The notes under the pieces are model-generated. The model searched no databases and was not told where the DNA came from. It saw only the letters and a list, made by a program, of their open reading frames with translations. Shown piece by piece: positions 1-39,617 of a DNA stretch of 39,617 nucleotides; the first letter of the stretch is position 1, and every line of letters begins with the position of its first letter. A program made the translations under genes and the position numbers. The DNA comes from Clostridiales bacterium CHKCI006 (lineage in GTDB: Bacteria > Bacillota_I > Bacilli_A > Erysipelotrichales > Coprobacillaceae): the NCBI GenBank assembly GCA_900018345.1, contig FCNA01000074.1, positions 1 through 39,617 on the forward strand. Direction: 5' to 3'.

Positions 1-211
1 CATTATAAGAAACCAGTAAACCATGATGTTTGTCCATTTCTAATTCACGCGCCAGATCCATCAGACCGGAAGTAGGTCTTCCTGAAGCCAGGATCAGAAT
101 CGCACCATGCTGCTGGGCTTTTAAGAGCGCTTCTTTTGTTTTAGGGGTAACGACTTTTTGACTGTTCGTTAAGGTCCCATCTACATCCATAATAATAACC
201 CGTATTGACAT
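1..211 (-). CDS. HAD-superfamily (Cof-type) phosphatase, N-terminal part only
   Basis: The gene runs off the left edge, so only about 70 N-terminal residues are visible. They start MSIRVIIMDVDGTLT, which holds HAD motif I (DVDGT, nucleophile and acid Asp), and continue to LASGRPTSG, the motif II region of Cof/HAD-IIB sugar phosphatases. The ATG at 211 follows an AGAGGA ribosome binding site. It lies 21 bases after the PHP phosphatase stop and on the same strand, so it is probably the fourth gene of the EIIB - EIIB/ROK - PHP operon. These enzymes usually dephosphorylate sugar phosphates or related small molecules; the substrate cannot be read from this fragment. Confidence 0.85.
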   Translation of the reverse strand, partial: MSIRVIIMDVDGTLTNSQKVVTPKTKEALLKAQQHGAILILASGRPTSGLMDLARELEMDKHHGLLVSYN

Positions 212-232
212 TGTGATTTCCTCTCATTCGCC

Positions 233-1063
233 TTATAATTCATGAAAGATAGGTTCCATCTTCGCAAAGGTACAATAATGCGTAAAGCCCAATTCTTTCA
301 GTTCTTTTTTTGTCTTCTCGATATAAGCTCCTAAATGTTCTTTTTTATGACTATCACTGCCAATCGTGATGATCTTCCCACCTAAATCCCGATATAAACG
401 CAAGATATCCCGGGAAGGGGTGAGATCTTTTAAACCATAACGATGACTGGATGTGTTGATTTCGATTCCCTTGCCATCGGCAATCACTTTTTTCAGGATG
501 TCGGTAATCTGGTCTTTGAGCTTGTCAAATGGATAAACACCCTCTTCATCATAACGCACGATCAGATCCAGATGACCTAGAACACTGTAATCTCGATAGT
601 GTTCGATCACATCCCTGATTTCCTGATAATAGCGTTCATTATATTCCTTTTGTGTTCTGCCACGCTGAAAATCCTGTGTCCAGAACTCCTTATCTTCAAC
701 CTGATGGCAGGAAAGGATGATAAAATCGAAATCGTACTGAGCAAAAAGCTTTTCATACTGGGGGATCGTATGCATCTGAACCCCAAATTCCATGCCTTCT
801 TTGATTACGATCTGATCCTGATACTTTTCCTTTAAATGCGCTATTTCTTTAAAGTATAACGGATAGTTCACATTCGCCAGCGGCATCCCATCGCGATACG
901 CGATCTTTTCAGGTTCATCCCAGTCTAATTTGATTCCATAATCGACATGATCAGTAAAGCAGATCTCCTGCATTCCCATGGCAATGGCATCTTTGACGAC
1001 ATCCTCCATCAAATAATCGCTGTCATCGCTATAATTCGTGTGTACATGATAATCACAAAACAT
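233..1063 (-). CDS. PHP-domain phosphatase, histidinol-phosphatase (HisK/HisJ) type
   Basis: The 276-residue product opens with the PHP motif I HVHTNYSDD (residues 6-14) and has FTDHVDYG near residue 37, an internal HLDLI motif and a C-terminal GSDSHKKEHLG. These His/Asp residues form the metal site of the polymerase-and-histidinol-phosphatase fold. Length and motif order fit the HisJ/HisK histidinol-phosphatase family. No other his genes are nearby, and the gene sits 4 bases behind the EIIB-ROK fusion gene and before a HAD phosphatase. It may therefore hydrolyse another phosphomonoester, for example a sugar phosphate linked to that operon. The family call is firm; the substrate is open. Confidence 0.85.
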   Translation of the reverse strand: MFCDYHVHTNYSDDSDYLMEDVVKDAIAMGMQEICFTDHVDYGIKLDWDEPEKIAYRDGMPLANVNYPLYFKEIAHLKEKYQDQIVIKEGMEFGVQMHTIPQYEKLFAQYDFDFIILSCHQVEDKEFWTQDFQRGRTQKEYNERYYQEIRDVIEHYRDYSVLGHLDLIVRYDEEGVYPFDKLKDQITDILKKVIADGKGIEINTSSHRYGLKDLTPSRDILRLYRDLGGKIITIGSDSHKKEHLGAYIEKTKKELKELGFTHYCTFAKMEPIFHEL

Positions 1064-1067
1064 TTCT

Positions 1068-2471
1068 TCACTCTCCTAACACTTGAAGGCAATCCATATA
1101 GATGCCTAATAAGATATATTCCTCTAAGATATCTACCTGTTCAAGATGCGGATGATAACCATCCGGTAAATATCGTTTGAGCTCATCTTCAATATCCTGT
1201 ATCTGCCAGACAAGATCGCTGTAGAGGGCAATCGCTTCAGGTGCCAGCGTGCAGACGATCGTTGCCACCAGCTTACCTAAAAGTTCGCGTGTTCCCTCCG
1301 GCGTCTTGCTTAAGGCGACCGGATCTTCCGAAAAAGTCAAAGGTAAGTGTTTTACTTCCCCTGCAAAATGATAATACCCCTGATGCAGCTTGCCGTCAAT
1401 AACAATCCCACATCCCGCATGGCCAAAAATGGGTTGAAAGAGAAAAGCGACAGAAGAATAACGCTGATGCGAGGCATAATAGCCTAACGCCGCATTATTC
1501 ACATCATTCGTAATTCGGATCTTTTGACGATACCGCAGCTGTAAAGCACGTCCCAGATCAAACCCGTCCATCCCCTCGATGATACCGGAAATCAGTTTCC
1601 CATGGTAAGTCAATGCCGGAACCGAAATGCCAATGATAGCCACTTCTGAAAACTGAGCCAGGATCGTATCCAGGACGTCCTCAATATCCTGATAGGTCAG
1701 ATCCTGTTTAATGATCATTCCTGAATAGCGCACTGACTGTTTGGATCCATATAAGCGATAGACCATAAAAACCTGTCCTCCGCTCTTGCAGATGGATAAG
1801 CCTAGCACATAGCAATGAACACGAATGTCTAGTTGGGATTTAAGTTGTTGGGTCTTTTTTAGGGTTGTTTTTGCCTTTGGTAAACCAACCTGTTGGATCA
1901 TATTCACCATGGAAATCGCATCATATGTCGCATAAATAGACGGTGGGATCTTTAATACCAGCTGATTCTTAAGGAGTTTTTGCACTTTTGCGTGCATGTA
2001 GGATAATTGGGGAGCCAGTAAAATGACCTGTTGATCCTCACCCTGATAATACAGATCCGCATATCCCACCGCTCGGATCTCCATTTTCACCTTTTGCAGT
2101 TTGGCTGCTTTTTGCATCTGCATGGCAAAAAAGGAAGTGGTGAGTCCGCCTGAACAACAAAGCAACACCTTAATAGCTCTTTCTTCTTTGAATTGCTGCA
2201 TACATGCCAGCAACTGTTCAAAGAGTTCCTTGGCGTGCGCCAGGTTCTTCATCTGAAAATGAATATAAAAGATATTTTCCTGACTTTGTTTATCAAGCAC
2301 GGTCAGTTCAATGATGCGTTGGGGATTAAAGGTAATGATGCCCTGAACCAATTTGTTTTCGAGCCTGATCCACTCTAGATCTGCCCTGTCAAGCCGACAA
2401 GTCTCGTATGAGTAATGCAAGATCCATTGATAAAAAAGAGAAACGTAAATATCGCTTAAAAATTCGTCCAT
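1068..2471 (-). CDS. PTS EIIB-like domain fused to a degenerate ROK-family domain
   Basis: A 467-residue three-part protein. Residues 1-95 are an undefined N-terminal domain. Residues 100-195 resemble a lactose/cellobiose-type EIIB: KVLLCCSGGLTTSFF keeps the phospho-acceptor Cys (C106) and the loop after it, and LLAPQLSYM matches the MLGPQ strand of EIIB. Residues 215-467 resemble ROK sugar kinases/regulators, with ITNDVNNAALGYY (catalytic-type Asp 323), GCGIVIDGKL and FAGEVKH (E372, H375). The ROK DxGGT phosphate loop and the CxCGxxGCxE zinc motif are not visible, so kinase activity is doubtful and a sensor role is more likely. A paralogue of the first two domains is at 37015. It lies between a lone EIIB and a PHP phosphatase. 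The ribosome binding site is weak. Confidence 0.75.
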   Translation of the reverse strand: MDEFLSDIYVSLFYQWILHYSYETCRLDRADLEWIRLENKLVQGIITFNPQRIIELTVLDKQSQENIFYIHFQMKNLAHAKELFEQLLACMQQFKEERAIKVLLCCSGGLTTSFFAMQMQKAAKLQKVKMEIRAVGYADLYYQGEDQQVILLAPQLSYMHAKVQKLLKNQLVLKIPPSIYATYDAISMVNMIQQVGLPKAKTTLKKTQQLKSQLDIRVHCYVLGLSICKSGGQVFMVYRLYGSKQSVRYSGMIIKQDLTYQDIEDVLDTILAQFSEVAIIGISVPALTYHGKLISGIIEGMDGFDLGRALQLRYRQKIRITNDVNNAALGYYASHQRYSSVAFLFQPIFGHAGCGIVIDGKLHQGYYHFAGEVKHLPLTFSEDPVALSKTPEGTRELLGKLVATIVCTLAPEAIALYSDLVWQIQDIEDELKRYLPDGYHPHLEQVDILEEYILLGIYMDCLQVLGE

Positions 2472-2538
2472 TTTATGTTGCCATTCCCTACCCGTTCATA
2501 ATTGCTTCAAGCTTTTTAACCAGCCCATTAACATCGTC

Positions 2539-2841
2539 TCATTGGGCCAATACCGCTAAGGCTGAAGCAAGCACTTTTGCTCCGTTCATCATACCGTAAT
2601 CTTTCATGTCAATCACATGGATCTTCACTCCCTGTGATGCCTTCTCCAACTGTTTTAAATAATGGCGTACCTGTGGTCCCAACATCACGACATCCCAGTC
2701 GTTCAATATATTTAAAGCCTGACTGACCGGCACCGACAGAATCTCAACTTCTAGCCCCTGCGCTTTGGCAGCTGTTTCCATGCGTGTCACCAATAAACTG
2801 GTGGACATTCCTGCGTTGCAAACTAATAAAATTTTCTTCAT
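2539..2841 (-). CDS. PTS lactose/cellobiose-family EIIB component
   Basis: 100 residues, the normal length for a free EIIB of the lactose/cellobiose/chitobiose family. The N-terminus MKKILLVCNAGMSTS carries the phospho-cysteine (C8) in its P-loop-like turn, and VVMLGPQVRHYL matches the second conserved strand. It would accept phosphate from an EIIA and pass it to sugar bound by an EIIC. No EIIA or EIIC is adjacent; the only EIIC in the window is at 13115. It is the first gene of a minus-strand operon with the EIIB-ROK fusion 67 bases on, and has a good AGGAGGAG ribosome binding site. Confidence 0.9.
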   Translation of the reverse strand: MKKILLVCNAGMSTSLLVTRMETAAKAQGLEVEILSVPVSQALNILNDWDVVMLGPQVRHYLKQLEKASQGVKIHVIDMKDYGMMNGAKVLASALAVLAQ

Positions 2842-2894
2842 CTTTTTCTCCTCCTGTCTCTAGCTACAGCATACACTTTTCAAGTCCGAAAAAC

Positions 2895-2925
2895 TTAAAA
2901 AAAAGTCTTTTTGACAAGACTTTTT
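2895..2925 (-). terminator. Intrinsic terminator after galE
   Basis: On the minus strand the stem AAGTCTT/AAGACTT is followed by eight T residues. It lies between galE and the EIIB gene and separates the two minus-strand units. Confidence 0.75.
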
Positions 2926-2968
2926 CCTTTTTGGCTAGGATCAGAAAGAAAATTTGAAAAGAATCTTT

Positions 2969-3970
2969 CTAAAACCGTTTCATTTTTAACCACTTTTGAT
3001 CCCAGGCAATCGCATCGCGAATGCCCTCTTCAATGCTTAGTGTCGTTTGCCAGTCAAGCAGACGTTTCGCTTTAGACGCATCGGCATAGGCACCTGGAAT
3101 ATCCCCCTCACGTGGCGGCATTTCCCGTGTTTTTAATGGTTCTCCGGTCACACGACTAAAGGCATCCACCATCTCTCGAACGGTACAGCCCTGCCCATTT
3201 CCTAAGTTGATGACTTCATAACCTGCCTCGTTATTGGGGAAGATCGTTGCAAAGTGCTGGATTGCCGCCACATGGGCTAATGCCAGATCCCAGACATGGA
3301 GATAATCCCGAATTCCCGTTCCATCGCGAGTATCCCATTGTGTTCCCGTGATTTTGAAGATATCCTCTTTGCCTTCATAAACTGATAACATCTTCCCCAA
3401 TAAATGGCTTGGTGCTTCAATATAACTACCAGTGCGCATCTTAGGATCCGCCCCAATCGGATTGAAGTAGCGTAAAGCAATCCCCTGCAATCCGTAAGCC
3501 TGACAAAAGTCCTGCAGGATCATTTCCATCATGTATTTCGTTCTGGCATAAGGACTACGTGGATTTAAAGGAGATGCTTCCGTAACCTTGTAGTCAGGGG
3601 TATCATCATAAATAGATGCGGACGAACTAAAGAGTATCCGTCGACATCCCAGTTCTGCCAACGTCTTAAAAAGCGTAATGGATTTGCTGACATTCTCTGT
3701 ATAATACGCATAAGGGCGTATCACTGAATCCGGCACGACAATCAGCGCTGCACAATGAATCGCTGCCTCGATATCATGATGTTCTGTGAAGATCTTTTTC
3801 AACAAATCTCGATCGGCAATGTCCCCTTCATAGAAAAAACGACCTTCTGTAAATTCGCGGCGTCCATTCACCAGATTATCCAGAATAACAGGGGTTATTC
3901 CTTCATCCATTAAAGCGGATGCAACTGTACTTCCAATGTAGCCTGCGCCACCCGTCACTAATACTTTCAT
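2969..3970 (-). CDS. galE: UDP-glucose 4-epimerase
   Basis: 333 residues, full family length. The Rossmann NAD motif is at the N-terminus (VTGGAGYIGS, residues 5-14); the catalytic region has SSSASIY (116-121) and the YxxxK pair Y141/K145; LRYFNPIGAD and DGTGIRDYLHVWDLA are typical of GalE. It interconverts UDP-galactose and UDP-glucose in the cytoplasm. The other Leloir genes (galT, galM, galK) are 11 kb away in their own operon. This gene is monocistronic: it has its own promoter upstream and a strong terminator downstream. ATG follows GAGGAGGAGA. Confidence 0.96.
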   Translation of the reverse strand: MKVLVTGGAGYIGSTVASALMDEGITPVILDNLVNGRREFTEGRFFYEGDIADRDLLKKIFTEHHDIEAAIHCAALIVVPDSVIRPYAYYTENVSKSITLFKTLAELGCRRILFSSSASIYDDTPDYKVTEASPLNPRSPYARTKYMMEMILQDFCQAYGLQGIALRYFNPIGADPKMRTGSYIEAPSHLLGKMLSVYEGKEDIFKITGTQWDTRDGTGIRDYLHVWDLALAHVAAIQHFATIFPNNEAGYEVINLGNGQGCTVREMVDAFSRVTGEPLKTREMPPREGDIPGAYADASKAKRLLDWQTTLSIEEGIRDAIAWDQKWLKMKRF

Positions 3971-4001
3971 TTCGATCTCCTCCTCATTTTTCTATACTTC
4001 A

Positions 4002-4032
4002 ATCATACATGGTGACGTTACGTTCCTGTCAA
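4002..4032 (-). promoter_or_regulatory. Probable galE promoter with 19-bp spacer
   Basis: On the minus strand, TTGACA (4027-4032) and TATGAT (4002-4007) are separated by 19 bp. The long spacer contains ACGTAACGT. Such spacing is suboptimal unless the DNA is bent by an activator, so galE may be regulated, but no regulator is identified. Confidence 0.45.
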
Positions 4033-4045
4033 TTCTTTTTTGAAA

Positions 4046-4084
4046 AGTCAGAGACTTTCCTGACTACCCAATGATATAATAAAT
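4046..4084 (+). promoter_or_regulatory. -10 box and small dyad before the Schlafen-like gene
   Basis: TATAAT lies at 4075-4080, about 40 bases ahead of the ATG at 4118. The dyad AGTCAG/CTGACT (4046-4051 and 4060-4065, 8-base spacer) covers the expected -35 position, where no good -35 hexamer is present. It is a candidate operator for repression or activation. Confidence 0.4.
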
Positions 4085-4117
4085 TAAGATTTTATATCAA
4101 TGAAGGGAGGATAAACG

Positions 4118-5662
4118 ATGGATTTTTCACTGAACCGATTTTTATCCTATAGAGAAGACAACCGTTTGGAAATCAAAAAAACCAAAGGTGGGTTACCTGC
4201 ATCTTTGTGGGAGACTTACTCCGCTTTTGCGAATGGTTATGGTGGCATCATCATCCTTGGCATCAAGGAGAATCCTGATGGCACATGGTTACCTACAGGC
4301 CTGACAGATGAAAACAAACTTAGAAAAGACTTCTGGAATACGATCAATAATACAAGCAAGGTTTCAATCAACCTACTAAAAGATAAAGACGTTCAAACCT
4401 ATCCAACCAACGATCATCAGGTCATCATGGTGATTCATGTTCCAATGGCAAAAAGAGAACAAAAACCTGTTTATATAAACGGGAATCTTTTTGGTGGTAC
4501 CTATCGCAGAAATTGGGAAGGGGACTATCATTGTAGTCAGAGCGAGATCTTAGCGATGCTACGTGATGAACCAGAAATGACCATGGATATGAAGGTATTG
4601 GGTCAAATGACTTTATCCGATATCAATATGGATACTTTGCACGGCTATAGGAACAGACATATTGCCTATCGTCCGGGACACCCCTGGGAAACATTGGATG
4701 ACGAACAGTATCTCGAAAAAATAGGTGCCGCTGCAATCTATGAGGAGGATCAAAGGCTTCATCCGACGGCAGCCGGAATGTTGATGTTTGGCGAAGAGTA
4801 TCGCATTATTCGCGAATTTCCAGAGTATTTCCTTGACTACAGAGAAATGATGGATCCTGCAATTCGCTGGACAGATCGGATCCAGTCTAACTCAGGTGAT
4901 TGGACAGGTAATCTGTTTGATTTTTATTTTCGAACCTATAACAGACTGGTTCAGGACATTAAAGTCCCCTTTAAATTAGAAGGTGGTATTCGTATTGATG
5001 ATACACCTGTGCATCAGGCCATTCGTGAAGCATTGGCCAATTGCCTGGTAAATGCCGACTTTTACATTCGTCGTGGTATCGTCATCAAAAAAGAGATCCA
5101 TCAAATCACGCTTGAAAACCCCGGCTATATTCGCACTGGCAAAAAGCAAATGTTGAAAGGGGGAATTTCGGATCCACGTAACAAAGCTTTGATGAAAATG
5201 TTTAATCTGATTGGTATTGGAGAACGTGCTGGCAGTGGTGTGCCTGACATCTTTGCCGTTTGGAAAAACGAAGGATGGGAAGAGCCAACTGTTGAAGAAC
5301 AATTCGATCCTGATCGTACACTTCTGATTTTACCATTAAGAAAGCAAGCGAAAAAAACAAGCGAATTAAAACAAGCGAAAAAAACAAGCGAATTAAAGCA
5401 AGCGAAAAAAACATTGCAAAACAAGAAAAAAATACTGGATTTCATTGGCATCAATCATGCCTCAAGTACGCACGCTATCGCTCAATGGATCGGTTTAAGT
5501 GATGCAAGAACGCGGGTACTGCTTAAAGAAATGATTGAAGACGGACTTCTTGACTCTACGGGAAAAACAAAACAAAAGAAATACTCTTTATTGCGTGAGG
5601 ACGATCAAAGTGAAAATAATGACAAAATCAATGTACGTCCTGGCAGCAAAACAAAAGACTAA
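4118..5662 (+). CDS. Schlafen/AlbA_2-domain ATP-binding transcriptional-regulator-like protein
   Basis: 514 residues. The N-terminal domain (about 12-130; EDNRLEIKKTKGGLP, SAFANGYGGIIILGI) is the AlbA_2/Schlafen putative nucleic-acid-binding fold. The middle (about 295-400; HQAIREALANCLVNADF, GERAGSGVPDIF) matches the GHKL-like HATPase_c_4 domain of this family. Residues 408-435 are a lysine-rich linker made of 27-bp tandem repeats. The last about 80 residues look like a winged helix (TAIAQWIGLS-like helix, MIEDGLLDSTG). Such proteins are often called RecG-like or divergent AAA-4 regulators and turn up beside mobile or defence genes. Here it stands alone. The ATG follows GGGAGG. Target unknown. 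Confidence 0.8.
   Translation: MDFSLNRFLSYREDNRLEIKKTKGGLPASLWETYSAFANGYGGIIILGIKENPDGTWLPTGLTDENKLRKDFWNTINNTSKVSINLLKDKDVQTYPTNDHQVIMVIHVPMAKREQKPVYINGNLFGGTYRRNWEGDYHCSQSEILAMLRDEPEMTMDMKVLGQMTLSDINMDTLHGYRNRHIAYRPGHPWETLDDEQYLEKIGAAAIYEEDQRLHPTAAGMLMFGEEYRIIREFPEYFLDYREMMDPAIRWTDRIQSNSGDWTGNLFDFYFRTYNRLVQDIKVPFKLEGGIRIDDTPVHQAIREALANCLVNADFYIRRGIVIKKEIHQITLENPGYIRTGKKQMLKGGISDPRNKALMKMFNLIGIGERAGSGVPDIFAVWKNEGWEEPTVEEQFDPDRTLLILPLRKQAKKTSELKQAKKTSELKQAKKTLQNKKKILDFIGINHASSTHAIAQWIGLSDARTRVLLKEMIEDGLLDSTGKTKQKKYSLLREDDQSENNDKINVRPGSKTKD
5345..5417 (+). repeat. 27-bp in-frame tandem repeat in the Schlafen-like gene
   Basis: Two complete 27-bp units (5345-5371, 5372-5398) are followed by a partial third from 5399. 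Each encodes the nine residues QAKKTSELK. Each unit itself contains CAAGCGAA twice plus a run of seven A, so slippage could change copy number without breaking the frame. It forms a basic, probably helical linker between the ATPase-like domain and the C-terminal winged helix. Confidence 0.9.
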
Positions 5663-5809
5663 ATATCGGTATCTGATTTTTTGTATTTATGTCACATTTT
5701 AAATATGATACATTATATTTGTCATCTTTACTCATGACAGATCCTCCTTGTTTATTATTTTGTGTTTGCAGACCACATCATAATGATACAATGGAGGATT
5801 TTTTTGTTC
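5663..5809. other. Gene-free spacer between convergent genes
   Basis: AT-rich, with no ORF worth reporting. It contains small dyads: GTCAT/ATGAC around 5721-5737, and ATCCTCC (5741-5747) with GGAGGAT (5793-5799) followed by seven T residues. The second could be a long-loop plus-strand terminator, but the 45-base loop makes this weak. Confidence 0.35.
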
Positions 5810-5836
5810 AAAAAACAGGCATTCCAATGATGCCTG
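5805..5836 (-). terminator. Intrinsic terminator after the AIM24 gene
   Basis: The minus-strand stem is CAGGCAT/ATGCCTG (5816-5822 with 5830-5836) with a 7-base loop, followed by TTTTTT. It lies about 60 bases beyond the AIM24 stop. Confidence 0.75.
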
Positions 5837-5897
5837 CAATTGTTTAATGTATCTACAATCTCATTGATATTGTTATCATTCAGCGTCGGTTTTCACC

Positions 5898-6656
5898 TTA
5901 TTGAACAGGACTCATCAATACTTTTCCTGTACCGCGATAAACATTGACCAGACCCTCACCTGAAGCCGCGGAACCAATCAGGGATTTTCCTGAACGCTCT
6001 ACTGTAAAGTCCAGACTGCCGCTCCAGGCAATCGCCATATTCCCGTCAATCTTTAAGACATCATTCTGTAAAGTCACTTCAATCAGTTCTTCACGTGGAC
6101 ATGGGGATTCCAGACAGAGCACGCCATTTCCCTGAATACCAAGGTTGAACAATCCCTCATTACCGGCAACTGCACTGGATAGACTAGAACGCATGACCGC
6201 TTTATGTTTTAAGTTGGCATCACAAGCCAAAAACAGACCATCTTCTAAGACAATGGATCCATTCCAGTCAGCGACGTTGATCAATAGAATATGGCGGTAG
6301 GTTGGTTCGAGGACCAGTGTCCCATCTCCGGTATATTCTGGTTTAATCGCAGACTCACCTGTGACTTTTCCTCTGACTGCCTTACCAAATAAATCGCCCA
6401 CACCTTTAATTCCTGTCGTTGCATTGACATTACCGACCATCCATTGCATGGCACCTGCCTGTAACGTAATATTTGCCTGACTGAGATCACAGATGACTTG
6501 ACGTTTACGCACATTCATCTCGCTGGCAAAATAAGCCTGCTGAGCATTTTGCGGCATCACACTGAGGTCCCGCAGATATTCAATGACCGTAAATGGTCCC
6601 ATTGAAGAAACAACGCGAATATCATCATTATTCGTATAATTAGCAATTGAGTACAT
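5898..6656 (-). CDS. AIM24 family protein
   Basis: 252 residues with the glycine-rich repeating beta pattern of the AIM24/TIGR00266-type family: LSQANITLQAGAMQWMVGNV, a glycine stretch GIKGVGDLFGKAVRGKVTGES, LLINVADWNGSIVLEDGLFLACD, and GEGLVNVYRGTGKVLMSP at the end. Bacterial members are small cytosolic proteins of unknown biochemical role; the name comes from a mitochondrial homologue. It has its own promoter and terminator, so it is a single-gene unit. No neighbour gives a hint of function. Confidence 0.85.
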   Translation of the reverse strand: MYSIANYTNNDDIRVVSSMGPFTVIEYLRDLSVMPQNAQQAYFASEMNVRKRQVICDLSQANITLQAGAMQWMVGNVNATTGIKGVGDLFGKAVRGKVTGESAIKPEYTGDGTLVLEPTYRHILLINVADWNGSIVLEDGLFLACDANLKHKAVMRSSLSSAVAGNEGLFNLGIQGNGVLCLESPCPREELIEVTLQNDVLKIDGNMAIAWSGSLDFTVERSGKSLIGSAASGEGLVNVYRGTGKVLMSPVQ

Positions 6657-6682
6657 ATTCCTCTCTCCCTTCTTCTAACCAT

Positions 6683-6711
6683 ATTATAACGAATAATGGG
6701 AAAGAGAACAA
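6683..6711 (-). promoter_or_regulatory. Promoter of the AIM24 gene
   Basis: Minus strand TTGTTC (6706-6711), a 17-bp spacer and TATAAT (6683-6688). It starts transcription about 20 bases ahead of a GGGAGAGAGG ribosome binding site. Confidence 0.7.
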
Positions 6712-6722
6712 TGAAATATTAA

Positions 6723-7001
6723 TTATTCGGAGATTGCGTTACCTGTGTATAACTGATAGTAACGGCCTTTCTTGGCAATCAGGTCATCGTGACTGCCTCT
6801 TTCAATGATCCGTCCCTGTTCAAGCACAATAATGCAATCAGAATTCTTAACCGTTGAGAGACGATGGGCAATGACAAAGGTCGTTCGGCCATTCATTAAC
6901 CGATCCATCCCGTCCTGAACAAGCTGCTCTGTGCGGGTATCGATAGACGACGTTGCTTCATCCAGGATGAGTACGGGTGGATCCGCCACGGCAGCTGCAC
7001 G
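6723..7001 (-). pseudogene. ABC exporter ATPase, C-terminal remnant
   Basis: Only the last about 90 residues of an LmrA/MdlB-type ABC exporter remain. It has RAAxVADPP, Walker B LILDEA, the D-loop SSID, the H-loop VIAHRLST, and the usual tail LEQGRIIERGSHDDLIAKKGRYYQLY. The membrane domain, Walker A and signature motif are missing: a stop codon lies just before R at about 7002, and plus-strand LysR sequence begins within the same bases. The break is at about 6990-7000, at a GCAGCTGC palindrome. This is a deletion remnant and cannot be a working transporter. Confidence 0.85.
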
Positions 7002-7848
7002 TCACACAGCCTGCCGTTACCCAACAGATCCAGTCCCTTGAAAAAGAATTAAATGTCAAGCTGTTCATTCGAACCACACGGACCGTCCGTCTGACTGAAG
7101 AGGGAAAGGTCTTTCTCAACGACGCCCGGCAACTCGTCGCCATTTCCAACCGCGCAAAAAAAAGATTTGAAAACACAAATGGCAGTGAAATTTAAATCTT
7201 ATCCGTTGGTTGTTATCACTTTCCGATGCTTTTTTACTGACCGATCCTTTACGTCAGCTATCTAAATCCTATCCTGACTTGCATCCTCGTTTACAGGTCA
7301 TTCCCTTCCAGCATATTTTTCGTTTATTAGATGATGAAGATCTGGATATGACCATTGGTTTTAAGGAACCCCGATCCAATCACATCAAAGCGCATTATCA
7401 GGACCTCATTCAAGTTCCCCTGACCTTTGTCTGTCCAGAAAACCATCCTCTCGCCCCTAAAAAGAGGATCAGCTTAGACGAGATCCAGCAGGAAAAACTC
7501 GTTCTCATCGCTCCTCAACATAATAATACGGCGCTTGCTCAAATCCAGGCCCAACTCATGGGTGGACGCGCACCTTCAGAATTTTACTTCTGTGATTCTG
7601 CCGAAGCGATTGCTGTGCTAGTCAGAGCCGGTTTTGGAATTGCCATCTTACCGGATCTGTTTGTGCCTGAAGATGACCGATTAGTAAAAATACCCGTCGA
7701 TTCACTCGCCCCGATTTCTTTTGGCATCTATTATAAATCGCTGCAGGGAAACCGTTTGCTGCGTCCTTTTATCGAGATCCTCAAAACCTTTTTGCGCAAA
7801 TATATTAAAAGCTATCCTCTGATGAAGATAGCTTTTTTCATTAACTGA
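6988..7848 (+). pseudogene. LysR-family regulator, truncated and frameshifted
   Basis: The sequence opens in the middle of the LysR helix-turn-helix (RQLHVTQPAVTQQIQSLEKEL), so roughly the first 20 residues are lost. An in-frame TAA follows at 7193-7195, and the reading frame shifts by about 7220, where ...SVGCYHF gives way to SDAFLLTDPLRQL in another frame. The substrate-binding domain then reads through intact (LDMTIGFKEP, VPLTFVCPENHPLA, AVLVRAGFGIAILPDLF) to about 7800. The frame runs on through the terminator hairpin to 7848, which is probably another decayed stop. With three lesions this is a pseudogene. It meets the ABC remnant head to head. Confidence 0.88.
7807..7838. terminator. Bidirectional intrinsic terminator between the LysR relic and metG
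   Basis: The stem AAAGCTATC/GATAGCTTT (7808-7816 with 7827-7835) has T runs on both strands. It would end metG transcription on the minus strand and formerly the LysR gene on the plus strand. Confidence 0.8.
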
Positions 7849-9763
7849 TTTTCGTTCCGTTAGGCAGATCGGTATCGATCGTGACTAAGGAAATTTTCTT
7901 TTTCTTTGATCCCGCTAACAGCATGCCCTGAGATTCTACTCCTCTGAGCTGCGCTGTTTTGAGGTTGGTCACAACGACGACTTTCTTACCTACCATCTCT
8001 TCTGGTGTGTAAGAAGAAGCAATGCCGCTGACGATCTGACGGGTATGATCGCCCAGGTCAACCTGTGAGACCAGCAGCTTATCGGCTTTTGGATGTTTCT
8101 CACATTTTAATACGGTGCCTACCTTTAACTCGACTTTCGCAAAGTCATCGATCGTAATTTCTGGCAATTCACTTTTTGGTGCCTCTTTTTGAGGTTCTTC
8201 TTTTTCCAGGTTAGCCAAAACCACTTTAGGATCCAGACGCATAAATAATGGTTCTGGTTTTTCGGTCACTTTTGTACCGGAAGCATATAAACCAAAAGTC
8301 GTCAGATCCAGATAATCCCGTTCATTCGTATTGATCTGATCCAGGGTCTTTTCGCTGGTTTCAGGTAAGAATGGCGCTAAACAGATGGCCGCAAAACGAA
8401 TGCTTTCCACCAGATTATAGAGCACCGTCTGTAAACGAGGCAGGGTGTCTTCACTCTTGGCTAAGATCCAAGGGGTTGTCTCATCGATGTATTTATTTGT
8501 TCTGCGAAGTAAAGTAAAGACTTCATCGATGCCATCGGCCACTCTTAACTTATCCATCTTTTCTGCCAGACGTTTTGGTGTCTCGAGGGCAACGGCCTTT
8601 AACTCATCATCAACAGGTTCATTGACCCCTGTATTGGTCACAACACCACCAAAATATTTATTGGACATGGCAATCGTTCGGTTGACCAGATTACCTAAGA
8701 TATTCGCCAGATCCGAATTGATGCGTTCAATCAATAATTCATAGGTAATATTTCCATCGTTATCAAAAGGCATTTCGTGCAGGACAAAGTAACGCACTGC
8801 ATCTACCCCAAACTGATTGACTAAATCATCGGCATAGATCACATTTCCCTTGGATTTGGACATCTTGCGATCACCCATCAGTAGCCATGGATGACCAAAG
8901 ACCTGTTTTGGCAAAGGCAGATCCAAAGCCATCAGCATGATTGGCCAGTAGATCGTATGGAAACGAATGATATCTTTACCGATCAGGTGCAGATCAGCAG
9001 GCCAGTACTTCTCAAACATTGGATCACTATTGCCATCCAGATCATAACCTAAACCGGTAATATAGTTGGTCAGGGCATCGATCCAGACATAGACGACGTG
9101 TTTTGGATCAAAGTCAACCGGAATTCCCCACTTAAACGTCGTACGGGAAACACAGAGATCCTGCAGGCCCGGTAAGAGGAAGTTATTCATCATCTCATTT
9201 TTACGAGATTCAGGCTGAATAAATTCAGGATGCGTATTGATGTAATCAATCAGACGTTGACTATATTTACTTAATTTAAAGAAGTAAGCTTCTTCTTTTT
9301 CCAAATGCACGGGACCGCCGCAGTCCGGACATTTACCATCGACCAGCTGGCTTTCTGTGAAGAAAGACTCACAGGCCGTACAATAATGACCTTCATAGTA
9401 ACCTAAATAGATATCTCCCTGGTCATAAAGTTTCTTAAAGATCTTCTGAACTTGTTTTTCGTGATCTGGATCTGTGGTACGAATAAATTTATCATAGGAA
9501 GTGTTCATCAAATCCCAGATACGTTTAATTTCCCCGGCAATACCATCGACATAAGTCTTTGGATCGACACCGGCCTGGTTAGCTTTTTCTTCAATTTTCT
9601 GACCATGTTCATCCGTTCCTGTCTGGAAACGCACGTCATAGCCCTGTGCTCTTTTAAAACGGGCAATGCTGTCAGCTAAGACAATCTCATAAGTATTCCC
9701 GATATGCGGTTTACCTGAGGTATAAGCAATTGCGGTCGTAATATAATACTTTTCTTTATTCAT
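7841..9763 (-). CDS. metG: Methionyl-tRNA synthetase
   Basis: 640 residues from the ATG at 9763, which follows GGAGAG. It charges tRNA-Met in the cytoplasm. The class I signature HIGN is at 20-23; the CxxC pairs of the zinc knuckle (CTACESF, CPDCGG) lie near 126-145; KMSKSKGNV is present; and the C-terminal about 100 residues are the OB-fold tRNA-binding/dimer domain (KVELKVGTVLKCEKHPKADKLLVSQVDLG). The open frame extends 31 residues further upstream, but that extension reads through the T-box antiterminator and terminator, so it is not coding. Regulation is by the T-box leader directly upstream. Confidence 0.97.
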   Translation of the reverse strand: MNKEKYYITTAIAYTSGKPHIGNTYEIVLADSIARFKRAQGYDVRFQTGTDEHGQKIEEKANQAGVDPKTYVDGIAGEIKRIWDLMNTSYDKFIRTTDPDHEKQVQKIFKKLYDQGDIYLGYYEGHYCTACESFFTESQLVDGKCPDCGGPVHLEKEEAYFFKLSKYSQRLIDYINTHPEFIQPESRKNEMMNNFLLPGLQDLCVSRTTFKWGIPVDFDPKHVVYVWIDALTNYITGLGYDLDGNSDPMFEKYWPADLHLIGKDIIRFHTIYWPIMLMALDLPLPKQVFGHPWLLMGDRKMSKSKGNVIYADDLVNQFGVDAVRYFVLHEMPFDNDGNITYELLIERINSDLANILGNLVNRTIAMSNKYFGGVVTNTGVNEPVDDELKAVALETPKRLAEKMDKLRVADGIDEVFTLLRRTNKYIDETTPWILAKSEDTLPRLQTVLYNLVESIRFAAICLAPFLPETSEKTLDQINTNERDYLDLTTFGLYASGTKVTEKPEPLFMRLDPKVVLANLEKEEPQKEAPKSELPEITIDDFAKVELKVGTVLKCEKHPKADKLLVSQVDLGDHTRQIVSGIASSYTPEEMVGKKVVVVTNLKTAQLRGVESQGMLLAGSKKKKISLVTIDTDLPNGTKIS

Positions 9764-9787
9764 ATAACGGCTCTCCTTTCTTGTAAT

Positions 9788-10002
9788 AAAAAAACGTCCT
9801 GTAAAGGACGATTTGCTCGCGGTACCACCTTTATTCATACTTGCGTATGCGCTCAAATCCTTAACGCGGATGAACGTTTATTCCTAGACGTGTTCAGAAT
9901 AACTGCTCCCGGACCATCTTCATCGCTTGCTTCGTCTGGCTCGCACCAACCGCCAGATCTCTTGACCCACTTAAGATTACTCTTCCGTTCCCTGCATTTT
10001 GC
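9788..10002 (-). promoter_or_regulatory. T-box riboswitch leader of metG
   Basis: On the minus strand the conserved T-box AAAGGTGGTACCGCG (about 9816-9830) is followed by the terminator hairpin CGTCCT/AGGACG (9795-9810) and seven T residues (9788-9794), about 25 bases before the start codon. Upstream, the Stem I region contains AGATGG, giving a candidate AUG specifier codon in line with the Met gene it controls. Uncharged tRNA-Met would stabilise the antiterminator and allow metG expression. The specifier placement is my reading without folding. Confidence 0.93.
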
Positions 10003-10008
10003 ATTCTA

Positions 10009-10037
10009 ATATTATCAAAATTCCCTCATAAAGTCAA
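10009..10037 (-). promoter_or_regulatory. Promoter of the metG T-box transcript
   Basis: Minus strand TTGACT (10032-10037), a 17-bp spacer and TATAAT-like TAATAT (10009-10014). The start would fall near 10002, at the 5' end of the T-box leader. Confidence 0.8.
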
Positions 10038-10727
10038 TTCATTCAGTGCTTTTTCAAGTCTTTTGAGAAAGCTGTCAAACGTGCTAAGATACTAGACATA
10101 ATAAGTGACGTTGACTTTGGAATCGAAACTATGGACGTTCAGACGACATGACAAAATCTAAACCATCCCGATCATTTCAGACATTCAAAGAATGCCACGC
10201 GATTCAGTTGGATGAAAATAGTGTATGGCAATACCTCAGATATCTTATACCAATGGTCCATAACAAATATCATCTACTAACAATGCATCAGCCGCTGATG
10301 CAAAGGAGTTCCGAAAAAAAGATAGCTCAGGGGTCTAGATATGATCACAAGATATTGATTTTCCCTTCTTTCATGAGCATGTCTTCATTGACTGTATGCC
10401 CAAGTCGCGAGTTGACAATAGATTCCTTTAAAACCGGTGCAATCCGTTTTACTCGCATATTTAAGCAAATACAATTTGTCGTTCAACTCAACCGGAAAAG
10501 AAAATGGCTGCTGTTAATGACATCATCATCTTCATAATTCCTCAAGACCGCTCAATTTGATTGTTGCGATGATTAAAAGAAATGCTTTCCAGTTCGAATA
10601 GACAAACTGTTTATCTGAAAAAGTGAAGATGCGCTGCACGCCCTATTCAAACGATCTTACCATTTAGCGAAATCAAAAAGAACAGTGCCAAAAGCATCGC
10701 TCTTGATTTCACTTTAAATGAAACAAC
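10038..10727. other. About 690 bp without a convincing gene
   Basis: The only long frame is 10148-10537 (plus, 129 codons). It starts right after an unrelated ATG with no good ribosome binding site; its product is not recognisable and lacks a plausible domain pattern. Other frames are full of stops. The right end (about 10675-10713) has an inverted GAAATCAA/TTGATTTC that could form a stem behind rpiR but lacks a T run. It may be a decayed gene or a regulatory/RNA region; I cannot decide. Confidence 0.4.
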
Positions 10728-11525
10728 CTAAAAATTCACATTCATCTCACAACGACTCGCATAGGCGAGACTAATCAGACTGGCAATGACCATCAGCGGG
10801 TATGGATGACTGGCATAATCATGCCGGCTGTGATAGCGAATATAGGTATCGACATATTCCAGAGCTGAGTGTTCATTGCCGGTAACCATATAAATTTTAG
10901 GTTTATGCAGCGTATCTTTAAAAGGTTTCACACGAGCGAAGACACGTTGAAAATAAGTGGCCATATCTGAGAAAATGATAATCAGATCAGACTCACTGAC
11001 ATGGCTGAGATAATCGACCTGATCAGCGAAACGCAGGCTCGTATAGATGATCTTACGGCTCGTCTGCAGATCGTACTGCAGGCTCAAGGCAGCGTTTTCC
11101 GAATGCATATAGCCAAAAGCGGCCACTTTTTCATAGCGTTCAATATCCTCAGCTAGCTGGTTGATCCTACTTTCCATATCCGGTGTTACCATGTAAGTCA
11201 AATTTTCAATGACACTAGTCAGATAAGAATCGACAAGCGAACGTCCGAGCATCGTTTGATAGTGAAACTTATTGGTTGCCTGTTTTGATTCCATTTGAAA
11301 ACGAATCAGCTGAATTTTTAATTCATTAAAATCTTTAAAACCAATCTCACGGCAAAAACGCGAGATACTAGAATTAGCCACAAAACAATGTTTAGCGAGA
11401 TCGCTAAGCGTACAATCTTCTAAAGTTTGTAGATGATCGATGATATATTTAGCGATACGATAATTATTCGAATCCCTCGGCTCACTGTTGAGCGTCGCTA
11501 ATAAAATGATAATCAGATTGAACAT
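10728..11525 (-). CDS. RpiR-family transcriptional regulator
   Basis: 265 residues from the ATG at 11525, chosen because it follows GGGGAGGTG at good spacing; the frame extends 19 codons further without support. The N-terminal RpiR helix-turn-helix is clear (TLSDLAKHCFVANSSISRFCREIGFKDFNELKIQL, about 40-75). The C-terminal half is a SIS sugar-phosphate-binding domain with AAFGYMHSENAALSLQYDL and SDLIIIFSDMATYF. RpiR proteins sense phosphosugars. With a NagB-like enzyme and a PTS EIIC 700-1600 bp away it is the obvious candidate regulator of those genes. The RDD gene lies 53 bases upstream on the same strand. Confidence 0.88.
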   Translation of the reverse strand: MFNLIIILLATLNSEPRDSNNYRIAKYIIDHLQTLEDCTLSDLAKHCFVANSSISRFCREIGFKDFNELKIQLIRFQMESKQATNKFHYQTMLGRSLVDSYLTSVIENLTYMVTPDMESRINQLAEDIERYEKVAAFGYMHSENAALSLQYDLQTSRKIIYTSLRFADQVDYLSHVSESDLIIIFSDMATYFQRVFARVKPFKDTLHKPKIYMVTGNEHSALEYVDTYIRYHSRHDYASHPYPLMVIASLISLAYASRCEMNVNF

Positions 11526-11578
11526 CAGGTCACCTCCCCATCGGTTACCTTTATTTATAGCATGTTCAACTCTGACTT

Positions 11579-12151
11579 TCAATCTTTTTTAACGACAATC
11601 GTTCCTGCTAATAAATCATGAAAACATCGACTCTTTTGGTTCATATAGGCATAACCGATGGAAAGCAGGGTCAAACCATAAGAAAGGTATGTCCAGGGAT
11701 GAACCAGGAAAGACAAACCGAACAGCGGCATCAGGTTACGAAGCTGGCTGGCCATTAAAATAATACCACCTTCTAGAAAGGTCGCTCCAACCAGCTCACG
11801 CAAGCATAATTGCAGGGGACTGACCTCTGTGCCGTCCTGTTTTTTGACGATGACCTTACACCATTTTTTGCCCAGGGTCTGACCAGGGAAAATAAATGAC
11901 GGAATGACCACATAGTAAATGACCCCGACCAACAGGCCATAAATGCCTAGTGCCAGACCTGTCCCAAAATCATATTGTGTCAGATCAAACATCTCAGCCT
12001 GTAAGTATTCACCTTGACGAAAGTAAAAAGTAATGGGGATCACTGCAATCATTTGGCCTAAATACCAGTCAATCAACATCGCAAAAAAACGACGCATTCT
12101 GACTTCTGCTACATCAATTCCTTTTTGTTTGGATATTTTTCTTTTTGCCAT
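11579..12151 (-). CDS. RDD family membrane protein
   Basis: 190 residues with the RDD-family hallmark near the N-terminus (VRMRRFFAMLIDWYLGQMIAVIP, about 17-40), a second membrane segment (GLALGIYGLLVGVIYYVVIPSFIF), the conserved PGQTLGKKWCKVIVKKQDG loop, and the C-terminal CFHDLLAGTIVVKKD. Three or four transmembrane helices are apparent. Members are small multi-pass proteins, some reported as Na+/H+ antiporters, most uncharacterised. It probably shares a transcript with the rpiR-type gene downstream. Confidence 0.85.
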   Translation of the reverse strand: MAKRKISKQKGIDVAEVRMRRFFAMLIDWYLGQMIAVIPITFYFRQGEYLQAEMFDLTQYDFGTGLALGIYGLLVGVIYYVVIPSFIFPGQTLGKKWCKVIVKKQDGTEVSPLQLCLRELVGATFLEGGIILMASQLRNLMPLFGLSFLVHPWTYLSYGLTLLSIGYAYMNQKSRCFHDLLAGTIVVKKD

Positions 12152-12165
12152 TCACAATCCTCCTA

Positions 12166-12204
12166 TTAAAAAACAGAAATGAACTTAAGATCATTTCTGT
12201 TTCG
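12166..12204 (-). terminator. Intrinsic terminator after the NagB-like gene
   Basis: The minus-strand stem AAACAGAAATGA/TCATTTCTGTTT (12171-12182 with 12191-12202), 8-base loop, is followed by TTTTTTAA. It separates the NagB-like gene from the RDD gene. Confidence 0.85.
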
Positions 12205-12209
12205 CGTTA

Positions 12210-12932
12210 TTATAAACGTTCGTAATCTTTTGGGTCTAATAAGCTCGCCGCTTCTTTATCACAGATGACCGTCACGTTTGGATGCAGTTTTAAAACAGTT
12301 GCAGGTAATTCATCGGTAATTGGTGAATCCAGAACTTGTTTTAAGATTTCTGCTTTATGTTTACCATTAACAATCATTACTAAGTGTTTCACTTTCATCA
12401 AGCTCTTAGGTCCCATGGTAATGCTGTAAGGGAGATCCGGTTTTTCTGGGTAACCTGGGTTAACTGCATTTTTCGTTTTACGATCCATGATATAAGTATA
12501 GCTATCCATTGGTGTACATCTTGGGCAGTTGCTGCAGAAATGTCCATCAAAGCCAAGTCCGATCACCATTACATCGATACCGCCGGCTTCACTGATTTCC
12601 TTATCATAAGTCATCCAGTTTTCCATCGTCGTCACGTGAATTCTTTCATCAGGGATATGCGCATCCTTGAAGAATAATTCCTGCATCTCCGTCCAGTTTG
12701 GTCCTGGTTTATCCTGACCGATATAAGGGGCTTCATCAAACAGATAATATTGAACATCCTTGAATTCTTCCTGATCGCGTACGATTGGAGCCATCATCTC
12801 GTACAACATTTTTGGTGAACGTCCTGATGTCAGTGAAATATTCACACGTTTATCCTGCATCATAGCACCAAGCAACACATACATGGCATATTCGCTCATT
12901 TGTTTTTCGGTTTCTTTAATAATCAGTTTCAT
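12210..12932 (-). CDS. NagB/6-phosphogluconolactonase-family isomerase or deaminase with a changed active site
   Basis: 240 residues, the length of glucosamine-6-phosphate deaminase. The phosphate loop LTSGRSPK (34-41), FDEAPYIG (65-72), GLGFDGHF (125-132) and the end motif LKLHPNVTVICDKEAA follow NagB order. In NagB the motif DGHIAFNEP supplies a catalytic triad Asp-His-Glu; here it reads DGHFCSNCP, so D129 and H131 remain but the Glu is Cys136. The residues around it (CSNCPRC) are Cys-rich. This could be a relative acting on another aldose/ketose phosphate rather than classical NagB. It is divergent from a PTS EIIC, with RpiR downstream, which fits sugar catabolism. Confidence 0.75.
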   Translation of the reverse strand: MKLIIKETEKQMSEYAMYVLLGAMMQDKRVNISLTSGRSPKMLYEMMAPIVRDQEEFKDVQYYLFDEAPYIGQDKPGPNWTEMQELFFKDAHIPDERIHVTTMENWMTYDKEISEAGGIDVMVIGLGFDGHFCSNCPRCTPMDSYTYIMDRKTKNAVNPGYPEKPDLPYSITMGPKSLMKVKHLVMIVNGKHKAEILKQVLDSPITDELPATVLKLHPNVTVICDKEAASLLDPKDYERL

Positions 12933-12961
12933 AATGTCCTCCTTGCTTTTTTGATACTTTT

Positions 12962-13001
12962 ATTATAGTCTTTTCGTTAGCATTGTCGCTTTTTTTCGAC
13001 A
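12962..13001 (-). promoter_or_regulatory. NagB-like gene promoter and dyad
   Basis: Minus strand TATAAT (12962-12967) with a weak -35 GCGACA (12984-12989), 16-bp spacer. The -35 is inside the dyad TGTCG/CGACA (12984-12988 and 12997-13001), so a protein bound there would block this promoter. Confidence 0.5.
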
Positions 13002-13014
13002 AAAAGAAAAACCT

Positions 13015-13054
13015 TTCGATTTTTTGGAAAAAACTTCGATGTTTTGGAAAAACA
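13015..13054 (+). promoter_or_regulatory. Two tandem 20-bp repeats upstream of the EIIC promoter
   Basis: Each unit reads TTCGAT, then (T/G)TTTTGGAAAAA, then two further bases (13015-13034 and 13035-13054), with only a few differences. They end at the base before the -35 box (13055). Two direct sites on adjacent helix turns upstream of -35 suit an activator or a cooperative regulator; the nearby RpiR protein is the natural candidate. Confidence 0.55.
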
Positions 13055-13084
13055 TTGCCTCTACGGTAAAGAAAAACCTATAAT
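13055..13084 (+). promoter_or_regulatory. Promoter of the PTS EIIC gene
   Basis: TTGCCT (13055-13060), an 18-bp spacer and a perfect TATAAT (13079-13084), about 30 bases before the start codon. Confidence 0.7.
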
Positions 13085-13114
13085 GCCCCTAGATGAAGAA
13101 AGGAGGAGTTTCAA

Positions 13115-14482
13115 ATGAACTTCATGGACAAATTCTCGGCGTTAGCTGATCGTACCTTGGTCCCTATCGCCAATAAACTCGGAAGTCAAAAACATTTAGC
13201 TTCCATTCGTGATGGTATGGTTGTCGCAATCCCGCTTTCTATTCTAGGCGGTATCTGTTTAATTATCTCAACCCCACCATTTACCCCGGACACACTGCCT
13301 GATTGGGGATTTTTCTCAGATCTTTTAATGGGATGGTATAATTGGGCACAGGCCAATAAAGCCGCTATTCAGCTACCATATAATATGACAATGTCACTGA
13401 TGGGCTTATTTGTCTGCTTCTCGATTTCATATCATTTAGCACAGCGCAGCAAGGTCCCTGCCTTGAATGCAGCTGTTGTTTCGACCGCTATCTTCTTAAT
13501 GGTCGCAGCTCCTGTCACTTCAGCTGTACCTATGTCTAGCATTACCGAGGGAACAGCGATTGCTGATCTTACCGCAGCTAACTATATCCCCGCTGCTTAC
13601 CTGGACGCCAAAGGTATCTTTACAGCAATCATTGTTTCCATCGGTTGTGTAGAATTAATGAGCTTCTTATTAAAAAAAGATATTCGTTTCAAATTGCCTG
13701 ATGGTGTTCCACCAGCAGTCACTTCTTCTTTTGACGCCATCATTCCTTTAGTGGTTTGTGTGGTTGTCTTCTATGCTGTATCTTTAGTTGTTCAATCATT
13801 GAGTGGTGAACTTCTGCCAAGCATGATCATGACGATCCTTGCTCCAGCGATTACGGGTCTGGATTCACTGCCTGGTATCTGCTTGATCACCATCATTGCT
13901 CAGGTCTTCTGGTTCTTTGGTTTACATGGTGCCAGCATTACGCAGCCAATTCGTTTACCATTCATGCAGATGTATCTGATTGAAAATATCGCCGCATTCA
14001 CAGCTGGTGAACCACTGGCTCACTATTTCGTACAGCCTTTCTGGTCTTACGTGATTACCTTAGGTGGTGGAGGTGCTACACTTGGTCTATGTATCCTCTT
14101 ATTAACATCTAAATCGAAAGAGTTAAAAACATTAGGTAAGATCAGTATTGGTCCTGCCATCTTCAATATCAACGAACCAATCATCTTTGGTCTGCCAATG
14201 GTACTGAACCCATTGATGATGATTCCATTTATTTTCGTTCCTGTCGTCAACTCAATCATTGCCTACGCACTGATGGCTTTAAATATTGTCGGCAAGGGTG
14301 TCTTTGAAACCCCATTTACCACACCTGCTCCTTTAGGTGCTGCGATTGGTTTCATGGACTTCAAAGCAGCTATTATGGTCGTTGGACTGATTCTCTTAGA
14401 TATCGCGCTCTACTATCCATTCTTCAAAGTCATGGAAAAACAGAAGATCGCTGAAGAGAACGGTTTAGCTAACGTAGAATAA
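13115..14482 (+). CDS. PTS EIIC, lactose/cellobiose family
   Basis: 455 residues with about ten hydrophobic segments and the EIIC hallmarks of the cellobiose/lichenan group: LVPIANKLGSQKHLASIRDGMVVAIPL at the start, FWFFGLHGASITQPI, and GPAIFNINEPIIFGLPMVLNP (the NEP sugar-site motif). It transports and phosphorylates a beta-glucoside, chitobiose or similar sugar across the membrane. AAGGAGGAG precedes the ATG. It is monocistronic with its own promoter and terminator: no EIIA or EIIB is adjacent. The EIIB at 2539 could serve it. It is divergent from the NagB-like gene. Confidence 0.92.
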   Translation: MNFMDKFSALADRTLVPIANKLGSQKHLASIRDGMVVAIPLSILGGICLIISTPPFTPDTLPDWGFFSDLLMGWYNWAQANKAAIQLPYNMTMSLMGLFVCFSISYHLAQRSKVPALNAAVVSTAIFLMVAAPVTSAVPMSSITEGTAIADLTAANYIPAAYLDAKGIFTAIIVSIGCVELMSFLLKKDIRFKLPDGVPPAVTSSFDAIIPLVVCVVVFYAVSLVVQSLSGELLPSMIMTILAPAITGLDSLPGICLITIIAQVFWFFGLHGASITQPIRLPFMQMYLIENIAAFTAGEPLAHYFVQPFWSYVITLGGGGATLGLCILLLTSKSKELKTLGKISIGPAIFNINEPIIFGLPMVLNPLMMIPFIFVPVVNSIIAYALMALNIVGKGVFETPFTTPAPLGAAIGFMDFKAAIMVVGLILLDIALYYPFFKVMEKQKIAEENGLANVE

Positions 14483-14491
14483 AAAATGAGA

Positions 14492-14528
14492 CCCCAGATA
14501 CCTAACCCCCCGGTATCTGGGGTTTTTT
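14492..14528 (+). terminator. Intrinsic terminator after EIIC
   Basis: An 11-bp perfect stem CCCCAGATACC/GGTATCTGGGG (14492-14502 with 14512-14522) followed by six T residues. Confidence 0.95.
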
Positions 14529-14556
14529 ATGCCTAAAAGAGGATCATATAAGCACT

Positions 14557-14586
14557 AAAAAAGGATCAAGAGCGTGCTCTTAATCC
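14557..14586 (-). terminator. Intrinsic terminator of the gal operon
   Basis: The minus-strand stem of about 11 bp (arms 14563-14573 and 14576-14586, GGATtAAGAGC paired with GCTCTTgATCC) is followed by TTTTTT. It overlaps the galK stop codon. Confidence 0.85.
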
Positions 14587-15860
14587 ATAACTTTGATACC
14601 GCCATATTGTCGTATCTTGAGAATATGGCAGGATCCCTTACCAAAATAATGTTCTATCTCCTGCTGATAGGTTTTGACATAATCATCTTCCACGAAGGCC
14701 TGAATAGTTCCCGCGAAGCCTCCGCCATGAACGCGGCATACCCCGTGATCCCCTAAGATGACCTCGCTCAAGGCTAGCGCCAGTGAGACAGCCTGCTGGT
14801 TGATATTCTGATTGGAATAAACGTTCTGTAGATATTTAAACGAACTATCTCCAGACGCCCGTATGGTATTTTTAAATGCCCTAAAGTCTTGATTTTCCAG
14901 AGCTGCACAGGCTTGTCTGACCCGTTTATTCTCATTGAAAAGATGCAGGGCTCTTAAGACGGCCCGATCACTGGTCGCCTCACGGACATCGCTTAGCTGA
15001 CTAAGGAAATCATCCTCATCTACTTCACGCAGGACCTCTTCGTTAAAGAAGGAGGCCACTTGTTTCATTTCAGCTGGAATCGATGCATAATCATCGGTCA
15101 GATCGGCATGACTCGCATGGACATCGACGATACAAAGACTATGCTTGAATTCACTAAAGTCCACATGCACTTTTTCAACCACAGGGGCTTCCGTGTTCTT
15201 AAAATCGATATGAATCAATCCGCCGACAGAGCAGGCACATTGATCCATCAGACCACAAGGTTTGCCAAAATATACATTCTCACTATACTGTCCAATTTTA
15301 GCTATCGTGACCGGATCTAATGGCTTTTCATGATAAAGACCGGAGAGAACAGTTCCGATCATGACCTCAAAAGCCGCTGAAGACGAAAGCCCCGATCCCT
15401 GCAGAACATCACTGGTCATATAGGCCTCGAAGCCGCCAATGGCCAGACCTAATTCCTGAAAACGTGCCAGTGTGCCGCGAATCAATGCCTCTGACGTTTC
15501 TTTCTCCGCTTCTTTTGGGGCAAGATCCGTTAATTCGATAGCCTGAATATCATAGTCATCGGATTGGATCTTGATATGATGATCATGCTTGGCAACAACG
15601 GCAATGATATCTAAATTGATGGCCGTCGCTAACACTTCCCCATGCTGATGATCTGTATGATTCCCACACACTTCACTGCGTCCTGGGGTACTGAAGATGG
15701 CCACCTCTTTATCACCATAGAGGGAGATAAATGTATCGATTGCCTGCATGTAACGCGCCTTTTGGGCATCCGCTCTTGCGGTGTCGAGATAGATTTCGGT
15801 AAACTGTTGATAATATTGATTATGGGCTATTTCCTGTTTTAAAAGACTTGCTTTTTTCAT
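14580..15860 (-). CDS. galK: Galactokinase
   Basis: 426 residues. The GHMP-kinase galactokinase signature STPGRSEVCGNHTDHQHG (57-74) includes the galactose-binding residues; the ATP loop LQGSGLSSSAAFE is at 153-165; the C-terminal motif is VHGGGFAGTIQAFV. It phosphorylates alpha-galactose to galactose-1-phosphate. A usual galactokinase has R-x-N-L-I-G-E-H; here the segment reads RSEVCGNHTD, as in several Erysipelotrichia/Lactobacillales GalK. It is the last gene of galT-galM-galK, and its ATG overlaps the galM stop by 4 bases, implying translational coupling. Confidence 0.95.
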   Translation of the reverse strand: MKKASLLKQEIAHNQYYQQFTEIYLDTARADAQKARYMQAIDTFISLYGDKEVAIFSTPGRSEVCGNHTDHQHGEVLATAINLDIIAVVAKHDHHIKIQSDDYDIQAIELTDLAPKEAEKETSEALIRGTLARFQELGLAIGGFEAYMTSDVLQGSGLSSSAAFEVMIGTVLSGLYHEKPLDPVTIAKIGQYSENVYFGKPCGLMDQCACSVGGLIHIDFKNTEAPVVEKVHVDFSEFKHSLCIVDVHASHADLTDDYASIPAEMKQVASFFNEEVLREVDEDDFLSQLSDVREATSDRAVLRALHLFNENKRVRQACAALENQDFRAFKNTIRASGDSSFKYLQNVYSNQNINQQAVSLALALSEVILGDHGVCRVHGGGFAGTIQAFVEDDYVKTYQQEIEHYFGKGSCHILKIRQYGGIKVMD

Positions 15861-16873
15861 TTTGTGATGACCTCAAATGTATAGGATGTTACCGCATCAT
15901 ATACATCGCCTTTCCTTAAAATTGTATCCGGATGTTCCTGTAGATGGATGGCATCGGGTAAATACTGTGTTTCAATACAAACGGCATCCTGATTGGCATA
16001 GATAGCGCCATTTTTTCCCTGCCGATCATTGAGATAATTTGCCGAATAGATCTGCGCCGTCGGTAAACTCGTGCTGACAGTCAGCTGACGCCCGCTCTCA
16101 GGATGATAAAGGACTACCTGATTTTCTTTAGCGGACAATATAAACGGATGATCCAGACCATGCGCAATCTCTAATTGTTCATCTGACTGGTTAAGCACTT
16201 GACCAAGAAGCCGTGCTTCTCTTAGATCAAAGACACTGCCGGTCACGTCGCGTATCTTGCCAGTAGGTAGTCCATCCCCATCGACACAGGCAAACTGGTC
16301 CGCTTTAACCATCAGCCAATGAGAGTGAATGCTTTCCTGATGACCGGATAAGTTGAAATAAGAATGATTGGTGATATTGACTAGCGTATCTTCCGTGGTG
16401 GTCGCCCGATAATGTAAGATTAGCTGATGATCCTTGAGAATATAATCCGCCACTAGATCCAGTCTGCCGGGATACCCTTCTTCTCCATCCTCGCTGACAT
16501 AGTGAAGACGTAAAGTGGTCTCATCAACGATCGTGGCTTCAAAGAACTGATAGCTGAATCCTTTCAGACCACCGTGCAGATGATTAGGACCATTGTTGAC
16601 AGCAAGATGGTAAGTCTTGCCATTGAGCGTAAATGTTCCTTGCCTGATACGGTTGGCAACACGACCTACTAAGGCCCCTAAATAACCATCTTCCTGCTGA
16701 TAAGAAGTCAGCTTGTCATATCCTAAGACCACATCGGCAAATTCGCCATGGCGATCTGGTGCATAGAGGTTCAGGATCGTGCCGCCGTAATTAGAAACAA
16801 CGACCTGCAGCTTATCGTTAGAAAGCTGATAAATATCCATGCCGGACGGATCGTGGCGCACTAATTTAATCAT
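15857..16873 (-). CDS. galM: Aldose 1-epimerase (galactose mutarotase)
   Basis: About 338 residues. GalM motifs are visible: NYGGTILNLYAPDRHG, LGALVGRVANRIRQGTF, NNGPNHLHGGLKGF (conserved His), VNITNHSYFNLSGH (conserved His) and CIETQYLPDAIH (catalytic Glu region). It equilibrates beta- and alpha-galactose for GalK. I place the start at ATG 16873, nine bases after GGAG; a GTG two codons upstream is closer to that site and less likely. The start lies within the galT stop region and the stop overlaps the galK start. Confidence 0.95.
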   Translation of the reverse strand: MIKLVRHDPSGMDIYQLSNDKLQVVVSNYGGTILNLYAPDRHGEFADVVLGYDKLTSYQQEDGYLGALVGRVANRIRQGTFTLNGKTYHLAVNNGPNHLHGGLKGFSYQFFEATIVDETTLRLHYVSEDGEEGYPGRLDLVADYILKDHQLILHYRATTTEDTLVNITNHSYFNLSGHQESIHSHWLMVKADQFACVDGDGLPTGKIRDVTGSVFDLREARLLGQVLNQSDEQLEIAHGLDHPFILSAKENQVVLYHPESGRQLTVSTSLPTAQIYSANYLNDRQGKNGAIYANQDAVCIETQYLPDAIHLQEHPDTILRKGDVYDAVTSYTFEVITK

Positions 16874-18365
16874 TTTCACACACTCCTGTCACAAAAGCCT
16901 CAAAGGCAGCGATGCCTTCCTCGTCCATCTTAAAGACACCGGCATCTTCCAGCACTTCCACAAACTTCATGGTCAACGCTTCGCGCAAATGATGATCGAT
17001 ATTTTCCTCAGTCCAGCCTTTGGTCTTTAATTCCTCATACCATGCCTGATGTTTCGCCATCTCTGGATGATCCTGCATCTGACGACAACCTAAAAGGCAT
17101 TCTTTTAAGATTTGGATCTCATCTTTCAAACGCGCTGGCAGAACGGCCAGTCCCATGACTTCAATCAGTCCGATATTTTCCTTTTTGATGTGATGTAAAT
17201 GGGCATGTGGATGGAAGATCCCATCAGGGTATGCCTCCGTCGTGCGATTGTTGCGTAAAACCAGATCCAGCTGATACATGCCATTTTTCTTACGGGCAAT
17301 CGGCGTGATCGTGTTATGTGGTACCTCCCCGCTATAAGCCAGAATATCCAGCTCCGGATTACTGTATTGCTTCCAGGCTTCAAGTACCTTGCAGGCAAAG
17401 GCAATCGCTTGATAACGGTTGGTCGTATTCACTCTTAGGGTCGTTAATGGCCAATGTAACAGTTCAATGGCAAGATCCGGATAGTCTTTAGGATGAAGTG
17501 TCTTCAAGACTTCCGCTCCCTCGATTGGGAAAGTATAATGTCCACCCTGATAATGGTCATGTGTAAGAATCGAACCGCCGACAATCGGCAGGTCCGCATT
17601 CGACCCTAACATGTAATGTGGAAAAAGATCAACGAATGACAGCAAGTGCTTAAACGTCGCTTCGTTAATGACCATTGGGATATGTTTTTCATTCAGCACG
17701 ATACAGTGCTCATTGTAATAGACATAAGGTGAATATTGTAAATAGTAACGTTCACCATCCAGATCAAGCGGAATAATGCGATGATTCTGACGTGCCGGCT
17801 TATTCAAGTTCCCGCTAAAACCGACATTTTCTTTACATAACAGACATAAAGGATAACTGCTGTTTTTGACAGATTTCGCTTTCGCTATCTCTTTTGGATC
17901 CTTTTCGGGTTTAGATAAGTTGATCGTGATCTCAAAAGTCCCATATCGATAGGCTTGTTTAAAGCGAATATTTTTGTCTGTACGACTCTTACGAATGTAG
18001 TTAGATGCAATTGACAGACGATAAAAATAATCGGTTGCCTTTTGTGGTGACAAGGCATATGCCTGTTTAAAATGGTCCAATACCTCACTAGGCCGTGGCA
18101 TCAGACAGTTCATGATCCTGGTATCAAAAAGATCCTTCATGGTCGTCGTATCTTCCACCAGTCCCTGCGCTGTCGCATAGACAAGCAGGTTGTCCAGGAT
18201 CGGGGTCGCTGTTTCCAGGGTTTCTTCGATGTCTTCCCAGCTGAACTCATCCATTCCCAGTAAATCTAATAATAAGTTGACCGCATAATCCCGATCGGCT
18301 TTGTCGAGCATTCCCTGCTGACAGCCAAAATGGATGAGGCGATTGATCTCGTGATTCATATTCAT
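16866..18365 (-). CDS. galT: UDP-glucose--hexose-1-phosphate uridylyltransferase, class II
   Basis: 499 residues, the length of the long Firmicutes GalT class, which differs from the about 350-residue E. coli type. Motifs include CLLCKENVGFSGNLNKPARQNHRIIPL, HDHYQGGHYTFPIE and HPHAHLHHIKKENIGLIEVMGLAVLPARL. It exchanges UMP between UDP-glucose and galactose-1-phosphate. The start at 18365 (MNMNHE) follows GGACGGAG; the open frame continues 65 codons upstream across the promoter region without support. It is the first gene of galT-galM-galK. Confidence 0.95.
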   Translation of the reverse strand: MNMNHEINRLIHFGCQQGMLDKADRDYAVNLLLDLLGMDEFSWEDIEETLETATPILDNLLVYATAQGLVEDTTTMKDLFDTRIMNCLMPRPSEVLDHFKQAYALSPQKATDYFYRLSIASNYIRKSRTDKNIRFKQAYRYGTFEITINLSKPEKDPKEIAKAKSVKNSSYPLCLLCKENVGFSGNLNKPARQNHRIIPLDLDGERYYLQYSPYVYYNEHCIVLNEKHIPMVINEATFKHLLSFVDLFPHYMLGSNADLPIVGGSILTHDHYQGGHYTFPIEGAEVLKTLHPKDYPDLAIELLHWPLTTLRVNTTNRYQAIAFACKVLEAWKQYSNPELDILAYSGEVPHNTITPIARKKNGMYQLDLVLRNNRTTEAYPDGIFHPHAHLHHIKKENIGLIEVMGLAVLPARLKDEIQILKECLLGCRQMQDHPEMAKHQAWYEELKTKGWTEENIDHHLREALTMKFVEVLEDAGVFKMDEEGIAAFEAFVTGVCEND

Positions 18366-18390
18366 TGTTTCTCCGTCCCTTCTTTTCCTT

Positions 18391-18419
18391 ATTTTATCAT
18401 TTTCACTACTTAATTGAAA
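18391..18419 (-). promoter_or_regulatory. Candidate promoter of the galTMK operon
   Basis: Minus strand TTTCAA (18414-18419), a 17-bp spacer and TAAAAT (18391-18396), about 25 bases ahead of galT. Both boxes are imperfect, so activation or repression is plausible. Confidence 0.45.
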
Positions 18420-18435
18420 CCCTTTCCTTCCCACC

Positions 18436-18463
18436 TTGACATTTTTATAAATAATTCTATAAT
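18436..18463 (+). promoter_or_regulatory. Promoter of the acetyltransferase pair
   Basis: Perfect TTGACA (18436-18441), a 16-bp spacer and perfect TATAAT (18458-18463), 34 bases ahead of the first GNAT gene; back-to-back with the gal operon. Confidence 0.85.
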
Positions 18464-18496
18464 GAGTGTAAATATACAAAGAGAGGAGCGAAGAAA

Positions 18497-19054
18497 ATGC
18501 GCGATTTAGGAACAGAAACAATTGAAACCAAACGTTTGATCTTGCGCCAATTCCAGGCAAATGATGCCGCGGACATGTACTATCATTACTGCAGCGACCC
18601 AGAAGTCACCCGTTTTATGACCTGGCCTGCACACCGGAATCTGGAGATAACCAACCGCGTCCTGAGCTCCTGGTTAGATCAGTATGATGAAAAGACCTAT
18701 ATGTGGGCAATCGTATCTAAAGATATTCATGAGGTCATCGGCACCATCAGTGTCACACAGATGGATACAAAAGCAGAAAGCTGCGAGATCGCTTATGCCA
18801 TTGGTCAAAACTATTGGAATCAGGGTTATACTACTGAAGCCCTCAAAGCAGTCATGGCCTTCTTATTTGAACAGGTAGGTGTCAATCGGATTTGGGCCTG
18901 TCATGATACACGTAATCCGGCCAGTGGTGCCGTCATGAAAAAATGCGGCATGGTCTATGAAGGGCGCTTACGTCAAGCCATCAAGCTCAATGCCGGCATC
19001 GGCGATCTGGATACGTATGGGATCTTAAAATCAGAATGGACAAAGGAGGCTTAA
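18497..19054 (+). CDS. GNAT acetyltransferase, RimJ/RimL type (copy 1)
   Basis: 185 residues with the RimJ/RimL-type opening IETKRLILRQFQANDAADMYYHY, a central strand pair (HEVIGTISVTQ, CEIAYAIGQNYWNQGYTTEALKAVM) where the NQGYTTEA turn corresponds to the acetyl-CoA motif, and the tail NRIWACHDTRNPASGAVMKKCGMVYEG. It N-acetylates an unknown substrate, perhaps a protein N-terminus or small amine. It is followed after 3 bases by a homologue of identical length. A GGAG site precedes the ATG. Confidence 0.9.
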   Translation: MRDLGTETIETKRLILRQFQANDAADMYYHYCSDPEVTRFMTWPAHRNLEITNRVLSSWLDQYDEKTYMWAIVSKDIHEVIGTISVTQMDTKAESCEIAYAIGQNYWNQGYTTEALKAVMAFLFEQVGVNRIWACHDTRNPASGAVMKKCGMVYEGRLRQAIKLNAGIGDLDTYGILKSEWTKEA

Positions 19055-19057
19055 TAT

Positions 19058-19615
19058 ATGCAAGATTTTATCGTTCAGACCTTAGAAACCGAGCGTTTGA
19101 TCTTAAGGCCGCTTCAATCCAGTGACGCCCCTTGCATCTACAAACACTTTGCCAATGATGCGAAGGTCACTCAACATCTGACCTGGCAGCCTCATGCCAA
19201 TGTCCAGGAAACACAGCAAACGATTCAAAAATGGATCGACAATCAGACCAACACTTTCGCTATTGAATTAAAGTCCACGCATGAAGTCATTGGTACGATT
19301 AACACCGCTCATTTGGATGAGCGTACCAAGTCCTGTGAGATCGGCTATGTGATCGGACGCCAGTACTGGAATCAGGGGTATATGACCGAAGCGTTTAGCC
19401 GCCTATTGGATTATCTCTTCGATGAAGTCGGACTCAACCGCGTGCGAGCAGATTGTGATGCACGCAACAAGGCTTCTAGTGCGGTCATGAAAAAATGCGG
19501 TCTGCGTTTAGAAGCCTGCAAAAGACAGGATGTCTGGACCAATGCCGGTATCGGTGATCGTGAAATTTATGCCATCTTAAAGATGGATCGCCATCCGCAT
19601 CACTTCTATTCATGA
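19058..19615 (+). CDS. GNAT acetyltransferase, RimJ/RimL type (copy 2)
   Basis: 185 residues, clearly homologous end to end with the preceding gene (TLETERLILRPLQSSDA, HEVIGTINTAHLDERTKSCEIGYVIGRQYWNQGYMTEAFSRLLDYLF, ARNKASSAVMKKCGLRLEA). This is an old tandem duplication: positions align without gaps but many residues differ, so the two may have different substrates. A strong AAAGGAGG site lies in the 3' end of copy 1, and both are presumably co-transcribed. Confidence 0.9.
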   Translation: MQDFIVQTLETERLILRPLQSSDAPCIYKHFANDAKVTQHLTWQPHANVQETQQTIQKWIDNQTNTFAIELKSTHEVIGTINTAHLDERTKSCEIGYVIGRQYWNQGYMTEAFSRLLDYLFDEVGLNRVRADCDARNKASSAVMKKCGLRLEACKRQDVWTNAGIGDREIYAILKMDRHPHHFYS

Positions 19616-19633
19616 GATCCTTAGTGATCATCC

Positions 19634-19660
19634 CCATCTGACTCTGTCAGGTGGTTTTTT
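19634..19660 (+). terminator. Intrinsic terminator after the GNAT pair
   Basis: A 9-bp stem CCATCTGAC/GTCAGGTGG (19634-19642 with 19646-19654, one G-U) with a 3-base loop and six T residues. Confidence 0.9.
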
Positions 19661-19827
19661 GGGGTCGGCAATTGCCTTTAGATGCAAGGACTTTGCAATG
19701 GACTATGTGCATTCAGGCGAAACGGCTTGTTGTGTCTATCCATCTCATGTTATCCTTTATTGCGAAAATGCAGCTGGTGTGCCCTTCCTATTTCCGTTAT
19801 AATGTTAGTCAGAAGGAGGCATCGATC

Positions 19828-20274
19828 ATGACTTTAGGAAAAAGTTTATATGAGGCACGCAAAAAAAGCGGCCTTTCACAAGAACAGGTCGCTGAGCAAC
19901 TAGGAATCAGTCGTCAGACAGTTTCAAAATGGGAATTGGATGAGAGTCTGCCAGATATTCGTCAGGCCAAACTTCTGGCGACGCTCTATCATATGCGTTT
20001 GGACGATTTGATTGCATTTGACTTAGAAGTCACTGAAATTGAAGAAGCGATTGCCAAAGTGAGTGAAGAAACCCAAAAGAAAGTCGATTGGACCAAGGTA
20101 TGGAGCCAAAAATATCCTATCCTTGCGACCTATCCAAACGAGGTAAAGATTGAAGATTATCGGCCTACGCTCAAAGCCCTGCTGCAAAAGCTCAAAAAGG
20201 ACTATGGTTATCAGGACGAAGATGCTTTTCTCGTTCTTAAAGATATTCTCGCTCAAATTTGGACGCATCCTTAA
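19828..20274 (+). CDS. XRE-family transcriptional regulator
   Basis: 148 residues from the ATG at 19828, which follows AGAAGGAGG; the open frame extends 59 codons upstream over the terminator and promoter (TATAAT at 19798-19803) and is rejected there. Residues 5-60 are a Cro/CI helix-turn-helix (LYEARKKSGLSQEQVAEQLGISRQTVSKWELDESLPDIRQAKLLATLYHMRLDDLI). The C-terminal 85 residues are soluble and unassigned. It is monocistronic with a terminator behind it. Targets unknown. Confidence 0.9.
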   Translation: MTLGKSLYEARKKSGLSQEQVAEQLGISRQTVSKWELDESLPDIRQAKLLATLYHMRLDDLIAFDLEVTEIEEAIAKVSEETQKKVDWTKVWSQKYPILATYPNEVKIEDYRPTLKALLQKLKKDYGYQDEDAFLVLKDILAQIWTHP

Positions 20275-20320
20275 ACACGTGTGGTCATGTGATAAACAAA
20301 CACATGCCCGCGTGTTTTTT
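20273..20320 (+). terminator. Intrinsic terminator after the XRE gene
   Basis: A long interrupted stem: AACACG pairs with CGTGTT and CATGTG with CACATG, followed by TTTTTT. It overlaps the stop codon. Confidence 0.75.
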
Positions 20321-20351
20321 ACATAGGCAGGTAGGCGTTTCTATCGATCAA

Positions 20352-21158
20352 CTAGTCTAAATGAAATAATGTACGCAAATATAAGGCCACCCCGCTATGA
20401 TTATTGTCCTCTTTGGTCAGATCATCCGCGGCTGCTTTCGCTACCGGATTTCCATTGGCGACACAGACACCCAGACCGGCCTCCTGAAGCATATCAATAT
20501 CATTGCCCTCATTACCAAAAGCAACCACTTCGTTCATGGTACAGCCATAGCGCTCCGCAATCAATTTGATCGCATTCGCCTTGGAAACACGGGCATCCGA
20601 GAATTCAATGAAGTCCACCCCTGAATAAACGCCCCTAAACAAAGGCTGATCTAAATGTTCCAGAATATCATGTGTTTTCGCTACATCTTCTTTGCGAAAA
20701 TGAAGCGCAATCTTCGGCTGCGGCTGCTCCATCAGTTTCTTCATGTCTGCATAGCGATAAGCGACTTGATTGATTCTTTGTAATTCTTTTGCCTTCTCAT
20801 CGTTTTCGTTAGCATAGACATGTTCAAGATCATAAATATAATACTTAGGCTGCAACGGATCAAAGATTTCCTGAATCTGGCGCATCGCTGCGGGTGTCAA
20901 AAAATAAACATCTTCACGTTTTCCCTGATCCCAGATCATCGCCCCATTGATACCAATCACGACATCGGCTAATTCATCCAGTTGCCATTGCGTCCAGTTT
21001 TTTTCGATGCCGGCTTGTGGACGTCCGGTGGCGACACAGAAATAAATGCCCTGATTTCTCAATTCACGGGCTGTTTTGAACGTCAGTTCGGATATATGTT
21101 TATCATCATCTAATAAAGTCCCATCCAGGTCACAAAATATCATACGATATGGCTTCAT
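20352..21158 (-). CDS. Cof-type HAD-IIB phosphatase
   Basis: 268 residues from the ATG at 21158, preceded by GGGAGGGA. HAD motif I FCDLDGTLLDDD (8-19), motif II VATGRPQAGI, the cap domain in the middle, motif III-type Lys in KANAIKLIAERYG, and motif IV VVAFGNEGNDIDMLQEAGLGVCVANG are all present. Family members dephosphorylate sugar phosphates, FMN or related metabolites; the substrate is not predictable. It lies about 90 bases downstream of the Crp/Fnr-type gene on the same strand, with no clear terminator between them. Confidence 0.92.
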   Translation of the reverse strand: MKPYRMIFCDLDGTLLDDDKHISELTFKTARELRNQGIYFCVATGRPQAGIEKNWTQWQLDELADVVIGINGAMIWDQGKREDVYFLTPAAMRQIQEIFDPLQPKYYIYDLEHVYANENDEKAKELQRINQVAYRYADMKKLMEQPQPKIALHFRKEDVAKTHDILEHLDQPLFRGVYSGVDFIEFSDARVSKANAIKLIAERYGCTMNEVVAFGNEGNDIDMLQEAGLGVCVANGNPVAKAAADDLTKEDNNHSGVALYLRTLFHLD

Positions 21159-21248
21159 CGTATCCCTCCCTACTAGGCACATTATACAGGACAAACGAAC
21201 CAAGGTACAGAAAAAACGTTGTCCCCTTGCTTTTCATTGACTAGTGCC

Positions 21249-21920
21249 TTACGCGCATTCATTTCTTTCTTCCAGCGCTTCTAACAGACCATCCAGCGAA
21301 CAGATGACCACACTATTGCGATGTAATTCAATCACGCCTGATGCTTTTAATTCAGCTAAGATACGCGCCACCTGAATACGGGAGGCATTGATGGCACTGG
21401 CAATACGCTGCTGCGAGAAAGGAATCTTCATCGACTCATTATTATGCGCATATAGAAGCAAAAAATGCAATAAACGCGTTTTCACATCCCGAATGCTTTG
21501 CTCGATGGCATCATAGCACATTAAGCGCAGCACTTTAGACAAATAGGAAAGCAACAGTGCATAATGTTCCGGATGCTCTTTAAGAACAGTCAGTAGATCA
21601 TTCATCGTCACACAGATACCTGTTACCTTTGTATTGGCAATCGTTGTGATGATCGCCGGTTCATTGACCAGATTATCCAGATTAAATAATGTATTGCGCT
21701 GATGGATCCCTATCAGTCGCACGTAGCCTTGCTCATTGAGCGTATAGACATCGACTTGACCATCTAAAATAAAGTACAGGTAATCACTCGTTGTACCTGC
21801 TCTATTAAAACAATGACCCTTAGGATACTCCTGAATCAAAAAGCGGTCACAAAGAACCTTACGCAAGCTAAGCAAATCATCTTTTAATACAAATCGTATA
21901 GCTAAATCATCAATTTCCAT
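21249..21920 (-). CDS. Crp/Fnr-family transcriptional regulator
   Basis: 223 residues from the ATG at 21920. The frame continues 15 codons upstream, but that part contains the -10 box of its own promoter. The N-terminal half is a cyclic-nucleotide-binding beta-roll (GTTSDYLYFILDGQVDVYTLNEQGYVRLIGIHQRNTLFNLDNLV). The C-terminal winged helix reads KIPFSQQRIASAINASRIQVARILAELKASGVIELHRNSVVI. I see no N-terminal Cys cluster for an Fe-S sensor. It is divergent from the Old Yellow Enzyme-type gene across a perfect dyad, so it probably controls that gene and itself. Confidence 0.9.
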   Translation of the reverse strand: MEIDDLAIRFVLKDDLLSLRKVLCDRFLIQEYPKGHCFNRAGTTSDYLYFILDGQVDVYTLNEQGYVRLIGIHQRNTLFNLDNLVNEPAIITTIANTKVTGICVTMNDLLTVLKEHPEHYALLLSYLSKVLRLMCYDAIEQSIRDVKTRLLHFLLLYAHNNESMKIPFSQQRIASAINASRIQVARILAELKASGVIELHRNSVVICSLDGLLEALEERNECA

Positions 21921-21938
21921 TTTTATCACCACGACTCT

Positions 21939-22000
21939 ATTATAAAACTTTCTCTTCTGTATCACAAGATACAGAAGGACTCTTGTGAATTTTTTATAAT
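21939..22000. promoter_or_regulatory. Divergent promoters sharing a perfect 24-bp palindrome
   Basis: The palindrome CTTCTGTATC-acaa-GATACAGAAG (21954-21977) has 10-bp perfect arms. On the minus strand -35 TTGTGA (21962-21967), 17 bp, TATAAT (21939-21944) drives the Crp/Fnr gene. On the plus strand -35 CAGAAG (21972-21977), 17 bp, TATAAT (21995-22000) drives the reductase. Both -35 boxes lie in the palindrome and both -10 boxes sit in the same string TATAATAGAGT. This is almost surely the operator of the neighbouring regulator. Confidence 0.85.
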
Positions 22001-22029
22001 AGAGTTAGAGAAAAAAGGAGGAAAATTTT

Positions 22030-23964
22030 ATGTCAAAACTATTTCCACATGTCTTTACCCCAGGTAAGATTGGGACACTTACGCTTAAGAACCGTATCAT
22101 GAAAGCTCCTCAGTCATCCGGTATGAGCAACATGGACGGAACAGTCTCCGAAAGGCTTGTGCGTTATTATCGCAAACAGGCTGCCGGTGGCGCCGGGATG
22201 ATCATTGTCGAGTATGCTTATGTCGATGATCTGGGGGCAAAATCAGCTCACTGCCATTTAGGTATCTCCAGTAATGAACATATTTCTGGATTATCCTGGC
22301 TCGCAGAAAACATCAAAGAACAAGGTGCCGTTCCAGGCATTCAAATTGAACACTGTGGCCGGCAAAAGTTCCTTGGTACACAACCAATCTTCGCACCTTC
22401 AGCGATTCCTTGGCCAAGACTCTGGGATCAGTATGGTGTCCAGGCCGTGCCTCAGGTTTTAACGATTGAACAGATTCAAGATATCGTACACGCTTTTGGT
22501 GATGCCGCTTTACGTGCTAAAATTGCGGGATTTGAGCTCGTTGAGATTCACGGTGCCCATGGCTATCTATTGACAAACTTCTTCTCTCCAACAACCAACC
22601 ATCGCACCGATCTTTACGGTGGCAGTCTGGAAAACAGAATGCGTATCTATGTTGAGATCGTGCGTGATGTCCGTAAAAAAGTCGGTCCTGACTTCCCAGT
22701 GACGATCCGTTTAAGCGGTACAGATTATGAGCCGGATGGTTTCCCAATCGAAGATACCATTGCACTGGCCAAAGTCCTGGAAAAAGAAGGCATCGATGCT
22801 TTCCATATTTCCGGTGGTGACCATCATACCATGATCCATCAGGTAACCCCTATGGCCATCGAGCCTTGTCATAATGTGTGGGCTGCCGAAGCCATCAAGA
22901 AAGTGGTCAACGTACCGGTTATCGCTTCTGGTTCGATTACCTTACCTGAATACGCTGAAGAGATCATTGCCAGTGGCAAAGGTGACTTCGTTGGTTTAGG
23001 TCGTCCATTATGGGCTGATCCAGAATGGCCAAATAAAGCCATGCATGATCATCCAGAAGATATTCGCCCATGTATCCGCTGCAACGAAGGCTGTCTGGAA
23101 AGAACCTTCTTCAATTACAAGGCGATTACCTGTGCGCTGAATCCAACCATCAGTCGTGAAGGTGAACTGGATATTGAACCAGCTAAAACCCCTCGTAAAG
23201 TCGCTATCGTCGGTGGTGGTCCTGCAGGCATGGAAGCAGCGAGAGTCGCTAAACTGCGTGGCCATGAGGTGACCCTGTTTGAGAAAAAAGCCCTCGGCGG
23301 TCTCTTACATGAAGCTTCAGCGCCTGAATTTAAAGCAGATATTCGCCCATTAATGAAATACCAAATCACTCAAATCGAAAAACTGGGCATTCCAGTTGTC
23401 CAAAAAGAGGCTACCCCTGAAGATCTGAAAGACTTTGATGCTGTGATTGTCGCAACCGGAAGCCGCCCTATGATGCCTAAAGTTCCTGGTATGGATGGCA
23501 AAAATGTTTGTGATGCTTTAGACGTGCTCAATGAAGAAGTTCAGCCAACTGGACGCATTGCCGTCATCGGTGGTGGCTTAGTGGGTACCGAAACAGCTTT
23601 ATACCTTGCCAAGGAACCTAATCAGGTCGTGCTGGTAGAAATGCTCCCTCAGATCATGAATGGTGTAGCTGCCACAGACCAGATGGCTTACGCTGAAAAG
23701 ATGGCCGGTATGCCTATCGATGTACACACCAACACACGGCTACTAGAAATCAATGATCATCAGATCACTGTACAAAAAGGTAAGTGCACTTCAACGATTG
23801 ATGTTGATACGGTTGTTATTGCGACGGGCTTAGCTTCAGAACAGTGCTTATACGACCAGTTAATGGAAGCTGGCAAAGAAGCTTATCTAGTTGGCGATGC
23901 CGTGAAACCTGGTAAGATCTTCGATGCCTTCCATACGGCTTATCGTTTAGCTCTTAAAATTTAA
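22030..23964 (+). CDS. Old Yellow Enzyme-type NADH:flavin oxidoreductase / 2,4-dienoyl-CoA reductase family
   Basis: 644 residues, the length of the FadH/enoate-reductase/BaiCD group. Residues 1-340 form the FMN TIM barrel (KAPQSSGMS, EIHGAHGYLLTNFFSPTTNHRTDLYGGSLENR, GDFVGLGRPLWADPEWP). Cys 348, 351, 355 and 368 bind a 4Fe-4S cluster (CIRCNEGC...C). Residues 390-640 are the pyridine-nucleotide part with two GxGxxG-type motifs (IVGGGPAGMEAA; VIGGGLVGTETA). It reduces an activated C=C bond with NAD(P)H; candidates are enoates, dienoyl-CoA or steroid/bile-acid enones. The substrate cannot be assigned. A strong AAAGGAGG precedes the ATG. Regulated by the divergent Crp/Fnr gene. Confidence 0.9.
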   Translation: MSKLFPHVFTPGKIGTLTLKNRIMKAPQSSGMSNMDGTVSERLVRYYRKQAAGGAGMIIVEYAYVDDLGAKSAHCHLGISSNEHISGLSWLAENIKEQGAVPGIQIEHCGRQKFLGTQPIFAPSAIPWPRLWDQYGVQAVPQVLTIEQIQDIVHAFGDAALRAKIAGFELVEIHGAHGYLLTNFFSPTTNHRTDLYGGSLENRMRIYVEIVRDVRKKVGPDFPVTIRLSGTDYEPDGFPIEDTIALAKVLEKEGIDAFHISGGDHHTMIHQVTPMAIEPCHNVWAAEAIKKVVNVPVIASGSITLPEYAEEIIASGKGDFVGLGRPLWADPEWPNKAMHDHPEDIRPCIRCNEGCLERTFFNYKAITCALNPTISREGELDIEPAKTPRKVAIVGGGPAGMEAARVAKLRGHEVTLFEKKALGGLLHEASAPEFKADIRPLMKYQITQIEKLGIPVVQKEATPEDLKDFDAVIVATGSRPMMPKVPGMDGKNVCDALDVLNEEVQPTGRIAVIGGGLVGTETALYLAKEPNQVVLVEMLPQIMNGVAATDQMAYAEKMAGMPIDVHTNTRLLEINDHQITVQKGKCTSTIDVDTVVIATGLASEQCLYDQLMEAGKEAYLVGDAVKPGKIFDAFHTAYRLALKI

Positions 23965-23970
23965 TTCGTA

Positions 23971-23997
23971 AAGATCAGCTCCGGCTGGTCTTTTTTT
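23971..23997 (+). terminator. Intrinsic terminator after the reductase gene
   Basis: Stem AAGATCAGC/GCTGGTCTT (23971-23979 with 23984-23992, one G-U) with a 4-base loop, running into a seven-base T run. It overlaps the end of the convergent C39-like gene. Confidence 0.8.
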
Positions 23998-24664
23998 GAT
24001 CTTCGATCGCAACCGCCTGACAGCCCAGTTCTTCATAGCGGCGCTGTACCAGCGCTTTGGGATACTTTTCCAGCTGTCCTGTCATCGGATCATTCAGATA
24101 ATAATACGTGGCATCATAGCCTGTTAAGACCACACAGTGTTCCCCGGCAATCCAAGTAAAGGTTTCGCCGTTTTTTAACTGCCAGCGATTCCCTTCCTGG
24201 GATGCCTTCATTTCCATGGTCACCCAGATCAAAACAGGTTTATCCTTACAAATATACGTATCGCAAAGTGTCTCTAAGTCAGTGACACTGACTAACTGCG
24301 CACGACACAAACGGGAATGATCCTGAATCATTTGTGCGATGACCGGTGCATAACAACCATAACTATTCGACTCAAACGGATTACCTACAAAGACCTGATG
24401 CGGATCCGGACCATATAAAGTCCCATTTTTCATATAAGGACATTGGCATTCCAGCCAGTTGGCAGCCACTTCAGTAGGCTGTACGTCTTCACCGTAATAT
24501 TGTAAAACCATGGTAGCTGCGGTCACTTCACAACCTGTGGGCAATTCTGGATACTGAGAAAGCAAGGGAACATCTAACTGATATTCCTCAGGTACCATCT
24601 GAATCGGCGAACAGCCTGCCAATAAATAGCAAACCAGCCATAAAACGGTCACTATGGTTTTCAT
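23975..24664 (-). CDS. C39-like (peptidase_C39_2) putative lipoprotein (copy 1)
   Basis: 229 residues from the ATG at 24664, behind GGAGGTGG. The signal peptide ends in a lipobox LLAGC, so Cys18 is probably lipidated and the protein membrane-anchored outside the cell. The papain-like C39 fold is suggested by PTGCEVTAATMVLQYYG (nucleophile C45), AGEHCVVLTGYD (H176) and YYYLNDP (N191-D192). Such proteins are typically secreted cysteine peptidases or inactive relatives with unknown targets. The following gene upstream is a homologue. Confidence 0.85.
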   Translation of the reverse strand: MKTIVTVLWLVCYLLAGCSPIQMVPEEYQLDVPLLSQYPELPTGCEVTAATMVLQYYGEDVQPTEVAANWLECQCPYMKNGTLYGPDPHQVFVGNPFESNSYGCYAPVIAQMIQDHSRLCRAQLVSVTDLETLCDTYICKDKPVLIWVTMEMKASQEGNRWQLKNGETFTWIAGEHCVVLTGYDATYYYLNDPMTGQLEKYPKALVQRRYEELGCQAVAIEDQKKTSRS

Positions 24665-24738
24665 ATCTAACCACCTCCGCAATGATTCTAACAGAGGCAT
24701 GTATCCTGATTGTCGGAAAGTTGTATCGTTTCTGTATC

Positions 24739-24763
24739 AAAAAAACCGGTTAATTCACCGGTT
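24739..24763 (-). terminator. Intrinsic terminator after C39-like copy 2
   Basis: The minus-strand stem AACCGG/CCGGTT (24744-24749 with 24758-24763) is followed by seven T residues and overlaps the stop codon. Confidence 0.8.
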
Positions 24764-25439
24764 CGATCACAACCGCCTGAGCGCCCATTTGATGATAGCG
24801 CGTCTCAAACCAGAATTTAGGATATTGCACACAAGTCCCCGTCTGCGGGTCATTCACAAAATAATACCAGTCATTATAACCAACTAACACCAGGCAATGC
24901 TCACGGGATTGCCAGGTAAATAAAGAGCCATCTTCCACTAACCAGCTCGAACCCATTTCAGGAGACTGTAATTCCAGCGTTGCCCAAATCACCACTGGGA
25001 TCCCCTGATCAATATACTGACTCGCTAAACTTTCCAGACTCACATCAAAAATGGCAGTTGCATCACATAAGACACTATGTTCCTGGATGGCTTGTTCAAT
25101 GGCACCGGCATAACAACCTAGTCCATACTCCGAAAATGGATCGCCGACAAAAGCCTGCTGCGGATGGGGACCATAAAGAAGGCCTTCCATATCATAAACG
25201 GGCTCACAGTTCAACCATTCCGAAGCAAAGGTCACATGGTCAATATCCTCATGAAAATACTGCAGAACCATGGTTGCCGCCGTCGCTTCGCAACCTGTAG
25301 GCAGCGCAGGATACTGATTCAACACAGGCACTTCAATCAATACAGCCGCCAGATCCGTATCATCCACCGGCAGCTTCGGACAGGGTTCATTCATGATAAA
25401 AGCAAATAAGCACATCAAGATCTGGAGAAAAGTTGTCAT
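24750..25439 (-). CDS. C39-like (peptidase_C39_2) secreted protein (copy 2)
   Basis: 229 residues, homologous to the neighbouring C39-like gene over its whole mature part: PALPTGCEATAATMVLQYF (nucleophile C50), REHCLVLVGYNDWYYFVNDP (H181, N196-D197). The N-terminus is a hydrophobic segment MTTFLQILMCLFAFIM without a lipobox, so this copy is probably secreted or anchored rather than lipidated. The start is supported by AAGGAGGTGG. It lies 21 bases after the exported protein of the two-component operon, whose regulation it may share. Confidence 0.85.
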   Translation of the reverse strand: MTTFLQILMCLFAFIMNEPCPKLPVDDTDLAAVLIEVPVLNQYPALPTGCEATAATMVLQYFHEDIDHVTFASEWLNCEPVYDMEGLLYGPHPQQAFVGDPFSEYGLGCYAGAIEQAIQEHSVLCDATAIFDVSLESLASQYIDQGIPVVIWATLELQSPEMGSSWLVEDGSLFTWQSREHCLVLVGYNDWYYFVNDPQTGTCVQYPKFWFETRYHQMGAQAVVIEPVN

Positions 25440-25460
25440 CCGGCCACCTCCTTATGCTTA

Positions 25461-26108
25461 TCATAGCATAAGTTTAGATAAATTTGTTTTAAAAAAATAT
25501 GTGATTTCATCATTATTTTTCTTTTCATACTCACTAGCGGTAGTGGCATAGAGCGTGTTTGTCGCTTCATCACAAGTGATGGTATACATCTGTTCGGTCA
25601 GATGCATGATATCTTGAAAATAATGCGGGAGATTGCGTTCATCCACCTTAAACCATTGATTAAACTCACACTGCATCTCCAGCAAGGCACAGCTCTTGGC
25701 CTCGAACACAAAATACATAAATCCGACATTGGTTTCTAACTCGACACTTACCAGATCCATCGCTACGGGACGATCCTGATGAAGCACCAACTGTACATCC
25801 TGACTGATGGATAAAACATGGTAGGTGACCGAAAAGTCAGTCTCCAACAAAATATATTCGATCTTCTCTCTGATCTTCGCCTCGCTTGTCGCATAATTTT
25901 TTTCCAGGTCTGCTGTGAGTTCACTGTTCTGATACAATTGAACGACTTGGGCAGCGGTGAGTTCTGCATTCTGATAGGTGTTACCGTAATCCCAAAAGCG
26001 CTGTTGTCCTAACTGTATCTGACGATAGAACCGCTCTATTTGCATGGGCATCAAAAGCACAATGAAGGTCAGGCATAAGATGCCAATCGATACGATACGC
26101 TTCTTCAT
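25461..26108 (-). CDS. Exported/membrane-anchored protein of a two-component operon
   Basis: 215 residues with an N-terminal hydrophobic helix (KKRIVSIGILCLTFIVLLMP, 2-21) followed by a soluble part with no motif I recognise. Start and stop of adjacent genes overlap: its ATG shares four bases with the stop of the histidine kinase gene. The extracellular portion could act as a signal-sensing or accessory partner of the kinase, as small third components often do. That role is an inference from position only. Confidence 0.8.
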   Translation of the reverse strand: MKKRIVSIGILCLTFIVLLMPMQIERFYRQIQLGQQRFWDYGNTYQNAELTAAQVVQLYQNSELTADLEKNYATSEAKIREKIEYILLETDFSVTYHVLSISQDVQLVLHQDRPVAMDLVSVELETNVGFMYFVFEAKSCALLEMQCEFNQWFKVDERNLPHYFQDIMHLTEQMYTITCDEATNTLYATTASEYEKKNNDEITYFFKTNLSKLML

Positions 26109-27463
26109 TTCGCAAAACCGCCTTTCAAATCAAAATAGACCAGCGTTCCCTGCCCCACTTCACTTTCAAATGTTAAGGTCGTGCCATGGATCCGGCAGAT
26201 GTCTTCGCATAACGTTAATCCGAGTCCTGCCCCGCCCTGGTTACGAGAACGCGCCTTATCTTCACGATAAAAAGCCTCGGTCAAATAAGGTAAATGTTCA
26301 GGCTGAATGCCACGTCCCTCATCTTTCACATAGAAACGCATCATATCATCACGCTTTTCGCTGGATAATAAGATGACTTGCCCCGGTTGGGAAGCCTTCA
26401 TGGCATTATCTGCCAGATTACACAATAGGGAGAGTAATAAGGGCATATTGCCAATGATCGTGCCCTCTGCAAATGTACATTGGTAAGCAACATTATATTT
26501 TGCACTCAAGGGATCAAGTGAAATACGTAATTGTTCCTCCAGTGTCCTCAAGGAAAGTGTCTGCATCTCAAAATTCTCATTTTGATATAAATATAAATTC
26601 AATAATTGCTGGGAAAGGTTTTCAAGCCGCTTCGCTTCATGATAAATGGCCTTTGCTGCCTGATGCCCCTCTTCACTATCCAGGTCATAGATATCCAGCA
26701 TGCGGGCATAGCCGATGATCGAAGTCATGGGTGTTTTCATCTCATGGGTAAAATTCGCTACAAAGAGATCCCGCTGGTTGGCTTGTCTTGTCACTTCCTG
26801 AATATTATTCTCAACCATCAAAGACATATGATTAAAACTATCAGCTAACTGCTGTAATTCATGATCGTGGCTTTGGATCAAAACTTGCTTTCCGTATTGT
26901 CCTTTGGCTATCTGCTTCGCTCCTAAAGAAAGCTGATTGATGGGTTTAGCCAAACGATTTGCCACCCGGTTAAGCACCAAGCCACTCGTTAAAGCCATGA
27001 CCAGGACCATCAGCATATAAACATACCATAGCAGATGCGTTTGACGTTCGATGTCTTTGAGATCCATCCTTACCTGTATCAAATAATTCTGATTGCTCAC
27101 CTCTACACGAGATAAGCTGTACATCATCAACTGCGCTGGCTGATAATCTAAATAACCTAACCCTAAATGAAGATTTTCTGTCTCATCATACGGCCTGATC
27201 TGTATTTGACAGGAGGCATTACCCATTTCCTGACTGATTTGTCTGGTCATCTGATCAAGCTCCGTTTGGTCGTATAATCCACTCCCCAGATCTGCCAGGG
27301 ACAAAAAACTCTCTAAAACATAAGTACTTGTCTGCTTTAAGGATGCCTCACGATTCTGATAAAGCAAAGAAGAAGCATAATGAACCAACACACTGCCACC
27401 AATCCCACAAAACAAAAGAACGATGCAATAAGTAATGGCGAAGAACTTTTGGGATAATCTCAT
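26105..27463 (-). CDS. Sensor histidine kinase
   Basis: 452 residues from ATG 27463, whose ATGA overlaps the stop of the response regulator. There are two membrane helices (about 7-29 and 145-165) flanking a 115-residue extracellular sensor; then a HAMP region (LNRVANRLAKPINQLSLGAKQIAKGQYG), the H box FTHEMKTPMTSIIGYARML (phospho-His 240), and the ATPase N, G1 and G2 boxes (LLCNLADNAMKA, DEGRGIQPEHL, GGAGLGLTLCEDI). It autophosphorylates and passes phosphate to the neighbouring OmpR-type regulator. The stimulus is unknown; envelope stress or peptide sensing would fit the secreted neighbours. Confidence 0.93.
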   Translation of the reverse strand: MRLSQKFFAITYCIVLLFCGIGGSVLVHYASSLLYQNREASLKQTSTYVLESFLSLADLGSGLYDQTELDQMTRQISQEMGNASCQIQIRPYDETENLHLGLGYLDYQPAQLMMYSLSRVEVSNQNYLIQVRMDLKDIERQTHLLWYVYMLMVLVMALTSGLVLNRVANRLAKPINQLSLGAKQIAKGQYGKQVLIQSHDHELQQLADSFNHMSLMVENNIQEVTRQANQRDLFVANFTHEMKTPMTSIIGYARMLDIYDLDSEEGHQAAKAIYHEAKRLENLSQQLLNLYLYQNENFEMQTLSLRTLEEQLRISLDPLSAKYNVAYQCTFAEGTIIGNMPLLLSLLCNLADNAMKASQPGQVILLSSEKRDDMMRFYVKDEGRGIQPEHLPYLTEAFYREDKARSRNQGGAGLGLTLCEDICRIHGTTLTFESEVGQGTLVYFDLKGGFAK

Positions 27464-28125
27464 TGGACTTTCTCCGGCCAAAAACGATAGCCTACTTTAT
27501 AGACCGTCTCGATCGCCTCCGCCAAACACAATTTCTTTTTCAGCCGTTGGATATGCAGATCAATCGTCCGTGTATTGGCGTAATAAGGTTCCTGCCAGAC
27601 CTGTTCAAAGATGGTTTCACGATAAAGCGCAATATGCGGATTGCGAATGAGATAGAGTAAAAGATCATATTCCTTTTTAGCTAGCAGGACAGCTTGTCCA
27701 TCCCGGTACACAAGATGGGATAATGTATCTACTTTAAGCGTCCCTATTTCAAAATAACGTTCCATCTTATGATAGCGTCTTAACACGGTTTCAACTCGTG
27801 CCAGCAATTCTTCGAGATCAAAGGGTTTCACAATATAATCCTCTGCGCCACTGCGTAGCCCCAATACCTTATCCTGAACCGCACCTTTGGCCGTCACTAA
27901 GATGACGGGAACCATGCCTGGTGAAATATATTCTAAAATACTGATCCCATCCATATCAGGAAGCATGATATCCAATAATACAAGATCAAAAGACTGACTT
28001 TCCAGTAGTTCTAATCCCTGCATTCCATTTAACGCAATCATACACGCATAGCCATGCTTACTCAAACAAAGCTTGATCATATTCGCGATGGATTCTTCAT
28101 CTTCGATGATTAAAATACGATTCAT
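27460..28125 (-). CDS. OmpR/PhoB-type response regulator
   Basis: 221 residues. The receiver domain has the acidic pocket IIEDEES (7-12), phospho-acceptor D52 in LVLLDIMLPDMDG, VTAKG (switch Thr) and IVKPFDLEELLARV (conserved Lys). The C-terminal winged helix ends with YETIFEQVWQEPYYANTRTIDLHIQRLKKKL. It partners the downstream histidine kinase. GAGGTGAGATC precedes the ATG. The palindrome ATACAATTGTAT (28151-28162) lies 26-37 bases upstream, between this gene and the APH-like gene. Confidence 0.95.
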   Translation of the reverse strand: MNRILIIEDEESIANMIKLCLSKHGYACMIALNGMQGLELLESQSFDLVLLDIMLPDMDGISILEYISPGMVPVILVTAKGAVQDKVLGLRSGAEDYIVKPFDLEELLARVETVLRRYHKMERYFEIGTLKVDTLSHLVYRDGQAVLLAKKEYDLLLYLIRNPHIALYRETIFEQVWQEPYYANTRTIDLHIQRLKKKLCLAEAIETVYKVGYRFWPEKVQ

Positions 28126-28162
28126 GATCTCACCTCATCTCTACTTTAACATACAATTGTAT

Positions 28163-29020
28163 CTAATTTGTTTCTTCCAGGATAGCCTGAATGGTTTCAT
28201 GTGCATTTTGTCTAACCGCATCATCGCGATCGTGATAGGTAATCAAAGCTTTCCATAAAGCCCAGCCACGTGCACGGGCAATCATATCCTGATCTAAATC
28301 CTGTAAGAAAAGCGCTCGCTCAGCAACATGAAAATAGGTCCAGGCCATCGCGTAATCACAGGCAGGATCACCAATCCCTAAGATACCAAAATCAATCAGT
28401 CCATAGAAATGATGATCTTTCATTAAAATATTTCCCGGGGCAACATCTCCATGAACCCAAACCGGTGTTTTGGCATAAGTCGTTGCGATACAATCCTGCC
28501 AGATTGCAGCCAAGCGATCTACCGGCAATTCCTGGGTAAGCTCAGTTAACGCATCCTGGGTCTCATTATGATAGATTTTCAAATCACCCCCACGATAAAA
28601 ATTATGTTTCCCTGCCGCTGGTCCACCTTCACAGGGAATACACTGAAGTGCTTTTAAAGCTTCCCTCAATTCTTTCGCTAAACTCATTCGATTCGCCTGG
28701 TCATCGTCTCTTAATACATCTGCCTTGATCCAGCGATTGATCGACCAAGGATAAGGGTAATAGGCAGTCGGTTCCCCCGCTGCCAGTGGCTTGGATATGG
28801 GATAAGCTAAATGATCCTGTAAATAAGGAAGCCACTTATTTTCCTTGGCTACTTGCGCAGCATAATCCGCTCCACTAGGCAAACGAATCGCCATATCATC
28901 TCCTAAATGAAAAGTGCGGTTATCATGTCCGCTTTTCGCTACAGGTTTGATTTCGAGATCCTGCCATTCACTGAATTGATCTCTAATCAGTGATTGAACT
29001 AAAGATGTATTGATTTCCAT
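28163..29020 (-). CDS. Aminoglycoside-phosphotransferase-family kinase
   Basis: 285 residues from ATG 29020, behind GAGGGGG. The APH/choline-kinase fold is shown by GHDNRTFHLGDDMAIRLPS (nucleotide site with KVP-like RLPS), the Brenner motif VWVHGDVAPGNILM (catalytic Asp) and LIDFGILGIGDPACDYAMAW (metal Asp). Members phosphorylate hydroxyls on antibiotics or small metabolites; many chromosomal ones are not resistance genes and no antibiotic can be assigned here. It stands 37 bases ahead of the response regulator gene on the same strand and may begin that transcript. Confidence 0.85.
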   Translation of the reverse strand: MEINTSLVQSLIRDQFSEWQDLEIKPVAKSGHDNRTFHLGDDMAIRLPSGADYAAQVAKENKWLPYLQDHLAYPISKPLAAGEPTAYYPYPWSINRWIKADVLRDDDQANRMSLAKELREALKALQCIPCEGGPAAGKHNFYRGGDLKIYHNETQDALTELTQELPVDRLAAIWQDCIATTYAKTPVWVHGDVAPGNILMKDHHFYGLIDFGILGIGDPACDYAMAWTYFHVAERALFLQDLDQDMIARARGWALWKALITYHDRDDAVRQNAHETIQAILEETN

Positions 29021-29086
29021 CACATATTCCCCCTCACATACACATATGTAGCATAACATATTTACTTCGCATTGACTATCCCAATC

Positions 29087-29112
29087 AAAAAAAGGAAGTT
29101 CTAAAAACTTCC
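29087..29112 (-). terminator. Intrinsic terminator ending the Rpn locus
   Basis: The minus-strand stem GGAAGTT/AACTTCC has a 5-base loop and seven T residues (29087-29093). It lies about 90 bases beyond the last repeat module, so the nuclease gene and both cassettes can be on one transcript. Confidence 0.85.
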
Positions 29113-29279
29113 CTGACCCACTTAAAGTAATGATACAACATCCGGCGTATCTAGTTTATCCTATCCTAAGCATTACTTTTTATATTATATTACGAAAGAC
29201 CTTTGAAGGTATAGGCGAAGCAATCTTACTTCGCCTATTTCAAATCACACGAAGGCTTGTCCGTTTGTTTTGTCCATGC

Positions 29280-29552
29280 TCAGGAAATAATCATGTGAAT
29301 TTCATCGTAGCTCATCGAATAACTTTTCTGAATCTTCTCGATAATTTCCGTTTGGCTTAAATTGAGGCTTCTTAAGACTTCTGCCATCTTGAGGATGCCA
29401 TTGACCTTTTCTTCTTCTCGGCCTTCAATTCGACCTTCAATTAGGCCCTCAATTCGGCCTTCTTTTTTTCCCTCATCTTTGCCAATAGCTAAATACTTTT
29501 GCTTTGCTTCATATTCCATGACTTCCATCATTGCTTCCCCAAATGTCGGCAT
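29280..29552 (-). CDS. Stand-alone RpnS-like C-terminal domain, cassette 3
   Basis: 90 residues from ATG 29552, seven bases after GAGGAGGG. It is nearly identical to the C-terminal 78 residues of the Rpn nuclease at 29983, but with three extra four-residue repeats after EGKKEG (RIEG, LIEG, RIEG). The protein is highly charged and helical, and has no nuclease domain. The frame is open 20 codons further upstream, across the hairpin, but the strong ribosome binding site favours the shorter start. By analogy with E. coli Rpn, where the separately made C-terminal domain binds and inhibits the full-length nuclease, this would be an extra antitoxin copy. Inhibition here is an inference. Confidence 0.75.
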   Translation of the reverse strand: MPTFGEAMMEVMEYEAKQKYLAIGKDEGKKEGRIEGLIEGRIEGREEEKVNGILKMAEVLRSLNLSQTEIIEKIQKSYSMSYDEIHMIIS

Positions 29553-29643
29553 ATCGCTTCCCTCCTCTGAAGGTATAGGCGAGGCAATCTTACTTCGCCT
29601 ATTTCTAATCACACGCAGGTTTGCCCGTTTGTTTTGTCCATGC

Positions 29644-29892
29644 TCAGGAAATAATCATGTGAATTTCATCGTAGCTCATCGAATAACTTTTCTGAATCTT
29701 CTCGATAATTTCCGTTTGGCTTAAGTTGAGGCTTCTTAAGACTTCGGCCATCTTGAGGATGCCATTGACCTTTTCTTCTTCTCGGCCTTCAATTCGGCCT
29801 TCTTTTTTTCCCTCATCTTTGCCAATAGCTAAATACTTTTGCTTTGCTTCATATTCCATGACTTCCATCATCGCTTCTCCAAATGTTGGCAT
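29644..29892 (-). CDS. Stand-alone RpnS-like C-terminal domain, cassette 2
   Basis: 82 residues from ATG 29892 behind GAGGAGAG. It is the same domain as the nuclease C-terminus (MPTFGEAMMEVMEYEAK... to MIIS) with one extra four-residue repeat (RIEG). An in-frame stop separates it from the nuclease gene, so it cannot be read as part of the larger protein. It is expected to be a small soluble helical protein able to dimerise with the corresponding domain of the nuclease. Confidence 0.75.
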   Translation of the reverse strand: MPTFGEAMMEVMEYEAKQKYLAIGKDEGKKEGRIEGREEEKVNGILKMAEVLRSLNLSQTEIIEKIQKSYSMSYDEIHMIIS

Positions 29893-29982
29893 ATCGCTTC
29901 TCTCCTCTGAAAGTATAGGCGAAGCAATCTTACTTCGCCTATTTCAAATCACACGAAGGCTTGTTCGTTTGTTTTGTCCTGA

Positions 29983-30219
29983 TCAGGAAATAATCATGCG
30001 AATTTCATCGTAGCTCATCGAATAACTTTTCTGAATCTTCTCGATAATTTCCGTTTGGCTTAAGTTAAGGCTTCTTAAGACTTCGGCCATCTTGAGGATG
30101 CCATTGACCTTTTCTTCTTCTCGGCCTTCTTTTTTTCCCTCATCTTTGCCAATAGCTAAATACTTTTGCTTTGCTTCATATTCCATGACTTCCATCATCG
30201 CTTCTCCAAACGTTGGCAT
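29983..30219 (-). CDS. Internal RpnS-like ORF inside the Rpn nuclease gene, cassette 1
   Basis: A second start for the same frame: ATG at 30219 (Met 238 of the nuclease) eight bases after a near-consensus GGAGG. It would give a 78-residue protein with no extra four-residue repeats. The internal Shine-Dalgarno is stronger than needed by chance and is retained in both downstream copies. Genes-within-genes of exactly this kind encode the antitoxin in known Rpn systems. Separate translation here is predicted, not shown. Confidence 0.7.
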   Translation of the reverse strand: MPTFGEAMMEVMEYEAKQKYLAIGKDEGKKEGREEEKVNGILKMAEVLRSLNLSQTEIIEKIQKSYSMSYDEIRMIIS

Positions 30220-30930
30220 ATCACTTCCCTCCTCTCTCTCCAGTGTTATTCCATACTCTTTGAAGACACGCATTTCCTTTTCCTTGGCACACATTGTCCT
30301 GCTAAATAAGATATCTAATAAACGTAATGAGCTTCCCTTTGGTGCCTCATCCGGTTCACCCAGGCAGATTACCACCGATTCACATAGCTCACTGATTTCT
30401 TTGCCAAATTGTGTTTCCAGCATGGCGTCTCCCTGCACCTTCAGTTGATAGACACGATTCTGATGTTTCTTAGGCGCCTTAAAGACAATCCAAATTCCAC
30501 AACATCTTCTCAAATATTCATAATGACTTCCTGTAAAGACCGTCCCATATTGTGAACTGATCATCTCAGAACTATAATAGAGAACACGTTTCATGATTGC
30601 CTCGTTCTTCTTTATCAACCCCTGGGGTTCTACATTCAGATACATCTTCTGCCCTCCCGGGATCTTTACGGAAAACAAAAGATCATAGCGTAGATGTCCT
30701 CTATCATTCGTCATCCCTGTCAGCGCATTCGTAAAAGGATCAGCCTCCATTGGGTCATGCAAATAATCATTCATCATCTGTTGTATAGAACAGTTCTCAA
30801 ATCCGGGTACATAATCTCTCAGAATATAAGCCAGGATGACTTTCTGAGAAAACAGGTGCTTGCACGTCTGATCGTACTGATCGATTTGACTTGCACGCAA
30901 TGGTAAATGAAACGATTGCTCTTGAGGCAT
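29983..30930 (-). CDS. Rpn-family PD-(D/E)XK nuclease (RpnL-like)
   Basis: 315 residues. The N-terminal about 230 residues are the PD-(D/E)XK nuclease/transposase-like domain: YDQTCKHLFSQKVILAYIL, then the active-site set with D83 (RYDLLFSV) and E101-x-Q103 (NVEPQG), the Gln replacing the usual Lys as in Rpn proteins, and VLYYSSEMISSQYG. Residues 238-315 are the variable C-terminal helical domain (MPTFGEAMMEVMEYEAKQ ... SYDEIRMIIS). Rpn proteins cut DNA, and in E. coli they are toxins that act against phage and are restrained by the separately translated C-terminal part. AAAGGAGAG precedes the ATG. An operator-like dyad lies upstream; two cassette copies lie downstream. Confidence 0.88.
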   Translation of the reverse strand: MPQEQSFHLPLRASQIDQYDQTCKHLFSQKVILAYILRDYVPGFENCSIQQMMNDYLHDPMEADPFTNALTGMTNDRGHLRYDLLFSVKIPGGQKMYLNVEPQGLIKKNEAIMKRVLYYSSEMISSQYGTVFTGSHYEYLRRCCGIWIVFKAPKKHQNRVYQLKVQGDAMLETQFGKEISELCESVVICLGEPDEAPKGSSLRLLDILFSRTMCAKEKEMRVFKEYGITLEREEGSDMPTFGEAMMEVMEYEAKQKYLAIGKDEGKKEGREEEKVNGILKMAEVLRSLNLSQTEIIEKIQKSYSMSYDEIRMIIS

Positions 30931-30972
30931 TGTCTCTCCTTTCCTTTATTTTACCATGAGCAAGCCGCTTTC

Positions 30973-30995
30973 ACCATGCACGATTCGTACATGGT
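30973..30995 (-). promoter_or_regulatory. Operator-like dyad upstream of the Rpn gene
   Basis: ACCATGCACG and CGTACATGGT (30973-30982 and 30986-30995) form 10-bp arms with one mismatch, 43 bases upstream of the start codon. A TAAAAT -10-like box sits between dyad and gene, so the dyad falls at or just upstream of the -35 region. Confidence 0.5.
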
Positions 30996-31150
30996 TTAGC
31001 TAAAAACTGTTACAAACAGACAAGAATCGTCATATCCTTTGTGCTTACTACAAGTATAACAGATTAGCGACAAAAAGAACAGGAATCCAAAGTAAAAAGT
31101 GTTCGACTTTTAGTAACAAATTCAATATTTTATTCTATTAAAGACAAAAG

Positions 31151-31174
31151 AAACAGCAGATAACTGCTGTTTTT
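31151..31174. terminator. Bidirectional terminator downstream of topB
   Basis: Stem AAACAGCAG/CTGCTGTTT (31151-31159 with 31164-31172). T residues follow on the plus strand, and a TTTCTTTT tract on the minus strand, where topB ends 60 bases before. The rest of 30996-31233 is AT-rich and holds no gene. Confidence 0.7.
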
Positions 31175-31233
31175 ATGAATAGATAGCATCACTTAATATA
31201 TGTTTTTAACTCATTTTTTTCAAAATATCTTTA

Positions 31234-33426
31234 CTACTTGAGTTCATCTTTTAAAGATAACAGACTTGCGAACGGTGAATCTTCTACGCTCATTTTCGCT
31301 TCCTGCTTTTGTTTTGCCATATACTTTTTGACATCCGTTTTAGCAGCCTGATTTTTACGTTCCGCCCGTTCTTTTTGGAAAGCATCCATATGCTGGCGAT
31401 AACCGCAGTTGCGGCACACAAACATTTGCTTCTCCCCTTGTCCAACTAATTCCATTTTCTTATGACAGTTCGGACATCTCGCATTTGTCAAAATCGCTAA
31501 TCGTTCTTTATAATGACATTCACGATTCGAACATACCAGCATGCGTCCTTTTTTAGAGTTCACTTCTAACAACGCCGCTCCACACTCAGGACATTTCTTC
31601 CCGGTCATATTATCATGCTTAAATTTACCATCCGTGGTCTCAATTTCCTTAATGATGTCTTGGGTATACTTCCGAATCTCTTTAATAAAGGTCTCAGGTT
31701 TTTCTTTGCCTTTCGCAATTTTGCCTAATTCGATTTCCCATTTAGCGGTTAATTCAGGTGAACGCAAGTCAGCCGGAACCAAGCCTAGCAGTTGTTTGCC
31801 TTTAGCTGTGACATGAATTTCCTGACCGCGTTTTTCGATCAGATACGTATTAAACAATTTATCAATAATATCCGCTCTCGTTGCGACTGTCCCCAAGCCA
31901 CCTGTTTCAACCAAAGTCTGATTAAACTTCTTAGATTGTGATCGCATATACTTGACCGGATTTTCCATCGCTGACAGTAATGTCGCTTCATTAAAATAAG
32001 CGGGCGGCTGTGTTTTTCCGGACGTCTTGATGATTCGGTCAATCGATAACACATCCCTTTTATTGATTAACGGCAAAGACTGATTATCCAGCTCATCCTC
32101 GTCATCCTCATCCATATGACGCTGATCAACCATCTTCCACCCCTTTTTCTTCTCTCTTTTGCCAGCTGCCACAAAGGTTTCATCCCCTACGACAGCTTTC
32201 AATGTCGTCTTCTCATATTCATAAGGGGGTAATAACACCGCTAAGAAACGTTTCAAGACCAAATCATAAATTCTTCTTTCTCCGTCTGTGAAATCATAGA
32301 AATCAGCCGGTTTCTCCGTAGGAATGATCGCATGGTGATCAGAAACCTTCGCATTATTCACAAAGTGAGATTGTTTCTTGATGGGTTTAGCTAAGATTTC
32401 TTCAATCACATTATCATAATCCCCTCCGAGACTCGCTTCTAAACGCTCCTTGAGTGTAGGCACAATATCATCCGTCAAATAGCGTGAGTCGGTTCGAGGA
32501 TAGGTGAGGACCTTATGGTGCTCATAAAGACTCTGCATTATATTCAATGTTTCCTTCGCTGAATAACCAAACAGTCGGTTTGCATCACGCTGCAGCTCTG
32601 TGAGATCATACAACAAAGGGGCATACTGTTTCTTTTGAGATGTCTGGATATCTGTCACTTTAAGCTTTTGTCCGTTGAATCGGTCCATGACTTTTTCAAT
32701 GGCCTGCGCATCAAACCAATGGCTTTCATTCTTCTTTGAACGCCAGCTCCAATGAATCTTACCGGCATCAACCTGTATACCATAATAAGTTTGAGGTTTA
32801 AACTGACGAATTTCTTCTTCACGCTGATTAATTAAAGCCAAAGTAGGTGTCTGTACGCGACCACAAGCTAATTGTGCATTATATTTACATGTTAATGCTC
32901 GTGTCGCATTAATACCTACCAGCCAGTCTGCCACACTGCGACTATACGCACTATGATAAAGTGGTTCATACTCTTTGGCATTCTTTAAATTCTTGAATCC
33001 CTCACGAATCGCTTTATCCGTCACTGATGAAATCCATAGACGTTTCATCTTCTTTTTGATGCCTGCTTTCTGAATGATCCAGCGAGCAACCAGTTCGCCT
33101 TCTCTACCAGCATCTGTCGCAATCACAATCTCAGAAACATCCTGTCGCATCATTTGCGTACGACAAGCCTGATACTGTTTGGATGTCTTTCCTATCACGA
33201 CCAAAGACATACGATCAGGCATGATAGGCAGATCTTCCAAATGCCAGCTTTGATATTTCTTATCATATTTCTCTGGGTCCGCTAAAGTTACCAAATGTCC
33301 CAAAGCCCAGGTGACCACATACTGGTTTCCTTCCAAAGCACCATTTAATTTCTTATTACAATTCAACACCCTTGCAATATCTCTTGCAACGGATGGTTTT
33401 TCCGCTAATACTAATGTTTTGCTCAT
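31234..33426 (-). CDS. topB: DNA topoisomerase III (type IA)
   Basis: 730 residues from ATG 33426, after AAAGGATG; the frame is open 12 codons further. The TOPRIM domain has TLVLAEKPSVARDIARVLN and the metal motif IATDAGREGELVARW; the active-site Tyr lies in VLTYPRTDSRYL; CGRVQTPTLALI is typical of TopB. The C-terminus carries two four-Cys zinc ribbons (CPECGAAL...CSNREC; CPNCHKKM...CRNCGY). It relaxes and decatenates DNA at recombination or fork intermediates. Plasmid and ICE copies exist, but nothing else here suggests an ICE, so it is probably a chromosomal copy. Confidence 0.95.
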   Translation of the reverse strand: MSKTLVLAEKPSVARDIARVLNCNKKLNGALEGNQYVVTWALGHLVTLADPEKYDKKYQSWHLEDLPIMPDRMSLVVIGKTSKQYQACRTQMMRQDVSEIVIATDAGREGELVARWIIQKAGIKKKMKRLWISSVTDKAIREGFKNLKNAKEYEPLYHSAYSRSVADWLVGINATRALTCKYNAQLACGRVQTPTLALINQREEEIRQFKPQTYYGIQVDAGKIHWSWRSKKNESHWFDAQAIEKVMDRFNGQKLKVTDIQTSQKKQYAPLLYDLTELQRDANRLFGYSAKETLNIMQSLYEHHKVLTYPRTDSRYLTDDIVPTLKERLEASLGGDYDNVIEEILAKPIKKQSHFVNNAKVSDHHAIIPTEKPADFYDFTDGERRIYDLVLKRFLAVLLPPYEYEKTTLKAVVGDETFVAAGKREKKKGWKMVDQRHMDEDDEDELDNQSLPLINKRDVLSIDRIIKTSGKTQPPAYFNEATLLSAMENPVKYMRSQSKKFNQTLVETGGLGTVATRADIIDKLFNTYLIEKRGQEIHVTAKGKQLLGLVPADLRSPELTAKWEIELGKIAKGKEKPETFIKEIRKYTQDIIKEIETTDGKFKHDNMTGKKCPECGAALLEVNSKKGRMLVCSNRECHYKERLAILTNARCPNCHKKMELVGQGEKQMFVCRNCGYRQHMDAFQKERAERKNQAAKTDVKKYMAKQKQEAKMSVEDSPFASLLSLKDELK

Positions 33427-33490
33427 GAAATCATCCTTTCTCAGATTCACATATCTATACATTAATTTAACCTAAATAAGTAAAAGATGC

Positions 33491-33525
33491 AAATAAAAAT
33501 GATCGCCTCCTTACAAGCGATCATT
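33491..33525 (-). terminator. Intrinsic terminator after the TPR gene
   Basis: The minus-strand stem AATGATCGC/GCGATCATT (33498-33506 with 33517-33525) is followed by a T-rich tail, overlapping the stop codon. Confidence 0.8.
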
Positions 33526-34951
33526 AGTTATGCGTGAATCTAGAAAAGGAATCATCCAATTCTTCCCAATCATCCTCACCTAAATCATCATCTTCAAAGA
33601 ATAAATCATCCGATTCCATCAGTTGACTTCTTAAAGTTAATTCATCCTCTGAAAACAAAAAATCATGCCTATTCTCATTTTTCTTTGTAAATATTAATTC
33701 ACTAGGACTAATCAATTGTTTGCCCATCAACGGCTGTAATGCATGGATGGCTTCCTCATACATACGATTATAATAATAGTAGTTGATGATTTCGATTTTT
33801 ATAGTATCCTTATCTATTTCTTCTAAATCACTTTCATAGTTTTTTAATATGTTTTGGAGGACTTGCATCGTTTTATGGCTATATCTATCTTGTATCATTA
33901 GTTCCAGCCAATCTAGCAAAAGATAAATATAATCACCACAACTAGGTGCTTTCTTTCCTAATTGAACATAATTAGATGCCATTGGTTCTTCTCCAATTCG
34001 ATAACAACAAAATGCTATGTTAAAATAGACATCATTATCATTCAATGTTTCTAAAGCTTTCTGATAGTAAAATACTGCTTTCTTATAATCATGTAGTAAG
34101 GAATAAGTCCAAGCAATATTATTAAACAGAATCTCAATATTTCGCAACCTATATTGTTTAACTGTATAATCTTCCAGTAACTTTAAATCATTTTTTAATG
34201 ATGCTTGAATCTCTCCAGATATTCTCAGTAAACCTGAATACTTCAAATTTAAGTTTTCAAGCATAGCAATGTTGTTTGCTTCACTTAAATATCGTTTAGC
34301 TTGAAAATAATTATTCTTTGCTTTTTCAAGATTACCTAAACTTCTAAAAATAGATAATCCAGTATAATAAAGTCTACCTTTAAGATTAATATCTTCGCAA
34401 GGCAAGCTGGACACGTAATTAAAAATATTCAATATACCTTTATACTGAGATGTGTTATCTAAATATGAAAGTAAGAAAACATAATAAAGTTTTCTATAAT
34501 AACTAGAAAGAAAAGGCATAATTACAGAAAAACGATCCAGATAATACCTTAAATTTAAATAATCCTCTGTAACTGAAATACAAAAAATATATTTCATCAT
34601 GAGAATATCTATGCTGTATGGAGACGATTTTAGACTATCCGCTTGCTGTAGTATTTGATGATATATTTTTGTTCTATCATCCAATGAATAAAATACTGCA
34701 TAAAAAAAATCATTACGCAGTTTTTCAAAAGAAAGATTTCTTTTAAAAACAGAATTTACATCTGTATTTAAAAAAATGAGTACTTTAACTACATCATCAT
34801 TAACTCTATAACAAGTATTCAAAGAATTTATCAATTGATTGCTATCAACTTGGACATTCTTTGCAAGAAAATACTCATCAACTTTGTTATCGTACATTTT
34901 CAATTTTATATATGCTGCTAAATGGTTACTTATAAATCTTTTCGCAGTCAT
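33524..34951 (-). CDS. TPR-repeat protein, possible peptide receptor/regulator
   Basis: 475 residues, mostly alpha-helical. TPR-like pairs are visible around 170-330 (LKGRLYYTGLSIFRSLGNLEKAKNNYFQAKRYL; ILFNNIAWTYSLLHDYKKAVFYYQKALETL; DVYFNIAFCCYRIGEEPMASNYVQLGKKA). The first about 60 residues have no confident helix-turn-helix. The end is strongly acidic (DDLFFEDDDLGEDDWEELDDSF). The gene is much richer in A and T than its neighbours, suggesting acquisition. Its start is six bases behind the stop of a small secreted-peptide gene. RRNPP-type regulators pair a TPR protein with a secreted pro-peptide, which is the analogy here; it is not proven by sequence. The start at 34951 has little ribosome binding site of its own. 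Confidence 0.65.
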   Translation of the reverse strand: MTAKRFISNHLAAYIKLKMYDNKVDEYFLAKNVQVDSNQLINSLNTCYRVNDDVVKVLIFLNTDVNSVFKRNLSFEKLRNDFFYAVFYSLDDRTKIYHQILQQADSLKSSPYSIDILMMKYIFCISVTEDYLNLRYYLDRFSVIMPFLSSYYRKLYYVFLLSYLDNTSQYKGILNIFNYVSSLPCEDINLKGRLYYTGLSIFRSLGNLEKAKNNYFQAKRYLSEANNIAMLENLNLKYSGLLRISGEIQASLKNDLKLLEDYTVKQYRLRNIEILFNNIAWTYSLLHDYKKAVFYYQKALETLNDNDVYFNIAFCCYRIGEEPMASNYVQLGKKAPSCGDYIYLLLDWLELMIQDRYSHKTMQVLQNILKNYESDLEEIDKDTIKIEIINYYYYNRMYEEAIHALQPLMGKQLISPSELIFTKKNENRHDFLFSEDELTLRSQLMESDDLFFEDDDLGEDDWEELDDSFSRFTHN

Positions 34952-34956
34952 AAAAT

Positions 34957-35130
34957 TTAATCGTGTGGATTCTTTTCATGTTTTGGATCAATATATTCGC
35001 ACACATGTGTGCATCCTTCGCCTGTTTCAGGATTGTATCCACAGTTTTCATCATGAACATGTGTACAATGTCCTACTGTACAAGTTAACGCTAAGATTGA
35101 GACTAATAAAAAACTTAAAATCTTTTTCAT
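34957..35130 (-). CDS. Small secreted Cys/His-rich peptide
   Basis: 57 residues from ATG 35130, which follows GAGAGGA; a start five codons further upstream is less likely. MKKILSFLLVSILALTCTVG is a clear signal peptide. The mature part of about 36 residues is rich in Cys and His: C22, C30, C40, C44 and H21, H24, H26, H42, H51, H56. It contains CTHVHDENCGY, a motif repeated in many large surface proteins of gut Firmicutes, and CTHV occurs twice. It may bind metal or be disulfide-bonded. It precedes the TPR gene by five bases and must be co-transcribed. Confidence 0.75.
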   Translation of the reverse strand: MKKILSFLLVSILALTCTVGHCTHVHDENCGYNPETGEGCTHVCEYIDPKHEKNPHD

Positions 35131-35145
35131 TTTAAATCCTCTCAC

Positions 35146-35443
35146 TACAATTTTCCTTAACTATACTTCTCTATGCTCTCCCAACATAGAGAAGTAAGAT
35201 TGGAGACAACTGCAGCTCTCCCTTTCTTCGTGGCATTTGTTCCATAATAAATATATCACACAAAAAATGAGAAATAAAGGGGTAAATGATAAAAATCAAG
35301 CGTTTTCATTGCATTAATAGGACAAATTCAATTATTTTCGGATAAATGTTGGAAAATATAAACGATTGTATATTTACTTTTAATTTAGAATAGATTACAA
35401 TAAAGATAGATAAAAATAATTTTAATAATAACGAGGTGATATT
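35146..35443. promoter_or_regulatory. AT-rich divergent regulatory region
   Basis: No gene. An 11-bp perfect hairpin ACTTCTCTATG/CATAGAGAAGT (35165-35175 with 35185-35195, 9-base loop) lies in the leader of the secreted-peptide gene, about 35 bases before its start. Towards the membrane-protein genes (plus) a candidate promoter is TTTACT, 17 bp, TACAAT near 35373-35402, about 40 bases before the ATG at 35444. Confidence 0.5.
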
Positions 35444-36220
35444 ATGCTATCGAAACGAACGATGATGAGCTATGCCCTTTATCTGTTAGTACTGATTCTC
35501 ATGTCTTTGGGCTTCTATTGGTGGGCATCTCTTTTCTGCTTAGAGCCTGTCCTGACAATAGGAGAGACGTTGACACCATTTCAGATTGGTCTACTATCTG
35601 TCATCGGCTGGACTGGCGTTAGTGCCTTATTAATGATTGACGTTTGGTCATGTCCTACTAAAACAGATCGCTTGATTATGATAGGATCAGGCATCTTATA
35701 TCTCCTTGTTATATTTTGTTTGTTGTCTAGACAATATCGGATGATTTATCAAGATGTTAATGTGGTGGAAGCCAATGTCAGTATCACTTATTTTATCTCT
35801 GGTATTTTAACTTTGATTCCATATTTAGTTATTGGTGACATGCTGGTTCATACACAAAAGATAGATTGGTGGGTCAACTTGATTCTAATTGGTGTACTTA
35901 ACTTCTTTGTCCCTATTTTCTTAATCCTCTTCAATCATGCAGCGCTCAATCAATTAGCGCATATGACTCCTGAAATCTATCTTGGTGCTTCTGTCGCTGG
36001 TGCTTTGAGCTTTGCTTATGGCTATTATCATCAAGGGAAGCACAATCTTTATTTGATCATAGGCATACTGCTTGGAAATTTATTGCTTTATTACCTAAAT
36101 AAAGCGTTCGGCTCTGAAATTATCATTTATCCTTTCTTAATCATGCGTTTTCTCTACCCAATCTTGCTTTCTTTTGGTGCTGGATGGCTCATGCAGAAGC
36201 GAAATGAGGTGTCATTATGA
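35444..36220 (+). CDS. Multi-pass membrane protein, unknown function (paralogue A)
   Basis: 258 residues with about eight hydrophobic helices (near 10-30, 45-65, 78-95, 113-132, 141-160, 175-190, 198-213 and 225-246) and no catalytic motif that I recognise. GASVAGALSFAYGYYHQGKHNLYLI near residue 175 is echoed in the next gene. GAGGTGAT precedes the ATG. Its TGA overlaps the ATG of the next gene by four bases, so both are translated together and may form a heteromer. Such pairs can be permease parts, but no ATPase is adjacent. Confidence 0.75.
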   Translation: MLSKRTMMSYALYLLVLILMSLGFYWWASLFCLEPVLTIGETLTPFQIGLLSVIGWTGVSALLMIDVWSCPTKTDRLIMIGSGILYLLVIFCLLSRQYRMIYQDVNVVEANVSITYFISGILTLIPYLVIGDMLVHTQKIDWWVNLILIGVLNFFVPIFLILFNHAALNQLAHMTPEIYLGASVAGALSFAYGYYHQGKHNLYLIIGILLGNLLLYYLNKAFGSEIIIYPFLIMRFLYPILLSFGAGWLMQKRNEVSL

Positions 36221-37008
36221 AAATGAAACAATATTTAACGGGTTATCTCATTGAATTGATCATTCTTGGATTGACTGGTCTAGGTATTTGGGCCTGGTAC
36301 AGTACGATGCTTCCAGGATCTTTGAATCAGTTTACAGAAAATAAGATGAGTGAACTTTATCTCCTTTTGATGCTTTGCATAACGAGCCTGTTAGTGGCCA
36401 ATGGATACTATTCAAGAAACAGATGGGATCATCTGGAAAAAACAATCTTAGCATCCTGCTTCTTTGTGCTTGCCTGGTTCTTATTAAAAGAAAGATTTGT
36501 TGATCTTTCTATACGACAAGATGATACGATGAGAGATATATACAGCAGGATCTTAATGAACGAATGTCTAGTTACCATCCTTTATCTTGCACTTGGCTCT
36601 TTGCTGATGCGAGCCACCAGGCTGAATGGAACGCTCCAGTTTGTACTGATCCTGACTTTGATGAGTTCCTTTTTCTTCTTTTCTTCGCTGCTCTATTTAG
36701 ATGCCATTAATGTTGAACAAATCTTCTATCGCAATACGATGGCTCAGTTTGATATCGTTATTGCCTGTGCTTTGTGCTTTACCTATGGTTACCATCACAC
36801 TAAAAAAGCGAATCTAAGACTTATGGCAAGTGTAGCAGGGATGTTTATCTTCATGATTCTAGCCATGTGGCTTAAGCACTTCCCTTTAACGATGGCAGGA
36901 CTGCTGGAAATGGCTAGTCGTGTATGGATTCCTCTTTTTCTGGCCCAAAGCGGTGGTCTAATCCTTCAAAAACTATCTTTTAAACAGATAAAAAGCCAAT
37001 CCTCGTGA
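36217..37008 (+). CDS. Multi-pass membrane protein, unknown function (paralogue B)
   Basis: 263 residues with about eight hydrophobic segments. The segment ACALCFTYGYHHTKKANLRLMAS aligns with the equivalent part of the preceding protein, and both place it between the fifth and seventh helices. Overall similarity is low, so this is an old duplication. The stop codon is inside the bidirectional terminator at 36992. Function unknown. Confidence 0.75.
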   Translation: MKMKQYLTGYLIELIILGLTGLGIWAWYSTMLPGSLNQFTENKMSELYLLLMLCITSLLVANGYYSRNRWDHLEKTILASCFFVLAWFLLKERFVDLSIRQDDTMRDIYSRILMNECLVTILYLALGSLLMRATRLNGTLQFVLILTLMSSFFFFSSLLYLDAINVEQIFYRNTMAQFDIVIACALCFTYGYHHTKKANLRLMASVAGMFIFMILAMWLKHFPLTMAGLLEMASRVWIPLFLAQSGGLILQKLSFKQIKSQSS

Positions 37009-37016
37009 TTGGCTTT
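36992..37016. terminator. Bidirectional terminator between convergent genes
   Basis: Stem AAAGCCAAT/ATTGGCTTT (36992-37000 with 37008-37016) serves the membrane-protein pair on the plus strand and the EIIB-like gene on the minus strand. It overlaps both stops. Confidence 0.75.
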
Positions 37017-37629
37017 AGTGTACGCTCAATACCTCATTGAGCACATGATTGACATTGCCTGTCGCAAAATCTAACGTATCGATCTTCATGAGCTTACTGC
37101 CATACCTCTCTTTAAGCTCCGGATATTTATAGGCAATCTGAGGAGCCAGTAAGATAACATCATAATCTTGTTGGACTTGATCTAAATCCAAATAGCTCAC
37201 GGCATCAATCGTGATATTCTCTTTTAATGGGGCCAATGCTTCTTGCATCAAATAAGCAAAATAAGAAGTGGTCAATCCTGATGTACAGCTTAATAAGATT
37301 TTCAACTGCTCATGGCTAGAAACTTTTGACGCATCTAATGACACCTCTTCGGTATGTCCGCATAAGAAATGAAAGAATGAGCGAATATGATCGACAATGA
37401 TCTTCATATCTGTCATTTCAAAATGCAGATAAAATACATTTTCGTCCGTTCGTTTATCCTCAATGGCCAGCTCTACGACGTTGTGCTCATGAAAATGAAT
37501 ACGCCCACGATATGGATCACTGCAGAAGTAAACACTGCAGGTATCCGGGCAAGCCTTGGCATGGCACATACCTGCTACCCACTGATAGATCAAAGACGGA
37601 AATAAATCATAATAAACTTCGTTCATCAT
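37015..37629 (-). CDS. EIIB-like protein with an N-terminal accessory domain
   Basis: 204 residues from ATG 37629 behind GGAGGAAGC. Residues 1-100 match the N-terminal domain of the EIIB-ROK fusion at 1068 (DLFPSLIYQWVAG against VSLFYQWILHY; VELAIEDKRTDENVFYLHFEM against IELTVLDKQSQENIFYIHFQM). Residues 109-204 match its EIIB-like domain: ILLSCTSGLTTSYFA keeps the Cys (C115) and LLAPQIAYKYP the second strand. There is no ROK part. This proves that the first two domains form a portable unit. The lack of EIIC/EIIA neighbours suggests a phospho-signalling rather than transport role. It lies behind DUF3737. Confidence 0.75.
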   Translation of the reverse strand: MMNEVYYDLFPSLIYQWVAGMCHAKACPDTCSVYFCSDPYRGRIHFHEHNVVELAIEDKRTDENVFYLHFEMTDMKIIVDHIRSFFHFLCGHTEEVSLDASKVSSHEQLKILLSCTSGLTTSYFAYLMQEALAPLKENITIDAVSYLDLDQVQQDYDVILLAPQIAYKYPELKERYGSKLMKIDTLDFATGNVNHVLNEVLSVH

Positions 37630-37661
37630 TGCTTCCTCCTTTTTTGGTCCCGAATAATAGG

Positions 37662-37691
37662 ATATGCAGCCTTTGGGCTGCATATACCTTT
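37662..37691. other. Perfect hairpin between DUF3737 and the EIIB-like gene
   Basis: Arms ATATGCAGCC and GGCTGCATAT (37662-37671 with 37676-37685), loop TTTG. A T run follows on the plus strand but not on the minus strand, the direction of both flanking genes. It could be an antisense terminator or a processing/attenuation hairpin in the intercistronic region. Confidence 0.6.
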
Positions 37692-37692
37692 T

Positions 37693-38532
37693 TTATTCTT
37701 CTGTAATAATTTGTGTTGCAGATGGATCGATCTTGGTTGGATCCATGATCAACTCACCAATACTTTTGGCTTTGATCACACCTGCTGTTGGATTAAAGAC
37801 ACTGTCGATATGATTTACGATCTCAGCATCCACTGTTGAATACTCAAAGGCCAAGGTAGTCTTCAGTAATTTACAATTGACCATTTTTAAGTTCTCGATA
37901 TAGCACAGTCCCTGCAAACTTTCAATGGTACAGTTCACAAAGGTCACATTCTTTGAATTCCAGCCTAAGTATTCACCAATGATGACAGAATCATAGACCG
38001 TGACATTCTCACAGTTCCAGAAAGCATCTTTAGAAATCAGCTTTGCATGATGTACCTCGATATTCTTACCGCCATCAAAACAGTAGTTACCTGTCAGATT
38101 GAGATCATTGATCGTAATATTCTCACTATTAAAACCAAAGTAGTCTCCTCTAGCCTGCACATGATTCAGATGGATATCATGACAGTTCCATAAGGTTTCC
38201 TGAGCTAAAGGCATATCGACATTTTCTAATTCGATATGACTAGAACGTCTGAATGTCTTTGGTGCTTCGATGATGCTGTCTTTAATTTGAATGTGGTGTG
38301 TGTACCAGATACCTGAACGGGCCGTTTCAAGTAAAGTCGAATCATTGACCTTGATATCGTTACAGTACCATAATGGGTATTTCCATTTAAAAATACAGTT
38401 ATTTAGCTGAACGCCTTTGCTTTCTTTTAATGGAGATTCCCCATCTTCAAAAATAGAATCTGTAATATTTAAATCAACGCTCTTAAATAGCGCTCTTTCA
38501 CCAGTGTAAATTCCCTGTACTAAGTTTTCCAT
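37693..38532 (-). CDS. DUF3737 family protein (beta-helix)
   Basis: 279 residues. The sequence is a run of short repeats of the type xhxNCxhxxxxxhWxxxxhxhxxS (FKWKYPLWYCNDIKVNDSTL, HIELENVDMPLAQETLWNCHDIHLNHV, ISKDAFWNCENVTVYDSVIIGEYLGWNSKNVTFVNCTI), the signature of a right-handed beta-helix and of DUF3737. There is no signal peptide, so it is probably cytosolic. Function is unknown. The MerR-type promoter directly upstream shows it is induced by some stress or ligand. GGAGGC precedes the ATG. Confidence 0.88.
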   Translation of the reverse strand: MENLVQGIYTGERALFKSVDLNITDSIFEDGESPLKESKGVQLNNCIFKWKYPLWYCNDIKVNDSTLLETARSGIWYTHHIQIKDSIIEAPKTFRRSSHIELENVDMPLAQETLWNCHDIHLNHVQARGDYFGFNSENITINDLNLTGNYCFDGGKNIEVHHAKLISKDAFWNCENVTVYDSVIIGEYLGWNSKNVTFVNCTIESLQGLCYIENLKMVNCKLLKTTLAFEYSTVDAEIVNHIDSVFNPTAGVIKAKSIGELIMDPTKIDPSATQIITEE

Positions 38533-38573
38533 TTACATGCCTCCGTTTTCTACCATTTTTCTCAACCATTACC

Positions 38574-38605
38574 ATTGTAAACCTTGAAGTCAACTCCAGG
38601 TCAAG
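38574..38605 (-). promoter_or_regulatory. MerR-type promoter with 19-bp spacer before DUF3737
   Basis: Minus strand TTGACC (38599-38604) and TACAAT (38574-38579) are separated by exactly 19 bp, and the spacer region carries the inverted CCTTGA/TCAAGG arms (38582-38606). The over-long spacer with a dyad between the boxes is the hallmark of promoters activated by MerR-family proteins through DNA distortion. No MerR gene is inside the window. Confidence 0.8.
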
Positions 38606-38733
38606 GGGTTTTCATCAATTATTTTCTTTTTTTATTTTTGACACTCTTAGTATAAATGAAAAGTAATTTTAGCACAAATACTTATATCTGATAGACAGTC
38701 ATAACTAAAAGGCATAATATAGTGTGCCCTATT

Positions 38734-39165
38734 TTATGCAGAAATTTCATTGGATGGCTTCATTGTTGTTGGGCGCATAGCACGTTTGAATAAATATGGA
38801 TAGATCAAAACTACCAGCACAGTACTCGTTCCCCAGCATAAAGGATTGATATAGGTCATTCCCTGGAATCCTAATGGATAGATCAAAAAGTACGTTCCTA
38901 AACATCTGACAATGATTTCCAAAATACCAACACCTAATGGAATGGAGGACTGACCTAGACCGGTTAAAACAAATCGAACAATGAAGTTGATTCCCAAAAT
39001 AAAGTAACATAAGGATGTAAAGGAAATGTATTGAACACCTAAAGCAATGACTTCGGTTTCCTGACTGTTCACAAATAAGCTCATGAACTGTGGTGCCAGG
39101 AAATGGGCCAGAACAGCGACGATAAGACTCAAAGAAATCGTGATTTTTATAAACTGGTTCCAAAG
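38734..39165 (-). pseudogene. MATE-family efflux protein, C-terminal remnant
   Basis: About 140 residues of the last third of a MATE transporter remain (VLAHFLAPQFMSLFVNSQETEVIALGVQYI, CYFILGINFIVRFVLTGLGQSSIPLG, QGMTYINPLCWGTSTVLVVLIYPYLFKRAM). Upstream, the frame hits a stop at 39166-39168, directly where the tail of a plus-strand gene begins. Eight or so transmembrane helices are missing, so it cannot function. No promoter is retained. Confidence 0.8.
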
Positions 39166-39221
39166 TCAAGGACAAAATGATGACAGAGAATAAAAAGTTT
39201 ATTGATACTCGCATTGATTGA
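39153..39221 (+). pseudogene. C-terminal tail of a lost plus-strand gene
   Basis: An open stretch of about 22 codons ends in KKFIDTRID and a TGA that overlaps an intrinsic terminator, the same arrangement as in several intact genes here. Its upstream part is gone: a stop codon lies at 39150 and the MATE remnant begins within the same bases. Too short to identify. Confidence 0.5.
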
Positions 39222-39250
39222 GGCAAGTCAGCTGACCTGCCTCAATTTTT
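39218..39250 (+). terminator. Intrinsic terminator behind the gene tail
   Basis: Stem TTGAGGCA/TGCCTCAA (39218-39225 with 39238-39245), with inner TCAGCTGA, followed by five T residues. Confidence 0.75.
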
Positions 39251-39336
39251 GCCATTTCCTACCTGTTTTGTTGTAGCACAAAAAGTGTACTCTTTTATAG
39301 CACACTCAGTTAGTTTATGGTAACTTGCCTGCCTTC

Positions 39337-39617
39337 CTAGTATAGATCGCCTATCTCATTCACGTATCCCAGTTCCGGATATTGATTCCAATTGTTTGGA
39401 TTGCGTAGGCTTTCCTTTATTTCTGGTGGGCAACCTTCATAGAATCGGATAGCTCGTTTCGTCCCTTCATATACTTTATCCAGCTTTTCCATCTGCCTTT
39501 CTGCTATTTCTTTACTCTCCTCCCATTTCCTTTTCTCTCTTCGCAATATTCTTTGATCCCGTGCAATGATTCCCGGCACGCTCGTTAATAAGGCTCGTTC
39601 TTCCCGTTTCTTTCTTG
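39337..39617 (-). CDS. Unidentified protein, C-terminal part (runs off the window)
   Basis: At least 93 codons are open from the right edge to the TAG at 39337. The visible part is charged and probably coiled-coil (RREKRKWEESKEIAERQMEKLDKVYEGTKRAI), then FYEGCPPEIKESLRNPNNWNQYPELGYVNEIGDLY. No in-window start has a convincing ribosome binding site, and codons upstream of the first GTG read smoothly (REERALLTSVPG), so the gene starts outside. I do not recognise the family. Confidence 0.55.
   Translation of the reverse strand, partial: RKKREERALLTSVPGIIARDQRILRREKRKWEESKEIAERQMEKLDKVYEGTKRAIRFYEGCPPEIKESLRNPNNWNQYPELGYVNEIGDLY

Follow-up and report, generated by a model that had tools for sequence, protein, structure and literature searches.

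The window analysed here, a stretch of 39,617 nucleotides from Clostridiales bacterium CHKCI006, encodes a protein in which an N-terminal domain, a lactose/cellobiose-type EIIB domain and a ROK fold devoid of its ATP motif are joined in a single chain. We propose, giving the proposal an even chance, that this protein descends from a ROK repressor and serves, through protein contacts, as a sugar sensor that is phosphorylated by the PTS and has no catalytic role; here we infer phosphorylation, ligand and target. A PTS-read sugar sensor had already been suggested by a first-pass annotation, and is the best-supported reading, given the invariance of the putative phospho-cysteine loop and a ROK domain in common with HTH-ROK regulators.

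Domain organization of the putative sensor

The gene and its recognizable parts are the following:

1068..2471 (-), sensor gene, 467 aa, N-terminal domain, EIIB and ROK (intact ORF, Pfam, predicted structure)
2178..2471 (-), N-terminal domain, residues 1-98, alpha-beta5-alpha, with no Pfam family (predicted structure, conservation)
2259..2261 (-), H71 codon in the N-terminal domain, same residue in 128 of 128 relatives (alignment)
1875..2177 (-), EIIB domain of lactose/cellobiose type, residues 99-199 (Pfam, predicted structure)
2154..2156 (-), C106 codon, predicted phospho-cysteine, 128 of 128 (alignment)
1071..1835 (-), ROK fold lacking the ATP motif, residues 213-467 (Pfam, predicted structure)
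1776..1802 (-), site at which the DxGGT loop has been lost, GLSICKSGG, residues 224-232 (alignment with control ROK proteins)
1497..1508 (-), NDVN, residues 322-325, sugar-site Asn and Asp kept (alignment)
1347..1361 (-), GEVKH, residues 371-375, Glu kept across the family, His in the window copy only (alignment)

The fusion of EIIB-like and ROK-like domains reported in the first-pass annotation was borne out by Pfam searches, which placed PTS_IIB (PF02302) at residues 101-168 (36.5 bits against a cut-off of 23.6) and ROK (PF00480) at residues 261-382 (45.4 bits against 22.9). Structure prediction (mean pLDDT 88.8 over 467 aa, pTM 0.76, from a 73-sequence alignment) yielded both folds. The EIIB part, residues 99-199, matched 2wy2 with a Z of 18.5 and an rmsd of 1.3 over 101 aligned residues, and IIB-cellobiose (1iib) with a Z of 17.9. 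The ROK part, residues 213-467, matched 2hoe with a Z of 22.9 and an rmsd of 2.8 over 247 aligned residues; MecR2 (4ija, Z 22.6) was also among the closest structures, and Lmo0178 (5f7p) and the Mlc structures (1z6r, 3bp8) scored 21.0 and 19.6-19.7. Besides PTS_IIB and ROK, no Pfam domain was detected in the protein at E up to 10, PRD included. No NCBIfam model fitted the whole protein, with ROK kinase models scoring far under their cut-offs and the lactose/cellobiose EIIB transporter subunit model (TIGR00853) reaching 58 bits against a cut-off of 110. As originally described, the sensor contains no HTH detectable by Pfam or in the predicted structure, in which the linker at about residues 196-220 has no helix.

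The initial two-domain description holds for EIIB and ROK but left out residues 1-98, which form another domain, one of whose histidines never varies. When folded separately, this region adopted an alpha-beta5-alpha arrangement (pLDDT 93.0) with an immunity protein as its top structural match (Z 9.2) and a further match to frataxin CyaY (1ew4; Z 8.5, 86 aa, rmsd 2.9) that had no supporting sequence match. Foldseek returned nothing under E 0.001 for these residues, and Pfam nothing. The modelled domain can hence be described as frataxin-like in arrangement, and homology to frataxin is not claimed.

Conservation of key residues and loss of the ATP motif

The family alignment encompassed 128 distinct proteins, of which 95 are full-length and 33 have the N-terminal and EIIB domains (N-EIIB) but no ROK. 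H71, C106, P154 and Q155 are identical in all 128, and the Cys loop pointed out in the first reading, which around C106 reads CSGGLTTS, is thereby confirmed as a family feature. ROK sugar kinases are characterised by an ATP motif (DxGxT) and a zinc motif (GHx9-11CxCGx2G(C/H)xE), and ROK sugar binding by residues equivalent to N516, D517 and E566 of GNE (definitions from PMC2742894). The sensor keeps the latter as N322, D323 and E372, present in 94, 88 and 91 of the 95 full-length proteins, respectively; N325 is found in 94, and Asn replaces D323 in five. The proposed retention of the sugar site is thus upheld across the family for these residues and not for the His of GEVKH, since H375 occurs in one of 48 family members, the window copy itself, with Tyr or Phe in most others. 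The D.GGT ATP motif is absent from all 95 full-length relatives, none of which has an intact ATP motif anywhere in its sequence, in agreement with the earlier view that the site was lost.

For comparison, we drew from five genomes of the lineage 30 ROK proteins selected for carrying a D/E-x-GGT/S loop. None of these 30 controls contains the CxCG zinc motif, and the His of their GExGH is likewise variable. The CxCGxxGCxE zinc site is indeed missing from the sensor, as first noted, but because the likely active kinases of the lineage lack both the zinc motif and a fixed His, neither argument is diagnostic, and zinc-motif loss was dropped as a sign of a dead ROK domain. A CxCG string seen in two of the 95 relatives (TCSCGLTTG) lies inside the EIIB loop and was excluded from the zinc-site count. 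Loss of the ATP loop is therefore the sole feature dividing the sensor class from the likely active ROK kinases of the lineage. Solo HTH-ROK relatives, which have no EIIB partner, also lack the ATP loop and retain the sugar-site Asp in 22 of 22 cases. Of 50 positions at which conservation reaches at least 90%, the window copy differs at seven (e.g. G286A and D148Q); judged by these positions, it is one of the more divergent members of the family.

Distribution of the family

Relatives were retrieved using the alignment as query, a single-protein query having returned none. Matches were present in 54 of 60 related genomes and, across the phylum, in 23 of 392 sampled genomes, mostly within the window's own family. 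The full-length proteins so obtained, at least 95 distinct ones, come almost entirely from the Coprobacillaceae/Erysipelotrichales, including Longibaculum, Massilimicrobiota, Thomasclavelia, Faecalibacillus, Eggerthia, Sharpea and Solobacterium MAGs (Coprobacillaceae and neighbours). A class-wide scan with the N-terminal domain alone gave matches confined to the window's family and one sister-family genome. In a plasmid search no record covered 80% of the sensor, and the matches listed concerned the ROK part only. None of the open-licence papers searched describes an EIIB-ROK fusion, and the family, large and undescribed, is absent from the libraries searched.

The source genome (98.75% complete) encodes seven ROK kinases and three fused forms, with no HTH-ROK of the sensor-related class found. 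The N-EIIB part is present in about seven copies, three with ROK and about four without it, alongside one EIIA-Lac gene and 20 PTS_IIB domains. One of the copies without ROK lies in the window, outside the sensor operon, and adjoins a gene read as DUF3737-like:

37015..37683 (-), 222-aa N-EIIB paralogue that lacks ROK

Probable origin from HTH-ROK regulators

The ROK domains nearest to that of the sensor are those of short HTH-ROK proteins, and in at least five genomes a gene encoding N-EIIB overlaps or abuts an HTH-ROK gene (L055, L056, L057, L058 and L059, with spacings of -14, 3, -1, -4 and -29 bases); L158, with a spacing of 0, is probably a sixth. The HTH of L059 is recognised as HTH_24 at 8e-7, and the HTH can be aligned across most split and solo forms, with STGGRKSKxY at its end in many of them. 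In the ROK tree, split and fused forms are grouped at 100/99, with the solo HTH-ROK regulators outside. Common descent with HTH-ROK regulators is thus shown at the sequence level. Given these nearest neighbours and abutting gene pairs, the sensor is probably the product of a fusion in which the HTH was lost, the suggested order of events being an HTH-ROK regulator, a coupled gene pair, and then fusion with HTH loss, once or twice. Regarding that number, the unconstrained tree needs two changes and monophyly of the fused forms gave an AU p of 0.27, which fits one or two fusions alike, and the claim of a single origin was dropped. An apparent additional split pair in L054 was rejected, as it corresponds to a fused sensor gene (8452-9860, minus strand) with a frameshift in the EIIB-ROK linker. 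The existence of both a coupled pair and a fusion is good evidence that the N-EIIB and ROK parts act together. The sensor looks like a former repressor whose DNA-binding part gave way to phosphate-signal input.

Operon structure and genomic neighbourhood

The sensor gene is the second in an operon with the order EIIB, sensor, PHP phosphatase and HAD, and its flanking genes do not include EIIC or EIIA:

2539..2841 (-), solo lactose/cellobiose-family EIIB, first gene of the operon, 67 bases upstream of the sensor
233..1063 (-), PHP phosphoesterase of the HisJ family, 4 bases downstream of the sensor
1..211 (-), HAD phosphatase (Hydrolase_3), truncated at the contig end

Upstream, reading the sequence by eye shows a hairpin with T's after it (about 2897-2924, minus strand), absent from the scan-tool listing, which would end a galE-like gene. 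Similar arrangements occur in the same region of the tree, in L090 (EIIB, RbsD, acetyltransferase, sensor and PHP, with RpiR facing) and L095 (EIIB, sensor, PHP, RpiR), and the order in L172 and L174 is sensor, HTH-ROK, PHP, acetyltransferase and HAD. A HisJ-family PHP gene lies at most two genes away from six of the 95 fused genes, against 0.8 expected from the more distant genes of the same loci (P about 2e-4, an optimistic value given this background and the relatedness of the 95 genes). Solo EIIB genes near fused genes (five of 95 against 2.3 expected) were not significantly enriched, nor were RpiR or HAD genes near the 95. Neighbours vary, with no fixed operon for most of the 95, and most adjoin neither a PHP nor a solo EIIB gene. 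The presence of acetyltransferase, mutarotase-like and phosphatase genes nearby would, by inference only, be consistent with the disposal of surplus sugar phosphates.

Several further associations were observed. In 16 of 26 loci (L207-L224, e.g. L208:1580-3440), a solo HTH-ROK gene is closely followed in its operon by a TrpH-like PHP gene, a conserved regulator-phosphoesterase pair that matched no described system. In L236, L240, L242, L244 and L245, the N-EIIB gene abuts or overlaps one that is maltose-acetyltransferase-like; in L231, L235, L237, L241 and L243 its neighbour is metallophosphoesterase-like (PPP-type), and an RpiR-type regulator is often present as well. Elsewhere in the window, a lactose/cellobiose-family EIIC lies by galactokinase, aldose epimerase and GalT-like genes (12210-18560), together with an RpiR-type regulator (10728-11582). 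Two near-identical genes at 29280-30930 (-), apparently a recent duplication, have C-terminal EGR-rich repeats and resemble Rpn/PD-(D/E)XK transposase-like proteins, and two tandem genes at 23975-25439 (-) were read from sequence as encoding secreted C39-like cysteine peptidase-type proteins.

Relation to known systems

The closest analogue of the sensor is Mlc together with the EIIB of PtsG, for which a complex structure exists (PDB 3bp8). Both systems present a ROK fold, and the regulatory rather than kinase role and the direct ROK-EIIB contact of the latter are presumed in the sensor. Mlc is bound, and thereby sequestered, by dephosphorylated EIIB (PMC10100716), and its oligomerisation is driven by the O-domain, which corresponds to the C-lobe (PMC2742894). 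Unlike the Mlc/PtsG system, the sensor has its EIIB in cis, lacks an HTH and carries an extra N-terminal domain; its EIIB is of the lactose/cellobiose type, that of PtsG of the glucose type. EIIB(Glc) and lactose-type EIIB are different folds, and the parallel is therefore functional only.

The ROK-fold regulators MecR2 and Lmo0178 share the ROK fold (Z 22.6 and 21.0), but no EIIB, and no N-terminal domain like that of the sensor, is known to us in either. The chitobiose and cellobiose EIIB proteins ChbB (2wy2) and 1iib have the same fold and Cys loop, whereas the EIIB of the sensor sits between two fused domains with no transporter partner beside the gene. EIIB-like domains with Cys also occur in PRD regulators such as MtlR, in which the Cys is conserved (PMC8560693); MtlR has a galactitol-type EIIB, and the sensor has ROK in place of PRD and HTH. 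Those HTH-ROK regulators of this lineage whose genes precede a TrpH-like PHP gene have the same ATP-less ROK domain, but only they have an HTH and only the sensor has an EIIB.

Proposed mechanism and alternative readings

In the proposed mechanism, the single lactose-type EIIA of the genome would phosphorylate C106 when its sugar runs low, and the ROK pocket would take a hexose or hexose phosphate. The PTS-phosphorylation and sugar signals would converge via an EIIB-ROK contact, modelled on that of EIIB(Glc) and Mlc. Because the HTH is gone, output would take place through protein contact instead of DNA, and the first candidate partners of the window copy would be the PHP and HAD phosphatases of the operon, or an RpiR regulator.

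Another candidate for the target of the HTH-less ROK domain is an HTH-ROK repressor, whose DNA binding would be blocked in mixed dimers gated by C106 phosphorylation. ROK proteins dimerise via the C-lobe (PMC2742894), MecR2 (Z 22.6) is called an antirepressor in a title cited in PMC4856308, the N-EIIB gene is coupled with an HTH-ROK gene in at least five relatives, and HTH-ROK, PHP, acetyltransferase and HAD genes closely follow the fused gene in two Solobacterium MAGs. The source genome, however, shows no HTH-ROK of this class, so that such an anti-repressor cannot be the general mechanism, and we regard it as unlikely. It is quite improbable that the protein is a transporter EIIB in working order whose C-terminal extension is inert or regulatory. 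The EIIB loop and fold are intact, but EIIC and EIIA are not adjacent, the operon already has a solo EIIB beside the sensor, the TIGR00853 score (58 against 110) is short of its cut-off and the pocket residues of ROK are conserved.

The retention of the sugar-site Asp in 88 of 95 proteins that have lost the ATP loop, with a phospho-donor domain in cis, could also point to a sugar kinase with phosphorylated C106 as phosphate donor instead of ATP. Yet the EIIB-less HTH-ROK relatives, also without ATP loop, keep this Asp in 22 of 22 cases, and its retention is hence explained by ligand binding; Asn takes its place in five of the 95, and such a kinase is extremely improbable. We hold very doubtful a phosphorelay within one chain, in which H71 and C106 would exchange phosphate and ROK would either read the resulting state or use phosphocysteine, not ATP, on sugar. 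That the gene is a functionless relic in decay is scarcely credible: the window copy is divergent and the L054 relative frame-shifted, but 95 distinct proteins maintain open frames and invariant residues, and the source genome alone harbours three fused paralogues.

The ROK and EIIB partners, which in E. coli meet in trans as a repressor and an EIIB domain, stand in one chain across this whole gut-bacterial lineage, which has lost the DNA-binding part and gained a domain with an invariant histidine. The presence in the source genome of about seven N-EIIB copies, three of them with ROK, against a single lactose-type EIIA suggests that PTS signalling has a broad, undescribed layer in which no transport is involved.
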